Source of the DNA: Sedimentisphaera salicampi
Lineage (GTDB): Bacteria > Planctomycetota > Phycisphaerae > Sedimentisphaerales > Sedimentisphaeraceae
Assembly: GCF_002117005.1 (NCBI RefSeq)
Contig: NZ_CP021023.1
Span: 1,054,001 to 1,118,000, forward strand
Length of the DNA: 64,000 nt
Direction of reading: 5' to 3'
The notes under the pieces were generated by a model. The model saw only the letters and a program-made list of their open reading frames with translations. It was not told the DNA's origin and did not search any database. The first letter of the stretch is position 1. Each line of letters starts with the position of its first letter. Positions 1 to 64,000 of the stretch are shown piece by piece. The translations under genes were made by a program, and so were the position numbers.

Positions 1-3000
1 AGTAGTTGTTATTCATCAGCACATTACGCAGATATGTTGATCTGTATTCTGTAGTCTCTAACACATCAGTTAGCGTTTTGCCTGAGATATACATACCGCC
101 GCCGAAGCCGCCGCTGACATTCTCGCTGAGCTGGCAGTCAACAATCTGGTTCTTGCTGGTAAACAATGCCAAGGCCCCGCCGAGACCTGCCCTGCTGTAT
201 TCTCCAATATCTACCGGATCTAATACATTCCCTTCGTCATCAGTATAAGTGGTTCTTATATCAGTAATAAACAGATTGGCAGTATTTTCAGTGAAATTGT
301 TTCGAATAAATGCACTGAAACCTGCAGAATGAGACACTGTCTCATTGAGTTTCGGCCCCCAAGGATCACCTGTGATCGGGTCTTCATTCTGGTCAACAGC
401 AAAATTCCATCTGTAAACCTCGTACTGATTACCCTGATCGTCGGTATAAACCAAAGGCCCGATACCCGGGAAAAGCGGGTCTTCAGACAGGAATTCATAT
501 CTGCTTTGAGACCCTCCGGTACTCGTTACAGCACCGCCCACAGATGAGATGTTGCCTGTAAATATGCAGTCTTCGACAATGAGATTTTCTATCTGATCGG
601 TTTCGTTGTTGATAACGCCGATATTATCCACGCAAATCGCACCGCCGACTACCGCTTCATTGCCTTCAAACCGGCAATTACGGAACACAGGCAGAGAATT
701 TCTGTTTGCATAAACAGCACCGCCGTAGCTCATATAGCTGTTATCGTCTTCGATTTCTCCGCCGTCGGGGTGAGTGGTTGGAATTTCGTAGTTTGCGATA
801 TTATCCCTGAACAGGCAGTTTTCAAACAGCGGCTCACTCCTTGCATCGCAGAATACAGCTCCGCCGAATGAAGGGACTCTCCAATGGTGTTCAGGGCTTG
901 CCGCTGTACCGCCTCGAATGCCGCTTGAACCGCTCTGTGAATTATTTTCTATAAACTCGCAGGATATAAACTCAGGCCTTGCGCCGATACCAATGTATGC
1001 AGCGCCGCCTCGTCCGCCATAGCTGGCTTTCGGCTCTATTGAAGAGAAGTTTCCATAGATAGCATGGCCGTATGAGTTATAGTAAGAATATGTCAAAAAT
1101 TGTTCGTCTACCGGTGCAGGGTAATCCTCTCCGCCAAGAACATCTATTTCTTCAATCCCATCATCCCCGGCAATCTGATAAGTTTCATAAAAGACGCCGC
1201 GTTTATGGAAAGGCAGAACAAATCTTGGGAAACCTACATTTCCTGCTCCATAAATATCATCGTCATCATAACCGAATGCTGGATTTTCTGGAGAATCCCA
1301 CATTCCGCCGTATCCGGCAATACCTGAGCCGTTTCCGCCATGTCCGCCTTGGATTTCACAGCCCTCGAAGGTGCAGTTTACGAATCTCGGTTCGCAGAAA
1401 TCGCTTATAGTAAGGGCTCCGCCGAGCGTATATCCGGGCCAGCCGCCTTCACCGAAATTAGAATCATCAGACGCGCCATTACTGCCGTTTGCGACATCGA
1501 AAGTTGCATTTATGAAATTGCAGTTCTCTATAGTCGGAGATGCAGTAATCCATTTGCCTTCTTCCGGTCCCTGGGTTAATACGGGGTAGTAGCTGTTGCC
1601 GTAAGACTGCCATTCGTAGTCCGGGATAAAGAGAGAGCAGAATCTCATAATAGACCCGCCCCCAGGTGTTCCGTTATCACCATTAAAGAAGGGGTTCTCA
1701 GGCGTTTTACCATTGTAGTTTGTTACTGTACTGTATGTCTGACCGGTATGGTCGAAGGTCATATTTCTTATGATGGTATTCCTGCCTACATCCCAGAAAA
1801 CCCAGCGTCCGTCTCTAATTGAAACATCATCCGGATTGCCCGTAGCACCTTCAATAACCACCGGCCTGTCAATATTTATATTCCATCCCGTATCGGGATA
1901 TGTGTTATCATCCCAAGCATATTCGCCCGGCATAACCTGAACCACATCACCATCTTCAAAGCTCGGATTGGTGATTATGTTTCTGAGTGAATCAGAGAAG
2001 CTGCTGTCCGCCTGCATACCAACCGTCCAGACGTTCGGCTGATAGAATTCTACTTCCACAACCTGCTGCTGTTCTCTCACGGTTACCTGATTTGTCAGGC
2101 TCAGTGAGGCGTCGTTGTCTGTGCCTGTCCACTGAACTTTATGCTCAGATTCGGCCGGCTCGGCTCTCAAATCTACCACTTCGCCTTTTGCGTATTCTTT
2201 AACCGGCTTAAGCTCGCCGTCCTGATAGACCGTACCGTTTCCGCTCTTAACGTAAACAGTGAGCTCTACTCTCTGCTTAACCAGTTCAGCGAAGAAATCC
2301 CTGTGCTGATCGATAGTCATAACAATCTTGTAGGGCTCACCGCCAACCTCGTTATCAACATACATCGGCTGGCCGTTTTCATCGTAGAATGCATAGAAAT
2401 CGGAATTCGGGTCTCCGTCTCCAAGGATTTCCGTCATCTGCTCGCCGTCTTCATCGAGCCATTTTTCGAACATATATGCGCTGTCTGCCGTTACTTCAAG
2501 GACTACCTGCTGGAAAGGCTTCACGTTGAAGTTGTTTGGATCGGCAGGGTCGAAATCGTAAACGTATTCCTGACCTGAGGGATTATCAGACTGGATAAAG
2601 TTTCCAGCCGCCTCGCCGCCTTCTTCCGGCGAAACATTGATAGACACCCTGAAAGCGCCGTCATAAACCTGATTCGGATCGGTGTAGTGGTATCCGATAT
2701 CAACCATTTTATTGCCATCAGCAGCATTGTCCGTTCTTGTAGATAAACTGCCAATATCGTAGTCTGATGGTTCGCCGTAGCCTGCATCCACGCAAGGGCT
2801 TGTAGCTGAGCTGCCCCAGTCTGCGGCTAACCTGTTGTACTGATCGAGAATCTGCCCTGCGCCTTCATTGCTCAGGTAGTGTTCTCCGAGATAGCCCTCA
2901 ACATACATAGGATCATCATCCATATTCCCTTTTGAATCGCGCATAGCCGGAGAGTTTAGCTGAGAGGCTCCAATATATCCCACTACGTTTTCATCCCAGT

Positions 3001-5962
3001 AATCAGCTCCGTTTTTGAAGAAGAGATTGTTCCTGAGCTTCACATCAATGCCGGCAGCAGCTTCATAAACTGCGTAGCCCGGAGTGTTGGAGAAAATATT
3101 GTTGTAGAAGAGGCTCTCTTCAGCAGCGCCCGTGAGGTATATCGCTCCGCCTGCCACGAGGCCGTCGTTATTATCAAATGTACAGTTTATTACAGAATTC
3201 TGTGCATGGGGAGAATCGAAATATACAGCTCCGCCGTACCAGTTTGAGGTGCAGTCGTAAAGGAGGTTGTTTATAAATTCAATCGAACAGTCTGAGCTGT
3301 ATAATGCACCGCCGTAGATATTTACGCTGTTTGATGCAAACTCAGAATCTCTTATTATGCTGTTATCATCTACCGACTCAAGGCAGATGCTTCCTCCGTT
3401 GAATCTGGCTTCGTTCTCTTCAAACATGCAAGCAGATAATTCGACATATCCGTCTTTCAGGAAAACTGCACCTGCATCGGTCTTGGAAGTATTTCCTGTA
3501 AATTCTGTGTTCTCTGCTATTACAGAAGACTGGCCTTCGCCGTAAATGCACGAACCGCCTTCTCCCCTGCCGATGTTGCCGGAGAACTGGCAATCACTAA
3601 GCTCTACGTTACCATCTCTCAGGACAATTGCATTTGAATTATCTGAAAAATCATTGTATTCGATTGAGGGGGCTAACAGAGGGTCCCCTGTTTCCGGATC
3701 TAAAGTGAACTGGCCTGTATCATCCAGCACCTCTTTAGGTGCCCCAGTTCCATGGTTGTCAAATGAACAGTTTTCAAATGAAACCAGCGAATTACCTGAA
3801 ACTTCAATCGCTGAATAAGGATGACCTTTAAATCCAAAATCTTCAAATCTCACCTGCTCACCCTGTGAAACGGTAAGAGAAGGTATTTCATTAGGGTCAT
3901 CAACCATATCAGGATCGTAGTCCATATAGTCAATATTGAAAGCTACGCTTGTAGGCTCTACAGGTACGGACTCGTAATCATCCATATAATCCTGCCAGTC
4001 ATCATCGTTCGGGTCGTTTGGATCTGCTGCTTCAGCATATACAGAGAGGCTCTTGCCTACCGTATCAAGGAATTCATAATATTCAAATCCGTCTGCAACA
4101 TAGATATCATCTCCGCTTTGAGCAGCTTCAAATGCTTCCTGAATAGTCTTAAATCTTTCAACCTCATTGGCCATATCAGTTGGGTCTGCGCCGCTGGGGC
4201 GAACTATCCTCGCATATTTAGGAGATATTTCAGCATAGAAAGTAACCTCTCCATCAGGCTCTGATATTTCATAAAGGCTCAAGCCTGAGGGTTCGCCGTT
4301 CCACCACACTGAATTTGGCTGGACATTCTGCTCAGCAAAAAATTTCGGGAATTGCGGAGCGCCGAATAAATCAGTTCCATCACCCTGACCAATCCCCTTT
4401 TCGAGATCAAATCTTCCGTCGGCCTGCTCAAGGGAAACATGATAATGCTTATCCGGAGTCATATGCTCCTGATCGTTAGCACCATATCCGCCCTTGCCTT
4501 CATCAACATGCCATACAGCAAGGCCGCTGTCTGCAGCAGAGCCTTTTCTGCCGGAATTGATAATATTTTCAATAACGAAGAACTCTTCAAGATTTTCTTC
4601 GTTCATAAATACAAAGATATTGCCCTGATAATCTTCAAATGTTTCCCAGTCTTCTTCCGGGGCTTCTGTGGCCTGCATCTCACTGCCTAATGCTGTATGC
4701 AGATGCCCCTCACTTTTATTTGTGAGGTACTGGGGTATTTCCCAGCCGCTGAGCCAGCGGAAATAACCGTTAATTGCCATTGGATTGGCCCCGTTACCGC
4801 CGTATGAACCGCCGGCCATAAGCCCGTAGGAGCCTATTCCGCTGGATTCATATCCGTAATCATACAGATCAGGATAACCGCAAAGCATATGGCCGTTCTC
4901 ATGGCAGAACGTACCAATTTCCATAGCAGGGTCTTCTGTCGTGCCCATATCGGTTATTTCGTAAACATCGAATGTAGCGCCGTCTATTGTTACAGTTTCT
5001 CCTCCGCCAGCACTCAAATTCCACTTGTGCGGCCAGAGCCCTGCTCCCCATTCGTTGGGTCTGTTGCCGGCGTACATAATATTCAAAGCCTGAACTTCTT
5101 CTGTAGTTGGGTCTATTGTAAGCGTGGAAACATCAATCTGGTCTGAAAGGCCGTTTAGAGCCTCTCTAATAAGCCCTCTGGCGCTGCCCGGCCCGTTGTT
5201 GTAGTAAGAAAAATCGTTTTCAGCAGTATAATAACCTACCACCTGATTTGTGTAGGTGAGTTTTCCGTTTGAAACGCCGTAATAATAATCTCTGACAGAG
5301 CCGTTATTCCCGTCTGCGCCGTAGCCGACCATATTACAGAAATTTTCAACGCATCTCTGCTCGCCTTCGCCAAGTTCTTCCGCTGAGACTGGTATATCAC
5401 CGGTAATATCGGAGAATTCCACAACAATAGTAAGCCCTTCTATTTCGCCTGTAACTGGCCTGTAATATTTGGGCTCGAATGTTTCAGGATCGTAAGGCAG
5501 CTGCTGGACTGACTCTTTCTGAAGCCCCTGCTCAGCGGGGATCATATATTGGTCGGCCTCGTATTTATCAATCTGATTCAGACGGATTTTCCTTATAACG
5601 TCTGATTTTATATCAAGACTTTCAGGGAAAACCCCGTTATTGTTCGCAGCGGCCGTACTGTTCCGGAATTCCGTAAGAGAGGTATCTGTAGGTTCGTTAG
5701 GATTGTATCTGACATCAAGAGGTTTGAGCTCTGTGCCGTCCTGACTGATATCCGCATAAACCAGCATACCATCTTCGTCGTTAGTCAGGGTGTATCCGTC
5801 AAGGCTCTCAAACCGGCCGTAGAATTCGTCGCCGTATCCTCTAACCTTGACTACGCTGCCGTCGGGCTGGCGAACCTTGAAAACGCCTCCATTATACGGA
5901 GCTGCAAAAACAGCCGCTGAGACAAACATTACAACCATTAACGAAAATATTCGCTTAACCAT
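1..5962 (-). CDS. Secreted M6-family metalloprotease with long beta-helix region (partial, C-terminus off the left edge)
   Basis: One reading frame is open from the ATG at 5962 to the left edge, giving 1987 codons without a stop, so the true C-terminus is missing. The start MVKRIFSLMVVMFVSAAVFA is a signal peptide. A gluzincin zinc motif HENGH lies at residues 354-358, followed by MLCGYPDL, which is characteristic of M6 (immune inhibitor A-like) peptidases. From about residue 650 the protein changes to repeats with phrases such as GGAVY, GGAIY and 'FENCSF' or 'VNCTF' turns. These are typical of right-handed beta-helix, Pmp-like surface proteins. A repeat-like segment near residues 1180-1300 (EGGEAAGNF, FEKWLDEDG) resembles bacterial surface repeats. 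I infer an exported protease with a very large adhesive or substrate-binding stalk. Whether it ends in a dockerin-like or PEP-CTERM signal cannot be seen. The frame was checked at the zinc motif and at the left edge. Confidence 0.85.
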   Translation of the reverse strand, partial: MVKRIFSLMVVMFVSAAVFAAPYNGGVFKVRQPDGSVVKVRGYGDEFYGRFESLDGYTLTNDEDGMLVYADISQDGTELKPLDVRYNPNEPTDTSLTEFRNSTAAANNNGVFPESLDIKSDVIRKIRLNQIDKYEADQYMIPAEQGLQKESVQQLPYDPETFEPKYYRPVTGEIEGLTIVVEFSDITGDIPVSAEELGEGEQRCVENFCNMVGYGADGNNGSVRDYYYGVSNGKLTYTNQVVGYYTAENDFSYYNNGPGSARGLIREALNGLSDQIDVSTLTIDPTTEEVQALNIMYAGNRPNEWGAGLWPHKWNLSAGGGETVTIDGATFDVYEITDMGTTEDPAMEIGTFCHENGHMLCGYPDLYDYGYESSGIGSYGLMAGGSYGGNGANPMAINGYFRWLSGWEIPQYLTNKSEGHLHTALGSEMQATEAPEEDWETFEDYQGNIFVFMNEENLEEFFVIENIINSGRKGSAADSGLAVWHVDEGKGGYGANDQEHMTPDKHYHVSLEQADGRFDLEKGIGQGDGTDLFGAPQFPKFFAEQNVQPNSVWWNGEPSGLSLYEISEPDGEVTFYAEISPKYARIVRPSGADPTDMANEVERFKTIQEAFEAAQSGDDIYVADGFEYYEFLDTVGKSLSVYAEAADPNDPNDDDWQDYMDDYESVPVEPTSVAFNIDYMDYDPDMVDDPNEIPSLTVSQGEQVRFEDFGFKGHPYSAIEVSGNSLVSFENCSFDNHGTGAPKEVLDDTGQFTLDPETGDPLLAPSIEYNDFSDNSNAIVLRDGNVELSDCQFSGNIGRGEGGSCIYGEGQSSVIAENTEFTGNTSKTDAGAVFLKDGYVELSACMFEENEARFNGGSICLESVDDNSIIRDSEFASNSVNIYGGALYSSDCSIEFINNLLYDCTSNWYGGAVYFDSPHAQNSVINCTFDNNDGLVAGGAIYLTGAAEESLFYNNIFSNTPGYAVYEAAAGIDVKLRNNLFFKNGADYWDENVVGYIGASQLNSPAMRDSKGNMDDDPMYVEGYLGEHYLSNEGAGQILDQYNRLAADWGSSATSPCVDAGYGEPSDYDIGSLSTRTDNAADGNKMVDIGYHYTDPNQVYDGAFRVSINVSPEEGGEAAGNFIQSDNPSGQEYVYDFDPADPNNFNVKPFQQVVLEVTADSAYMFEKWLDEDGEQMTEILGDGDPNSDFYAFYDENGQPMYVDNEVGGEPYKIVMTIDQHRDFFAELVKQRVELTVYVKSGNGTVYQDGELKPVKEYAKGEVVDLRAEPAESEHKVQWTGTDNDASLSLTNQVTVREQQQVVEVEFYQPNVWTVGMQADSSFSDSLRNIITNPSFEDGDVVQVMPGEYAWDDNTYPDTGWNINIDRPVVIEGATGNPDDVSIRDGRWVFWDVGRNTIIRNMTFDHTGQTYSTVTNYNGKTPENPFFNGDNGTPGGGSIMRFCSLFIPDYEWQSYGNSYYPVLTQGPEEGKWITASPTIENCNFINATFDVANGSNGASDDSNFGEGGWPGYTLGGALTISDFCEPRFVNCTFEGCEIQGGHGGNGSGIAGYGGMWDSPENPAFGYDDDDIYGAGNVGFPRFVLPFHKRGVFYETYQIAGDDGIEEIDVLGGEDYPAPVDEQFLTYSYYNSYGHAIYGNFSSIEPKASYGGRGGAAYIGIGARPEFISCEFIENNSQSGSSGIRGGTAASPEHHWRVPSFGGAVFCDARSEPLFENCLFRDNIANYEIPTTHPDGGEIEDDNSYMSYGGAVYANRNSLPVFRNCRFEGNEAVVGGAICVDNIGVINNETDQIENLIVEDCIFTGNISSVGGAVTSTGGSQSRYEFLSEDPLFPGIGPLVYTDDQGNQYEVYRWNFAVDQNEDPITGDPWGPKLNETVSHSAGFSAFIRNNFTENTANLFITDIRTTYTDDEGNVLDPVDIGEYSRAGLGGALALFTSKNQIVDCQLSENVSGGFGGGMYISGKTLTDVLETTEYRSTYLRNVLMNNNY

Positions 5963-6059
5963 ATATATATCCTGCTGATATCTTATCGTTATAATTCGAA
6001 ATATAACCTCGGCGCAAAGCCGTCCGAGCGCCGAGGCATTACTAAAATCCGCTTATGCT

Positions 6060-9000
6060 TTAGAAATTGCTTTCCATCGCATCCACGGCTTCTTTTTCCT
6101 GTTCGTCCCTTAGGATAATTGAAGGCTTAACAAGTATGAGCAAAATGCTCTGGTCTTTAACCTTGCCCCTGTTTTCAAACAGCGGTCCTACGAACGGCAT
6201 TTTGCTCAGTACAGGTACGCCGCTCTCAGCGGTTTGCTGTCCGGTAAGCTTCTGTCCGCCAATGAGCAGAGTTCCGCCGTCCGGTACAGTTACCCTTGTA
6301 CCGATTCTTGCCTCTTCCCTTACAGGGAGCTGGATAGGATATTCCTGTGTACCAGTTCCAGTATCTGATGGTACTGTATAAGTATCGAAGTTGGTCTTTA
6401 GATACTGGGTCTGTATTCCTAGAATGACATATTTCTTATCTGCAGTGATTGTTGGTGTAACAGTGAGATTAACACCATCACGTATCCTGTCGATTTCTGG
6501 GTCTGCTATTGTTCTCACAAGGGGGTTATCGCCTGTAGTAGAGAGGTCTTCAAATTCGTAATCGCTCACGAAGCTTGTTTCCTTGCCCACTCTGATACTT
6601 GCCCGCTCGCCGTTGAGCACTGCTACTCTCGGAGCATTCAGGCTCTTTGCATCTTTATGCGCCTGAGTGGCCTCTATCAGGAAGCTCACCTGAAGATCGT
6701 CCATAACATAGCTTCCGTTCATAGAAGATGCAATAGCACCTGCCAGAGAACCGGGAACACCAGTATCAGAAGGAGACCCGCCTGATTTGTGAGATTGGGT
6801 AAAGGCGATCTCGTTCCAGTTTGAATCGTCCGGATTGATAACCATATCCAGATCTATACCGATCTGCTCAAGGAAGTTCTCGGTTACGGTGAGGAATCTT
6901 GCCTCAATAGCAACCTGCTCGCCGAGAGTAAGGCGGAGCTCGTCTATAAGCTCTTTGATTTTCTCGTGGTGCTCAAGTGTCTGGCGAATAACCAGAACAT
7001 TATTCTGGAAGGTTGTTATTGTTCCGTCGCCGCCGGCATCATACCAGCTTTCCGGTGCAACCGTTTCCTGAATCAGATTGACAATAGACTGCGCACGTGT
7101 GGAAGCTCTCTGAGTCAAAGACTCACGGGTATCTTCCTGCTGGTCATCGTCGTCGGATTCGTAGTCATCTCCTCCGCCGCCGCCACCGCCGGCAGTTCTT
7201 CCTTCGCTCTGGCCGTAGTTGGAAACATCCATCTCAAAGCTGAAGTTTGCTGTTTCGCCAAGGAGCTCACGAACATCGTAGCGTTTTGTAACCATCTTAT
7301 CGGGCAGAGAGCCCATAGTTGCAATCTGGATGATGCCGTCCTTAACTACATAGCTAAGCTCTGCAAGCCCGCCTGCAACTGAATCAAGCAGGAGTTCTAA
7401 GGCTGTTTTTACCTTAACCGGAGCGGGGATTGTAATGTTTATCGGGGTGGTCTGGTCTATGAATGCATTTTCATCCAAATCTCTCCAGAGAACGATAATC
7501 GTAAGCGGGGGATTTGTGGAATTTCTGAGCACCTCAAGGGCCTCGCCGAACGGCATATCTTCATAAAACGCCGAGAGGTCAACCTTCTGTTCGAGGAGCC
7601 TGTAAACATCAAGGTTCTCCTTGCTCATTCCGTCGCTCTCACGCTGCTCACGCTTTTTAACGATTTCCTTCCAGTTTGATGGGAAAGTCATATCATCCGC
7701 ATAGGGGATTGAAGCCTCGTCGGCCTTTATAAGCGTTTCGATCTCTTCTCTGTGCATCTTATTCTGCACTTCAATCTGCTTGCGCCATGAGATTGTCTGC
7801 TCTAATGTCTGTTTCTGGAGCAGTGCCATGCTGTTGAGCGGATCGATAGCGAGAAGGGCTTCAAGCTGAGCGAGAGCCTCTTCATAACGCTGCTCTCTCT
7901 GAAAGGCCATAGCATTTTCCATATAGTCTTTCACCGCCTGCTGACGCTGACGCTCCATATCCCTGCGGATCTCTTTCTCAAGCTCTTCAGTCTGCTCACG
8001 TTCAACTTTTGCAGCCTCGATCCTCGCCTCCTGCTGGAGGTTGTCGATCTTTGCGCTGAGAGAATCAAGACGTGTTTTATATTCGGTGTACAGCTCATCG
8101 CCAAGGAGCATCTTGGTTTTTTCGATATTCGAATAGGCCACAGAAAGAGCCTCTCTCGCCTTGGCGAATTCCTCATCGCTGAGATACTGATTCGCTTTTG
8201 TAACCGCATCATTAACTATTGCACGGGTATAATCCCTCTGACGGTTCCTCTTTTCACTGAGAACCCTCAGGTAGCTGTCTTCCTTGGCCTCTGGAGACTT
8301 CTGCTGCTCAGCAGATTTCGCTTCAGCGCTTATATCAGGCTTGTCCTGCATTTTCTGCTGAGCTTTCTCGTCCTGCTGTTTGTCCGCTGTTTCAGCTTGC
8401 TTTTCCGCTTCGTCCTTCTGGGCTTCAGCCTTTCTTGCCTCTTCAATTCTGGCAAGGAAAGCACTGCTGTCTTTACCCCAGTATTTCGGGTTGAATTCGC
8501 TGTTTTTCACGAGCTGAAAGCCCTCTTCAGCGGCATCAAAATTGCCCCCGCGATACTGCTCCACGCTCTCGCGGAAGAGCTTGTTCATAGCATCTTCACG
8601 GGCTTTTTGTTCGGCTTCTTTCTTCTCTCTGGCCTTCTTTTCTTCGGCCATTCTGGCTTGCTCTTTTGCCTTTTCGGCTTTTTCCGCCAGCTCTTTGCTC
8701 TTTTCGCTTATCTTCTCAAGGAAGTATTCGCTGTCTCTTCCCCAGAAGTTCTTGATATCGTAGCCGCTGTCTGCCACAGCCTCGAAACCGTCTTTTGCGG
8801 CTTCGTAGTTACCGGCCTTATACTCTTCCACGCTCTGTTTGAAGAGCTCTGCCGCTTCCTGCTTGGCGTTTCCGGATGCATTATCCTTATCTGCATCCTT
8901 ATCTGCGGAGGCCTCATCGCTCTGCTTAGAGCTGCCTGACTTCTCTGCATCGCCGCCGGCATCCATAGCCTCTTTGATTTTGGCAATATAATACTCACTG

Positions 9001-9611
9001 TCTCTTCCGAACCAGTTGGAAACATCAACGCCGCTGCTGCTTACCTGCTGGAAACCCTGCATAGCTTCAGAGAGCTTGCCGTCTTTGTAAAGCGATACGC
9101 TTTCATCGAACAGAGCTTCCATCTCCTGCTCTACCTTCTGCATAGACTTTTCAGCAGATTCGAGAACTGATTTAGCCTCTTCCGCCTGAGCCTTGCTGGC
9201 ATACTCGTTAGAGACAACCTGATTGAGCATCTTGAGCCCCTGGCTGTAGTCTTTGCTGCTGACAGCTTTCTTGCCGTTTTCCAGCATTTCTGAAACACGG
9301 CTTCGTGCTTCAATAGCTTGATTAACCTTTTCAAGCATCGAATTAATTCGGCTCTCTTGAGCTTCAGTCATATCTGAAGCATATTCAGACTTGGCTTCAA
9401 TAAGCCCGTCTTTAGCTGTAGAATACAGGCCTTTGTCGTACTGAGACTGACAAACTTCGATGTACTCGTCAACTGCCTTTGTCAATGCAGCATCATCCTG
9501 AGCTGCAAAGCCAACGACAACCGTAGAAGCTAAAGCAATAAGCCCAACGGCCAAAACGGTTCTTAGTAACACCATTCCTTTACGTGCAACAAGTGTCGCT
9601 AAATTAGCCAC
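6060..9611 (-). CDS. Secretin-type outer-membrane channel protein with repeat-rich N-terminal extension
   Basis: About 1183 residues. I chose the GTG at 9611 because GGAGGT (9616-9621) sits four bases upstream; a TTG 15 bases further out would place this Shine-Dalgarno inside the gene. The N-terminus has a signal segment (MVLLRTVLAVGLIALASTVV). Residues about 166-212, 255-301 and 341-386 are three copies of one TPR-like unit (LF..SV..Y..G....A..GF, then a GRDS or GKDS turn). They are joined by charged, coiled-coil-prone linkers. An STN/N0-like region near 680-730, an N1-like region near 840-890 and a C-terminal secretin domain from about 1050 follow (TRVTVPDGGTLLIGGQK, then PFVGPLFENR). Secretins of type II secretion and type IV pili share this end, and the window also encodes two pseudopilins, so a role in a type II-like export or pilus system is likely. 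The N-terminal half is much longer than in GspD or PilQ. Confidence 0.85.
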   Translation of the reverse strand: MANLATLVARKGMVLLRTVLAVGLIALASTVVVGFAAQDDAALTKAVDEYIEVCQSQYDKGLYSTAKDGLIEAKSEYASDMTEAQESRINSMLEKVNQAIEARSRVSEMLENGKKAVSSKDYSQGLKMLNQVVSNEYASKAQAEEAKSVLESAEKSMQKVEQEMEALFDESVSLYKDGKLSEAMQGFQQVSSSGVDVSNWFGRDSEYYIAKIKEAMDAGGDAEKSGSSKQSDEASADKDADKDNASGNAKQEAAELFKQSVEEYKAGNYEAAKDGFEAVADSGYDIKNFWGRDSEYFLEKISEKSKELAEKAEKAKEQARMAEEKKAREKKEAEQKAREDAMNKLFRESVEQYRGGNFDAAEEGFQLVKNSEFNPKYWGKDSSAFLARIEEARKAEAQKDEAEKQAETADKQQDEKAQQKMQDKPDISAEAKSAEQQKSPEAKEDSYLRVLSEKRNRQRDYTRAIVNDAVTKANQYLSDEEFAKAREALSVAYSNIEKTKMLLGDELYTEYKTRLDSLSAKIDNLQQEARIEAAKVEREQTEELEKEIRRDMERQRQQAVKDYMENAMAFQREQRYEEALAQLEALLAIDPLNSMALLQKQTLEQTISWRKQIEVQNKMHREEIETLIKADEASIPYADDMTFPSNWKEIVKKREQRESDGMSKENLDVYRLLEQKVDLSAFYEDMPFGEALEVLRNSTNPPLTIIVLWRDLDENAFIDQTTPINITIPAPVKVKTALELLLDSVAGGLAELSYVVKDGIIQIATMGSLPDKMVTKRYDVRELLGETANFSFEMDVSNYGQSEGRTAGGGGGGGDDYESDDDDQQEDTRESLTQRASTRAQSIVNLIQETVAPESWYDAGGDGTITTFQNNVLVIRQTLEHHEKIKELIDELRLTLGEQVAIEARFLTVTENFLEQIGIDLDMVINPDDSNWNEIAFTQSHKSGGSPSDTGVPGSLAGAIASSMNGSYVMDDLQVSFLIEATQAHKDAKSLNAPRVAVLNGERASIRVGKETSFVSDYEFEDLSTTGDNPLVRTIADPEIDRIRDGVNLTVTPTITADKKYVILGIQTQYLKTNFDTYTVPSDTGTGTQEYPIQLPVREEARIGTRVTVPDGGTLLIGGQKLTGQQTAESGVPVLSKMPFVGPLFENRGKVKDQSILLILVKPSIILRDEQEKEAVDAMESNF

Positions 9612-9788
9612 TATTACCTCCGGCAATGTATAAGTATATTAAGTGTCAATTTTATATGCTATTCGATCCGAAAACAAAGTTCCGGAATTAGTCTGCTAAG
9701 TTTATAGTTAGGCCTTCAGCTTTGCAAGCCAAAAATACCTTTTGCTGTCAATAATTTGTTTTCATCTGGATTTTTCACCCAATTTAAT

Positions 9789-9817
9789 TTGACATAACGC
9801 CTTGAAAGGTGAATATA
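9789..9817 (+). promoter_or_regulatory. Sigma70-like promoter for tsaB
   Basis: TTGACA at 9789-9794 and AATATA at 9812-9817 are separated by 17 bases. The elements overlap an upstream in-frame GTG (9809), which argues that this GTG is not the tsaB start. Confidence 0.5.
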
Positions 9818-9877
9818 TTCCACATTATCTCGCAACTTTCAAGAAATAATCTGCAAACTCTTTTGAAATATTTGAAA

Positions 9878-10591
9878 ATGGCTGAAATAATTCTGTGTAT
9901 AGACACATCGGGCAGGGCTGGTTCAGCGGCAATCTGCACAGGCAGAAAGATATTGGGCGAAAAATTTTTTTCCGGCCAGATGAAGCATGCTGCCGAACTT
10001 CTGCCTTCAATTCAAAACATACTCGAAGAAGGGAACATCTCAGTAAATGAAATTACCCATTTGGCCGTAACGCAAGGCCCAGGAAGCTACACCGGCCTTA
10101 GAATCGGCATCACCGCTGCGAAAATGATTGCTCTTGCAGGCAGGGCTAAACTGATCGGACTGAGCAGTATGGACGCCACCCGAGAAAACTGCGAGAGATA
10201 CATTGAGCAAAGCGGAGAAAAATTCGACCGCATAGTTCCTGTGCTGGATGCAAAGAGGGGGCAGTTTTTCTCATCAATGTATGAGTTTGAGGATGGACGC
10301 TGGGAGAAGAAAATTGAAGACTCTCTTTTCAAGCCCAAACAGATAATAGAAATGGCCGGCGATAAGAAAATCAGGACCGCCCTTCTGGGCGAAGGGCTGA
10401 AATACTATTCGAAAAAGTTTGAAGCTGAGGGAAATTTTATTCTTACGCAAGATTTCTGGAATATAAGAGCCTCCTCGCTCTGCAGGCTTGCATGGCCGGA
10501 AATCGAAAAGCAAAACTTCCAAGACCCTTCCAGCTTTGCTCCAAAATATTTGCGCCGCTCTGATGCAGAAGAAAACCGTGCCCCTGCTTAG
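9878..10591 (+). CDS. tsaB: tRNA threonylcarbamoyladenosine biosynthesis protein TsaB
   Basis: 237 residues from the ATG at 9878. The protein starts MAEIILCIDTSGRAGSAA, the usual first strand of the ASKHA-fold TsaB/TsaD family. It carries GPGSYTGLRIG near residue 69, the signature loop of TsaB. TsaB binds TsaD and TsaE and supports transfer of the threonylcarbamoyl group to A37 of tRNAs reading ANN codons; the partner tsaD is at 50788-51819. An upstream GTG (9809) would add 23 residues with no family counterpart and overlaps the promoter elements. The gene faces away from the secretin gene and converges on the pseudopilin gene. Confidence 0.93.
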   Translation: MAEIILCIDTSGRAGSAAICTGRKILGEKFFSGQMKHAAELLPSIQNILEEGNISVNEITHLAVTQGPGSYTGLRIGITAAKMIALAGRAKLIGLSSMDATRENCERYIEQSGEKFDRIVPVLDAKRGQFFSSMYEFEDGRWEKKIEDSLFKPKQIIEMAGDKKIRTALLGEGLKYYSKKFEAEGNFILTQDFWNIRASSLCRLAWPEIEKQNFQDPSSFAPKYLRRSDAEENRAPA

Positions 10592-10719
10592 ATTCATTGA
10601 ACCTCTAACTGCAAAACCCGACGCTGACAAGCTGCCTAAAATTCGGCAAAACAGCCAGTCTTCAGCTAATAGTTTCAACGGGGCTAATGAAATTTTTCTG
10701 CAGGAATCTGCGCATAGCA

Positions 10720-10752
10720 AAGCCGCCTGAATCGCTAAAACTCAGACGGCTT
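10720..10752. terminator. Bidirectional terminator hairpin between tsaB and the pseudopilin gene
   Basis: AAGCCGCCTGA (10720-10730) pairs with TCAGACGGCTT (10742-10752) with one mismatch, around an 11-base loop. An AT-rich tail follows on the plus side. The convergent arrangement fits a shared terminator. Confidence 0.6.
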
Positions 10753-10778
10753 ATTATTAACTGAAAAAAGTTAATACT

Positions 10779-11618
10779 TTAGTTTGTAGTATCTTCAATC
10801 CATTCTGGCCAGTCAACTTCAGTATCCTCTTCTGAGTAGCGGCCGTGAAGGTCAAACATTCTGTGCCATTTCTGATGGTAAAGCTCTTTGATAGGCAGTT
10901 TGCCTACAGAGCCGTCCATAAACAGCAGATTCGTTCCTTTCGGGTGCCTTCTTACAGTGAAGTGGGACATCTCATTTTTATAGTTCATAAACTGCCCGTT
11001 CTGTGGGGAGGGCTGAATTGCGGTTTCGCCTGCTTCATAGTGAGGACCGCCGCCACGCCATATTGCATCTGCAAAAAGCGGCACTGTATTTGCCCTGCTT
11101 ACTCTGCTTATAGCTCTCCAGTGGTACTCAGCTGGTCTTTGCTGAACGTCTTCTGAATCATCAAAGGCCCAGCAGTTCATACCGTAGCTGGCATATTCCT
11201 TCTCGTCAAGATCTTCCTCGTCTTCAATATTACCCGGATCTCCCATCCAGTATGCATGCCTGACCCCGTTATAACTTGGATCGTTAGGATTCTCGTTTGG
11301 AGCTGGTTCTTCAGCTTCAGGGCATCTGAGGATATCGGTATTAGTTTCCCATTCGTAGCGAAGAGGAACTATCCAAGCACCCCTGAGCCAGCCGATTCCA
11401 TATCTGTCTTGAACATTCTCCGCACTTGGAAATCTGCCGCCGTATTTATCAGTGTAAACGTTCCATATAACGCCCCACTGCTTCAGACGAGTCTGGCAGA
11501 CCGTGGACTTGGCCTGTTCTCTGGCTCTGCCCAGAGCCGGCATAAGAACCGCCATGAGAAGAGCGATAATAGAAATTACCACAAGTAATTCAATTAGTGT
11601 AAAAGCCTTCTTTTTCAT
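10779..11618 (-). CDS. Type II pseudopilin, prepilin N-terminal methylation domain with H-X9-DG motif
   Basis: 279 residues. The N-terminus KKKAFTLIELLVVISIIALL is a class III prepilin signal, cleaved after the residue before F and N-methylated, followed by the hydrophobic assembly helix. Near residue 240, HPKGTNLLFMDG fits exactly the H-X9-DG processing-associated motif found in the large planctomycete pseudopilin family. Cysteines in the middle (CQTRLKQWG, RCPEAEE) are typical of the same family. Proteins of this kind are exported through a type II-like system and are present in many copies in planctomycetes; their individual roles are unknown. The gene stands alone, divergent from the sulfatase at 11966. 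Confidence 0.85.
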   Translation of the reverse strand: MKKKAFTLIELLVVISIIALLMAVLMPALGRAREQAKSTVCQTRLKQWGVIWNVYTDKYGGRFPSAENVQDRYGIGWLRGAWIVPLRYEWETNTDILRCPEAEEPAPNENPNDPSYNGVRHAYWMGDPGNIEDEEDLDEKEYASYGMNCWAFDDSEDVQQRPAEYHWRAISRVSRANTVPLFADAIWRGGGPHYEAGETAIQPSPQNGQFMNYKNEMSHFTVRRHPKGTNLLFMDGSVGKLPIKELYHQKWHRMFDLHGRYSEEDTEVDWPEWIEDTTN

Positions 11619-11965
11619 AACTGCCTTCCTATAAATAATAAAACCTTTCTTTTGGCCGCATTGGTTTACAGCCTCATAATTAAAAACTAAAATTTTTACT
11701 TAAATTGAGACAGAATCAACCTGTCCGGCTCTTATAAATGTCTCAGATTTAAAATTTTTACAAAATTTTATTTGTTAAAGCTTAAATAAGTTAGAGCTTG
11801 TTCTTTTTGATTGTACCATATTTTTGCAAGATTACAAGAAGATAGTTCGTATATGAAAAATATGCCAAAAAAAATAGTGTAAAATTTTGAAAAATCAGAT
11901 ATTTTTATAATAAGAAAGCAATAAAAGCGTAAAAATGTAATAAAATTTTTCTAAGAGGCTTAAAA
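11619..11965. other. AT-rich divergent intergenic region
   Basis: About 350 bases between the minus-strand pseudopilin gene and the plus-strand sulfatase gene. It must hold both promoters. I see no convincing -35/-10 pair, no RNA gene and no clear dyad. AAGAGG at 11953-11958 is the ribosome binding site for the ATG at 11966. Confidence 0.6.
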
Positions 11966-13399
11966 ATGATCAAAAGAAGAGATTTCCTGAAAAAGACAAT
12001 TCTTGCGGGGGCAGCGGCCGCTGCTGCACCAATGAGCTTCGGGCTCACAGAGAAAAAGCCGAATATCCTTTTTGTGTTCATAGATGATATGGGCTTTGCC
12101 GATCCTTCCTGCTTCGGGAACTACAAAATCAAAACCCCCAACATAGACAGGCTCGCATCGGAGGGCACAAAGCTCACCAACTTCTACGTAAACTCCCCGA
12201 TATGCTCTCCTTCCCGCGTATCTGTAATGACAGGCCAGTACCCGCAGAGATGGAGGATACATTCCTACCTGAATTCACGAAAGATCAACAAAAAACGCGG
12301 TATGGCAAATTATCTCTCCACGGAGGCTCCGGTTACCGCGGGCGAGCTGAAACGAGCGGGCTACAACACAGCACATTTCGGCAAATGGCATGTTGGAGGC
12401 GGAAGAGACGTTGATGATGCCCCCCTGCCTCAGGAATACGGCTTTGATGAATCACTCGTTTCGTTTGAAGGGCTCGGAGAGAGGCTTTTATTCGAAGACC
12501 ACGGCCTATCAAGACAAAGCGCAAAGCTCGGCCACGGCAAACTTACTGAAACCCCCAAACATAAAACAACAGAATATTACGTAAATCGTTCTCTGAAATT
12601 TATGGAGAAAAGCGTTAAAGCTGAGAGGCCTTTCTACATTGAGCTTTTCCCCAATGATGTTCACGACTGGCACCTGCCTAAAGAGGGCGAGGCCGAGAAG
12701 ATGGAATCTGTTACGCAGAACCCTTGGGAGCAGGATTTCTTTGCCATACTAAAAGAGATGGATAAACAGCTCGGAAGGGCATTCGATAAAGTTAAGCAGC
12801 TCGGAATAGAAGACAACACGCTGATAGTTTTCACAAGCGACAACGGACCGACAGACTGGGGACGCTACTACCGAGACGGCTGGACTCCCCCGGGATCAAC
12901 AGGGGAATTCTACGGCAGAAAATGGAGCCTCTATGAAGGCGGAATAAGGATGCCGTTTATAGCGAAATGGCAAGGCAAAATCCAGGCAGGCACAATAAAC
13001 AGCGAGGCAGTATGCGCAGGGATAGATCTTTCGCCGACATTCCTCAATGTTACAGGGGGGAAGGCTTCTGCTGAGAAAGACGGGCAGGATATGATGCCTG
13101 CGCTTCTCGGGAAAAATTTCGAGCGTAAAAAGCCAATCTGCTGGCAATATGGAAAACCTTTCGCAACCCTGATGCCCGGGAACAAAGAGTTTATAAGCCC
13201 CTCGTTTGCAGTCAGAGACGGCAAATGGAAGCTGCTTATCAATCCGGACGGCTCAAACGCTGAGCTTTTTGACCTGCAGAGCGACATAAAGGAAACCACT
13301 AACCTCGCGGCTCAGAAGCCTGATAAGGTTAAAGAGCTCAAGGCTGAGATTAAGAGCTGGGCGAAAGACGTGGGGATTGAAGAAGCCGTAAAATTCTAA
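11966..13399 (+). CDS. Sulfatase, Cys-type, Tat-exported
   Basis: 477 residues. MIKRRDFLKKTILAGAAAAA is a twin-arginine signal. The alkaline-phosphatase-like core follows: FVFIDDMGF (metal-binding DD at 40-41), then the formylglycine motif CSPSR with C80, which is converted to the catalytic formylglycine. GKWH (about 139-142) and TSDNGPTDW (about 292) supply the other active-site and metal residues. The family hydrolyses sulfate esters of carbohydrates or aryl compounds in the periplasm. The next gene is a second sulfatase 33 bases downstream, so the two are probably co-transcribed. The substrate cannot be told from sequence. Confidence 0.92.
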   Translation: MIKRRDFLKKTILAGAAAAAAPMSFGLTEKKPNILFVFIDDMGFADPSCFGNYKIKTPNIDRLASEGTKLTNFYVNSPICSPSRVSVMTGQYPQRWRIHSYLNSRKINKKRGMANYLSTEAPVTAGELKRAGYNTAHFGKWHVGGGRDVDDAPLPQEYGFDESLVSFEGLGERLLFEDHGLSRQSAKLGHGKLTETPKHKTTEYYVNRSLKFMEKSVKAERPFYIELFPNDVHDWHLPKEGEAEKMESVTQNPWEQDFFAILKEMDKQLGRAFDKVKQLGIEDNTLIVFTSDNGPTDWGRYYRDGWTPPGSTGEFYGRKWSLYEGGIRMPFIAKWQGKIQAGTINSEAVCAGIDLSPTFLNVTGGKASAEKDGQDMMPALLGKNFERKKPICWQYGKPFATLMPGNKEFISPSFAVRDGKWKLLINPDGSNAELFDLQSDIKETTNLAAQKPDKVKELKAEIKSWAKDVGIEEAVKF

Positions 13400-13432
13400 T
13401 ACAGGAAACAATTCTTAAAAAGAGGTTTATTT

Positions 13433-15085
13433 ATGCGTAGAAGAGATTTTATCAAGGCATCGTTTGCGGCTTCATTTGCTGCTGCTTCAGGTAGTTTGAT
13501 TGCCGCTGAAAGCAGAAAGAAGCCCAATATCGTAGTGATTATGGTGGATGATATGGGCTATTCAGATATCGGGTGTTTCGGCAGCGAAATCGAAACCCCG
13601 AATCTCGACGGCCTCGCAAAGCAGGGCGTGCGTTTTACAGACTTCCACAACACCGCAAGGTGCTGCCCGTCTCGTGCAAGCATACTCAGCGGGCTCTACC
13701 CCCATCAGGCGGGAATGGGGTGGATGTATAAAGACCACGACCTTGAGGGCTATCAGGGACACATCCACAGAAATTGCGTTACGATAGCAGAAGTGCTCAG
13801 GCCAGCAGGCTATTTCACCGCAATCACAGGCAAATGGCACGTGGGAAGAGCTATCCCGAGCCAGATACCAACCTCGCGAGGATTCGACCGCTTCTTCGGC
13901 TGCCCAACTGGTGCTGGCTTTTTCTACCAGCCGAACAAAGAGGTTTATCTAAATGATAAACTAAAATACAACAGCAAATCGGAAATGCCCGAAGGCTTCT
14001 ACACCACACACGCATGGGTTGACTACGGGATTCAATTCGCAAAAGAGGCCTTCAAGCAGGATAAACCGTTTTTCTACTACCTCGCCCATAACGCCCCGCA
14101 CTGGCCATTGCAGGCCCCGAAGGAAACGATCGAGAAATACCGCAAACGCTATCTATGCGGCTGGGACGAGCTGCGCAGGCAGAGATACGAACGTATGAAG
14201 CGGATGGGCATTCTCAAAGAGCAGTGGGGGCTTTCTCACGATAAAAGGGAAGACTGGGACAAGCTCAAAAACGCCCGCTACCGCTGGTATAAGCGGGGCA
14301 TACCTGCGTGGGATGAACTCAGCGAGAAAGAACAGAAAGAGCAGGCCGATATGATGGCCGTTTACGCCGCTATGATCGACGAGATGGATAAGAGCGTGGG
14401 GAGGCTGGTGGATTTCCTCAAAGAAAAGGGCGAATATGAGAATACCGTATTTATGTTCCTCTCTGATAACGGGGGATGCGCTGAGGGAAGAGCCGAAGCC
14501 CACAACTTCGGCAAGAATACCGGCAGGCTCGGAGGACCAGAGAGCTTTATCAGATGCGGCAGGGCCTGGGCTCACGCTCAGAATACACCCTTCAAGCTTT
14601 TCAAACATTACACCCATGAAGGCGGAATCGCTACGCCGCTGATCTTCTCATGGCCGGCTAAAACGAAAAATAAGGCTGGCAAGATCAACCGCACGCCCGG
14701 GCATATTATCGATATTATGGCTACGTGCATTGACATAGCTGATGCGGAGTATCCAAAGAAGTTCCACGGCAACGATATCCCGCCTTACGAAGGCAAAAGC
14801 CTTCTGCCCGCCGCTCTGCAAGATAAGCCAATCGAAAGAGACGCCATTTTCTGGGAACACGAGGGCAACCGTGCAATCCGCAAGGGGAAATGGAAGCTGG
14901 TTTCGTATGTGAAAGAGATACGGAAATTTAAAACTTCAGCGGGCTGGGAGCTTTATGATATGGATAAGGATAAATCCGAAATACACGACCTTGCCCAAAA
15001 ATATCCTGAGAAGGTAAAAGAGCTGGCGGAACTGTGGGAAAAATGGGCGAGAAGAACGAAAGCTAAACCGTGGCCTTGGGGCTGA
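13433..15085 (+). CDS. Arylsulfatase-type sulfatase, Cys-type, Tat-exported
   Basis: 550 residues, with AAAGAGG upstream of the ATG at 13433. MRRRDFIKASFAASFAAASG is a Tat signal. VDDMGYSDIGC gives the metal-binding aspartates D39-D40, and RCCPSR gives the formylglycine motif (C77 is the modified residue). GKWHVG (near 138) and LSDNGGCAEG (near 343) complete the core. The long insertion around 235-290 and the overall length resemble the large arylsulfatases abundant in planctomycetes. It is likely the second gene of a two-sulfatase operon. Confidence 0.92.
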   Translation: MRRRDFIKASFAASFAAASGSLIAAESRKKPNIVVIMVDDMGYSDIGCFGSEIETPNLDGLAKQGVRFTDFHNTARCCPSRASILSGLYPHQAGMGWMYKDHDLEGYQGHIHRNCVTIAEVLRPAGYFTAITGKWHVGRAIPSQIPTSRGFDRFFGCPTGAGFFYQPNKEVYLNDKLKYNSKSEMPEGFYTTHAWVDYGIQFAKEAFKQDKPFFYYLAHNAPHWPLQAPKETIEKYRKRYLCGWDELRRQRYERMKRMGILKEQWGLSHDKREDWDKLKNARYRWYKRGIPAWDELSEKEQKEQADMMAVYAAMIDEMDKSVGRLVDFLKEKGEYENTVFMFLSDNGGCAEGRAEAHNFGKNTGRLGGPESFIRCGRAWAHAQNTPFKLFKHYTHEGGIATPLIFSWPAKTKNKAGKINRTPGHIIDIMATCIDIADAEYPKKFHGNDIPPYEGKSLLPAALQDKPIERDAIFWEHEGNRAIRKGKWKLVSYVKEIRKFKTSAGWELYDMDKDKSEIHDLAQKYPEKVKELAELWEKWARRTKAKPWPWG

Positions 15086-15118
15086 GCTTAACTACATAAA
15101 CTTCATCTTACCTTACTT

Positions 15119-15151
15119 AAAGGCAGCGGCTTCAGGGCCTCTGCCTTTTAT
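15119..15151 (+). terminator. Rho-independent terminator after the two-sulfatase operon
   Basis: AAAGGCAGCGGC (15119-15130) pairs with GCCTCTGCCTTT (15137-15148), with one mismatch and a six-base loop. A short T-rich tail follows. Confidence 0.75.
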
Positions 15152-15278
15152 TAATAAAAATGCGGCAAACAAGAAGATATTCTACAAAAGAGGGTTTTGA
15201 AGTGCCGGCTGCAAAGAGTGTCTTCCTTTCGGCGGCGTATGCGCTTTCTCAGGGAAACTGCCTGTTAAAGGCATAAAA

Positions 15279-16046
15279 TTAGAAACTTGTTGACAGTCCT
15301 ACACCTGCGTAGAAGTAGTCCGGATCGTCAGAAGCGTAGAAGCCGTCTGCTTCTCTCATATCACTGTCTAAAAGGGCAACGTATGTAACGTTTGGAGTAA
15401 GAGTCCAGTCGCCCATTGCAATCGGCATACCAACATTCGCCTTGAAGTCCTGGAATGCGTCATCATCTGAGCCCCAGTAAACTTCGTTAGACTTATCATT
15501 AGTCCAGCCGACTGAAGCAGAGCAGTCAAGCCCTATGCCGTCTGAAAGCTCCATAGACTCGCTCACGCAGCCGCGGATATTCATACCGTCCTGAGCTTCA
15601 TCAACATCATAGTAAGCCTTGATCATTGGGTTGAGCATCATATCCATGCCCAGCCCTGCATAAACTTCAGTAGTAGCCATCGGCGTACCCATGACATAAT
15701 TACTATTGTCAATATCAAAGTCAAATCTCTTAGCGCCAATGCAGTACTTCATCATATCGCCGAGCTTGTCGCCGTATTCAATGTAGTAGTCAACCTTGGT
15801 AAAGTTGTTTCTCTCTTCGAGATCGTTTGTAATGTCCATATTGCCCCAGATTCCTACTTTTATGTTGTCAATTTTGAAATCCAGGCCAGTCTGCATTACA
15901 GACTCATCAGAAATAGCTTTACCGCGCCAAATATACTTGCTTGAATAATCGATTGAGAGATCGCCTTTTATATCAGCGTCGAAAGCCATTGTTACACCTG
16001 CCGTGCAGGCAATCATAATCGCTGTGAGAATCATTTTTTTAAGCAT
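15279..16046 (-). CDS. TorF-like putative outer-membrane porin
   Basis: About 255 residues. I chose the ATG at 16046 because AGGAG lies eight bases upstream; an in-frame GTG at 16055 overlaps that site. The signal peptide is MLKKMILTAIMIACTAGVTMAF. The mature start has YSSKYIWRG, a hallmark of the TorF (Gcw_chp) porin-like family. Alternating amphipathic strands run to a C-terminal aromatic residue (GVGLSTSF), as expected for a beta-barrel inserted by the BAM complex. The transported substrate is unknown. Confidence 0.75.
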   Translation of the reverse strand: MLKKMILTAIMIACTAGVTMAFDADIKGDLSIDYSSKYIWRGKAISDESVMQTGLDFKIDNIKVGIWGNMDITNDLEERNNFTKVDYYIEYGDKLGDMMKYCIGAKRFDFDIDNSNYVMGTPMATTEVYAGLGMDMMLNPMIKAYYDVDEAQDGMNIRGCVSESMELSDGIGLDCSASVGWTNDKSNEVYWGSDDDAFQDFKANVGMPIAMGDWTLTPNVTYVALLDSDMREADGFYASDDPDYFYAGVGLSTSF

Positions 16047-16081
16047 CTTAATCACTCCTAAAATGTTTTTTTAACATTCTG

Positions 16082-16115
16082 AAACCAGCCGGCTATTCCG
16101 TCAGCCGGCGGTTTG
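16082..16115. terminator. Strong hairpin between argJ and the porin gene
   Basis: AAACC-A-GCCGGC (16082-16093) pairs with GCCGGC-GGTTT (from 16104), giving an 11-bp stem with a single bulged A. No T-run follows on either strand. It could end the argJ transcript or be a 5' UTR structure of the porin mRNA. Confidence 0.45.
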
Positions 16116-16258
16116 GAAATCCTGAAAGCACACAGCTAAAAGCTTACTGCGCCAAAAGAAAGACATCCTCTCTGCAGCCTTTATATTTCAGCTTATCTGA
16201 AACATTTTTTGTTCCAGCAAAACCCTCTTTAGTTGTTAAAGAACTAGACCTGATCTAA

Positions 16259-17467
16259 TCAGGTGTGGTAATCGGCATTTATTTCGACGTACTTTTTGCT
16301 CAAATCGCAACCCCAGCAGAAATCAGAACCGCTTCCTGCTCCAAGGTCTATCAAGATCGTATGCTCTTTTTGAGAAACAATCTCTTCAGCACGTTTCTTA
16401 TCAAACTTTACCGGCCTGCCGCTGCGGAAAACGGTAAGCCTTCCGAGCCGGCAAGTTATATTATCAACATTAACTTTTGCTCCGCAAGAGCCTATCGCAC
16501 AAATTATTCTGCCCCAGTTGGGATCTGAGCCGTTTATTGCGCATTTTACCAGATCATAATCCGCTACAGCCCTTGCCGCTTTACGGGCATCTTTCTTTGA
16601 AACCGCCCCCGAAACCTCAACTTTGAATATTTTAGTAGCCCCTTCAGCGTCAAGAGCCATCTGTCTGGTAAGATTACGACATACGCTTAGCAGTGTTTCG
16701 TAAAATTTTTTATAATCTGGGCTTTTTGGCCTGCTTATTGGTGCGTTTCCGGCCTTTCCGGAAGACAAGAGAAGAGCAGTATCATTTGTGCTTTGATGGC
16801 CGTCAACAGTAAGCTTGTTGAGGGACTCACCTGCTGCTTCTCTGAGGGCTTTCTGAAGAAGCCTTTTACTTATGGCAGCATCTGCAGTTAGAAAGCAGAG
16901 CGTAGTGGCCATATTGGGGGCTATCATGCCCGCTCCCTTTATCGCACCGGCTATGGTTACTTCTTTGCCTGAGATGCGAACTGTTTCAGTATGCTGCTTG
17001 CTAACTGTGTCTGTTGTGAGGATTGCCTCTGCGAAATCTCTGGCCGCCTCTTGAGAATCAGAAAGCAAATCTGCGCAGGTCCTGATCCCTGAGCGTACCT
17101 TATCCATAGGCAGCTTCCGGCCAATTACCCCAGTAGAAGCAACAAGCATTGCCCCTTGGTCTGCCTTGAGGGCTTTGCCCGCCTCCCTGCACATACTGCG
17201 TGCATCGCTGAGGCCTTTTTTGCCGGTACAGGCGTTTGCAACGCCCGAATTAACCACAACGCCGAAGCATTTGGCGCAGGCGAGATTCTCCCTGCAAACC
17301 TCGACAGCAGCCGAGACAACTGCATTTGTCGTAAAAACTCCGGCGGCCTTTGCCCCTTGAGGGCAGCTTATCATTCCAAGGTCTTTGCTGCCCAAATCCT
17401 TTATACCCGCCTGAACCCCGGAAGCGAGGAACCCTGCGGGGGCTGTTAATCCTTGTTTTTTCATCAT
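16259..17467 (-). CDS. argJ: Bifunctional ornithine acetyltransferase / N-acetylglutamate synthase
   Basis: 402 residues, the normal ArgJ length. It catalyses transfer of acetyl from N-acetylornithine to glutamate, and possibly acetyl-CoA-dependent acetylation of glutamate, in arginine synthesis. The autoprocessing site KGAGMIAPNMAT is present; T188 would be the new N-terminal nucleophile of the beta chain. Further family motifs are VASTGVIG near 115, TVDGHQSTNDT near 228 and NGSDPNWGRI near 320. Whether it is mono- or bifunctional cannot be judged. No other arginine genes are nearby. Confidence 0.95.
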   Translation of the reverse strand: MMKKQGLTAPAGFLASGVQAGIKDLGSKDLGMISCPQGAKAAGVFTTNAVVSAAVEVCRENLACAKCFGVVVNSGVANACTGKKGLSDARSMCREAGKALKADQGAMLVASTGVIGRKLPMDKVRSGIRTCADLLSDSQEAARDFAEAILTTDTVSKQHTETVRISGKEVTIAGAIKGAGMIAPNMATTLCFLTADAAISKRLLQKALREAAGESLNKLTVDGHQSTNDTALLLSSGKAGNAPISRPKSPDYKKFYETLLSVCRNLTRQMALDAEGATKIFKVEVSGAVSKKDARKAARAVADYDLVKCAINGSDPNWGRIICAIGSCGAKVNVDNITCRLGRLTVFRSGRPVKFDKKRAEEIVSQKEHTILIDLGAGSGSDFCWGCDLSKKYVEINADYHT

Positions 17468-17488
17468 CCCTGACTAATAAACTAAACC

Positions 17489-18481
17489 CTATTCAGCTTT
17501 TTCTTCTTCCTTTTTTTCGCCGCCGAACATACCGCCAATTCCTTCCACTATTTTGCCGGCTTCTTTGCCGATATTCTCACCGGTCTTGGCTGCGCCCTCA
17601 ATGGCCTTTTTACCACCCTCAACAACGTCTTCTACGGCCTTTTTGCCGCCTTCTGCAGCCTCACCTAATTTCTTGCCGCCTTCACCTGCGATTCCAGAAA
17701 CAGAGCCGAATACGCCCTGGCCCAGATCACCTAACATCCCTGCTGCGCCTTTGAAAGTGCCGCCGAGAGAATCAAGAACGCCCGAAGGTATTATACCTTT
17801 GCCGGCTTCCATTATGGTTTCGGTGATTGTTCCGAAGATAATTTTTGTAAGCTCGGCAAAAGTGAGTTTCTTATCCTTACCCACATCTTCCAACTCGATT
17901 CGCGGAAGGGTGAAGGTCATTTTATCCATATCGCCTACAGGAAGGTCTATCAGCTTTACAGTAACCTTTGCGTTTGAAATTATCAGCTTGTCAACAACAA
18001 CCTGCTTTTTCCCCTTTTCAGCAGGCTTTTCCTCTTCAGGCTTCTTTTCACCTTCAGCAGGCTTAATATTCTCGGTAATAGTCTGGAAGTTGCTCTTGAA
18101 GCCCCTGCTCTCGAAATTTATATGAAGCCCGTCGAAATGGAGCTTCTTGATACGCACCTCGTCGCTGAGAAGCGAGCCTGTATCAATGGCTATATCGCCC
18201 TGCCCCATCTTCATGGCATAATCGAGCTTATAGCCCTCGGGGTTGTCAACGGTGAGCCCGTTTATCTTCCCCTCGCCTCCCATGAGGCTGAACGTAATCG
18301 CATCTATATCAACGCCTACTCCAAGAGCCTTCGTACCAGCCTTTTCCGCTGCTACGGTTGCCGCTCTTTCGCCGAAGAAACTGAACAGTACTGAGATAAG
18401 CAAAAACACCACGAGAATTGCAATAAGCACTTTACGCAACAAACTGCTTTTCTTAGCTTTCTTTTTTTCTTTCTCTGCCAT
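17489..18481 (-). CDS. AsmA-like single-pass membrane protein
   Basis: 330 residues, with GGGAG upstream of the ATG. A lysine-rich N-terminus (residues 1-16) leads into one membrane segment (VLIAILVVFLLISVLFSFF). The region after it (VDIDAITFSLMGGEGKINGLTVDNPEG, LHFDGLHINFESRG) matches the repeated beta pattern of AsmA/DUF748-type periplasmic bridge proteins. From about residue 215 the sequence becomes Gly/Lys/Glu-rich with a repeated EGGKKA unit that could form amphipathic helices. The function is unproven; the family is linked to outer-membrane lipid transport and assembly. It lies 3 bases from the next gene in an apparent operon with 18485-19091. Confidence 0.65.
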   Translation of the reverse strand: MAEKEKKKAKKSSLLRKVLIAILVVFLLISVLFSFFGERAATVAAEKAGTKALGVGVDIDAITFSLMGGEGKINGLTVDNPEGYKLDYAMKMGQGDIAIDTGSLLSDEVRIKKLHFDGLHINFESRGFKSNFQTITENIKPAEGEKKPEEEKPAEKGKKQVVVDKLIISNAKVTVKLIDLPVGDMDKMTFTLPRIELEDVGKDKKLTFAELTKIIFGTITETIMEAGKGIIPSGVLDSLGGTFKGAAGMLGDLGQGVFGSVSGIAGEGGKKLGEAAEGGKKAVEDVVEGGKKAIEGAAKTGENIGKEAGKIVEGIGGMFGGEKKEEEKAE

Positions 18482-18484
18482 TTT

Positions 18485-18781
18485 TCACTCCCTGCAAATT
18501 TGCATAATTTTTTCCGGCTCTGCGCCGTATATCTTGAGCCTCTTAACAGGATTGGACGCACCTGATACAAGCTCAATATCCTTTTTCTTTGTGTTTAATC
18601 GTGAGGCCAGATATGAGATAAGCTCTTTGTTTGCTTTTCCTTTTTCCGGCGGGGCCGCCACCTTCACCTTGATCAATCCATCAAGGCTGCCTGAAATCAT
18701 TGTTCTGCTGCTGCCCGGAACAATCTTAAACCCAAGCTCTATCCAACCTGGGCCTTTGTCTATCTTAAGGCTGCCCGCCAT
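18485..18781 (-). CDS. DUF167 (YggU-type) protein
   Basis: 98 residues. The ATG at 18781 has GGTGGAG nine bases upstream; an in-frame GTG at 18796 would bury that site. KVAAPPEKGKANKELISYLA is the signature of the DUF167/YggU fold. The function is unknown across bacteria. It overlaps the end of the upstream gene by 17 bases, so translation may be coupled. Confidence 0.85.
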   Translation of the reverse strand: MAGSLKIDKGPGWIELGFKIVPGSSRTMISGSLDGLIKVKVAAPPEKGKANKELISYLASRLNTKKKDIELVSGASNPVKRLKIYGAEPEKIMQICRE

Positions 18782-19091
18782 CTGAACTTTCTCCACCTTT
18801 AGCCTTCATAGAAATATCAAGAGCGTTCTGAATATATTTCTCAATCTCCCCTGCCAGCATGCGCACATCTCGAATCTGAAAAAGCTCGGTCTCAACAAGC
18901 TTCTTTCCGGAATCCTCACTGCCGCTGAGGATCTCAACGACCACACGATTCCGGCTTTCTTCTGTTTGAAATTCGGATTCATTCTCCGGCCGCTTTATAA
19001 CCACCTCGTGGTTCGGGCTGAGCATAACGAGCTTAAGCCCAGTGTAAACAGCTGCCGGAAAGAAGTTTGATAATTCTGAGAGAACATCCAT
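18765..19091 (-). CDS. Small conserved-looking hypothetical protein
   Basis: 108 residues from the ATG at 19091. I do not recognise a family. It is acidic and soluble with no signal peptide. ELFQIRDVRMLAGEIEKYIQ looks like a C-terminal helix. Overlap with the DUF167 gene and close packing with the AsmA-like gene suggest one transcription unit. Confidence 0.6.
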   Translation of the reverse strand: MDVLSELSNFFPAAVYTGLKLVMLSPNHEVVIKRPENESEFQTEESRNRVVVEILSGSEDSGKKLVETELFQIRDVRMLAGEIEKYIQNALDISMKAKGGESSDGGQP

Positions 19092-19317
19092 TTTCAAATA
19101 CTCAGCCGGTTAAGACTATTTAATCCTTCATATTCAATTGGGTAAAACATAATGATATTATAATACTGCAAAAAACCAAATTCAAACTCGTTTTATATTT
19201 TGTAATCATTTTTATGTGATTTTTTAAGGAAAATTGCCAAATAAATGGAAATAAACCAAAAACTATCAGGCTGTTTGCTTAAAAATCGGCCAAAAAGCAA
19301 TTCAAAATTCTAAAAAT

Positions 19318-20541
19318 TTAATAATTTTTCATTAACTTTTTAACGGGCTGGGCTATATATTTCTGGAACAGGTCGTGTTTCCTTCTTACATGGCATTTTG
19401 CCCCGCATGAATCGCCCTGCCCGTAGCTCTTCCATACGCAGCATTCGCATGGATTTACCAGAAAGTGTTTTACCTTTTTGAAAAAACCAAAGCCAATCAC
19501 TGCGAAAAGCAGAAAACCGAAAGGCCAGTGCCATCCGGGCACCTGAGCTTCCCCCACATCAACCCCCTCTCCAAATATCACCGGCACGCAGCACTGCTTA
19601 ATCACAAGCTCGCCCTGCTCCCTGAAAGCCCGGTACTGATAATCGGGGAAGACAAGCCTGTCGGTAAGGTATCCCGCAGCTATCGCAAGCACAATCAGAG
19701 CTCCTGCATAATAAACAGCGGGCTTTTTCCCCATTGATTTGCCTATTGCGTAGAGCTCTCCGAAGTTTGTAGCCGGCCCTGCAATCATATACGCCATCGC
19801 CGCACCGGGAGAGGCTCCCATAAGCAAAAGACCCTGAATTATCGGGATAGAGGGGATGCTGCATGCGTAGGTGAAAATCCCGAGAATAACCACATAAACC
19901 AGTGTAAACAAATCCTGCTGCCCGAGCCATCTCGAAATCCACTCCATAGGCAGAATTGCTAAGATAATCGAAACAATGCCAAGCCCTATCAGGATATCAA
20001 TGCAGATATCTGCTCCCAGATCAAAGAAAGACCACCTTACAGTTTCCAGAAGCTTGCCTGTCCTGCCCTTTTCAGCGAGTTTGCTGTGGTATTTGAATTC
20101 CATATTCTCGCAGCGGGGGTCGGACGAGAATTCGCCTTGCGGGGAAAACAGTCTGTTGCCGAGCCAGCCGATAATCAAAGCCCCAACAACAGCAGAAAAA
20201 ATTAATGTGAGCGTAATCTTGAAACCGAGGAGCTTTATCGCAAGGACAATCAGAACAGGCGAGAGCACCGGCGCGGATGTCATAAATGCAAGCATATTCC
20301 CTATCGCCGCCCCGCTCCTGTACAGCCCGATTCCAAGGGGTATCGTGCCGCAGGAACAAAGCGGAAGCAGGCATCCTATCCCCACCGATTTGAGCAGAGT
20401 GAGCGGGGAACGTCCGCCTAGATTATTTTGCAGTACGCTTTGAGGCACATAGTTCCGCACCGCCCCTGCAATCAGCATACCCAGTATTACATACGGTGCG
20501 GCCTGCATAAGTGAATCAAAGAAGATCGTAAAAAAATCCAT
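19318..20541 (-). CDS. Permease of the DUF318/SO_0444 type, putative metal(loid) efflux
   Basis: 407 residues with about eight membrane segments. The family motif LLPLCSCGTIPLGIGLYRSGA (about 55-76) contains CSC, thought to bind soft metals. TYACSIPSIPIIQGLLLMGA (about 222-242) is the second repeat half. This arrangement is known from ArsP and the SO_0444 Cu/Zn-type permeases. The C-terminal tail after 340 is Cys-rich (NPCECCVWK, SCGAKCHV) and could bind metal in the cytoplasm. It starts 2 bases after the gene at 20544-21101, in one operon. The actual substrate is unknown. Confidence 0.8.
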   Translation of the reverse strand: MDFFTIFFDSLMQAAPYVILGMLIAGAVRNYVPQSVLQNNLGGRSPLTLLKSVGIGCLLPLCSCGTIPLGIGLYRSGAAIGNMLAFMTSAPVLSPVLIVLAIKLLGFKITLTLIFSAVVGALIIGWLGNRLFSPQGEFSSDPRCENMEFKYHSKLAEKGRTGKLLETVRWSFFDLGADICIDILIGLGIVSIILAILPMEWISRWLGQQDLFTLVYVVILGIFTYACSIPSIPIIQGLLLMGASPGAAMAYMIAGPATNFGELYAIGKSMGKKPAVYYAGALIVLAIAAGYLTDRLVFPDYQYRAFREQGELVIKQCCVPVIFGEGVDVGEAQVPGWHWPFGFLLFAVIGFGFFKKVKHFLVNPCECCVWKSYGQGDSCGAKCHVRRKHDLFQKYIAQPVKKLMKNY

Positions 20542-20543
20542 AG

Positions 20544-21101
20544 TTACTCATTCTCTATAAGCGAGCACTCAGCCTCTTCCACAATGAAAGCCGCCTCGAA
20601 TGGTTTCGAGGTGTCTATCCGGAAACGCCCACTTACGCGGATAATAGCCGCAGTCATCTCGATGCGGGATAAAACCCACGGCTCAACAAGATTCACCCGC
20701 ACACGATACCTCATCATAACCTCAGGCAGGATTGTGCAGGCATCAGCGATAGATAATGAAGGAACGAGAAAGAAATATTCCACAGAAACCTTATCCCCCG
20801 AAGCAGTGCAGCCTGAGCCGTAAAACATAGCCGCACCTGTGAGCGTAATTTGCTCGCCGTCCTTTCGGCGGAGCTTTTCCGGAATGTCAAATTCTGCGTT
20901 CTGATTATCTATCAGCGTTGCACGGACGCGGTAAAAAGGTTCCCACCGTTTATCCGCCTCGCTGGCCTTAACATTATCCAAAGCGGGCACTCTTTCAGAG
21001 CCGCCCACTTCGATTTTGCTCAGCTCTATAAGATATAAACAGGCAATAACAGCAAGGCTAATCAGAGTTATTGCCCATTTATTTGCTTTGCCGCTATTCA
21101 T
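20544..21101 (-). CDS. Membrane-anchored hypothetical protein, possibly DUF3299-like
   Basis: 185 residues. One N-terminal membrane or signal segment (WAITLISLAVIACLYLIEL) is followed by a beta-rich exported domain. The order 'GEQITLTGAAMFYG ... VEYFFLVPSLSI ... IRVSGRF' resembles DUF3299 proteins, which bind or accompany metal transport, but this match is by eye and weak. It overlaps the preceding gene by 4 bases (ATGA) and runs into the permease gene, so all three should be co-translated. Confidence 0.5.
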   Translation of the reverse strand: MNSGKANKWAITLISLAVIACLYLIELSKIEVGGSERVPALDNVKASEADKRWEPFYRVRATLIDNQNAEFDIPEKLRRKDGEQITLTGAAMFYGSGCTASGDKVSVEYFFLVPSLSIADACTILPEVMMRYRVRVNLVEPWVLSRIEMTAAIIRVSGRFRIDTSKPFEAAFIVEEAECSLIENE

Positions 21102-22786
21102 TTAATCGGGTGGATTTTCCAGTCGTATTCGCCGTCAGCGGTTTTTACTCTTGTTACCGTGCGCGGCCAGCCTGTCATCTGCTCAGCACCGGATTTGGTA
21201 ACATCGCATTTCCTCGGCCAGCATTCAAATGTAACGCTTTTATCTTTCTTATCGAAACGGATAAGCCCAAAGCCGTCTTTTAGAATGTCGTTTTTGATAT
21301 CGGGGTTGGCGTATGCATACATAGTAATCTTGTTATTGAACCCGTCGAGATAGTCGCCGGTGTATTTGAGCGGATTATTCGGCTCACGGTTTTTGCCGGG
21401 CTCCTCGTCAGCCGGAGACCACCAGCGGTGGTAGTAGGTGTTAATAATAGCAGGGGCAACGAAGGCAAAAGGCCCGTCGCGAAATTCATTGATGCCGTGG
21501 CGGACAAGCGTTGTCAGGTGCTGGTCGCCTGCAAGATGCACGGCGCCGGCCTTGTTTATTAGCGTCAAGGCCTTCTTCCGCCCTGTCTGAGGCCATCCGT
21601 TGCTGTCAAGGTCTGCGTGTAGCAGGTTTTTGAAGTTACCGTGACGTGTAGCTGCTCCGCAGAAGCCTGTTTGTGAGAGCACGGCTTTGAGAGGCGCTGG
21701 CTCATCCGCCCAGTCGTTCAGGAACGTAAGCTGCCTGTCTCCAAGGAGCTTGAGCCCCTCAAGATCGATTGTTTTCGGATCGTAGGAGGTGTCTCTAACG
21801 TGGTCTGGTCTTGGCCCCATCTGCGGTATCTTCTTGGCTGGTCCGCTCTTGAATTTACGGTCTTCGATAATCGCAAAACTCACTTCACCAACGCTGAGCT
21901 CTGTATAGTAAACATTGATGCCCTGCTTAATTGGCGTAGGGTCGTAAGGGTCGGGCAGGTGCGAGGTCTGGCAGCGCTCTACCATCTTCACGTAATCGGG
22001 ATCGTAGAAATATCCGCCGTGGTCGCCTGCAGGGCTGAGAGCCTTCTTTCCGCCTTCGCCCCAGAGATTGCCCTGTCCGATATCGTGGTCGTCGGGGATT
22101 GTAATGCACGGGCGGTCGCGGAAGACATCACGAAACTGAACTCCGAAAAGCAGCCATGCGGCGGTATGCTCGCGGTGGTCGTAGCTCTGGTCGCCTGCAA
22201 AAAAGAGCAGGTCTGGGTCGAGAGCCCTGAGGTTGCGAACGTAGTTCTCACGCATACCCCTGTCCTTGTTGGAGTTGCAGTTGAGCGATGCCACTGTAAT
22301 CTCATCTTTGTTTACAGGGTCTTTGCGGATAAGCCCTTCAAACTCGGCCTTTTTCCCATGGCGGAGGCGGTAGCGAACGTCTTTGGTTTCATCCCAGTCT
22401 TCTATCCGGAAAAGGCAAGACCAGCCTATATCGTTCACATTCTCGCGGGCGGCTTCCTGCCACTTCCCATCCCGCATAAATTCCAAACGCACTGTACGTG
22501 TTTCGTTTGGGTAGAGCGGGAAAAGCTGGGCGGTAAGCTTGAGAACGCTGTCTTCAGTTGTGTACATACCAAAGCAGATCACCTCATCACGAGGCACATC
22601 CACATCAATAATCTTATTGGGATTGTCCTTAATTTTCTCAGCATGATTCCACCAGTCATTCACGCAATAGGTATCAAGCTTCTCGAACGGAGCCTTAACC
22701 GGCGGTTCCATTTCAGCCGCCAAAATTCCTGCCTGAATAAGCAATACATAAACTATAAATGCTGAAAAATACTTCTTCTCTTTCAT
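21098..22786 (-). CDS. PhoD-like metallophosphoesterase (alkaline phosphatase D family)
   Basis: 562 residues. The ATG at 22786 has AGAGG seven bases upstream; an ATG five codons earlier would include that site. The signal peptide is FSAFIVYVLLIQAGILAAE. Binuclear-metal motifs are visible: DLLFFAGDQSYDH near 195, IPDDHDIGQGN near 230, and HLAGDQHLTTLVRHG near 415. These match the PhoD family of secreted phosphodi/monoesterases. It lies first in an operon with a hypothetical protein and a metal-type permease. Confidence 0.85.
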   Translation of the reverse strand: MKEKKYFSAFIVYVLLIQAGILAAEMEPPVKAPFEKLDTYCVNDWWNHAEKIKDNPNKIIDVDVPRDEVICFGMYTTEDSVLKLTAQLFPLYPNETRTVRLEFMRDGKWQEAARENVNDIGWSCLFRIEDWDETKDVRYRLRHGKKAEFEGLIRKDPVNKDEITVASLNCNSNKDRGMRENYVRNLRALDPDLLFFAGDQSYDHREHTAAWLLFGVQFRDVFRDRPCITIPDDHDIGQGNLWGEGGKKALSPAGDHGGYFYDPDYVKMVERCQTSHLPDPYDPTPIKQGINVYYTELSVGEVSFAIIEDRKFKSGPAKKIPQMGPRPDHVRDTSYDPKTIDLEGLKLLGDRQLTFLNDWADEPAPLKAVLSQTGFCGAATRHGNFKNLLHADLDSNGWPQTGRKKALTLINKAGAVHLAGDQHLTTLVRHGINEFRDGPFAFVAPAIINTYYHRWWSPADEEPGKNREPNNPLKYTGDYLDGFNNKITMYAYANPDIKNDILKDGFGLIRFDKKDKSVTFECWPRKCDVTKSGAEQMTGWPRTVTRVKTADGEYDWKIHPIK

Positions 22787-23455
22787 GTTAGAGCCTCTCA
22801 TAAAAAATTAATAACTAAAGTGAACTTCAAAATCAGCTTTCTGCAATAAAACTTTCTTAAATATGAGCTTGATTCATAATGTATATGTCAAAACAGGTTA
22901 AAATTTTACGAATAATTTATTAAGCTTTCTCAAAGCATAAAAACTGCGAGCTGATATTTTATAGTTTCAAGCCAATTTTCGATTCCTTTAAGCAGAGGGA
23001 CAATGCCTTTCTCTGCATTTTTGCAAATACAATTATCTATAGAAATACTGCAAATTATTCAGTTGGCTGATTCAGGAAAGCCTCAAAGAACGAATTCCAA
23101 ATCCCCAGCCGAAACGCTTAAGTAAAACTCCGGCAGGACAAGGTGCAATAATAATAACCATCTGAGAATTATCAAGCGAAACTGAACCGTGGGAAAATCT
23201 TTAGAGTTGGACTTTTTTCAGGATTAATGCCATTAAACCCAAGAGCTGAAGATTTTGAACAATTTCATTCAATCATCAGAGGCTTAGGATGAGAGTAATA
23301 GCACAGCAGTTAATTTTGAATCAGCCAAAACTGGGCTGCTAAAGAAGAAAAAAACTTTAATTTTAAAATAATTGAATATGCAGACGTGTTTTTGCTTGCA
23401 TTGAGGGCTATTTTCTGTATTTTATGCCGTCTCGCCTGAATTTCGGCATTTCATT
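22787..23455. other. Long intergenic region, probably degenerate
   Basis: About 670 bases upstream of the PhoD-like gene and of tRNA-Lys. It is AT-rich and holds no reading frame I would support and no recognisable repeat. It contains the promoter of the minus-strand operon and, at the right end, a candidate tRNA promoter. Adjacency to an integrase stump suggests part of it may be eroded mobile DNA. Confidence 0.5.
23396..23423 (+). promoter_or_regulatory. Candidate promoter of tRNA-Lys
   Basis: TTGCAT (23396-23401) and TATTTT (23418-23423) are 16 bases apart and end about 33 bases before the tRNA. Confidence 0.4.
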
Positions 23456-23528
23456 GAGGGTGTAGCTCAGCTGGTAGAGCAACGGCCTTTTAAGCCGTAG
23501 GTCTTGGGTTCGAATCCCAACACCCTCA
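23456..23528 (+). tRNA. tRNA-Lys (anticodon TTT)
   Basis: A full cloverleaf is visible. The acceptor stem is GAGGGTG (23456-23462) with CACCCTC (23521-23527). The D-arm is GCTC...GAGC. The anticodon stem ACGGC/GCCGT encloses the loop CTTTTAA, reading TTT. The T-arm is TTGGG-TTCGAAT-CCCAA, and the discriminator base is A. CCA is not encoded. The 3' half overlaps the end of a recombinase reading frame on the other strand, as at integration sites. Confidence 0.96.
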
Positions 23529-24000
23529 CTTCTTCTTTATCCCCTCTGAAGCACTCAAAATCGCCTTTTTGAGCCTCCTGAGAGGGTTTTGACGCACTGT
23601 TATCAGCGGCAGTCAAAGCCGGTGTATTGTTCACAGAAGTTCGCCCAAAATCACCTCCTGGCGCACAGCGGGTGTCCCACAGGGTGCCCACTGAATCACC
23701 CGAATCTTCATAAGCTTCAGGCTGGTTTCGAAGGCAGGGAATATCATTGCGGTATGTTGATTCCTGCGAAGACTTATCGATCTCCGGCAGCACATCAATC
23801 CCTTCTCGAAGACTATCCATTTCAAAGTGTGAGTATATGTTCATCGTAAGATTAATATCGCCGTGCCTTAAAAGCCTCTGGGCAATTTGAGGAGCTACAC
23901 CTCCCGAAGTAAGAAAAGTGGCATAGGTGTGCCGCAGAGAGTGAAAATCAGCGACGCTTTTTTCTGACTTCGGCGGTAAATTTTCATAAGTGCTTATCAA
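23467..24000 (-). pseudogene. C-terminal stump of a tyrosine recombinase ending in tRNA-Lys
   Basis: About 177 codons remain. DFHSLRHTYATFL is box II of the tyrosine recombinase catalytic domain, LLRHGDINLTMNIYSHF supplies the last His/Trp-position residue and the nucleophilic Tyr. The N-terminal DNA-binding domain and the first catalytic Arg are missing, and the frame is closed by a TAG shortly upstream. The C-terminus (RVLGFEPKTYGLKGRCSTS) is encoded by the tRNA sequence itself on the opposite strand. This is a common relic of an element that integrated into the tRNA 3' end. It cannot be an active integrase as it stands. Confidence 0.8.
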
Positions 24001-24142
24001 TAAAGGACTGGATTTTTTGCGCAGGCACTACAACCCTGATTTTTTCAAAGAGAGTCATTGACGATTATAAATCTTAACCTCACTTAAGCCGCAATAACCG
24101 CCGCCCCAATCGCTGTTGATCTTTAATAATATCCATCTGGCT

Positions 24143-24660
24143 GGGTAGTGTAAAATCTTTTCTGGTATGCTAAGCTGAAAGAAAGTAACTTGAAACAGGT
24201 AAACGAAAATGATGACGTTTACGATGTAATAAAAGTTTCGCTTGGTTCGGGCAGCACTTAGCTAAGACAAAACACTGGCTCAGGAGCAAGCAAATAGGAT
24301 GTTCATCCCAATCAGATCACTGCTTGAAAGCGAGAGACCTTGGAAGCACTGCCTGAAATTTTGAGCACATAGAAAAAGCGGAATAAGCAGGACAACCGGC
24401 AGCTTAAAGGGGTAGTTAAATTTGGATTATATAGAAAGTTTGGAAAAACAAGTACAAGACCCGATTAGCCTGATATATTCCGAGTATTTCCCGAAAAACT
24501 TTGATTTTTCAGGTACGACTACCTAAGTTGTGAACCTGTACCTGCACTACAAGAGAATAGAACTGAAGCCGTAGAAAAATATACGGCAGCCAGCTCAAAA
24601 ACGTTCTTACTGTAAGCCGAAAACACTTAAGGTTTAAAACGGGCTTTTACACCACTACTC
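24143..24660 (+). mobile_element. Decayed insertion sequence with IS3-type OrfA remains
   Basis: In one frame near 24285-24450, with two in-frame stops, reads DVHPNQITA*KRETLEALPE, which is the conserved middle of IS3-family OrfA (VHPNQI.xWKRE.LE.LPE) with the Trp codon turned into TGA. A preceding TAG replaces the usual Tyr. Left end GGGTAGTGTAAAATC (24143 on) and right end TTTTACACCACTACTC (24645-24660) form imperfect terminal inverted repeats. IS3 ends usually start with TG, so these ends may belong to a different element. The remnant abuts the end of the sulfatase gene at 24680. Confidence 0.6.
24386..24417. repeat. Island-flanking repeat A, left copy
   Basis: 32 bases: AGCAGGACAACCGGCAGCT, one variable base, then AAAGGGGTAGTT. 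The same sequence with one difference is at 48562-48593. It lies inside the IS remnant. Confidence 0.85.
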
Positions 24661-24679
24661 TAATGAGAAATCTGTAAGG

Positions 24680-26287
24680 TCAAGACCATTTGAGAGGTAT
24701 AGTTTTCTCAGAATACCACTTGAAAAACGGGTCCTCAGTTTTTTTAAGCCAATCAAGCAGCAAAGTATCAAGTTTTGAAAATAATGCCTCATTTTCTTTT
24801 TGTTCTAGCGGATTCATCTGGTAAGGATCTTTTTCTAAATCATAAAGATGGAGCTTGTATTTATTTCCGATCATCTGAACAACATAGCTGTATCTTTCAG
24901 TTCTCAAACACCTCCAGACACCGCTTGCAGAGAAAATATTGTGTTTTTCTGCGAGCTTATATTCATTATCAGAGGGCTTGTCTCTTTGCAGGAGATAATC
25001 ATAAATCACAAACGTCGATTCAGGCCTTTCAACCCTGCCTCCTTTCAAAACGGAAGAAAAATCTTTACCTTGAACTCTATCGGGAACAGGAATATCCATC
25101 AATCCCAGCAGAGTAGGCATAAGATTGACATTATTAAAAAGCATATTATTATTGCGGGCTTTCACCTTATGAGGCCAACTTACCATCATTGGTATGCCTA
25201 TGGATTCCTCATACCACGTGCGTTTCTTCCATCTTCCATGTGAGCCCACCATATCGCCATGGTCTGAAGTATAAACAACAATAGTATCTTCTGCCAGTTT
25301 CATTTCTTCCAGATAATTCATCAATCTGCCGAAATTATGATCAATAGAAGTTACCGCTCCAAAGTAGCCCTTAATAATGTTTTTATTGTCAGCCTTGCCG
25401 TTTCTATGCTTACGTTCGAAATTCGGGCGTTTAGTGGTTTCCATATCTGCATATAATTTTTCATATTCTTCCGGTGCAAAAAATCCCCAGCTGCTCTTCT
25501 CTACAGGTATATCTTTTCCTGTTGGATATTGTTCTCTTCCGAAATGCGGCGGATTATAAGACAGAAACAGAGCAAAAGGCTCATTTTTCTTAGTCTGTTT
25601 TTTTATGTAGTCAATTGCAACATCTGTTTCGTGCTCAGGCTGCCATCTCTTCCCGAGAACAGGCTCATTCGGATCATCTTCATAATAGCAAAGATTGAAC
25701 AGGTAATTGTAGCATTCGTTTGCGTGCCAGAAATCAATATAAGGCCTTCTGCTGCGGGGACAATACTCGCGAAGATAATAGACAATATTATTGTGGTCTG
25801 AGGCCACTCTTCTTTTATTGTATTCTCCATGGCTTATTTCGGAGTCGTGTTCTTTATGGTGAGAATCCAAATGCCATTTACCCACATAAGCCGTATTGTA
25901 GCCGGCATTTTTCAAAGATTCGAAGATAGTCGGCACATTATCAAACCATACGTGTTTGTTCTGCATAACTCCGTTAGATATGTTATACATTCCTGTCCAC
26001 ATTGTTCCCCTTGAAGGGCTGCATATCGGAAAGGAACATAAAGCATTTGTGAAAACCATGCTTTTCTCAGCGAATTTATCAAAGTTTGGCGTATAAACGG
26101 GATCTTCATTCATAAAACCCATCGCCTGTTTCCTATGTTCATCAGACATCACAAACACAAGGTTTGGTTTTTTGACTTTTCGTTCATCCTTTGCTGCTGC
26201 AATTGAGCTCTTATTTAAGCTGCTGCCTGAAAAGGCTGCCATCCCAAAACCCGCAGATTTTAAAAAGTTTCTTCTTGTGAGGGTCAT
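24680..26287 (-). CDS. Sulfatase, Cys-type, Tat-exported
   Basis: 535 residues. The ATG at 26287 has GGAG eight bases upstream. MTLTRRNFLKSAGFGMAAF is a Tat signal. The core starts PNLVFVMSDEHRKQAMG; the usual second Asp is replaced by Glu, as in a subset of S1 sulfatases. The formylglycine motif is PICSPSR with C89. GKWH (near 138) and TSDHGDMVGSHGRW (near 333) complete the site. It is the last gene of the minus-strand operon, 11 bases after the sulfatase at 26305. Confidence 0.92.
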   Translation of the reverse strand: MTLTRRNFLKSAGFGMAAFSGSSLNKSSIAAAKDERKVKKPNLVFVMSDEHRKQAMGFMNEDPVYTPNFDKFAEKSMVFTNALCSFPICSPSRGTMWTGMYNISNGVMQNKHVWFDNVPTIFESLKNAGYNTAYVGKWHLDSHHKEHDSEISHGEYNKRRVASDHNNIVYYLREYCPRSRRPYIDFWHANECYNYLFNLCYYEDDPNEPVLGKRWQPEHETDVAIDYIKKQTKKNEPFALFLSYNPPHFGREQYPTGKDIPVEKSSWGFFAPEEYEKLYADMETTKRPNFERKHRNGKADNKNIIKGYFGAVTSIDHNFGRLMNYLEEMKLAEDTIVVYTSDHGDMVGSHGRWKKRTWYEESIGIPMMVSWPHKVKARNNNMLFNNVNLMPTLLGLMDIPVPDRVQGKDFSSVLKGGRVERPESTFVIYDYLLQRDKPSDNEYKLAEKHNIFSASGVWRCLRTERYSYVVQMIGNKYKLHLYDLEKDPYQMNPLEQKENEALFSKLDTLLLDWLKKTEDPFFKWYSEKTIPLKWS

Positions 26288-26304
26288 ATTCAAAACTCCA
26301 TTTA

Positions 26305-28119
26305 TTATTGATAACTGATTTTTTTGACAAGATTTTTTTCATTGATCCAAAGGACCATAATGTATTCACCTTTGGGGTAATTGGAAATATCAACAACTAA
26401 CCGATCCTCTTTTAAGGTTCGGGAATCGAAAACAGTTTTACCACCCCAGCTTCTAACCACTACTCTCAGATCAGCTTTTTTCTTAAATTTGATGTTAAAA
26501 ATTCCTGTACTGCTTTTGTTTTCCCAATTTATAATTGTGTTTTTATATTCGGCGATACGTCCTTTCCAATACTCATTAGAGGAAGATTCCTGTTTTGACA
26601 TGAACTTTTCGAGTTCATTTACATCGGCGCGTTGTTCGAATGCTTTCAAAGCTGGGTCGTTTGTTTCAATCATCCAATTTTTTAGCCGATTTCTGAGTTC
26701 ATTTATCTTTTCAAAATAAACAGAATCATTGATGAGATTGCGACGGGCAGCAGGGTCATTTTTGAAATCATAGAATTCTTCTAAAGTTCGTTGCATAAGC
26801 ATACTTATCCTGGCTTTGAGTTGCGGATCTTTTTCAGCAGCTTTTTTCATAGCCGAAAATGTCAGCCCATGGTGGGTGTCTGTATGAAAGTGGCGGTCAG
26901 TTACTGCCCAAGGATTAAAAATATAGCCGAACCTTTCGGTTTGAATACATCTCATTGTGAAAAAGCGATAAGGCCCATGACCGTTGTAATTTACATAACC
27001 CGAGCCCGCATTATACTGGGTGAATACCGCATCACGGTCAAATTGGGGCTTGCCTTTCAAAAGAGGTAAAAAAGACCTTCCATCCATACCTTCGGGTTTT
27101 TTGACACCGACAGCATCCAAGACAGTGGGCATGTAATCTACAGTTGAAATAAAATCGCTTTCATTGATACTGCCAGGCTCGATCTTACCGGGCAGTCGAA
27201 TGATCCATGGGGTTCTGGTGCTGAATAAATAACAATTAGTTTTTGCAAAAGGAAAGGCCATTCCATTGTCTGAGAGGAACATAACCAAAGTATTTTCAGT
27301 TAGTCCGTTATCATCAAGAGATTTTAAAACTTGGCCTATACTGTCATCACAACGTCGAGATGAACTGTAATACTGAGCTAATTCTTTTTTTATTTCAGGC
27401 AAATCAGGAAGAAAAGGGGGAACCTTGATCTCTTCTTCAGTGAAAATTTTTGAGGGAGCAGGATTGCTTTTGGCGATCCACCAGTTCTTTTTTTCCTTTT
27501 CGCTTCCGAAAAATGGTCTGTGTGGATCATGGGAATTGGCCATTAAGAAGAATGGTTTCCCCAAGGAGTTAGCTTTTTTAAAAAATCCATTGCTTTGTTC
27601 ATAAAACAATTGCGGATTTCGGCCAAAATTATTATCTATGTCACCTGCGATCAAATAATCCCAATGACCTTTATAAGTATCACCGAAGTTTTCAAAATTC
27701 GGCCCGTGACCTCCGATTGTAGCCTTTCCGATGATGCCATTTAAATAACCGTCATCATGCAGGCACTCAGTCAGAGTAGGTACCTTATTATCGATCAACT
27801 GAAATTCCATTACCCCGTTATTGTGTTGATATCTTCCTGTTTGTATAACTGATCTTGATGGAGTACAAACAGCGACATTGACATGAGCTTTTTTGAATAT
27901 CATTCCCTGGCCGGCAAGCCGATCAAGATTGGGAGTGACATTAGGGATATTTCCGCCAAAACACCCAGGTGTGTCATAAGCCATGTCATCGGCGGTAATT
28001 AAAAGTATGTTCAATTGATTATTGTTTACGTTTTTTACATCTGAAGCTAAACTACTTTTGAAACATAAGCCACTGACCGCTAAACCGACAAATTTTAGAA
28101 AATCTCTTCTCGAATGCAT
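26305..28119 (-). CDS. Sulfatase (Cys-type) with extra C-terminal beta domain
   Basis: 604 residues. MHSRRDFLKFVGLAVSGLCF is a Tat signal. TADDMAYDTPGC gives the metal aspartates D44-D45; VCTPSR gives formylglycine C85. The core resembles heparan-N-sulfatase-like members of family S1. FLSDNGMAFPFAKTN (near 272) is a metal-binding loop. After about residue 535 a separate beta domain begins. Its end (GGKTVFDSR, DISNYPKGEYIMVLWI, VKKISYQ) looks like type IX secretion sorting domains of Bacteroidetes. That is a resemblance by eye. It lies 29 bases after the GxGYxYP gene. Confidence 0.9.
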   Translation of the reverse strand: MHSRRDFLKFVGLAVSGLCFKSSLASDVKNVNNNQLNILLITADDMAYDTPGCFGGNIPNVTPNLDRLAGQGMIFKKAHVNVAVCTPSRSVIQTGRYQHNNGVMEFQLIDNKVPTLTECLHDDGYLNGIIGKATIGGHGPNFENFGDTYKGHWDYLIAGDIDNNFGRNPQLFYEQSNGFFKKANSLGKPFFLMANSHDPHRPFFGSEKEKKNWWIAKSNPAPSKIFTEEEIKVPPFLPDLPEIKKELAQYYSSSRRCDDSIGQVLKSLDDNGLTENTLVMFLSDNGMAFPFAKTNCYLFSTRTPWIIRLPGKIEPGSINESDFISTVDYMPTVLDAVGVKKPEGMDGRSFLPLLKGKPQFDRDAVFTQYNAGSGYVNYNGHGPYRFFTMRCIQTERFGYIFNPWAVTDRHFHTDTHHGLTFSAMKKAAEKDPQLKARISMLMQRTLEEFYDFKNDPAARRNLINDSVYFEKINELRNRLKNWMIETNDPALKAFEQRADVNELEKFMSKQESSSNEYWKGRIAEYKNTIINWENKSSTGIFNIKFKKKADLRVVVRSWGGKTVFDSRTLKEDRLVVDISNYPKGEYIMVLWINEKNLVKKISYQ

Positions 28120-28148
28120 AAATCCCTTTCTGATTTAGAGACATAATC

Positions 28149-31100
28149 TTATTTTACTGAAATTTCTATTTTATCTAAATAGACATAATCCCAGTTGCTG
28201 TCGGCTTGGCAAATAAACCTGAGCTTTGAATCCGAAGCAAAATTATAATTAGAGCTGTCCAGCTCAATAATTTGATGGTAATATTTGCCGTTCTCGAAAT
28301 CAGCTCCTGCAGAGAAGCTTTCAACTTTATCCCAAGAAGAGCCGTTATAGAATTCAAGCTTAAAGCTGTCTTGGTCTTCCAATTCCATTGAACTGGCCTG
28401 ATACCAGAAGTTAACCTTTAAATCCTGAAAAGCTGTAAGATCTGCCAGCTTAGAAATCAGAGCTGAACTCTCGCCGCTGGATTGGATTCTGACAGCCCCC
28501 TGCCCTTGATAAGCATACCCGCTGGCAGGAATATGAGAGCAGTTGTATCCTCCGCTGAGGAAATTGCCAAATCCTGTTTCAAAATTATCATAGCTTAGCC
28601 TTGTCCAATATTCAGGGGACTGGTAAAGTAAACTGATGAAATCTTCTACTCCTGTTATTACAAAATTAGGGCCTAATCGATTTTTACATTCCTGTGCATA
28701 ATCAATAATATGGTTTCCTGTATCGTAAACGGTTATAAAATAAGGCGGAGACTTTGTTTGTGCATAGCTTTCTATAAGGTTTACGATATCAAAGCCTTCC
28801 GGAGCCTTTCCTGATGGGTACCAAAGGCTGTAATCATCGCTGCATCTTACCACAGCCGTACCGCCTTCAAGATAAGTATTAATGCCGCCTTCTACTCTCG
28901 TGCCGGTAAAACATTCCACAGATGGTGCATATTGTTCATACGTTTCAACGGTACTATAATCCCAAGGATTATTTCCCGCTCCCCAAAGATCTACAAGCTG
29001 CAGTCCGGTACTTTGAAAATACTGCTCTGATAGCGAGGCGAATTCCTACAGGTTTGGAAGCCTGTTAAAGAAGGCATAAAATGCCCCAGAAGGCCCAGCA
29101 AAGAAAGAATCTCTCGGAGAAGCTGTGGACTTATAATACTCATGTATCGCAGGCCACTGCTCTGAAGCTGAAGCCTGCATACCCCACGCAATCGGAACCT
29201 GCCCCCTTGTGGAATCCAGCCAAGGGGCCCTAGGCCCCATAAATCCCGTTTGGGCTTTGGGAGTATCACCCTCGCTTACCTGAAACAGCACATAATATTT
29301 GTTTCCATCTAAGGTTAGACCTTTCTCCGGCTGCCTGAGGTATCTGTCGGCAGGCTTTTCAACCGGCACAGATGCCCAGAAACTCAGATTGCTTGCCCCT
29401 CCTGTCAATATCCATCCGCATCCTTTATCGGAAAGAGCCTGGGCAGTTTGCCATTCATATTCGAAATCCCAAGTTCCATAAAATGTTGCCGGCGAATCCA
29501 CATAATCAAGTATTTCATCAGTTATATCCCTTTGAGGGCCCTGATGTTTTACCTGACAGAAATAACTTCCATTTTTTATTCCAAAATCTGCAGAAGACCA
29601 TCTGGCATCATCCCAGCTGAAAAAATTTATATCTGAAAATGCAGTCTTGCGGTCTGTTCCTTCTATCAGATTATCCAGCGCCCAGCGTCTTGCCTGATGT
29701 TCGCTGCGCCAGTTCCCGCGAAAGTCATAAACAACTGTCAGATTTTCGAAGCATAGTTCATTCCCTTTAGCTAATCCCGGGGTCCTATAGTTCAGCATAG
29801 AGGGAGTAACAGGAAGGAGGTTTTCTTTTCCTGCTAATGTCTGAGCCATCTGCATTTCGGCCAGATCGGCTATGTACGGATTGTATAAAACAAGCCCGTT
29901 TATAACTCCCTCTTCTGAGGCGAGTTCAATTAACTGATTGAGCGACTTGATTTGAGCAAAATTGAATCCTTTCTCATTTTCCAGATAATTAATCCATTCG
30001 CTGTCAGCCTGAGGATAATACCAAGTTGAGCGTGTGTTGCAGAACAACCTTGCGTCTGTTCTGTTCATCAATCCCTGAACAGCCATTGCAAGCTTCTGCT
30101 CAAAGTAGTTAAGACGAGCGGAATTCCAATCTAAGAGCCAATCACTGCTCACATTGAAGCTTAGGATTTCTCCTTTCCATGTGCTGTTTAAGGTGCTGCT
30201 GACTTGATCTACTCTCCAGTAGTAGGTGCTGTCTGGATTCAGTCCGTTAATCTGCACAGAGGTGTTGTCTAATTCTTGGTGCCCCAAATATTCAGGGCTT
30301 GATTTATCCGCACCGCTTACCGAATCATAATCAGTACCAAAATAGATTTCATGCCCGTCTGCATAGTAACCAGACCGCCATTTCAATATAATATCCCCGC
30401 TTTCGGCAACCGGATAAAGTCGTTCATTGGCAGGTTCAAAGCCCCAAGCAGTTATAGGCCTTACAGTAAACGACCAGACCTTGCCTTTTGTCAATTCGCC
30501 GTTTTTGATTTCATCTATTCGCCAATAGTAGGATTCCCCTTTTTGCAGAAATGGGCTCTGCCAGGAGTTCTGATCTGCAGGTTTCTGTGTTTGGTACTGC
30601 TTAGAAGATGTGTCAGCATTTTTAACCTCATTTTTATCAGTGCCAAAATAAATATGAAAATAATCTGTTGGGTTGCTCCCCTCTTCCCAGCTTAGAATTT
30701 CGCTGGTTTTGTTAATGCACCCTCCATCCTCAGGGAAAGGACTGTTAGCAGTTGCAATGCCATTATTTTCAATTGCAGCATCATCGAAATAAACTACAGC
30801 ATCGTTTTGAATTCCATTTTCAACAAGAAGCTCAAATTTAACAGTGTCAACATTTCTTTCTGAAGGCACCTGAGTCATCAGGGAGTAGGGCTCAAACGAT
30901 GAAGTTGGAGTAAAGGACTGAGTAACAGTGCTTATTCTTTCGCCGCCTGCCTCAAAGAGCTGAAGTTTTAAGGCAGCCTGCCTTTCAGAATCTCCGCAGG
31001 CGTATGTACGGGCCGTAATTTCACTACCTCCAGGGAATTTGTTGTAAAACCATTGACCAGCTATTCTGAATTGGCCAGAGTTGCCTGGGGGAGCAGTTAT

Positions 31101-31940
31101 CTTCATCAACCATTCACCCGTATGCTGTTTTTCATCACTGCGGAGAACATTTTCCGCCTGCTTCCAGTAATGAGCGTTCTCAAAATCCCCTCTTTCAAAG
31201 CCTGCGTTTACTAAAACTTTCTTATGCCAGTCCTTCGAAAATCGTGCGAAATCGAGCAGATCAACTTTCTGATCACAGTTTATATCAGCAAAAAGCCTTC
31301 CCGGATATTTAACAGAAACATCATCGATGTAAACATTACCTGATCCAGTGCCTCCATTCATAACCTGAATACGCAAAAGATTAGTTCCTTCTGGAGCTTT
31401 AGCTTCAAGCTGACCTTTCTTCCAAAGGTTTATTTCATCCTGATTTGACAAGAACCATTCAGCTTCGCTCCCAACTTTCTGGTTATCTTCGAAAAACTCA
31501 ATTTTTATAATAGCATTTTTGCTGTATGAAGGTTCTGTATATTTCGCGTGTGCCGTGAGAGTAAATTTTACGCCACCTACATTTAAGTAATCACCGGAAT
31601 TATCAACAAAATCTATATCCTGATCTATGTGAGTCCATACAGCTTCATCTCTAACGAGCATCCCCCAATCTCCGCTTCGACAATGCTCTGTTTGCCTTTG
31701 GCCGTTAGAATTTTTGTTGGTGTACCAGTGTTTGGGAGCCGCCGAATCACTGCCAGCCAGCTCAAAACCCCTGTTCAGCAATACTTCAACGACCGGCCTG
31801 CCCTGCTCATAGAGCCAGTTCTTGGCCAAATATTTCGTGTCATAAGAATCGATCCGGCTGTCTGGATAAATATCACTTGAAACTGCTGAAACAAATGTAC
31901 AACAGAAATGAAATAATAAAGCAATGCTTATCAAACGCAT
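28149..31940 (-). pseudogene. GxGYxYP-family glycosidase with CBM and dockerin-like modules, interrupted by in-frame TAG
   Basis: One frame runs from the ATG at 31940 (GGGGGT just upstream) to 28149 with a single stop, TAG at 29046-29048 (codon 965 of about 1263). Order: signal peptide; dockerin-like repeat (DSRIDSYDTKYLAKNW); jelly-roll module about 55-200; second dockerin-like repeat (DINCDQKVDLLDF); another jelly-roll; two Fn3-like domains (YYWRID, YYWRVDQV); a GxGYxYP-type domain from about 610, with VSEGDT and FAGPSGAFYAFF. The TAG falls just after this motif. The frame continues EFASLSEQYF and LVDLWGAGN into the rest of the glycosidase fold and a terminal jelly-roll. The sibling at 36934 has no stop at the equivalent place. 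It may be a recent nonsense mutation, readthrough or a sequence error. The truncated product might still bind carbohydrate. Confidence 0.82.
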
Positions 31941-32062
31941 TTTACCCCCAAAGCAGTGTATAAAAAATAGATTACGCAAAATTTCACCGGCAATTTAAAA
32001 TATTCAATTTTTTCTCATTCATTGAACCATTAATAAGATATACTACCGAATTTCAAAACCAA

Positions 32063-32095
32063 CACCTTTTTGCGTATTTATATCACCAAATAGCG
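32063..32095 (-). promoter_or_regulatory. Two-half-site direct-repeat operator of the minus-strand operon
   Basis: On the minus strand CGCTATTTGGTG (32095-32084), nine bases, then CGCAAAAAGGTG (32074-32063). The start-to-start distance is 21 bp, two helical turns. The same design is found at 33319-33351. It lies between the stop codon of the XylR-like regulator and the start of the GxGYxYP gene. Confidence 0.7.
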
Positions 32096-32098
32096 AAC

Positions 32099-33259
32099 TT
32101 AAGGTTTTGCTTTTAGTTCTGAATTAGATTTTCGGAAATCCTCGGGATTTACCCCCGTTGCCTGTCTAAAGTATCTTGCGATGTGCGCTGGAGATGAATA
32201 CCCAAATTTTATAGCTATCTGATAGACTGAAAAATTAGAATCCAAAAGCATATCGCTAATGTATTTAATGCGTACTTTTTTTATTTCCTCATAAATTGTA
32301 CGGTTAAGATGTTTTCTGAATTTTTTCTCAAGGGCACGCCTGCCTATAAAAGATGCGTTTTCTAATACATCTGTAACTTGAATTGGATTTTGGGCATTTT
32401 CCCTTATGTATTTAACTGCTTTTGAAACATCCGCGTCATCTACTGCTATTACATCCGTAGATCCTCTTGTAATAACCCTAACTGCACTTGCAATTATTGT
32501 TTGTTTTTCAGGATATTCCCCTGACATCAGCCGGTCAAGGAGCTTTGCCGCTTCGAAACCCGCTTTTTTCTGATTTATAGCTACACTTGAGAGTGCGGGT
32601 TTGGTGAGACTGCATACTAACTGATCGTTATCAATTCCCAAAACAGCAATCTCATCCGGGACATTAATGCCGGCGTTGTTGCACAATTCAACTATATAAT
32701 GTGCCTTTTCGTCGTTGCAGGCAAGCATCCCATTAGGCTTGGGGAGGCTTAAAAGCCATTCTGTAATTTTCTTTTCACTTTTTTCTGTAAATTCATTTTT
32801 GAGGGTAAAATTCTGCACATCAAGGCCGCTTTGCTTTATGACGTGCTCAAACCCCTTGAACCTGTCGTCCGACCAGTAACTGTTGCTCATACCGCAAAAT
32901 GCAAATTTTCTGAAACCTCTGTCAAGCAGATATTCTGCGGCAATTTTCCCCGCGCCCAGACCATCGCCAATAATATTAGGCAAGCCTGAAATCTGCCTTT
33001 GAGAATGGGGAGCTATGATAGTTGGCAATTGAAGAGAAAGCAGTTTTTCTAATATTTCCTGATCGTGCGTTTCTCTGATAATTATCCCATCTGCGTTCCA
33101 TTGTTTGAGCTTCCGGTGAGTTTGCCCTTTCTGTCCCAGGCTTGTGTAAAACATCCAAGGGCCAAATAAGCCCGAATAATTCGCTATCCCCTCCAGCAGT
33201 CCTCTGGCATAGGCATGAGAGGTATCTATAAACAAGATTACTTTTTTTGAAGCAGGCAT
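32099..33259 (-). CDS. XylR-type transcriptional regulator (LacI/periplasmic-binding sensor + AraC HTH)
   Basis: 386 residues with AAGGA upstream. The N-terminal part has the PBP-I sugar-binding fold seen in XylR-like activators (VILFIDTSHAYARGLLEGIANY; EIAVLGIDNDQLVCSLTKPALSSV near 205-230). The C-terminal about 110 residues form an AraC double helix-turn-helix (ASFIGRRALEKKFRKHL; VYQIAIKFGYSSPAHIARYFR), ending in the family's usual GVNPEDFRK. There is no N-terminal LacI HTH. I infer that it senses a sugar released from the island's glycan and binds the paired repeats on both sides of its gene. Confidence 0.9.
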   Translation of the reverse strand: MPASKKVILFIDTSHAYARGLLEGIANYSGLFGPWMFYTSLGQKGQTHRKLKQWNADGIIIRETHDQEILEKLLSLQLPTIIAPHSQRQISGLPNIIGDGLGAGKIAAEYLLDRGFRKFAFCGMSNSYWSDDRFKGFEHVIKQSGLDVQNFTLKNEFTEKSEKKITEWLLSLPKPNGMLACNDEKAHYIVELCNNAGINVPDEIAVLGIDNDQLVCSLTKPALSSVAINQKKAGFEAAKLLDRLMSGEYPEKQTIIASAVRVITRGSTDVIAVDDADVSKAVKYIRENAQNPIQVTDVLENASFIGRRALEKKFRKHLNRTIYEEIKKVRIKYISDMLLDSNFSVYQIAIKFGYSSPAHIARYFRQATGVNPEDFRKSNSELKAKP

Positions 33260-33318
33260 AAAAAAATCCTTAAAAAATTATTATTGAAAATTATAACGAA
33301 AAAAATTTCGAAATGTTC

Positions 33319-33351
33319 GCAAAAAGGTGATGGATATGCGCAAAGTGGGTT
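33319..33351 (+). promoter_or_regulatory. Two-half-site direct-repeat operator of the plus-strand operon
   Basis: CGCAAAAAGGTG (33319-33330), nine bases, then CGCAAAGTGGGT (33340-33351), with a 21-bp period. The first 12-mer is identical to the one at 32063-32074 on the other strand. Flanks are also alike (GTT before, TTG after). It lies in the divergent region between the regulator and the gene at 33449, so it may also control the regulator. Confidence 0.72.
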
Positions 33352-33448
33352 TGTTTGTGTTTGATGTTAGATGTATGATTCTTAGCAGAAACTAAATGTT
33401 AAAGCAAGCGTTTTTAAGATTTGTTAAACAAAATGAAAGGAAGAAAAA

Positions 33449-34096
33449 ATGAAAATGGGCAGCCTTCAAAAAAGTTTCGGTTTAATGTTGGCAGTTTTGG
33501 CAGCATTCGCGTTCTCTGCTTCAGCCAATTTTATAATGAATCCAGGTTTTGAAACTGAGGACAAAAACGGAGTTGATGATGCTAAATACTGGTTCGATGA
33601 CGATGGAATCAAGGGGCAAAGAACAGATTCTGTTTCTATGACAGGAGACTGGGCTATGGAGGTTTTTGATTCTGGCACTTGGATACCGGTTTCACAGTGG
33701 GTAGATATTACAGACGGTGAAGGCAATCTGATTGATGCGGGCGGAATGGAATTCGAAATATCAGCATGGGCATTATACACCGACCCCGATTTTTCAAGAA
33801 CAGGTATTTTAAAAGCCGAATTTTGGGGTTCAGGGTCTAAGCTTGGTCAGGAAGATACTTGGTTTTTGAACAACAATGATCCAATTGATACATGGAAGCA
33901 GGGAGTTATAAATGCGACAGCCCCTTCAGGTACAAACAAAATAAAGCTTCAGTTTATGAACGGAACCAGCGGTAGCGGAAGCATTTATTTTGATGATGGG
34001 AATGTTTCGGTTGTCCCTGAACCTGCAACTTTTGCGGTACTCGGAATAGGCGCACTTTTCATGCGAAGAAAAAAACAGAACTATCAAATAAGGTAA
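33449..34096 (+). CDS. Jelly-roll (CBM-like) protein with PEP-CTERM anchor
   Basis: 215 residues. A signal peptide (LMLAVLAAFAFSASA) is followed by one module of about 155 residues. The module runs NPGFETEDKNG, a GQR segment, TGDWAMEVFDSGTW, GILKAEFWGSGSKLG and KIKLQFMNGTSGSGSIYFDD. It looks like a CBM4/9-like beta-sandwich. The C-terminus VPEPATFAVLGIGALFMRRK is a PEP-CTERM sorting signal, processed by an exosortase. No catalytic domain is present, so I infer a surface glycan-binding protein. It is the first gene of the plus-strand operon, and the same module appears twice in the next gene and once in the gene at 28149-31940. Confidence 0.85.
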   Translation: MKMGSLQKSFGLMLAVLAAFAFSASANFIMNPGFETEDKNGVDDAKYWFDDDGIKGQRTDSVSMTGDWAMEVFDSGTWIPVSQWVDITDGEGNLIDAGGMEFEISAWALYTDPDFSRTGILKAEFWGSGSKLGQEDTWFLNNNDPIDTWKQGVINATAPSGTNKIKLQFMNGTSGSGSIYFDDGNVSVVPEPATFAVLGIGALFMRRKKQNYQIR

Positions 34097-34118
34097 ATTG
34101 TCAGGAGTAAAAGCAATT

Positions 34119-36005
34119 ATGACAAAAATAAATTTAACTGCAGTCATTATTTTTTCAATACTCGCCTCAATTGCATCTGCGGACTTTCAGGCCGTAAGGA
34201 ATGCTGGTTTTGAGGAAGAGGGCGCTGCGGGTTCAGCAGACGCAAAGTACTGGATAAGTGATTCTGGAGACTCAGGTCAGCGTCAGCAATCCCAAGCTTA
34301 TCACGGGAGCTGGGGGATTGAGGTTTACGGAGACGCAACTTGGGGAAATGTAAGTCAGTGGGTTGACATGAGAGATGAGATGGGTGATTTGGTCGATATG
34401 GGCGGTGAAACAGTTACCGCTGTTGTAATGGCCAAATACACAGATCCCAATTTCACAAAAGAGGGAATATTAAAGATTGAGTTCTGGGGTGATAATCAGA
34501 AAATATCGGATGCTTCAAACTGGTTTCTTACGAATTCCGATCCTGCTGATACATGGAAGAAAGGTGAATTAACAGCCGAGATTCCCGAAGGAACTCAAAA
34601 ACTCAAGGTTCAGTTAATGAACGGGACAGACGGTGAGGGCTCGGTGTTTTTTGACACCTGCTATGCTTATTTAAGCAGCGCACCTTCTGTTTATGAGTAC
34701 ACAAATTACTCGGAGAACCACAGTTTTGAAATCGAAGATAAAAACGGCTCGACTGACGCTATGTCTTGGTTTGATGACGAAGGGATTAAAGGAGAAAGGC
34801 AGTCCAGCATTTCCCGTACCGGCGATTGGGGGATGAAAGTTTACGACAGCGGAAACTGGGTTAACGTAACTAAATGGATTGATTTCAGAGATGATAATGG
34901 TGATCTCATTGATGCCGGCGGAACGCCTCTTCATATTGAGGGTTACGCCAAATACATTGACTCGGGTTATTCCAAAACTGGGATTTTGAAAGCAGAATTC
35001 TGGGGTTCAGGCAGCAAGATTGGTCAAGCTGACAACTGGTTTTTGAGCAATTCTGATCCAATTGATACTTGGAAACTTGGCAAAATAGACACTATTGCCC
35101 CTCCGGGAACAAACAAGATTAAGCTTCAGATTATGAATGGAACCAGTGGCAACGGAAGCGTTTATTTTGATGATGTTAGAGTGCTTGTGCCGGAACCGCT
35201 CTCTATGGACTTCGACGAAAACTACCTGATTGATTCTGAGGACTTAGAAGAGATCGCAGCAAACTGGCTTGCAGACAATTACTCAGGGCCGGAAAAAACA
35301 GATCAAGTTCTTGACGACTTTGAGATCTACGGAGAGAGCGATCCTAACATAATTGATACTTGGTCTCCCGTTGCAAACATTCTCGGACAGTCGAGCTTGG
35401 AACTTATTACCGACTCTTCGCAGGCCTACGAAGGAAGCCAGACGCTGCGTTGGAGCTATTACCCGTTAGGCGATGGATACGGAGAGTACACAGGAATAAT
35501 GTACGAGCTGCCGTCAATTGTTGATATAAGCAAATATGATGAAATGCGGCTCAGGGTTAAAAGACACTCAGGCAACAGTCTTGAAGACAGCCTGTATTTA
35601 AGATTTATGGAGCCGGGTGTAGTTAGAACAGAGCTCAACGATGAACACGATATGGCAAGGGCGTCCATCCAGGCAGTTGACGGCTCAACGAAATTCCCTG
35701 AAGATGAATGGGATGAATGGGTAATAGATCTAAAAGAAGATCTCTGGTTTAACAGTGCCCATAATGCTAACGGCTATTATTCCCTCCCTGATATGACTCA
35801 GCTGGGTGCAATAGTGATAGCTGTTTACAACAATCCTAATGACGGGGAATATATGGAAACAGGGCTGATTGATGTGGATAACATCGAACTTCTGGATTAT
35901 TCCCCGACATGCTCTGAGGATTTGGCGGTTGATTTGAATAATGACTGCGTTGTAAACCTTATCGATTACAGCATATTAGCAGAAAAATGGCTGCTCGGTG
36001 AATAA
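34119..36005 (+). CDS. Secreted protein with two jelly-roll modules, a third beta domain and dockerin-like repeats
   Basis: 628 residues. The ATG at 34119 is preceded by AGGAG; a TTG at 34098 lies before that site. MTKINLTAVIIFSILASIASA is a signal peptide. Two copies of the island's module occupy about 25-190 and 200-360. A dockerin-like loop (DFDENYLIDSEDLEEIAANW) follows near 370. Next comes another beta-sandwich (VLDDFEIYGES, LRWSYYPLGDGYGEYTG) similar in outline to CBM11-type domains. The protein ends DLNNDCVVNLIDYSILAEKW, a second dockerin-like calcium loop at the very C-terminus. No catalytic residues are visible; a binding or scaffold role on the cell surface is inferred. Confidence 0.8.
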   Translation: MTKINLTAVIIFSILASIASADFQAVRNAGFEEEGAAGSADAKYWISDSGDSGQRQQSQAYHGSWGIEVYGDATWGNVSQWVDMRDEMGDLVDMGGETVTAVVMAKYTDPNFTKEGILKIEFWGDNQKISDASNWFLTNSDPADTWKKGELTAEIPEGTQKLKVQLMNGTDGEGSVFFDTCYAYLSSAPSVYEYTNYSENHSFEIEDKNGSTDAMSWFDDEGIKGERQSSISRTGDWGMKVYDSGNWVNVTKWIDFRDDNGDLIDAGGTPLHIEGYAKYIDSGYSKTGILKAEFWGSGSKIGQADNWFLSNSDPIDTWKLGKIDTIAPPGTNKIKLQIMNGTSGNGSVYFDDVRVLVPEPLSMDFDENYLIDSEDLEEIAANWLADNYSGPEKTDQVLDDFEIYGESDPNIIDTWSPVANILGQSSLELITDSSQAYEGSQTLRWSYYPLGDGYGEYTGIMYELPSIVDISKYDEMRLRVKRHSGNSLEDSLYLRFMEPGVVRTELNDEHDMARASIQAVDGSTKFPEDEWDEWVIDLKEDLWFNSAHNANGYYSLPDMTQLGAIVIAVYNNPNDGEYMETGLIDVDNIELLDYSPTCSEDLAVDLNNDCVVNLIDYSILAEKWLLGE

Positions 36006-36018
36006 CCTAAAATCAAAC

Positions 36019-36048
36019 AGTGCCCTGCTGCTTTTCCTGCGGGGCACT
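36019..36048 (+). terminator. Hairpin after the double jelly-roll gene, possible partial terminator
   Basis: AGTGCCCTGC (36019-36028) pairs with GCGGGGCACT (36039-36048), 10 bp with one G-T pair and a ten-base loop, followed by an AT-rich stretch. It lies inside the operon, so it may attenuate transcription into the enzyme genes. Confidence 0.6.
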
Positions 36049-36088
36049 TAAAAGTTTGTAGAAAAAAATACATTAAGCAGGAAATCAG

Positions 36089-36913
36089 ATGAATAAAAAC
36101 AAATTAACTAATGAAAAGGGTTTTACTCTTATTGAGCTTTTAGTTGTAATATCGGTGATAGCCCTTTTGATTTCTATAATTATGCCAGCACTGAGCGAAG
36201 CGAGAAAGATGGCGCAAAAAACCACTTGCGGTTCTAATCTGAGGCAGTGGGGAATTGCCCTGAGCTCTTATTCAAACGACTTTGATTACAAAATTCCTAC
36301 AACTTACCAGACATCCTACAAGAGAAGGCATCCTGCTATAACTGCTGGTTCTTTAAATGGTCCAGGTACAACTCCCGTTCCCGGCGGACATGTAGGCGAA
36401 TTCACTATACCTGTTATGAACCCGTATCTGCCTTTCAATAAAGAAGACGGGGAATACAATAATGTATGGAAATGCCCTGCCCAAAAAAGCGTAACAAAGC
36501 TTTGGGACACGTCGTGGAACGGGGACGGCTGGCTTCATATGTGCTACAGCTACTTCGCTGGAATCAGCAAGTGGGATCAGCGGATGATGACGGTTTCTGA
36601 ACCCTCAGACATAACCGATATGAGGCTTTCAGGGAAGAAAATAATCATGGCCGATGCCCTCTACAGATGGCAGGCCGAAGGAACTTGGTGGGTTAACCAC
36701 GGAGAATCAGGTTCTTATGTACACAACCCCAAATATGGAATAAAGGTTCTTAGAGGTCCGCCCGAAATTCAAGGACAGAATCGGCTCTACGGAGACGGCC
36801 GTGTTGAATGGAATAAAGGCAGTCAATATGACCCAAAGGCAATGGAAGAGATTTCTCCTGACACTTCTCATGTAATTGTAGGTGGAAGAGTGGGCAGCGC
36901 AGTCTTTTATTAA
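36089..36913 (+). CDS. Type II pseudopilin inside the polysaccharide operon
   Basis: 274 residues. KGFTLIELLVVISVIALLIS is the prepilin signal and assembly helix. CGSNLRQWGIALSSYSNDF is the segment that follows it in planctomycete pseudopilins. Instead of a full H-X9-DG motif it has NRLYGDGRVEW near 230, which keeps only the DG. Its position between a glycan-binding protein and a GxGYxYP enzyme, with 20 bases to the next gene, links it to glycan handling. A role in moving polysaccharide or enzymes across the envelope is inference. Confidence 0.85.
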   Translation: MNKNKLTNEKGFTLIELLVVISVIALLISIIMPALSEARKMAQKTTCGSNLRQWGIALSSYSNDFDYKIPTTYQTSYKRRHPAITAGSLNGPGTTPVPGGHVGEFTIPVMNPYLPFNKEDGEYNNVWKCPAQKSVTKLWDTSWNGDGWLHMCYSYFAGISKWDQRMMTVSEPSDITDMRLSGKKIIMADALYRWQAEGTWWVNHGESGSYVHNPKYGIKVLRGPPEIQGQNRLYGDGRVEWNKGSQYDPKAMEEISPDTSHVIVGGRVGSAVFY

Positions 36914-36933
36914 TCCCATTTGGGGCTTAGAAA

Positions 36934-38640
36934 ATGAAGCAGAAGATAGATCGCATACGTTTCCCCCACAACAAACTGCTTTTGCCAATTCTTATTGTGC
37001 TCTCAGTATGGAATTATGTTTCGGCCGAAGCGGCATCATCAGAAAAGAACTCTTATGTTTTGGACATTAAAGGCTATACAAAGCAGAAGATTGTTGCCGC
37101 TGAAACAGTTCAGGGGATAATTAACCGAAAGCAAGCAAAGCTTTTTCTCAATACAGGAAATGATAACAGATGGGTAAGCTACAGCAAACACCTTTCAAAA
37201 TCTTTAAGGTGGGAAACGGTAAACCATGCATGGATAAATCATTTCAAAAAGAGTGGCTTTTGTTTCACGCAGCTTAATGGTTTCGAAGACCTTATTAAGT
37301 CTGCATCTGACAGACTCAAAGGTGTTGTAATTTATGATATTGAAGCAAATGCGGGAATTCCTCTGGCAGTAACGATTGCAGGACTCAAAGATGCTGCGGC
37401 TGTTACAAGAGAGTTGTATAACTCTTCAGATGCTTTGAAAAAATTGCCGATTGCATTCGATCTTTCCCGCCTTCCAGATGACAAGTATAAGAGATATGAT
37501 TGGGCAATAGAAAACATACTTCCGCAATGTTCTGAAAATGCGGCTTTTTCCTATAGAAAGGGAGCAGGTGTATATTCTTTGGATATAGCAGCAGCAGAGC
37601 GGATGTTCGTTTACAATCTTTTGCACCTCTCAGAAGACGTTTTACCAAACGACAAAGAAAAAGAGCAGTGCCTTAAGGAATACGGCACGTTAAACCATAA
37701 GGATCGCAAGTATGTTGATATAATCTTGGCTCATCTTCAGCCGCTCAGCCCTGTTTGGGGTTGGGGCAAGCCAAGTGAGGCGACATTCAGGAATGTACTT
37801 ACTCAAAACGATTGCTTTGTAATGTGTGCAGAAGTGCCGAACATTTCTTTCCTAAAGAAATTGCCACCCGCAAAAAAACCATTTAAACAGAATCATATAA
37901 GACCTGAACAAGTTAAGCTTGAAGATAAGTATTATATCGCCTTTATGGTTAGTGAGGGTGATACGATTAAGTCTATGGGATCTATGATGAATGTGCACGG
38001 GGGCAACTGGCTATCCCCATGGAGAGACAAAATCAAAATAAATTGGGGAATTTCCCCCTGGCTCTGTGAAAACTATCCAGGCCTTATGGATTATTATTAT
38101 AGCACCAAAACTGAACACGATTATTTTTTTGATGCGCCTTCGGGTTATGCTTATTTATCTCCGCATCATTTGAGGAAATCTCTATTGCTTGATTTTGCTG
38201 AAAAAACCAGAGAGTCAAACAAAACAGCGGATACTCGGATAGCTGATATCTGGTATTTTTATCCGTTGAAGCCTGAAAAATTTCGTTACAAATGGCTTTC
38301 TTTAATGGATCTTGAAGGTCTGACTCAATGGGATGATAAGCAGTATGTTTCGTTCGTGGAAAACTGCCCGCCCATAGTACACAGCAACCATTACTACGAT
38401 TATCGTGATATGGATGCAGAAAAATATGCAGAAATGCTGCAAGAGGAAATGAAACAAACAGCCCCGCCGTGGTTCACAGTAGTCTACGGCGGGAATCCAA
38501 GATATTTTTATCAGGTTAGTAAATCTCTGCCTGAAGACAGATATAAGATTGTTAGTTTGGATGAATTTTTTATAGCAACAGCAAAGGCTGAGGCTAACAT
38601 CAAAGACAAAACAGTCGAAAGAACTACTGACGCAAATTAA
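36934..38640 (+). CDS. GxGYxYP-family putative glycoside hydrolase
   Basis: 568 residues with a signal peptide (LLLPILIVLSVWNYVSAEA). The N-terminal part (KQKIVAAETVQGIINRKQAKLFLN) and the later MVSEGDTIKSMGSMM, INWGISPWL, YYYSTKTEHDYFFDAPSGYAYLSP match the GxGYxYP family; the name motif is present as PSGYAYLSP. The C-terminal region ends YKIVSLDEFF. The family is predicted to act on polysaccharide, with no firm enzymology known to me. The only intact one of the two in the island, it serves as the reference for the interrupted copy at 28149-31940. Confidence 0.8.
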   Translation: MKQKIDRIRFPHNKLLLPILIVLSVWNYVSAEAASSEKNSYVLDIKGYTKQKIVAAETVQGIINRKQAKLFLNTGNDNRWVSYSKHLSKSLRWETVNHAWINHFKKSGFCFTQLNGFEDLIKSASDRLKGVVIYDIEANAGIPLAVTIAGLKDAAAVTRELYNSSDALKKLPIAFDLSRLPDDKYKRYDWAIENILPQCSENAAFSYRKGAGVYSLDIAAAERMFVYNLLHLSEDVLPNDKEKEQCLKEYGTLNHKDRKYVDIILAHLQPLSPVWGWGKPSEATFRNVLTQNDCFVMCAEVPNISFLKKLPPAKKPFKQNHIRPEQVKLEDKYYIAFMVSEGDTIKSMGSMMNVHGGNWLSPWRDKIKINWGISPWLCENYPGLMDYYYSTKTEHDYFFDAPSGYAYLSPHHLRKSLLLDFAEKTRESNKTADTRIADIWYFYPLKPEKFRYKWLSLMDLEGLTQWDDKQYVSFVENCPPIVHSNHYYDYRDMDAEKYAEMLQEEMKQTAPPWFTVVYGGNPRYFYQVSKSLPEDRYKIVSLDEFFIATAKAEANIKDKTVERTTDAN

Positions 38641-38665
38641 CCAGCATAAAGGAGATATATAGTAA

Positions 38666-39781
38666 ATGAGATTCAAACAAAATCCGCTTATAACGCCCTC
38701 GGATGTAAAAGCCAGCCGTCCTGATTATGAAGTGGTTTGTGTTTTCAACCCGGCAGTAACAATATACAGGGATGAAATTATACTTTTGCTTAGAGTAGCT
38801 GAAAGACCTATACAAACTAATGGTTATATCTCTGTGGGTGTTTTGGATGTTAATTCCAGCAGAGGCGACTACGAAAACATTCACATATCGCGTGAAGCCG
38901 AGTCTTTAAATGACAAGGACTGTCGTGTGATCAATTATAAAGGCCAAAGCTACACCACCACAATCTCTCACCTGCGAATTGCAAGAAGCAAAGACGGGGT
39001 TAATTTCAAGATTGAAGATAAGCCTTTCATTAGCGCATCAGGGGTCCACGACCGCTATGGAGTGGAAGATGCGCGAATAACACAAATCGACAATGATTAC
39101 TATATAACTTTTGCATCCATCTCTTCTGAAGGCGTTTCTACTGCTTTGGCTAAAACCAGCGATTGGAAAAGCTATGAGTACCTTGGGATTATATTCGCGC
39201 CTATGAACAAAGATGTAGTAATTTTCCCTCGAAAGATTAACGGCAAATATATTGCTGTTCACAGACCTGATGCCGGTGAGTTTGCAAGGCCATCAATGTG
39301 GCTTGCGAGCTCTCCTGACCTGAGTCATTGGGGCGAAAGCAGCCTTCTTATGAAAACACGTGATAATATGTGGGACAGCCACAGGATTGGTGCAGGGTCA
39401 GTTCCTGTGGAAACTGAAAAAGGCTGGCTGAGCATCTATCACGGATGTAACGAGTTCAGCGAATACCGCTTAGGCCTGCTTCTGCAAGCTAAGAATGATC
39501 CTTCAAAAATTATCTTCAGAAGCAGTGAACCGTTGATGAGTGCCGAAGAAGAATACGAACAAAATGGTTTTTTTAATCACGTTGTATTCACAGATGGATT
39601 AGCGTATTTTCCTGAGCAAGACAGAATCTTTTTGTATTACGGGGCCGCTGATTTGTGCGTTTGCGGTGCTGAATTCAGCTTTTCGCAGCTTTTATCTAAA
39701 ACTGATGGGGGTTACAAAAACCCTGATCGCAATTTTTCAGACAGATTGAGCTCAAAAACAAGTAAAATCAGCAACATTTAA
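38666..39781 (+). CDS. GH130-family glycoside phosphorylase/hydrolase
   Basis: 371 residues, no signal peptide, so cytoplasmic. A five-bladed propeller pattern is visible, with FNPAVTIYRDEIILLLRV near 28-45 and YGVEDARI near 131-138, where the acidic residue of the E-D-A/P-R motif is the GH130 catalytic acid. IYHG (near 260) and YYGAADLCV (near 327) are further family landmarks. Characterised GH130 enzymes phosphorolyse beta-mannosides (to mannose-1-phosphate) or hydrolyse them. This points to a mannose-containing oligosaccharide being imported, but subfamily and linkage are unknown. Confidence 0.88.
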   Translation: MRFKQNPLITPSDVKASRPDYEVVCVFNPAVTIYRDEIILLLRVAERPIQTNGYISVGVLDVNSSRGDYENIHISREAESLNDKDCRVINYKGQSYTTTISHLRIARSKDGVNFKIEDKPFISASGVHDRYGVEDARITQIDNDYYITFASISSEGVSTALAKTSDWKSYEYLGIIFAPMNKDVVIFPRKINGKYIAVHRPDAGEFARPSMWLASSPDLSHWGESSLLMKTRDNMWDSHRIGAGSVPVETEKGWLSIYHGCNEFSEYRLGLLLQAKNDPSKIIFRSSEPLMSAEEEYEQNGFFNHVVFTDGLAYFPEQDRIFLYYGAADLCVCGAEFSFSQLLSKTDGGYKNPDRNFSDRLSSKTSKISNI

Positions 39782-39812
39782 CAAAGTGATAGCGATTATC
39801 AAAGGAGACAAT

Positions 39813-42137
39813 ATGCAGTTTAGGCCCCAATGTGTTTTCTTTTTATTTCTTGCAAGTGTTTGGGTTTCATTGCCGCTGTATGCCGAAAAATCGTACAGCA
39901 GGAAGCTAAATTCAAACACCGATATTGATTTGCAGCAGATAATAAATAACAGCAGCGAACACTGGAGATGGCTGAGTCTTCCCGGCAGCCGTTTAGTTCT
40001 TAATCCTTCTTGGGAAGTCAAAGAGCCTATAGGGGCAATGCGAAAGGATCTTGCCCTTGATATCGGCTATTGGTTTGGGGGGAAATGCTGGAAACTAAGA
40101 GATGCTGTCGCGATCACGGCCTCGGAGAATTCCAAGATCAAGGAAAACAATACTTTAAGCCTAGCCAGCGCTGAAGAATTCACTGAGATAGAAACTTGGC
40201 AAACTTCCAACCTCAATTCAAAAGCTACTGAATATGGGCTAAAACTTACCTCAGAAAAGGACTACGGTTACGCAGCCTTCGAGCTGCCTTCAAGTTTCAG
40301 CTTAAAGAAACTTAAGGTTTCAATAGATATTGCAGAAACAGACGGAAAATGGGGACTGAAATTCAATTCAGGCAAAGGCCCGGACAGGCCTGTTGTGGTG
40401 GCTCAAACACACCATACCGGGTTGCATACTTACAATGTTGACCTTTCTGAAATGAAAAATAAGGGCAAAAAACCTTTGGTTAAGATATTTGCTGTAGGCA
40501 AGGATAAAAGTGTCTGGATTAGATCATTGAAGCTCACAACAGTCCTTGAAGCTGGCAAAGAGGCAGAAGAGATTCACACTGCATGGCAGCCCCATAAACT
40601 AACCTTCAAATCAAAATATGAAGGCTATAATATTATGATGCAGGGCTTCGATTCTCTAGCGGGGGATAATACAGTTGTAAGACAAATTGAATTTTCAAAT
40701 CCCTGGCAAAGATATGTTTACCTTTCAGGTTTTTTCAATAACTGCAATTTGCTTTCCGGGGAAGCAGGCGTTTTAGTTTTCGGAAGAGAAGAATTTAACT
40801 ACGCAATTTCATTTTTCAAACAATCTGCAAATGGCCGACTGAGAAGGATCAAAGCTAAACCAAATTTTTATCAGGATTTCTGGCTGTTTAAGTATAAACC
40901 GGCAAAAAACGAAACAATGGTTGTCTCGATTGGGTTTTCAACTGTTTCAGAAGGCGTTGAAACTGCTTTAGAGAGAGCTGAAGGCATATCGGCAAAAGAG
41001 GACATACTCGCCAGCACCACAAGCAGGTGGCAGGAGCTTTTGAATAAGATTCCTGTTCCCGAAAATTTCGGCATCGAAAAAGTGCACCCAAGAGGGATAT
41101 CCGGAGATGACCATAAACTCTTCTATTATGGTGCTTGGTGTTTTCTGCTCTCAGACATACTCCCTGTTATGCCGGAAAACAAATACGGTTATCCTCAGAT
41201 TGCCACAGGCAAACCTTCCGGCTGGAATGCAGGGGCATCGAAAGCAAAAGCAACAGCTGCATGGGACAGTTTTGTTGCCCAGCAGCTTCTGGGGCATATT
41301 TGTCCCCAAACAGCATGGGACGCTTTCGAAGGAATTATGACGCAGGTCGATCAGACCGGCTGGCTTGAGGGAGAATGCCTACCTTCCAGAAAAGCTCAGA
41401 CAGCATGGGTGCTTTACGATATCACCCAAAACATAAACCGTCTTGAAAACGTCTATCCGGCAGTAAAAAGATATCTGCTCTGGCGAGAAAAAAATCCTCG
41501 CTGGATTTATGAAAGCCATAACATCCCTTCAGAAAAAGACAGCAGTTTTATTACTGCCTGGCTGGCTGACGTAAAACACGCTATTAAAATTGCTGAAACT
41601 CTCGGCAAAGATGAAGATGTTCAGATGTGGCAGCGGCGGTATAAGGCAATGATCCCCAAATACAGGAAATGGCTGTTTCATACAGACGGCAGTTATCCTG
41701 AGAATTTCTACTTTACTGATAGAGGCAAACATTCGCACCCTTCAAGACCTAACTCTGAACAGTCTTATGTATTAAAAGGGCTTTATATAAGCGATCTGCC
41801 AGAAAAAATGAATCAGGATTTGATCAGGTATTACGAAGACGTGCATAATCACAATGAAAGGCTTGTCGGCTTTGATTTTATCAAATACCCTGAAGCTCAG
41901 TATATTGCTCTAGGCCTTATAGAACAAGGCCTGCATGAAAAGGCTCAAGAATTCATAAACGCCATAATAAGAGATACCGTTATTACAGGAGAGTTCACAG
42001 AAGTGCTGGAAAAAGGTAATACTGAACCTGCAGGTGTTGTACCAAGCTTATTCACTGCTGTGCAGATGATAGATTTTACGTTAATGAAAAATCATATCCG
42101 TTTGGACAAAGGCAAACTTCAGCCGCTGGATTACTAA
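39813..42137 (+). CDS. Putative secreted (alpha/alpha)6-toroid glycosidase
   Basis: 774 residues from the ATG at 39813, which has AAAGGAG five bases upstream. The signal peptide is CVFFLFLASVWVSLPLYA. The N-terminal half is beta-rich, with jelly-roll-like phrases. From about 430 the sequence shows helical-hairpin motifs of six-hairpin glycosidases (ATAAWDSFVAQQLLG, TQVDQTGWLEGECLPS, SSFITAWLADVKHAIKIAETLG, YNTLR-like spacing absent). It resembles the GH63/trehalase-like helical enzymes in outline; I cannot assign a GH family. The neighbours make an exo-acting enzyme on the island's glycan likely. Confidence 0.65.
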   Translation: MQFRPQCVFFLFLASVWVSLPLYAEKSYSRKLNSNTDIDLQQIINNSSEHWRWLSLPGSRLVLNPSWEVKEPIGAMRKDLALDIGYWFGGKCWKLRDAVAITASENSKIKENNTLSLASAEEFTEIETWQTSNLNSKATEYGLKLTSEKDYGYAAFELPSSFSLKKLKVSIDIAETDGKWGLKFNSGKGPDRPVVVAQTHHTGLHTYNVDLSEMKNKGKKPLVKIFAVGKDKSVWIRSLKLTTVLEAGKEAEEIHTAWQPHKLTFKSKYEGYNIMMQGFDSLAGDNTVVRQIEFSNPWQRYVYLSGFFNNCNLLSGEAGVLVFGREEFNYAISFFKQSANGRLRRIKAKPNFYQDFWLFKYKPAKNETMVVSIGFSTVSEGVETALERAEGISAKEDILASTTSRWQELLNKIPVPENFGIEKVHPRGISGDDHKLFYYGAWCFLLSDILPVMPENKYGYPQIATGKPSGWNAGASKAKATAAWDSFVAQQLLGHICPQTAWDAFEGIMTQVDQTGWLEGECLPSRKAQTAWVLYDITQNINRLENVYPAVKRYLLWREKNPRWIYESHNIPSEKDSSFITAWLADVKHAIKIAETLGKDEDVQMWQRRYKAMIPKYRKWLFHTDGSYPENFYFTDRGKHSHPSRPNSEQSYVLKGLYISDLPEKMNQDLIRYYEDVHNHNERLVGFDFIKYPEAQYIALGLIEQGLHEKAQEFINAIIRDTVITGEFTEVLEKGNTEPAGVVPSLFTAVQMIDFTLMKNHIRLDKGKLQPLDY

Positions 42138-42154
42138 TTTTTTAAGGGAGAAAT

Positions 42155-44035
42155 ATGAATCTTTCATTAATTGATATCCTGATTATAGCATTATATTTAG
42201 TTATTATTATTGTAGGCGGTTTCCTTCTTAGCCGAAAAGCCTCAAAAAACATTCAGGGCTACTTTCTAAGCGGGAAAACCGTGCCTTGGTATCTTCTCGG
42301 TTTATCCTGCGCATCTTCCAGTTTTGATATAGCTGGTACGATGTGGTTTGTTTATATAATATTTGTTTACGGGATGAAGGGAGCTTGGCTTCCATGGATG
42401 TGGCCCACGTTTATAACCATTTTCCATATGGTCTTTTTAGCCAAATGGATGCGCCGTTCAGGTGTAATGACAGGTGCGGAATGGCTCAAAACCAGATTCG
42501 GAGATGACCGTGGTTCTCAGCTTTCCCAGCTGAGTATTGTGATATTTGCTATAATAGCATCGATTGGATTTTTGAGCTATGCTTTTGTCGGTATTGGTAA
42601 ATTCGCAGCAACATTCCTCCCTTGGGAGCTTTCTCCAAACGCATATGCAGTTATTCTTATGCTGATTACGGCAACTTATGTTGTAGCAGGTGGAATGTTC
42701 AGCGTAGTTCTCACTGATATTCTGCAATGGTTCTTTTTGACAATCTCTTCTGTTGTTATTGCTGTAATTGCATGGATAAAGGTCTCGCCTGAGAAGCTGA
42801 AATCTATGGTGCCCGAGGGTTGGGGAGATTTATTCTTCGGCTTGCATCTTAATCTGGACTGGTCTGAACATATAGCTTCTGTGAATGAATCAATAGCCTC
42901 CGACGGCTGGTCTCTATTTTCAGTGGTTATTATGATGATGGTTTTCAAAGGGATACTTATAAGCCTTGCCGGAGTAGCTCCGAATTTTGATATGCAGAGG
43001 ATTTTGGCGTGTAAAAGCCCGCGTGAATCATCGCTTATGAATTTTTTGATATCTATCGCATTAGCCCCCAGATGGCTGATGATTGGCGGAATAGCTGTGC
43101 TTGGAATAGTTTACTACAGCCCCGATATGAATTCGGGCGGAGCTGAGATGGACTTTGAAAACATACTGCCATATGTAATGAACAATTTCCTTCCCGCAGG
43201 CTTGCTTGGGATTCTGCTTGCCGGCTTGATTTCTGCCTTTATGTCAACTTTTGACTCAACAGTAAACGCTGGAGCTGCTTATATAGTGAACGACCTTTAC
43301 AAGAAGTATTTCAAACCTAAGGCTTCGGATAAAGAATACGTCTTAGCGAGCTATGCAGCCTCTTTTCTTCTGGTGGCGGCAGGTATTTTCTTTGGGCTTA
43401 TGGCCAAAGACATAAATCAGGCGATGCAGTGGATTGTTTCCGGACTTTATGCCGGATATGCAGGGCCGAATATTCTGAAATGGTACTGGTGGAGATTTAA
43501 TGGCATTGGTTATTTCTGGGGGATGATTTCAGGGATAGCCGCTGCATTATTTATGCCAAAATTATATCAGATTGCAGCTTGGATTATGCCGGAAGTTCTC
43601 TCTGGTGAGTTCTCGCCGCTTTATGGTTTTCCGTTTATAGTTCTGATTTCAATAACAGTGAGCATTGCTGCGAGTTTGCTAACAAAACCCGAAGATGAAG
43701 AGGTACTGAAAAGGTTTTACAAAAGCGTAAGGCCTTGGGGTTTCTGGAAACCTGTTTACGAGAAGGTAAGACAAGAAGACCCTGCTGTTGAGGCAAACAG
43801 GGATTTTTTCAGGGATATGGTTAATGTTTTTATCGGAACTGTATGGCAGCTGATGCTTATCACACTACCGCTTTATATGGTTATCCAAAATTGGACAGGA
43901 GCTCTGATTTCATGCATTATACTCGCAGGTACTTCTGTATTCTTGAAATTTAACTGGTACGACCATTTGGAAAAAGAATCTGAATATTTTGACTCTCAAA
44001 TACCAACTGTTAAAGAGCTGATTGAGAAGGAATAA
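42155..44035 (+). CDS. Sodium:solute symporter (SSS family)
   Basis: 626 residues with about 13-14 membrane helices. The first helix is followed by GYFLSGKTVPWYLLGLSCASSSFD, the SSS-family signature region, and AGLISAFMSTFDSTVNAGAAYIVNDLY near 355-385 matches the conserved sodium-site helix. GGGAG-type ribosome site (AAGGGAGAAAT) precedes it. Members import sugars, amino acids or organic acids with Na+. In this operon a mono- or disaccharide is the likely cargo. Its stop and the next start are 3 bases apart. Confidence 0.9.
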   Translation: MNLSLIDILIIALYLVIIIVGGFLLSRKASKNIQGYFLSGKTVPWYLLGLSCASSSFDIAGTMWFVYIIFVYGMKGAWLPWMWPTFITIFHMVFLAKWMRRSGVMTGAEWLKTRFGDDRGSQLSQLSIVIFAIIASIGFLSYAFVGIGKFAATFLPWELSPNAYAVILMLITATYVVAGGMFSVVLTDILQWFFLTISSVVIAVIAWIKVSPEKLKSMVPEGWGDLFFGLHLNLDWSEHIASVNESIASDGWSLFSVVIMMMVFKGILISLAGVAPNFDMQRILACKSPRESSLMNFLISIALAPRWLMIGGIAVLGIVYYSPDMNSGGAEMDFENILPYVMNNFLPAGLLGILLAGLISAFMSTFDSTVNAGAAYIVNDLYKKYFKPKASDKEYVLASYAASFLLVAAGIFFGLMAKDINQAMQWIVSGLYAGYAGPNILKWYWWRFNGIGYFWGMISGIAAALFMPKLYQIAAWIMPEVLSGEFSPLYGFPFIVLISITVSIAASLLTKPEDEEVLKRFYKSVRPWGFWKPVYEKVRQEDPAVEANRDFFRDMVNVFIGTVWQLMLITLPLYMVIQNWTGALISCIILAGTSVFLKFNWYDHLEKESEYFDSQIPTVKELIEKE

Positions 44036-44038
44036 GCT

Positions 44039-45661
44039 ATGGTTCAGTCAATTGATCGACGCACTTTTCTTAAGTCTTTATCTGCCGGCTTAGCTGCAGG
44101 GGCAGGCGGCGGCTCTCTCTGGCCTGATGAAACTTTGCAGAAAACCGAACGCCCAAATGTTGTTCTAATTTACATAGATGACATGGATTTTACAGAAATA
44201 GGTGCCTACGGGGGCAAAGTTCTTACCCCTAACATGGACAGCCTCGCCTCTGACGGATGTCTTTTTGAAAGGGCTTATGTGGTATCTGCAGTATGTTCGC
44301 CCAGCAGATACGGTCTTTTAACGGGCAATTATTCAAGCAGAAGCAATTTTTATAAACAAAGATATAGCTCCAAAGGCGAGCCTCAATGTATTGGAAACTG
44401 GCCTGGACCTCTTCTGCAAAGCTCTGAAAAAACTTTCGCTCATGTTATGAAAAATGCCGGCTATACCACAGGCTTTGTCGGCAAATGGCATCTTTCCAAT
44501 CCTAATGATTTCATTGAAGCTTTAGACAGCGATGCAGATCTCAACGAGCCCGATGTAAGAGAAAAGGTTGATTACAACTACAAAATAATGCAGAAGACAG
44601 TGGCCAAGCTGGGCGGTTTTGATTATGTAGAAAGCTTGTATTGGCACAATAAATTCCATCTCGGAGTTCCAAAACCGCTTCAGGTTCATAATATGGACTG
44701 GATAACAAAAGGCTCTTTAGACTTTATAAATGAAAATAAACACAGACCCTTCTTTTTGAACATAAACACCACCCTGCCCCATCAGGGAATTTTCCAAAAA
44801 TGGCATGACCCGAAGGATGAAAGCTGGAAAGAATGGCTTCTTGAAGACAGACGGAAAACGCCTAAAGGTATGCTTGAAAACGCCCCTGATGTTCAGCCTT
44901 CCGGAGAAGATGTGATAAAGCGTGTTGAGAAAGCCGGTCTTCATAGTTCAACCTCAATTATGACCTGGATCGACGACAGCATAGGAGCCGTGCTAAAAAA
45001 ACTGGATGATGCGGGCATATCAGAAAACACTTTAGTAATGCTCATGAGCGATCATCAAACCCGTGGTAAATTTACCCCATACGAGAAAGGCATCCGAGTT
45101 CCTTTTATGGTTAAATGGCCTAAAGTGGTTAGGCCGAGTTCAAAATACGGCAGGCTGGTGGGCAATATTGACATTTCAGCAACTGTCCTAGAGGCTTGCG
45201 GGATTGATAAATCTCTAGAAGCAGCAAACGACGGCAAAAGCTTTTTACCCTGCCTTTTGGGCAATAGTAAGACTGTAAGGAACTCTCTACTGGTTGAGAT
45301 GGGCTATTCTAAAGCGATAGTAACAGAGAGGTGGAAATATATAGCGATCAGATACCCTCAGGATGTCAAAAAGCAGATTGAAATGAAGGGGCGAAAGTCT
45401 TTCGACCTTACGGGCAGAAACAAAATCAAATACAATCCAAAACTCAAATACTCAGAGCAATGGAAGGGGCATCGGGCAGTCTATGTTAAATTCCCGAATT
45501 ACTACGATTTCGACCAGCTTTACGACCTTAAAAATGACCCGGAAGAAAGGGTCAATTTGGCTGCCAAAGCTGAATATAAAGACCAGCTGGATGAAATGAA
45601 AGATATACTAAAAAAATACATGGAAAAGATCCCTCAAAAATTTGGTGAGTTTAACAGTTGA
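44039..45661 (+). CDS. Sulfatase, Cys-type, Tat-exported
   Basis: 540 residues with AAGGAA upstream. SIDRRTFLKSLSAGLAAGAG is a Tat signal. IYIDDMDFTEIGAYGG gives D47-D48. AVCSPSR gives formylglycine C86, and GKWHLS (near 148) follows. SDHQTRGKF (near 340) takes the place of the usual D-N/H-G loop, with NG replaced by QT. That is a departure from the common site, so the enzyme may use a modified metal loop. Partner sulfatase follows directly. Confidence 0.9.
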   Translation: MVQSIDRRTFLKSLSAGLAAGAGGGSLWPDETLQKTERPNVVLIYIDDMDFTEIGAYGGKVLTPNMDSLASDGCLFERAYVVSAVCSPSRYGLLTGNYSSRSNFYKQRYSSKGEPQCIGNWPGPLLQSSEKTFAHVMKNAGYTTGFVGKWHLSNPNDFIEALDSDADLNEPDVREKVDYNYKIMQKTVAKLGGFDYVESLYWHNKFHLGVPKPLQVHNMDWITKGSLDFINENKHRPFFLNINTTLPHQGIFQKWHDPKDESWKEWLLEDRRKTPKGMLENAPDVQPSGEDVIKRVEKAGLHSSTSIMTWIDDSIGAVLKKLDDAGISENTLVMLMSDHQTRGKFTPYEKGIRVPFMVKWPKVVRPSSKYGRLVGNIDISATVLEACGIDKSLEAANDGKSFLPCLLGNSKTVRNSLLVEMGYSKAIVTERWKYIAIRYPQDVKKQIEMKGRKSFDLTGRNKIKYNPKLKYSEQWKGHRAVYVKFPNYYDFDQLYDLKNDPEERVNLAAKAEYKDQLDEMKDILKKYMEKIPQKFGEFNS

Positions 45662-45672
45662 GCAGTCTAAAA

Positions 45673-47466
45673 ATGAACACAAATACAAGACGCTGTTTTT
45701 TGAAAAATGCAGGCCTAATACTAACTTCCTGGTTTTTGGGGGGATGTTCTGTTCAGGGCGAAAGCTTTCGTTCAAATGAGAATACAGACCAGCCTAATGT
45801 GGTTTTAATAATGACAGACGATCAGGGGTGGGGCGATGTGCATTCTCATGGCAACAATAAGATCGATACGCCTCAAATGGACGGTCTGGCTGAAGAGGGA
45901 GCAAGGTTTGACAGATTCTTCGTAAGCCCTGTATCCGCACCAACGAGGGCAAGCCTCCTTACTGGCAGATACCATCTGCGTACAGGAGCCCACGGCGTTA
46001 CTGGCGGGCGGGAAAACGTCAGAAGCGAAGAAGTAACTCTTGCAGAACTATTTAAATCCAATGGCTACAAGACAGGATGTTTCGGCAAATGGCACAACGG
46101 CGCGCATTTCCCTAACCATCCAAATGGGCAGGGTTTTGATGAGTTTGTGGGTTTCTGCGCAGGACACTGGAACCGCTATTTTAATACAAAGCTGGAACAT
46201 AATGGCATTTTTTTCAAAACAGAAGGCTACATTACGGATGTGCTCACTGATTTTTCTTTGAGTTTTATAAATAAAAATAAACAAAGTCCCTTCTTTTGTT
46301 ACATACCCTACAACATTCCGCACGCCCCTTGGCAGGTACCAAAAAAGTATTTCACTAAATACAAAAGACGAGACCTTGATGATAAAACCGCATGCGCTTA
46401 CGGAATGTGCGAAAATTTCGATGATAATCTCGGAAGAATTCTCAACGCTCTCAGTAAAAACGGTCTTTCTGAAAATACAATCGTACTGTTTTTAAGCGAC
46501 AACGGTCCTAACAGTTATCGCTACAACGGTAATATGAAAGGCAAAAAAGGAAGCGTTCATGAAGGCGGGGTAAGAGTACCTCTGTTTATTCGCTGGCCGA
46601 AGAAAATACAAAGCGGCACAATTGTTTATGAAAATGCTTCTCACATAGACCTGCTACCTACTCTTTCAGAAATGTGCGGGCTAAGCACTGAAAAGTGCTT
46701 CAAGCTCGACGGCAGAAGCCTTGTGCCTCTTCTTCGGAGCAGAAACTGCTCATGGCAGGACAGAATAATTTTCACTTTTCCAAGAGGACCGGAATGGAGC
46801 TTTCAGGGAGCTGCCCGAACAAGGCGATGGCGGGCAGTGAAGAAAAAAGATAAATGGCTGCTTTTTGATATTCATTCAGACCCGCATGAGGATATAGATG
46901 TTTCAAAGCATTATCCCGAAGTTTTGAAAAAATTAAGCTCGGAATACACCAAACTTTATAAGGAAATGGCAGAAGAAGGCTTCAAGCCGCTTCCGATAAG
47001 TGTTGGATATCCGTCGTGGGATGAGGTAGAACTACCAGCACATGAAGCAACACTTGAAGGTGAAGGCATTGCTTATAAAGGCAAAAATGGATGGGCACAC
47101 GACTGGATTGCAGACTGGACGAGCGTAAATTCCTTCGCTGTCTGGGATATTGATGTAGTTGAGTCCGGCTCTTTCAAGGCAGAAGTTAAATATATATGCT
47201 CCAGAGATAATACAGGCTGCAAAATAAAAATATCAGCCGGTAACTGTGCAGTGCAAACTGAGATTAATGAAGCGTTTGACCCAGAGCCTTTCCCTCATCG
47301 GGATCTGTTGCCCCGGAAAGAAGTGTACGATATGCCATGGAAACAAGTTACAGTGGGAACGCTCAATCTCAGCAAAGGAAGGCAGAAATTAAAAGTTTTG
47401 CCTTTAGCAATAAAAGGCAGGGAGTTCATTGAGCTAAAAGCGCTTTTGCTTAAAAGGATTGATTAA
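45673..47466 (+). CDS. Lipoprotein sulfatase of the Ser type with C-terminal beta domain
   Basis: 597 residues from the ATG at 45673; a TTG five codons earlier overlaps the upstream stop. A twin-arginine N-terminus (TNTRRCFLKNAG) leads to a lipobox (WFLGGC, Cys25), so it is probably lipid-anchored. MTDDQGWGDVHSHG gives the metal aspartates (D49-D50). The formylglycine motif is VSAPTR, with Ser88 where the other five sulfatases have Cys, so maturation needs an anaerobic radical-SAM enzyme (anSME) acting on Ser. GKWHNG and LSDNGPNS are present. After about 450 a C-terminal beta domain seen in several arylsulfatases follows. Confidence 0.9.
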   Translation: MNTNTRRCFLKNAGLILTSWFLGGCSVQGESFRSNENTDQPNVVLIMTDDQGWGDVHSHGNNKIDTPQMDGLAEEGARFDRFFVSPVSAPTRASLLTGRYHLRTGAHGVTGGRENVRSEEVTLAELFKSNGYKTGCFGKWHNGAHFPNHPNGQGFDEFVGFCAGHWNRYFNTKLEHNGIFFKTEGYITDVLTDFSLSFINKNKQSPFFCYIPYNIPHAPWQVPKKYFTKYKRRDLDDKTACAYGMCENFDDNLGRILNALSKNGLSENTIVLFLSDNGPNSYRYNGNMKGKKGSVHEGGVRVPLFIRWPKKIQSGTIVYENASHIDLLPTLSEMCGLSTEKCFKLDGRSLVPLLRSRNCSWQDRIIFTFPRGPEWSFQGAARTRRWRAVKKKDKWLLFDIHSDPHEDIDVSKHYPEVLKKLSSEYTKLYKEMAEEGFKPLPISVGYPSWDEVELPAHEATLEGEGIAYKGKNGWAHDWIADWTSVNSFAVWDIDVVESGSFKAEVKYICSRDNTGCKIKISAGNCAVQTEINEAFDPEPFPHRDLLPRKEVYDMPWKQVTVGTLNLSKGRQKLKVLPLAIKGREFIELKALLLKRID

Positions 47467-47500
47467 AACCAAAAAAATTTGGGCGTTTAGAGAATAGATT

Positions 47501-48538
47501 ATGCCTTTCAAACCAGATTATAAAAATATATTAGATGCTTGCTGTAATATCAAGCCAAAGAGGATGCCTATTTACGAACATGCTGTGAGCCCTTTGATTA
47601 TGGAAAAGGTTTTAGATGCTGACTTCGCAGAAATGATAAATGGTGATTCAGCAGATATTGATGAATTCTTCAAGAATTACTGCAGCTTCTTCAAGAAGAT
47701 GACTTACGACACAGTATCCTTTGAAATATGTATAACAGAAATCCTGCCAAATGGAGGAGCTTTGATGGGCGGTAAAGGCCCTATTCAGACAAGAGAAGAT
47801 TTCGAGCAGTACCCTTGGGAAAGCCTTTTTGATTTGTACTGGGATTTTGCTGACAAAAAGTTCTGCTCTCTATCCAGAAACATCCCTGAAGGAATGAAAG
47901 CCGTTGGTGGAATTGGCAATGGTGTTTTTGAGATTAGTCAGGATTTGGTTGGGATGGAATATCTTGCTTATATGCAGGTAGATAATCCGCAGCTATTCAA
48001 CGATTTATTTGTTAAAATCGGGGATATGATGCATAAAATCTGGATAAGATTTCTTGAAAGACACTCTGATTCTTATGCTGTATGCCGGTTTGGTGATGAC
48101 TTGGGATTTAGAAGCGGAACTTTAGTTTCTCCGCAGGTGATTAATAATAATATAATACCTCAATACGAAATGATTATAGATTTGATAAAATCGTACGAAA
48201 AACCGTTTCTATTACACTCCTGCGGAAATATTTTTGAAGTAATGGATGATTTGATATCTCTGAAAATAAATGCAAAGCATTCTAACGAAGATTCTATCGC
48301 ACCTTTTGAAAAATGGATTGATTTGTACGGAGATAAAATTGGGCTTTTTGGCGGGATAGATATCGACCTGCTATGCACGAAATCCGCTGCTGCAATAAAG
48401 CAGACCGTGAAGGAAAAGGGCAAAGAATTTCGATCAAAGGCGAATGGTTATGCCCTCGGCAGTGGAAATTCTATACCAAGTTATGTTCCTCTTGAAGGAT
48501 ATTTGGCTATGATAGAAGGTGCCAACGAAATCCGTTGA
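47501..48538 (+). CDS. Uroporphyrinogen decarboxylase-like (UroD/MtaA superfamily) protein
   Basis: 345 residues, cytoplasmic. The TIM-barrel UroD-like fold is suggested by MGGKGPIQTREDFEQYPW, VCRFGDDLGFRSGTLVSPQ and KPFLLHSCGNIFEVMDDLI. HSCGN is the zinc-binding signature of the methyltransferase branch (MtaA/CmuA-like), not of true HemE. GLFGGIDIDLLC and YALGSGNSIPSYVP complete the barrel. It ends the plus-strand operon, 34 bases after the sulfatase. A methyl-transfer role, for instance on O-methylated sugars, is possible, but no corrinoid protein is nearby. Confidence 0.75.
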   Translation: MPFKPDYKNILDACCNIKPKRMPIYEHAVSPLIMEKVLDADFAEMINGDSADIDEFFKNYCSFFKKMTYDTVSFEICITEILPNGGALMGGKGPIQTREDFEQYPWESLFDLYWDFADKKFCSLSRNIPEGMKAVGGIGNGVFEISQDLVGMEYLAYMQVDNPQLFNDLFVKIGDMMHKIWIRFLERHSDSYAVCRFGDDLGFRSGTLVSPQVINNNIIPQYEMIIDLIKSYEKPFLLHSCGNIFEVMDDLISLKINAKHSNEDSIAPFEKWIDLYGDKIGLFGGIDIDLLCTKSAAAIKQTVKEKGKEFRSKANGYALGSGNSIPSYVPLEGYLAMIEGANEIR

Positions 48539-48561
48539 ACCTATATACCGAAAGCTGGATG

Positions 48562-48593
48562 AGCAGGACAACCGGCAGCTCAAAGGGGTAGTT
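48562..48593. repeat. Island-flanking repeat A, right copy
   Basis: 32 bases identical to 24386-24417 except one position (C for T at 48581). It starts 24 bases after the stop codon of the UroD-like gene. Confidence 0.85.
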
Positions 48594-48958
48594 GAGGAAT
48601 GCATAAACTGTTTATGAAAGAGAAGCGAGATAGCATATACCTTTAGGAGGCTCGAAAGGGTGGGGGTGTGGTAAAAAATTTTCCAGTTTCGCCGGAGTCC
48701 CGTTTCCTTTTTTGGGTGCCCTATTCTACTTTCCGGTTTAGCCAGTCAACTCGCTTTTGACCTGAGCTGTTTAGTTTCTCGCAAGGCTTGTCTGATTAGG
48801 AAGGATGTAATGAAGCCGGAAGGAAAAGAGCTTCAAATCTAATGCCAAATACCTCAAAGCAAAAACCGTACGTATAAGCAAGATGAATATAGTGTATTTA
48901 TTGTATTACTTTTCAGATATACAACCTTTGCCCGAATAAACAACCCCAACATCTGTTA

Positions 48959-48980
48959 GGGTAGTGGAAAATCTTTTCTG
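48959..48980. repeat. Island-flanking repeat B, right copy
   Basis: 22 bases beginning GGGTAGTGGAAAATC, with one difference from 24143-24164. In the left copy this sequence precedes the OrfA-like part; here it follows it, so the right border is rearranged or composed of two elements. Confidence 0.8.
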
Positions 48981-49166
48981 TAAATTGTGTTTAATGTTAT
49001 TCTCTGGGTGGAGGTGAGGAGCCGGAAGCTAAAGAGCCGTTTTCTTTACGGCATCCTGTCTTTTTGAATCTGTCTAATTATGATTGTTCAGAGACAGGGC
49101 AGAGGCACAGCTCAGTGCGAAAACCAAGAGGCGAGCCTGCTTAAAGGCTGATAAACTGCGGCCGGC

Positions 49167-50693
49167 TCAAAACCACTTCATTATCTCTTCGGCCGCTATT
49201 TTATGCCCTTTTTCGTTGGGATGATTGTAGCCGTTCGACAAGAGCTCTTTGTTCTTCACGCCATCCTCAAGGACTTTATCGAATGCCTTGAGCGAATCAG
49301 CCAGGCCGATATTGTATTCTGCCGCAAGCTCTCGTATCTGCTGCGCATGCTTATTCAGCGGCTCACTGCTTTTGCCGGGCGTATGGTTTATGTCTATCGT
49401 CGGAGTAAGCAGTATAACCTTGATATCCTTTGCCAAGGCCTTGCGAATCATCTCTTTCCAAGCGGCTTTGGTTTTTTCCAGCCCCGCAGCCCTGTCATTC
49501 AGGGCGTAATCAATGAAAAGGACATCCGGCCTGTGGCAAAGCACGTCATCCTCAAACCGCTTTACGCCCTGTACGGCCTTTTCGCCGCCGATTGATGTGG
49601 TGATAACATTTACCACCGCATAGGGGTATTTTTCTTTCAGCATTCTGAAGAACAGCCTCGGGTAGGATTTAAGCGGTCTTACGTTCGGCGTATCAAAGTA
49701 TCCGCTTGGTACGCTGTGTCCGTGGAAAACGAGGTTTACGGTTCGGTTGTCCGGCCATTTTTTTCTCAGCTCTGCTTTGATATCATTCAAGTAGTCAGCG
49801 GGGTTTGCGGGGCTTTTTTCTTCCTTGGCCTCTATAAGATAAAGAGCCGCCCCCATTCCTGTATTAGCGTATTTGTTATTTTTCTCAGCCGGCACGCTGC
49901 GGAGTTTGTTGTGAATGCAGTTGTACGTTGCGGGAACTAAAATGAGCTCATCACTGCTGTAATATTCACTCGGGAGCGATTTTCTGAGGTCTTTCTCGAA
50001 CTGCATAATCGTATTGATATAATTGTTGTTTTTTGCGGCCGGAACATCCTTGCCGGGCGGGATGAGAAGGAAGATTTTTTTGCTATGATCAATAGCCCAA
50101 ACAATAGCCTCTGCTATATTCTCCAGCTTAGTTTGGCCCTGATGATGGCCGCTTTTCTGCTTGTATTTCTGCACAGAAAACTCATAGCATATCCCGTCAA
50201 GCAGTTTGAGCTCTTCAGCGAATCTCTTTTTCTTAAACACGCGGAAATTTGTAATAAGCTTATAATCTGGATAAATCTCTCTGTAAGTTCTAATCTGCTC
50301 TGCTGATATAGTGCTTCCGTATCGGGATTCATCGTAGGTCATACACCATTGCTCTTTGAAACCGTTTCGCTTGCCTGCTTCTATCACGGGGGCAGCGCCC
50401 TTCCTGTTGTGTTTGGCGTGATCATTTTTGCTTTTGCCCCAGTGGAACTCGCCGAGATAGAAATCCCGCGTTTTGATGTTTGAGAGCACCTTATCCTGCT
50501 GGTCTTTGCTGAGCGTGCGTGTCCAAGCGTCAAACCCCCATACTCCGTCAGCTTTTTGGGCAGCCTTTTCCCAGCCTTCGGGGTTTATAAGCTCTTTTGC
50601 GCAGTGGGCATGGCCAACATGCACAAACACCTGATACGCAGAAACCTGCATCCCTGCGAGCAATAACGCTGATAAAATAATTCGATAATTCAT
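49167..50693 (-). CDS. Secreted SGNH/GDSL-type hydrolase with N-terminal domain of unknown function
   Basis: 508 residues from the ATG at 50693, which follows GGCGGG and starts a clear signal peptide (MNYRIILSALLLAGMQVSA). The C-terminal third has SGNH blocks: VFHGHSVPSG near 322 (block I, with GHS where GDS is usual), TTSIGGEKAVQG, DYALNDR near 395 (Asn block III), and NGYNHPNEKGHK near 488 with the catalytic His. The N-terminal 300 residues do not match a family I know. Such enzymes are often carbohydrate esterases. It lies just outside the island on the opposite strand. Confidence 0.75.
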   Translation of the reverse strand: MNYRIILSALLLAGMQVSAYQVFVHVGHAHCAKELINPEGWEKAAQKADGVWGFDAWTRTLSKDQQDKVLSNIKTRDFYLGEFHWGKSKNDHAKHNRKGAAPVIEAGKRNGFKEQWCMTYDESRYGSTISAEQIRTYREIYPDYKLITNFRVFKKKRFAEELKLLDGICYEFSVQKYKQKSGHHQGQTKLENIAEAIVWAIDHSKKIFLLIPPGKDVPAAKNNNYINTIMQFEKDLRKSLPSEYYSSDELILVPATYNCIHNKLRSVPAEKNNKYANTGMGAALYLIEAKEEKSPANPADYLNDIKAELRKKWPDNRTVNLVFHGHSVPSGYFDTPNVRPLKSYPRLFFRMLKEKYPYAVVNVITTSIGGEKAVQGVKRFEDDVLCHRPDVLFIDYALNDRAAGLEKTKAAWKEMIRKALAKDIKVILLTPTIDINHTPGKSSEPLNKHAQQIRELAAEYNIGLADSLKAFDKVLEDGVKNKELLSNGYNHPNEKGHKIAAEEIMKWF

Positions 50694-50787
50694 ATCCCGC
50701 CTTTGCCTTTTGGTAACAAAATAACAGTTTATACTAATGTTAGTTTGCAAGAGTTTGCATAATTGCGATTTATAAAATTCCAGCCAG

Positions 50788-51819
50788 TCAGGCAGAGGAG
50801 CTTGCCTCGAGGTCTAAATCTGCGAAGAGACCGGCGTTGTATTTATGCCATGCAAGGGAGCCGATCATCACGGCGTTATCAGTGCAGTATTTCATTGGGG
50901 CTATGAGCAGGCGGATATTGCGTTTATCGCACTGCTGTTTCATTTGCTCGCGAAGAGGCCCGTTTGCAGCAACGCCTCCGCCGAGCAGTACGGCACCTGA
51001 ATTCTGCATTTCTGCTGCGAGCATAGTTTTCTTTACGAGCACATCCACCACAGCCTGCTGAAACGAAGCGGCGATATCTGCGATTTCTTTCTCGCTCATC
51101 CGGCCAACCCGTGAGCTGCCTTTCATATTCTGCCCCTTGCAGTGGTAGAGAACGGCAGTTTTGATCCCGCTGAATGAAAAATCGAGAGAATCTTTGCCCA
51201 GCATGGAACGGGGGAACTGAATGGCCTTCGGGTCTCCTTTTTCCGCTGCCTTCTGTATGCTCGGGCCGCCAGGGTATGAAAGATTCAGGATCTGGGCAAC
51301 CTTATCAAACGCCTCGCCTGCGGCATCATCAATCGTTGATCCGGCAGGCTCAAGCTCAAGGGCGGATTTGCAGTTGTATATGCTGGTATGCCCGCCTGAA
51401 ACCACAAGAGCCGTTGCGGGGAGGCTGATATCTTCGGCCTCAATCATTGCAGACTGCAAATGGGCGTGTATGTGGTTAATGCTGATAAGCGGTATGCCAA
51501 GCATAAAGGCAAGTGTTTTAGCCGCTGTAACGCCTACAATCAGGGCTACCGACAGCCCCGGGCAGTTCGCCACGGCCACAGCGTCAATATCCGTCAGCTC
51601 AATGCCCGCATCCTGCACCGCCTTCTCAACAACGGGATAAATGCGCTCAATATGCGCCCTTGATGCAATCTCTGGGACAACGCCGCCGTATTGTTTGTGA
51701 AGATCAACCTGCGAGGAAACCACGCTCGAGAGCACGTTTTTCTCCCCTCGCAGAACTGCGGCGGCAGTCTCATCGCAGCTTGTTTCAATAGCGAGTATTA
51801 GAGTTTCCTGATTATTCAT
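50788..51819 (-). CDS. tsaD: tRNA N6-adenosine threonylcarbamoyltransferase TsaD
   Basis: 343 residues from the ATG at 51819; the start MNNQETLILAIETSCDETAAAVL fits all TsaD proteins, and the extra codons upstream lie within tatC. HINHIHAHLQ near 110 supplies the metal-binding histidines, and VSGGHTSIY and LLGGGVAANGPLR are the ATP-binding ASKHA motifs. It transfers the threonylcarbamoyl group to A37 of ANN-decoding tRNAs. Its first 8 bases overlap the end of tatC. Confidence 0.95.
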   Translation of the reverse strand: MNNQETLILAIETSCDETAAAVLRGEKNVLSSVVSSQVDLHKQYGGVVPEIASRAHIERIYPVVEKAVQDAGIELTDIDAVAVANCPGLSVALIVGVTAAKTLAFMLGIPLISINHIHAHLQSAMIEAEDISLPATALVVSGGHTSIYNCKSALELEPAGSTIDDAAGEAFDKVAQILNLSYPGGPSIQKAAEKGDPKAIQFPRSMLGKDSLDFSFSGIKTAVLYHCKGQNMKGSSRVGRMSEKEIADIAASFQQAVVDVLVKKTMLAAEMQNSGAVLLGGGVAANGPLREQMKQQCDKRNIRLLIAPMKYCTDNAVMIGSLAWHKYNAGLFADLDLEASSSA

Positions 51820-52615
51820 CTTTCTCTGCTGATTCCGCTTCATTTTTCTTTGAATCGCGTCTGAGCATAGCACATACAATTATCGTTCCCTCGTAGAGTA
51901 CGTAGAGCGGGGCAGCAAGAGAGAGCATTGAAACAGGGTCTGGCGGGGTAGCTCCGGCAGCAGCTACAAACAGCCCGAGGAATACGAATTTTCTGCCCTT
52001 TCGCAGCTTCTCAATCGTTACAAGCCCGAGCTTCTCTGCGAAGAATATTACAATCGGAAGCTGGAAGGCTATCCCGAATGCAAGGGTGAGGGCAAGCATA
52101 AAATCGACGTAGTGGTCAAGCGTTAAGTTTGTTTCAACGTATTCCACCCCAACATCGAATCCTATAAAGAATTTGAGTGCAAGAGGAGCTATTACTGTAA
52201 GAAAGAAGGTGGCGCCCCCGACAAACAGGGCAGCACTTGCCGGCGTTACGATATACACAAATTTTGTTTCGTTTTTATAAAGCCCGGGGGCAATGAATTT
52301 CCAGATCTGGTAAAACACCCACGGAGCAGTGAAGATGAGGCCGAAGATCAGGGATGTTTTCAGATACATAAGAAACTTTTCTGCCGGCTTAATGGCCTGC
52401 ATATGCGGAGTCCCTCCAGTGAGCTTCACTGCATCAGCATAAGGCTCAACAACAATCCCGAAGAGGAATTTGCCGAATATAAGGGCTACAATAAACCCTA
52501 CAATAAGCCCTGCAATGGCGAGAAAAAGACGCGTGCGAAGCTCTTCAAGGTGGTCCCCGAGACTCATAGATTTCATCTGGTCATCTTCTTTTTTTATGTC
52601 GGTTTTTTCGGCCAT
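51812..52615 (-). CDS. tatC: Twin-arginine translocase subunit TatC
   Basis: 267 residues with six membrane helices. SLGDHLEELRTRLFLAI is the conserved cytoplasmic N-terminal signature, AIKPAEKFLMYLKTSLIFG and FIAPGLYKNETKF follow, and AFGIAFQLPIVI is the fourth-helix motif. TatC binds twin-arginine signals. This fits the Tat signals on most of the sulfatases in the window. It sits between an aminotransferase and tsaD. Confidence 0.95.
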   Translation of the reverse strand: MAEKTDIKKEDDQMKSMSLGDHLEELRTRLFLAIAGLIVGFIVALIFGKFLFGIVVEPYADAVKLTGGTPHMQAIKPAEKFLMYLKTSLIFGLIFTAPWVFYQIWKFIAPGLYKNETKFVYIVTPASAALFVGGATFFLTVIAPLALKFFIGFDVGVEYVETNLTLDHYVDFMLALTLAFGIAFQLPIVIFFAEKLGLVTIEKLRKGRKFVFLGLFVAAAGATPPDPVSMLSLAAPLYVLYEGTIIVCAMLRRDSKKNEAESAEKDE

Positions 52616-52639
52616 ACTTTTTTATTCCCGAGTATGCTC

Positions 52640-53494
52640 TCAGCAGGGCTTAAGAGCGTTTTTCTTTACAATTTCTGCGAAGCTTTCCTGCAGCATTTTC
52701 GTGATCCTGCCAACTTTCCCGCCGCTGATTTGTTTGCCGTGAAAATCAGTGATTCCCACAATATCTTTCGTGGTAACAGCGAGGAAAAGCTCGTCTGCCT
52801 TTGCAGCCTGAAGTGGGTTGAGCGTTTTCTCTGCAAACTCAAGTCCACAGTTTTCCACTGCCCTTCTCACAAACATTCTGCTTATGCTCGGGAGTATTTT
52901 ATTGCTAAGCGGCCTTGTTACAACCATTCTGTTGAAAACAGCGAAAAAAGCCGAACTCGCTCCTTCTGTAATATCGCCTCTTCTGTCTGTCAGGATTGCC
53001 TCAAAGCAATCGTTATCATGGGCGATTTTTTTTGCCATTGCATTCGGGAGCAGGTTCAGGGATTTGATATCGCATCTCTTCCATCTGAGATCTTCAGCAA
53101 CCAGCACCTTCACTCCGTCTCTGTGAAGCCTTTCATATCCCTCTATATGTGAGAACATCATAAATATATTCGGCTTAATGCCCTCAGGCCATGCGTGAGA
53201 CCTCGGGGCAGAGCCCCTTGTTATATGCAGGTATATGCAGCAGTTATCTATGCCTGTTTTTTTGTATGCTTCGATTATACGGGCACGAAGGGCAGGGATA
53301 TCTACCCCGACAATCCATATCTCTCTAAGGCTTCGCTCCAACCTCTCGAGATGCTCATCAAGGGCGAAAAGCCTGCCGCTGTATGTCCGCATCACTTCGT
53401 AAACGCCGTCTCCAAAGAAGAGGCCGCGGTCTAAGAATGAGCTGTCTAATTCATTGAGCGGGACTGTCCTGTCCTGAATCACTGCCAGTTCCAT
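52640..53494 (-). CDS. Class IV PLP aminotransferase (D-amino-acid or branched-chain type)
   Basis: 284 residues. FLDRGLFFGDGVYEVMRTY is the fold-type IV start, and RCDIKSLNLLPNAMAK near 141-156 carries the PLP lysine in a context typical of D-alanine aminotransferases. EGASSAFFAV near 172 is the second signature. D-amino-acid transaminase is more likely than IlvE because of the KSLNLL context, but the two are hard to tell apart. Its start lies 44 bases inside the 3' end of nrdR. Confidence 0.88.
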   Translation of the reverse strand: MELAVIQDRTVPLNELDSSFLDRGLFFGDGVYEVMRTYSGRLFALDEHLERLERSLREIWIVGVDIPALRARIIEAYKKTGIDNCCIYLHITRGSAPRSHAWPEGIKPNIFMMFSHIEGYERLHRDGVKVLVAEDLRWKRCDIKSLNLLPNAMAKKIAHDNDCFEAILTDRRGDITEGASSAFFAVFNRMVVTRPLSNKILPSISRMFVRRAVENCGLEFAEKTLNPLQAAKADELFLAVTTKDIVGITDFHGKQISGGKVGRITKMLQESFAEIVKKNALKPC

Positions 53495-53975
53495 TGGCGT
53501 TCTGCTCCTTGTTTTGCTGGTTTGTTTTTTCCTGAAGGCCTTCTTCGTCGATAAAATCGCTCACATCATTAAACTGCCTGTAAACGCTTGCAAAGCGTAT
53601 ATATGCCACCTTATCTATATCTTTGAGGTGGTCCATGATGCATTCCCCGATAAACTTCGATGAAACTTCCTTATCCGAATGCTGGAAAATGTCTTCCTCC
53701 ACGCGGTCGGCAAGCAGCCTCACCTGCGGAGCAGCGATAGGCCTTTTATAGCAGGCTTTCTCGAGCCCGGAAATTATCTTCTCGCGGTCGTAGGGCACGC
53801 GGGTGTTGTCTTTCTTTATTACGCTGAGCCCCATATCTTCGCTTATCTTTTCGTACGTAGTGAATCTCTTGCCGCAGCCGTGGCATAGCCGGCGGCGCCG
53901 GATTGTGCGTCCTCCATCCGTGATGCGGGTGTCAACCACCCTGTCATCATCTACTTTGCAAAAGGGACATAGCAT
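53451..53975 (-). CDS. nrdR: Transcriptional repressor NrdR
   Basis: 174 residues. A zinc ribbon of C3-C6 and C31-C34 (MLCPFCK, RRLCHGCGKRFTTYE) precedes an ATP-cone domain (SVIKKDNTRVPYDREKIISGL; VAYIRFASVYRQF). NrdR represses ribonucleotide reductase genes by binding NrdR boxes, responding to ATP/dATP. The Gln/Asn-rich tail after 150 is a lineage-specific extension that overlaps the next gene. It is the first gene of the nrdR-aminotransferase-tatC-tsaD run. Confidence 0.95.
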   Translation of the reverse strand: MLCPFCKVDDDRVVDTRITDGGRTIRRRRLCHGCGKRFTTYEKISEDMGLSVIKKDNTRVPYDREKIISGLEKACYKRPIAAPQVRLLADRVEEDIFQHSDKEVSSKFIGECIMDHLKDIDKVAYIRFASVYRQFNDVSDFIDEEGLQEKTNQQNKEQNANGTGSDSGQDSPAQ

Positions 53976-54235
53976 TTAATTGCAATCCTTTATTTAATAC
54001 TATATATGACAATGCGACTATTATAAGCACTAAATATGCGTTTAGTCAAACGAAAAGGCGGAAAATTGGCATTTACTGAAAATAACAAACAAAATTTGGC
54101 AATTGGTGTAAGAATCTAAGCCCTTAAAGGCTGAATTTGTGATTGACAGTTACAAAAAAGAGCTTTAAAATCGCAAGTTCATTGCGCTGAAACTGAATAA
54201 CTGCTGCACAGCAGCATAAAGATAAGGAAATAGAT

Positions 54236-57073
54236 TTGAGCAATAAATATATACAAATTCGAGGGGCACATGAACACAACCTTAAAATGGTTGATATAGA
54301 CATTCCCCGTGAGAGTTTTGTTGTCGTAACGGGATTGAGCGGTTCCGGGAAAAGCTCTCTGGCCTTTGATACGATATACGCTGAGGGGCAGAGGAAGTAT
54401 GTAGAATCGCTCAGCACCTACGCAAGGCAGTTTCTTGATATCGCCCAGAAACCGAAGGTTGAGAGCATATCAGGCCTTAGCCCCACAATCGCAATCGAGC
54501 AGCGGAAAAGCTCGCACAATCCTCGTTCGACCGTGGCCACCACTACTGAGATCTACGACTACTGCCGCGTGCTTTTCGCAAGGGCGGGCACGCCTCACTG
54601 CTGGAAGTGCGGCAAGCCAATATCCAGCCAAAGCGCTACGCAGATCGTGGACTCTGTTTTAGAACTGCCTGAGGGCACGAGGATTCAAATATGCTCCCCG
54701 CTCATTCGGGGTGCGAAGGGAGAGCATAAAGATGCCCTTTCCAGAATCCGCAGGGAGGGCTTCGTTCGGGTTCGGCTGGACGGAAGCATATACGATTTGA
54801 AGAAGGTTCCTGCGATAGAAAAGAACAAAAAGCACAGTATAGAGGCGGTAGTTGACAGGCTCGTGATGAAGGAAAGCATCCGCTCAAGGCTGGCAGACTC
54901 TGTGGAAACGGCTCTTAAATTCGGAGACGGATCTGTAATTGTGATGGTGCAGGAGAAAAACGAAGACGGCAGCTACAGCAAATGGGAAGACCATCTCTAC
55001 AGCGAGAAATTCGCCTGCTCAGACCATCCTGAGGTATCACTTGATGAAGTGAGCCCGAGGCTTTTCAGCTTTAATTCGCCTTACGGGGCTTGCAGTGAGT
55101 GCGACGGGCTTGGGATAGTGCTCGAATTCGACCCCGACCTTGTTGTACCTGATAAGAGCGTTTCGATTCAGGACGGGGCGATAGATGCTTGGCGAAAAAG
55201 CGGCAGGCAGCTTAATATGTATTATGCCAAGATGATAAGGCAGTTCTGCAGGCACTTTGACGTTAGCCCAACAAGCCCCTTCTCCAAGCTAAGCGAAGAT
55301 AAGAAACGCATATTGATGAGAGGCACCACACAGGCAGATCAGGATAAATACGGCTGGAGCTTTGAGGGCGTGATTCCCAATCTTCAAAGACGCTGGGAAA
55401 ACACTACGAGCGAGTACGTGAAGACCCGTCTCCACGGCTATCTTTCCGAAAGGCCCTGCAGAAAGTGCGGCGGGGCGAGACTTAGGATGGAGGCCCTTCA
55501 GGTTACGATCGGCAGTAAAAACATCAGCGAGCTAACATCTATGAGCATCACCGATGCGCTTGAATTCTTTGATAATCTCAAGCTGGATGACGAAAAAACC
55601 TATATAGCTGCCCAGCCCCTTAAGGAGATCAGGGCGAGGCTGAAGTTTCTTCTGGATGTGGGGCTCGGATATCTCACTCTGGGAAGGGCAAGCGCTACCC
55701 TCTCCGGCGGCGAGGCGCAGAGAATCAGGCTTGCCACACAGGTTGGCAGCGGGCTTGTCGGCTGCTGCTATGTGCTCGATGAGCCCACTATCGGCCTGCA
55801 CCGAAGAGATAACGACCGGCTCAACGCAATACTCCGCAAACTTGCGGATATCGGCAATACGGTGCTCGTAGTCGAGCATGATGAAGACGTTATAGACAGC
55901 GCAGACCATATCATCGATATAGGCCCAGCCGCCGGGACCTACGGCGGAAAACTTATCGCTCAGGGAACTCTTGAAGATATAAAGAATGCCGAGCAATCTA
56001 TAACAGGCCAGTATCTCAGCGGCAAACTCTCAATCGAGCTTCCCGAGAAAAGACGCAAGAAAAAGAAATCCAAGCAGATTGAGGTACGCGGGGCAAGCGA
56101 AAACAATCTCAAAAACATCAGCGTGAAATTTCCGCTTGGCGTTTTTACCTGCGTAACAGGCGTTTCCGGCTCGGGCAAAAGCACGCTTGTAAGTCAGGTG
56201 CTGCTCAAGGCGGTTAAGAGAAAGCTCTACCGCTCCAGAGATATCCCTGGCAGGCATAAAAACGTAGTGGGTACGGGGAATATAGACAAGATAATCGAGA
56301 TTAACCAATCTCCCATTGGCCGAACACCCCGAAGCAACCCTGCCACCTACACCGGCGTGTTTGATCTGATAAGGCAGGTTTTTGCTCAAACAAGAGAGGC
56401 AAGGATAAGGGGTTATAAGCCCGGAAGATTCAGCTTCAACGTTAAAGGCGGCAGGTGCGAATATTGTCAGGGGCAGGGAACAAAGAAGATTGAGATGCAT
56501 TTTCTGCCCGATGTGTTTGTAACCTGCCAGCACTGCAAGGGCAAACGATACAACCCTGAAACGCTCGAGGTAAGATACAAGGGCAAAAATATTGCCGACG
56601 TACTTGAGATGCAGATTGATGACGCGAGAAAGTTTTTTGAGAATTTCCCGAAGATTTCCCGCCTGCTTCAGAGCCTGTGCAATGTAGGGCTCGGGTACGT
56701 TAAGCTGGGGCAGTCTTCCACAACCCTCTCCGGCGGAGAGGCCCAGCGTGTTAAGCTCGCTTCTGAGCTGGGCAGGCCGACCACCGGCCACACACTCTAC
56801 ATACTCGATGAGCCCACAACAGGCCTGCATTTCGCAGATATTAGCAATCTGCTGAAGGTGCTCCAAACGCTTACAGATATGGGCAATTCGGTGGTTGTGA
56901 TAGAGCATAACCTTGATGTAATAAAAATGGCAGACCACATCATAGACCTCGGCCCTGAAGGCGGGGATGAAGGCGGCAAGATCGTAGCTTCCGGTACGCC
57001 CGAGGAAGTAGCCGAGAGCGGTAAAGGCTACACCGCCAAATACCTGAAGGAAAGGCTCGCCTGCAATAATTAG
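54236..57073 (+). CDS. uvrA: Excinuclease ABC subunit UvrA
   Basis: 945 residues, starting at TTG with AAGGAA six bases upstream. Two ABC modules: Walker [10 protein letters not shown] near 33-41 and GVSGSGKST near 641-649, each with an LSGGEAQR signature. Zinc-finger cysteines are intact (CWKCG near 123; CSECDG and CRKCGG; CEYCQG and CQHCKG). UvrA recognises DNA damage and loads UvrB in nucleotide-excision repair. Confidence 0.97.
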
Positions 57074-57163
57074 GAAGCTGGGCAAGGGTGCTTCTGCTAG
57101 TTAGTTTTCTAAAATGAACAGTTTTTTTGTTAAACTTACTTGAAAAATGAGTTATATTTTTAT

Positions 57164-57203
57164 TTGACTTTTAGTAATGCCTTACTATTTTAGGAATTCC
57201 TAA
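57164..57203 (+). promoter_or_regulatory. Promoter with two overlapping dyads upstream of the carbohydrate porin gene
   Basis: TTGACT (57164-57169) and TATTTT (57186-57191) are 16 bases apart. One dyad, TAGTAA-tgcc-TTACTA (57172-57187), fills the spacer. A second perfect palindrome, TTAGGAATTCCTAA (57190-57203), overlaps the -10 edge. Its TTAGG...CCTAA halves match the DtxR-box style. Both sit where a repressor would block RNA polymerase. A DtxR-type regulator is encoded downstream at 58830. Confidence 0.65.
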
Positions 57204-57274
57204 TAAAACAACAGATTAAGTTCGAAATCAATTGTAAATCCTTTAGGAAAACTATTTGATATAAGGAAGTTCAA

Positions 57275-58516
57275 ATGAATAATATCACTAAACTATTCTC
57301 AGTTATGATGATTTTCTCAGCAGCGAATGGCTTAGCTGCCGAAATTAAATTAGAATCTTCGGATTTCCAGTCTGAAAGTGAAAACGATCCAATCAAACGA
57401 CTTGGAGAAAGTTTTGAAAATTCCGAGATTGATGTAAGCATTTCTATTACGCATCTTTATCAGGTAAATGTGCACGGGGGATTAAGTACAAGCAAACACA
57501 GCGGCAGGCACTCCGGCAGGTATGACGCGGAGCTTTCAGCAGATCTCGATAAGCTCTTGGAACTTGAAAACAGCAGGCTTTTTGTACACGGCTGGGGCGG
57601 CTGGCCTGATACAGAAGGAATCGGCAGTGATTCAGTAGGAAGTGAATGGGGGATAAATGCCCTTAGCGTAGGGAATCGTTCGATGGATATTGTCGAATTT
57701 TTCTATGAGGGTACTTTCATGGATGAGAGCATTACCCTGAATATAGGCAAGCTCGATTTTACCGGCATATTTGATACGAGCAAATACGCAGATGATGAGT
57801 GCAGTCAGTTTTTGAATGCCTCGCTCGTGGATGACCCTGCGATACCCTTTCCTGAGCAGGGACTTGGGATTGTGGCGAAGTGGGATATTACGGATTCTTG
57901 GTATCTGATGGGCGGGGCTGCTGATGCTCAGGCAGACAGCAGAACAAGCGGTTTTGACACTGCATTTTCCGATGAACCCTACTACTTCTACGCTTTGGAA
58001 ACAGGAAAATCCATTAGCCTCAGCTCATCCAAAGGCGATTTGCCCGGTACATACAGGGCAGGATTATGGGTTGACAGGCAGGATAAGACGGGCTTTGCAG
58101 CAGCAAAAACCACCTCCGAGGATATCGGCTTCTACATCAGCTGCGATCAGATGCTGATTAAGGAAAATGAAGACCGTGAAGATTCTCAGGGTATTGGCGG
58201 ATTTTTCCGTTACGGCTGGGCAGACAGCGAGTACAATTCTGTTACCAACTTTTTCAGTTTCGGTGTGCAGGCCGCCGGCCTAATCGATACCAGAGATGAG
58301 GATATTCTCGGGATTGGCTATTCCAGAGGCTTTTTCAGCGACCAAGCGGACAATACTTACATCAGGGATTATGAAAGCGTTATGGAGGGGTATTACAACT
58401 TCCAGCTTTCGCCTTCTTTTGTGCTTAGCCCGAACTTGCAGTATGTCTCTAACGCCGGCGGGGAAGCTGTGAGCGATGCGTTTATAATGGGGCTCAGGAT
58501 GCAGCTCATTTATTAA
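57275..58516 (+). CDS. OprB-like carbohydrate-selective porin
   Basis: 413 residues with AAGGAAG upstream. The signal peptide is MNNITKLFSVMMIFSAANGLAAE. The barrel pattern of OprB porins is visible: LYQVNVHGGLS, LFVHGWGGWPDTEG near 111-124, EFFYEGTF, LNIGKLDFTGIFD, FPEQGLGIVAKWDIT, and a C-terminal strand ending RMQLIY. OprB porins pass sugars through the outer membrane. Its promoter is covered by two dyads, so it may be metal-regulated. Confidence 0.85.
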   Translation: MNNITKLFSVMMIFSAANGLAAEIKLESSDFQSESENDPIKRLGESFENSEIDVSISITHLYQVNVHGGLSTSKHSGRHSGRYDAELSADLDKLLELENSRLFVHGWGGWPDTEGIGSDSVGSEWGINALSVGNRSMDIVEFFYEGTFMDESITLNIGKLDFTGIFDTSKYADDECSQFLNASLVDDPAIPFPEQGLGIVAKWDITDSWYLMGGAADAQADSRTSGFDTAFSDEPYYFYALETGKSISLSSSKGDLPGTYRAGLWVDRQDKTGFAAAKTTSEDIGFYISCDQMLIKENEDREDSQGIGGFFRYGWADSEYNSVTNFFSFGVQAAGLIDTRDEDILGIGYSRGFFSDQADNTYIRDYESVMEGYYNFQLSPSFVLSPNLQYVSNAGGEAVSDAFIMGLRMQLIY

Positions 58517-58829
58517 AGGAAGCCATCAAACCCAGATTTTATCCCTCACAGCGGTGTCATCCGATTGATATTAACACATCGCAATTGCCGATCGGTGCCG
58601 CCGCCGACTTTTTACACAACGAAAAGATTCTTTGTCATACAGCGTCCTCCTTTGCGAATACGCTAAGCATTCGCAGCGCGAAGATTTCCCGCTTGCCGCC
58701 GGGCTCACAGCGAAAGTTTCAGAAGGTCTGACAGATATATTGAATATTCTGAATCGTGGAACAAATTTTGATATTGACATTTTAAGGCGAATCTTATTAT
58801 ATTAGGCTCTTTGATTTCGGGAGAAAAAA
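58517..58829. other. Intergenic region between porin and DtxR-type regulator
   Basis: A reading frame on the minus strand here has no family features. Only the promoter at the right end is supported. Confidence 0.55.
58774..58802 (+). promoter_or_regulatory. Promoter of the DtxR-FeoA gene
   Basis: TTGACA (58774-58779) and TTATAT (58797-58802) are 17 bases apart. TAAG...CTTA (58783-58796) forms a small dyad in the spacer, so autoregulation is possible. Confidence 0.55.
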
Positions 58830-59588
58830 ATGAGCAAAGATAAAGAATTATCGGCCAGTCTGGAAGATTATCTGGAAGCCATATTCACTATAATAGAAGA
58901 TAAGGGAGCCGTTCGGGCGAAGGATATTGCAGCGAGGCTTAACGTAAAGGCCGGGTCTGTAACGATTGCGCTGAAGTCTCTTGCACAAACAGAGCATATC
59001 AACTACAAGCCTTATGAAGTGATAACGTTAACTCCCAAAGGCCGGGAGGAAGCCAAAGAGATTGTTCGAAAGCGTGAAATACTCAGGGATTTCTTCGTGG
59101 AAATCCTCGGGGCAGATAAAGATACAGCTGAGCAGGGTGCATGCGGTATGGAGCATGTTATATCAGAAAGCCTCGTTAAGCGTTTGATCTGCTTCACCGA
59201 ATTCATTCAGGCCTGTCCGCGCTGCGGAAATGATATAATACAGAAATTCCATGAATACTTCAATAAAGACCTTCTCTGCAGCTCTGAAGATTGCGGCGGG
59301 TGTCTTACCGCAGGAATTGGCCGCTTGCAGGAGGAGAAACGCAAGCTTCAGGCAAGCACCGAAGAACTAACCCTCTCTGATATCGCTATAGGCAGCAAAT
59401 GTATTGTGAGAAGACTGAAGAATTCAACTGTATTAAAGCGTTTTGCTGAAATGGGCATTGGCAGAGGCGCCGTTATTGAGGTGGAGAGAGTTGCCCCGCT
59501 GGGCGATCCGGTAGAAGTGAAGGTGAGAGGCTATCATCTTTCTATCAGGAAAGATGAGGCAAGGTATATTATAGTAGAAAAGCAGTAA
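58830..59588 (+). CDS. DtxR/MntR-type metal-dependent regulator with C-terminal FeoA/SH3 domain
   Basis: 252 residues with GGGAG upstream. SASLEDYLEAIFTIIEDKG and VRAKDIAARLNVKAGSVTIALKSL form the winged helix; the dimerisation and metal-binding segment (CGMEHVISESLVKRLICF) keeps the Cys/Glu/His ligands of the family. A Cys-rich stretch near 130-165 (ACPRCGN, LLCSSEDCGGC) is unusual and could bind another metal or sense redox. The end (LSDIAIGSKCIVRRL to YHLSIRKDEARYIIVE) is a FeoA/SH3-like domain. Expected to repress metal-uptake genes when Fe2+ or Mn2+ is bound. Confidence 0.9.
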   Translation: MSKDKELSASLEDYLEAIFTIIEDKGAVRAKDIAARLNVKAGSVTIALKSLAQTEHINYKPYEVITLTPKGREEAKEIVRKREILRDFFVEILGADKDTAEQGACGMEHVISESLVKRLICFTEFIQACPRCGNDIIQKFHEYFNKDLLCSSEDCGGCLTAGIGRLQEEKRKLQASTEELTLSDIAIGSKCIVRRLKNSTVLKRFAEMGIGRGAVIEVERVAPLGDPVEVKVRGYHLSIRKDEARYIIVEKQ

Positions 59589-59613
59589 AGCCCGAACAAG
59601 CCTTACTGCCTTT
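59579..59613 (+). terminator. Terminator overlapping the dtxR-type stop codon
   Basis: GCAGTAA (59582-59588), which includes the stop codon, pairs with TTACTGC (59603-59609), extended by AAA/TTT on the outside and GC/GC inside. A T-rich tail follows. Confidence 0.6.
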
Positions 59614-59678
59614 CTGCAGACTGCTTTTCAGCCGATAATTTCCAATTCCCAAGCACGGAGAGTCTTTTTTCAGAAAGC

Positions 59679-61172
59679 TTAGAAGCTGTATCTAACAGCG
59701 GTGTATATATTCGTATTATCTCTGAACTGACCGAAGAACGTGTAGGGGTAGTCGCCCCAGAATATATTTGCCCCCGCTTCAACAGCGAGATTATCATCAA
59801 CCTTGTAATGAATGTTCGGCCTCATATACACATCCTTGTCCGAAGGCGAGAAATACGTAAACAGCGAGGTTGTGAGGTTCTGGTTGAAATAAAGCTTGGT
59901 TATTCTGAAGGTCAAAAGCTGGCGGTACTGGTCTATCGTGGACTCCTGCCCGGGCGGAAGGCTCTCTTCATAGCTCTCATACCGCATTGTCTGCTCTACG
60001 TAAAACTGCACCGCTGCAGTAAGGTCGCTGGCGATCTGCGGGAGATCCTGCTCATAGCCCACGAGGTATCTCATCTGGCTGTTTGCTGCAAATGGGTCGT
60101 CGCCGTCCTGATCGTCGCGTGAGTCGTAATAGCCAAGTTCGATATTACCTATGCCTGCTCCAACCTGCCCGCGAACGCTCGCTCCATAAACGTTAAGGTC
60201 GTTGAATGTAAATTCGCCTGTAGATGGAATCTGCCCTGAGGGGCTTTTCCAGTATCCCCAATAGCCGTAGGCTGCGAGTTCATATCCCTGAACATTTTTC
60301 GAAACTCTCACCGCCCATTCATCATCTCTGAACCACTGATCCGGCTTTTCTGTACGGAGAAGGGAATCCTCCCCTGCGGTCTGCATACCGTTCCAGTATG
60401 AGTTTCGCTCGCCGTTGATGAAGCGGTCGGAATCGAATCTTGGAGTGTAAACAACGTCAACGTTTGCGATGTCTGTATAAAAGCTCGCCTTGGCGGCATC
60501 GGATGGGGCCTTGAGGTATTCGGTATCTCTTCCGCTGAAGAAAGACTGCCAGTCTTTCGGGAACATATCGTTGATGAAGATTAAATCGCCAGTACCCCAT
60601 GTAAGCACCTGACGCCCTGCCTTGATGTCAACGAAATCTGCCGGCGAGAATAGCAAGTTTGCCTCTCGGAGATCTAAGAAGCCCTCGCCCCGCTCCAGAT
60701 CCACTCTGTGGCCTCCGTATGCCCAGTCGTAGTAGATATCCGAAGTAATTGCGAAGGTTATTCCCTCCCAGTATTTCTCCATCTCGAGCTGAAGCCTTGT
60801 CTCGCCTATAGACATATCCTGCTGATGCTCATCGTTCTGAAGCCTCCAGCCGCTTCTGAATTCCAGGAATCCCGTCAGGCCAGTGAGGCCGGAATCGAAG
60901 AAGGAATCGCTCTGGGAATCCTCCCTGCTTTCTTCCTGCTCGTCCGATTCCGAATCTCCCCCAAGCCCTGAGGGCAGTGAAGGACTGGATGTGCTTTGTT
61001 TTTCTTCAGAGCTTTCCCCTCCGAGGCCTGAAGGCAGTGAGGGGGAGTCTGAGCTCTTTTCCCCTTCATCAGAGAGCCCGGAAGGGAGACTGGGCGGCGC
61101 AGCTAGAGCCAGACCGCCCATTAAAACTGCAATCGAAAAAACTCTGAGCATAAAACTCATCTTTATATTCAT
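59679..61172 (-). CDS. Outer-membrane beta-barrel protein with Pro/Ser/Gly repeats at the N-terminus
   Basis: 497 residues. A signal peptide (LRVFSIAVLMGGLALAA) is followed by three copies of SLPSGL(G/S) separated by acidic Ser/Glu stretches (about 28-90). From about 100 the sequence is a beta-barrel with FLEFRSGWRL, LEMEKYWEGITFAITSDIYYDWAYGG, RQVLTWGTGDLIFINDMFPKDW and a C-terminal YTAVRYSF. The barrel resembles DUF1302-like proteins that accompany RND/LolA-like export systems. It is in the same orientation as the peroxiredoxin, LolA-like and RND genes upstream. Confidence 0.75.
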   Translation of the reverse strand: MNIKMSFMLRVFSIAVLMGGLALAAPPSLPSGLSDEGEKSSDSPSLPSGLGGESSEEKQSTSSPSLPSGLGGDSESDEQEESREDSQSDSFFDSGLTGLTGFLEFRSGWRLQNDEHQQDMSIGETRLQLEMEKYWEGITFAITSDIYYDWAYGGHRVDLERGEGFLDLREANLLFSPADFVDIKAGRQVLTWGTGDLIFINDMFPKDWQSFFSGRDTEYLKAPSDAAKASFYTDIANVDVVYTPRFDSDRFINGERNSYWNGMQTAGEDSLLRTEKPDQWFRDDEWAVRVSKNVQGYELAAYGYWGYWKSPSGQIPSTGEFTFNDLNVYGASVRGQVGAGIGNIELGYYDSRDDQDGDDPFAANSQMRYLVGYEQDLPQIASDLTAAVQFYVEQTMRYESYEESLPPGQESTIDQYRQLLTFRITKLYFNQNLTTSLFTYFSPSDKDVYMRPNIHYKVDDNLAVEAGANIFWGDYPYTFFGQFRDNTNIYTAVRYSF

Positions 61173-61195
61173 AGCAATTTTCCCTGTAAACAGGA

Positions 61196-61849
61196 TTAGT
61201 CTTCCTCAAGCGGTTTGTGGCAGAACCACCAGTCGTAGTTATCGTAATCTTTGATTCTCTGCTCTGCGGCTTTAACGTCCGTAGCGGGAGGGAGGATAAC
61301 GTTGTTTCCGATAAGCTCATTATCCGGCCATCCTGCCGGGATAGCTCCCTGATTATCAGAAATCTGCAAAGCCTTAACCGAGCGGACGACCTCGTCGATG
61401 TTTCGTCCAATCTCCTGCGGGTAGTACATTATCAGCCGGACTTTGCCCTGCGGGTCAACAATGAATACCGCCCTTACGGTGTTTGAGCCCTTCACCTCGT
61501 GAAGCATACCGAGCTTCTTTGCAACCTTCTCATCCGCTGCCACAACTGGGAATTCGATAGTTACGCCGAGCTCTTCCTTGATCCACTGAACCCATTTGAT
61601 ATGCGAGAACACCTGATCTACAGACATCCCCACGAGCTTGCAGCCGATCTTGTCGAACTGGTCTTTCCTCTTCTGGAAGGCAACGAATTCAGTCGTGCAC
61701 ACCGGAGTGAAGTCTGCCGGATGGCTGAAAAGCACAAACCAGCTGCCTTTCAAATCCTCCGGAATGTTCATTCTTCCGTGAGTTGTCGCAACGTCAAGAT
61801 TTGGGAACTCGTCCCCAAGAAGCGGCATATTGAAATTGTTATTTTCCAT
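61196..61849 (-). CDS. Peroxiredoxin (Prx6/archaeal-type)
   Basis: 217 residues with AAAGGG upstream. [12 protein letters not shown] carries the peroxidatic C51. A Cys in the C-terminal tail ([12 protein letters not shown]) is placed as the resolving cysteine in archaeal-type enzymes. It reduces peroxides with thiols and suits an anaerobe's defence. It is inserted between the beta-barrel and LolA-like genes, on the same strand. Confidence 0.92.
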
Positions 61850-61873
61850 ATATAACCCTTTCTAAAAATAAAT

Positions 61874-62722
61874 TTACCTTAAATATTTCCTTGCAGGTCT
61901 TCTGAGATAACGCTCAGTGAAGACCGATTCCTCAATACCAATATTATATTCAACATCTGAATAAGTCAGCACTGTATAACCACCGCTGTCCAGATCAGTC
62001 ATTTTGGATTTAGTTACAGTAGGGTAGCCTTCGATGGTCTTAACTTCCTGAACCTCGTAAACCCTGTAGGGCTTGTCCTGAGAGTTGTAGTATTCAGATT
62101 TCACCACTACGAAGCTGTCTTTATGAATCCACATTTTGTAATACTCAAACTCCACAAGTTCTTCATCTTTAGGCGTATTCTTGAGCACATAATAATTGTC
62201 TGTGGTTTCTACAAGCTCGTGCTTATCGTCTTTTATGCTTCTTCCGGAAACGTCTTCATAGAAGAAGTGCGAGCCTACGAAGCTTGTGCGTTTATCAGTA
62301 GCCGAGATCCTTTTCACCAGATCCAGCGCCGGAAGATACATCCATCTGTCATCATCCTTGGTTAAATGCTTCCAAACCATAAACACGGTTTTATTTACAT
62401 CAGCAGGACGGGTGAAGTAGGCATAGATTTTCTGCTCCTTGCAGTAGCTGTCGTCCTTTCTGGCCTTCTCTTCAGGCAGCGAAGGATCCAGCTCATCTCG
62501 CCGGAGGATAATCAGCTCCCTGTTTCGAACCCTGTCTTTGCTGTCAACGATTTCCATACTCACTTCAGCTCTGCCGTCGTATCCCTGATAATAGGAGACC
62601 CTGTTGGCATTGTGAACGATTTTCTCAACAGTGATTTCACCTTTTTTCTCTTCAGCGGAAAATGCCGAAGAGCTGATCAAAAGAGCTGAAAAAACTGAGG
62701 CTAATGTTAATAATTTTCTCAT
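61874..62722 (-). CDS. LolA-like outer-membrane lipoprotein-sorting protein
   Basis: 282 residues. The signal peptide is MRKLLTLASVFSALLISSSAFSAE. YDGRAEVSMEIVDSKDRVRNRELII, AYFTRPADVNKTVFMVWKH, DDRWMYLPALDLVKRISATDKRTSFVGS and FFYEDVSGR belong to the LolA-like family (PF17131 type) that accompanies RND exporters. The start overlaps the RND gene's stop by 4 bases. A periplasmic lipid or lipoprotein carrier between the RND pump and the barrel at 59679 is inferred. Confidence 0.88.
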   Translation of the reverse strand: MRKLLTLASVFSALLISSSAFSAEEKKGEITVEKIVHNANRVSYYQGYDGRAEVSMEIVDSKDRVRNRELIILRRDELDPSLPEEKARKDDSYCKEQKIYAYFTRPADVNKTVFMVWKHLTKDDDRWMYLPALDLVKRISATDKRTSFVGSHFFYEDVSGRSIKDDKHELVETTDNYYVLKNTPKDEELVEFEYYKMWIHKDSFVVVKSEYYNSQDKPYRVYEVQEVKTIEGYPTVTKSKMTDLDSGGYTVLTYSDVEYNIGIEESVFTERYLRRPARKYLR

Positions 62723-64000
62723 TCTAATTCTCCCTTCCTTTCATTTTTGAATAATCTTTTCTCGAATACCCTCACCAGCGCCGGCAGCAGAAGGAGTGTG
62801 CCGACTCCGGAAACAGAGAGTATTGTTGCAAGCAGTATTCCAACTGTCTTATACGGTGTTAGCGGTGCAAGTATGAGCGGGAGGAAACCAACCGCAAGTA
62901 CTATAATATTACGGGTTATAGCAAGAGCAGGTTCAGCGAATACCGCCGGCACTGTCTTCTTCCAGGAATTTCCGAACTGCGGATAGAGTGCCCGGGTTCT
63001 GGCAAGGAAATGGATTGCAAAGTCGATAGCAAGCCCGAGCGTCATGGAGCTGAGAACTGCAACCGGCATATCGTAATCCTTGCCTACAAGCCCTACGCCG
63101 CCGTATATTGCAACGATTGTGATTGTTAGCGGTATCATAGACATCAGTCCCCATAGAGGAGAGCGGAAAAGCAGAGCCATCATAAGGAATACTACGATAA
63201 AGCTTCCTGCGAATGCCTCAAGCATACCGTTTACCATCTTCTTCTGCCAGATCACGTTGATGTATGTAAGCCCGTACCAGTGATGCTCAAGGTTTTTCGG
63301 CGGCGGATTATCTGCGATGTAGTCGTTAATCTCATCAACAACTTTCGTCATATCCTTGTTATCCCCGCTCTTGAGCTGCACCCAGAGACTTGATTTCTTG
63401 TAGTCAGGTGTTACAAAGTGCCAGAGATCTCCCGGGCGATGGCTGGACTGATAAGTTAGCATACATTGAGCCACAGCCTGCGGGGTATCGGGAACTTTGA
63501 ACTCGCTCTCCTTGCCTTCGAAAAGCTCGCGGTGCACTGTTTTCACAATGTCCGTTACGGAGTTGGATTTTCCTACCACGCCTGTATCTGCAAGCTCCAC
63601 CTGAAGGTCTTCGATATACTCAAGCACCTCAGGGTCTTTGAAAGTATCATCAAGCTGTTCTGCTTCATTGATAAACAGCGATGCCTCATCAAGGGCAAAG
63701 GCCATCTCCCCTTCTGCTTTGCTGAGCTCATCCTCGTTTTCAGCTTTCAGGCTTTCAAGCAGGCCGGCCGGACTTTTAGCAGTTTCGCCTTGTTCAGAAA
63801 TGCTCGCTTTGAGCTCCTTAAACACCTCTACTGCCTCTGGCCAGCTTTCCTGTTGATACTGTTTAATCTTAGCATCGGCCTTTTCCTTTAATGTCTGAGC
63901 AAGTTTTTCTGCGGCCTCTTTTGGACTGCCCTCTTTGCTTTCAAGGGCAAGATAGGCCATATAAGTCCCGCCGAAATGCTCATTAAGCACTCTGTCCGCC
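62719..64000 (-). CDS. RND/MMPL-family exporter (partial, N-terminus off the right edge)
   Basis: At least 427 residues; the frame continues through 64000 (ADRVLNEHFGGTYMAYL reads across an internal GTG at 63990), so the true start is outside the window. A periplasmic, helix-rich segment (1-250) is followed by five or six membrane helices: VNGMLEAFAGSFIVVFLMMALLF, LWGLMSMIPLTITIVAIYG, LSSMTLGLAIDFAIHFLAR (family motif with D and the GLA.DF site), and ATILSVSGVGTLLLLPALV. Members export lipids or lipid-like compounds. It heads the operon with the LolA-like protein. Confidence 0.88.
   Translation of the reverse strand, partial: ADRVLNEHFGGTYMAYLALESKEGSPKEAAEKLAQTLKEKADAKIKQYQQESWPEAVEVFKELKASISEQGETAKSPAGLLESLKAENEDELSKAEGEMAFALDEASLFINEAEQLDDTFKDPEVLEYIEDLQVELADTGVVGKSNSVTDIVKTVHRELFEGKESEFKVPDTPQAVAQCMLTYQSSHRPGDLWHFVTPDYKKSSLWVQLKSGDNKDMTKVVDEINDYIADNPPPKNLEHHWYGLTYINVIWQKKMVNGMLEAFAGSFIVVFLMMALLFRSPLWGLMSMIPLTITIVAIYGGVGLVGKDYDMPVAVLSSMTLGLAIDFAIHFLARTRALYPQFGNSWKKTVPAVFAEPALAITRNIIVLAVGFLPLILAPLTPYKTVGILLATILSVSGVGTLLLLPALVRVFEKRLFKNERKGELE

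Follow-up and report, generated by a model that had tools for sequence, protein, structure and literature searches.

E. coli XylR has the same domain order over its full length as a XylR-like regulator encoded in the 64-kb stretch of Sedimentisphaera salicampi DNA that was analysed in this study (hereafter, the window). The ligand of E. coli XylR is xylose. The protein has two sites at each of its promoters, xylA and xylF (PMC7567609), and these sites have been described as direct repeats (PMC12125979). When the intergenic region was scanned, a direct repeat with 9/12 matches at 21 bp was found ahead of xylF. The xylA-xylF region nevertheless scores below zero with the matrix of the order derived here, as the half-site sequence differs from that of the window, and such a score is in keeping with the residues at positions 308 (S), 359 (Y) and 362 (S). 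XylRA of the Vibrio beta-1,3-xylan locus is likewise a XylR-family regulator at a polysaccharide locus. It is an activator whose direct-repeat sites were obtained by comparative genomics and confirmed by EMSA, but it differs from the present case in its AT-rich repeats without CGC/GG ends, its xylose effector and its origin in the Gammaproteobacteria (PMC12125979). Direct-repeat XylR sites are already known from E. coli and Vibrio, whereas novelty, within the literature searched, appears to lie in the half-site, in the code shared across the family and in the bacterial group. Literature searches returned no work on XylR-like operators in Planctomycetota, and nothing relevant on the genus or on a residue code.

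More generally, AraC binds at araI1-I2 to direct half-sites which lie two turns apart and abut the -35 box. AraC at araI1-I2 and MarA at the marbox resemble the predicted arrangement in the window in having two HTHs, each of which reads one end of a half-site. On the other hand, their sensor domain is unlike that of the window regulator, and MarA differs in that it binds one site as a monomer. Little seems to have been described of how sulfatase and glycan-degrading operons are controlled at the transcriptional level in Planctomycetota. An operator design combined with a residue-base code would provide testable targets for many regulators together and could tie orphan glycan operons to particular sensors. 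It would also offer a natural variant set in which to study the avoidance of cross-talk among paralogous AraC-type regulators.

The regulator and the sites flanking its gene

The regulator is a member of the XylR family, as seen from its sensor, its double HTH, its full-length similarity and the direct-repeat half-sites beside its gene. The N-terminal domain is periplasmic-binding-protein-like (Pfam Peripla_BP_3, 2e-37), with a score of 22.9 bits against PBP1_XylR, under the 27-bit cut-off for that model. The C-terminal part is an AraC-type double HTH (HTH_18, 1e-16) which aligns to MarA. The E. coli XylR structure 4fe4 matches residues 5-381 (E 5.9e-50), and identity to E. coli XylR is 30%. 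Our analysis makes it highly probable that the two sites flanking this gene (Table 1) are operators of the regulator encoded between them, and that through them it would activate both flanking sulfatase/glycan operons in a ligand-dependent, class II manner. The computed evidence covers the site, its spacing and orientation, the promoter geometry and residue-base covariation.

The original prediction had described a pair of half-sites on both sides of the regulator. Re-reading of the sequence showed that its minus-strand coordinates, 32095-32063, are exact, and that the plus-strand site is present but had been placed one position too high, at 33319-33351. The nine-base gap, the 21-bp period, the preceding GTT and the following TTG are true of both sites; each consists of 33 bp, with two 12-bp half-sites separated by 9 bp and half-site starts 21 bp apart. 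The units had also been called divergent. This applies to the plus unit, but the minus unit lies on the regulator's own strand, with the minus site located between the regulator stop codon and the next gene.

Table 1. Positions of the regulator, the flanking units and the predicted regulatory elements in the window
Feature	Position	Strand	Description
Minus unit	24680..31979	-	GxGYxYP-domain protein (TAG-interrupted), two sulfatases
Predicted promoter of minus unit	32035..32062	-	-35 TTGGTT (32062-32057), 16-bp spacer, -10 TATCTT (32040-32035)
Predicted operator of minus unit	32063..32095	-	CGCTATTTGGTG N9 CGCAAAAAGGTG; with flanks, GTT-CGCTATTTGGTG-ATATAAATA-CGCAAAAAGGTG-TTG (site 32095-32063); reads toward 31979; held-out score 33.8 bits
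XylR-like regulator	32099..33259	-	386 aa; LacI-type ligand-binding domain and C-terminal AraC-type double HTH
Possible own promoter of regulator	33290..33318	-	-10 TATAAT (33295-33290), weak -35 abutting distal half-site
Predicted operator of plus unit	33318..33350	+	CGCAAAAAGGTG N9 CGCAAAGTGGGT; with flanks, GTT-CGCAAAAAGGTG-ATGGATATG-CGCAAAGTGGGT-TTG (site 33318-33350); reads toward 33449; held-out score 31.6 bits
Predicted promoter of plus unit	33351..33379	+	-35 TTGTTT (33351-33356), 17-bp spacer, -10 TATGAT (33374-33379)
Plus unit	33449..48538	+	Ten co-directional ORFs, inter-ORF gaps -4 to 83 bp
Plus-unit ORFs 1-5			PEP-CTERM protein, secreted protein, N_methyl pilin-like protein, GxGYxYP, GH130
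Plus-unit ORFs 6-10			783-aa protein, SSF symporter, two sulfatases, URO-D family

The best model for the GH130 protein of the plus unit is mannobiose phosphorylase, with 402.6 bits against a cut-off of 550. Because this score is under the cut-off, a mannose-containing sulfated glycan as the inducer is only a guess. No xylose genes were seen among the annotated units. The gene that opens the minus unit (GxGYxYP) contains an in-frame TAG at 29046-29048 on the minus strand, beyond which the frame is open to 28149 with the domain continuing weakly; the TAG may have arisen recently by nonsense mutation, or it may be where the gene genuinely ends. The 783-aa protein of the plus unit (39786-42137, plus strand) is without a confident Pfam match and shows weak likeness to a six-hairpin rhamnosidase domain (E 0.011); judging by this likeness it is possibly an undescribed glycoside hydrolase. 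Pilin-like N_methyl proteins are found in or near the start of two separate operator-led units, at 36089-36913 in the window and at locus L172, downstream of the site at 259406.

Direct repeats beside XylR-like genes of the order

Among 59 relatives the closest homologue of the window regulator is 47% identical, and an orthologue scan of genome contigs gave a single distant match. Since no close orthologue was found, the family was examined instead of orthologous operons. The family sample comprised 118 XylR-like genes (LacI-type sensor and AraC-type DNA-binding domain) with their flanks, taken from the genome and from relatives of the same order; internal stops in some homologues were treated, not case by case, as alignments overrunning a natural stop. 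In a test that assumed no motif, the best 12-bp direct repeat per flank was recorded at spacings from 13 to 39. For the 118 regulators spacing 21 had a z of 7.9 upstream and 5.4 downstream, compared with 0.8 inside genes, and upstream there were 27 loci with at least 10/12 matches at this spacing against a mean of 2.8.

Iterative fitting seeded by the half-site consensus yielded a matrix that reads TTKCGCAAAATGGY-(A/T-rich gap)-CGCAAAATGGCNTTK. The folds in its cross-validation were whole clusters at 55% identity, and the cluster of the window regulator was left out of its training. With the held-out matrix, scores over 20 bits were obtained in 66 of 235 flanks, as compared to none in the shuffled flanks and 0 of 236 stretches from within genes. 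For 76 of the 118 regulators, a site that scored more than 10 bits when held out was present within 300 bp, reading away from the regulator; by the same thresholds none was present for the other 42, which include 15 carrying the consensus contact residues. Almost all sites above 15 bits are oriented away from the regulator, toward the adjacent unit (56/59 upstream, 26/26 downstream). The two-sided layout, with a site on each side of the regulator, was observed at ten loci, the window included. The two sites of a locus share more similarity (28.8/39) than do sites taken from separate loci (21.5/39); this would be expected if every regulator recognised its own pair of sites. The 21-bp signal and the held-out matrix both support the original suggestion that the sites are probably AraC-type operators of the XylR-like regulator on both units, and orientation, a fixed distance to the promoter and covariation with DNA-contact residues point the same way. 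One upstream flank (locus L099) has a pair, CGTAATATGGTG / CGCAGAAAGGTG, at spacing 23 and not 21, perhaps because of an insertion or as an out-of-phase site.

Covariation between HTH residues and bases of the predicted operators

In 60 dereplicated regulators, E311 pairs with G at columns 1 and 22 of the site, R362 with G at columns 8 and 29, and H359 with G at columns 9 and 30, while N359 pairs with A at the latter two columns (10/10 cells). Identical residue-base pairs arise independently in both half-sites. High z values were also obtained for two ligand-domain columns, in each case confined to a single half-site. Site similarity followed that of the DNA-binding domain when the ligand domain was removed (partial r 0.198, reached in 1/500 permutations), and no such relation was detected with the ligand domain when the DNA-binding domain was removed (0.044, 142/500 permutations). 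Independent pairs were counted on the ligand-domain tree, taking all branches of this poorly resolved tree, and gave 10:0 for E311 (p 0.002), 6:0 for H359 (p 0.03), 5:0 for R362 and 3:0 for N359 with A. When supported branches only were taken, too few independent pairs were left, and no pairing averaged in the opposite direction. In the controls the difference was at most 5; as some unrelated columns of the DNA-binding domain reach 5:0, R362 and H359 alone are unexceptional by pair counts.

In the alignment to MarA, R308/E311/K312 correspond to W42/Q45/R46 and A358/H359/R362 to Q92/T93/R96, the MarA positions being in crystal numbering, two above gene numbering. Q45, Q92, T93 and R96 are DNA-contacting positions of MarA. 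Helices 3 and 6 of MarA enter the major groove, and W42 and R46 are important (PMC11633057).

Outside the order, a further 46 regulators belonging to other families within the class were examined. Here too spacing 21 is in excess (z 2.8 on each side), although more weakly than within the order. The best-scoring sites there, about ten that were picked with the order's own matrix, retain CGC where R308 and E311 are retained, and the GG pair is gone from both half-sites where H359 and R362 are gone. This agrees with the code, in data that were not used to find it. On balance, we favour the view that the expanded XylR-like set of the order shares one operator architecture with a readable code (R308/E311 for CGC, H359/R362 for GG and N359 for GA), that for most of these glycan regulators the operators and target operons are predictable from the protein sequence, and that single regulators commonly drive both flanking operons from matched sites.

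Promoter geometry, mode of action and paralogous regulators

Of 82 sites, 17 have a -10-like element (TANNNT) at offset 55 and 35 have one at offset 56, compared with about 3 per offset elsewhere. Counted over starts from 53 to 58, such an element is present in 60 of the 82 sites against 13.7 in control windows. In the site alignment TTG occupies columns 33-35 and the -10 columns 55-61. Because a -10-like element follows at a fixed offset, the trailing TTG is most likely the -35 box and would lie outside the operator. The -10 of the minus unit agrees with the family offset (column 55-56), and so does that of the plus unit (offset 56). The promoter claim is based on alignment across sites; a generic consensus promoter scan of the window reported neither of the two proposed promoters (3 found against 4.9 expected). 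The proximal half-site abuts the target -35 at a fixed phase, which is a feature of class II activation.

The following mechanism could be envisaged. A dimer of the regulator would put one AraC-type domain on each half-site, the two half-sites being two helical turns apart on the same face of the DNA. The first HTH would read CGC via R308 and E311, and the second would read GG via H359 and R362. As the promoter-proximal half-site abuts a sigma-70-like -35, with the -10 about 17 bp further, we infer that the ligand-bound regulator could recruit RNA polymerase at the adjacent -35 and thus switch on both flanking sulfatase/glycan units by class II activation. Binding to the plus site would in addition cover the regulator's own promoter, whose weak -35 abuts the distal half-site, and could therefore repress it, so that the regulator might be autorepressed.

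It is unlikely that the sites, as real operators of the window regulator, serve it mainly in the role of a repressor or dual regulator and not of a class II activator. A ligand domain of LacI/GalR type and the closeness of the plus site to the regulator's own candidate promoter would suit such a role. However, a repressor needs neither fixed orientation nor phase, whereas the operator is placed upstream of the -35 and abuts it in a fixed orientation; moreover, both E. coli XylR and the XylRA protein of Vibrio act as activators (PMC12125979).

The 3.19-Mb genome contains 12 full-length XylR-like paralogs, which is a large expansion. It was covered by pattern searches and in selected stretches. 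CGCN5GGTGN9CGC has seven exact matches in the genome, of which four resemble promoter sites: the window pair, a site at 1814982 beside another XylR-like paralog, and a site at 2057810 with an interior identical to that at 1814982. A relaxed scan gave 22 matches, as compared to 12 for a reversed control, and its best 13 comprise the window pair, sites beside at least four paralogs and sites at distant genes. The distant site at 1653746 is followed by a sulfatase, and those at 3067989, 3170429 and 2057810 by putative GH97-like, NPCBM-type and sialidase-like genes. The expectation that a genome scan would recover further sulfatase or glycan genes is borne out to this extent, but most of these sites carry the sub-motif of another paralog. 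Since the interiors of the distant sites fall into sub-motifs matching particular paralogs, the scan yields several regulons and not one. Similarly, the proposed regulon motif does recur as a predicted operator, but CGC-N5-GG at 21 bp is shared by most XylR-like paralogs of the genome and the order, and it therefore marks the family and not a single regulon. The window regulator may be limited to its two local sites.

With so many paralogs, several of which share R308/E311/H359/R362 and near-identical half-sites, the window sites might instead be bound by another XylR-like paralog or by several in cross-talk. We regard this as improbable: likeness is greater between the two sites of a locus than between sites of separate loci, the distant sub-motifs go with particular paralogs, and the GGTGAT interior of the window pair was not seen at other paralog sites. 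Control by the regulator encoded between the two sites is the preferred reading.

The short pattern by itself is not rare. With one mismatch allowed, CGCN5GGTGN9CGC has 4 matches in the window against 1.9 expected, and 15 of 100 shuffles reach 4; the loose string alone is not beyond chance there. It is the family evidence that places the window sites beyond chance, as their held-out scores stand against controls none of which reached 20 bits. A chance similarity in AT-rich promoter DNA has a negligible probability, being refuted by the held-out matrix, with which spacing, orientation, the offset of the promoter and residue covariation agree. Two further intergenic sites, L186 (1918595; CGCAAATTTGTTTTAAAATTCCGCATTTTTGTG) and L189 (2981895; CGCATATTTGTATAAAAATTCCGCAAATTTGTG), are alike and perhaps serve a regulator whose second HTH has another preference.
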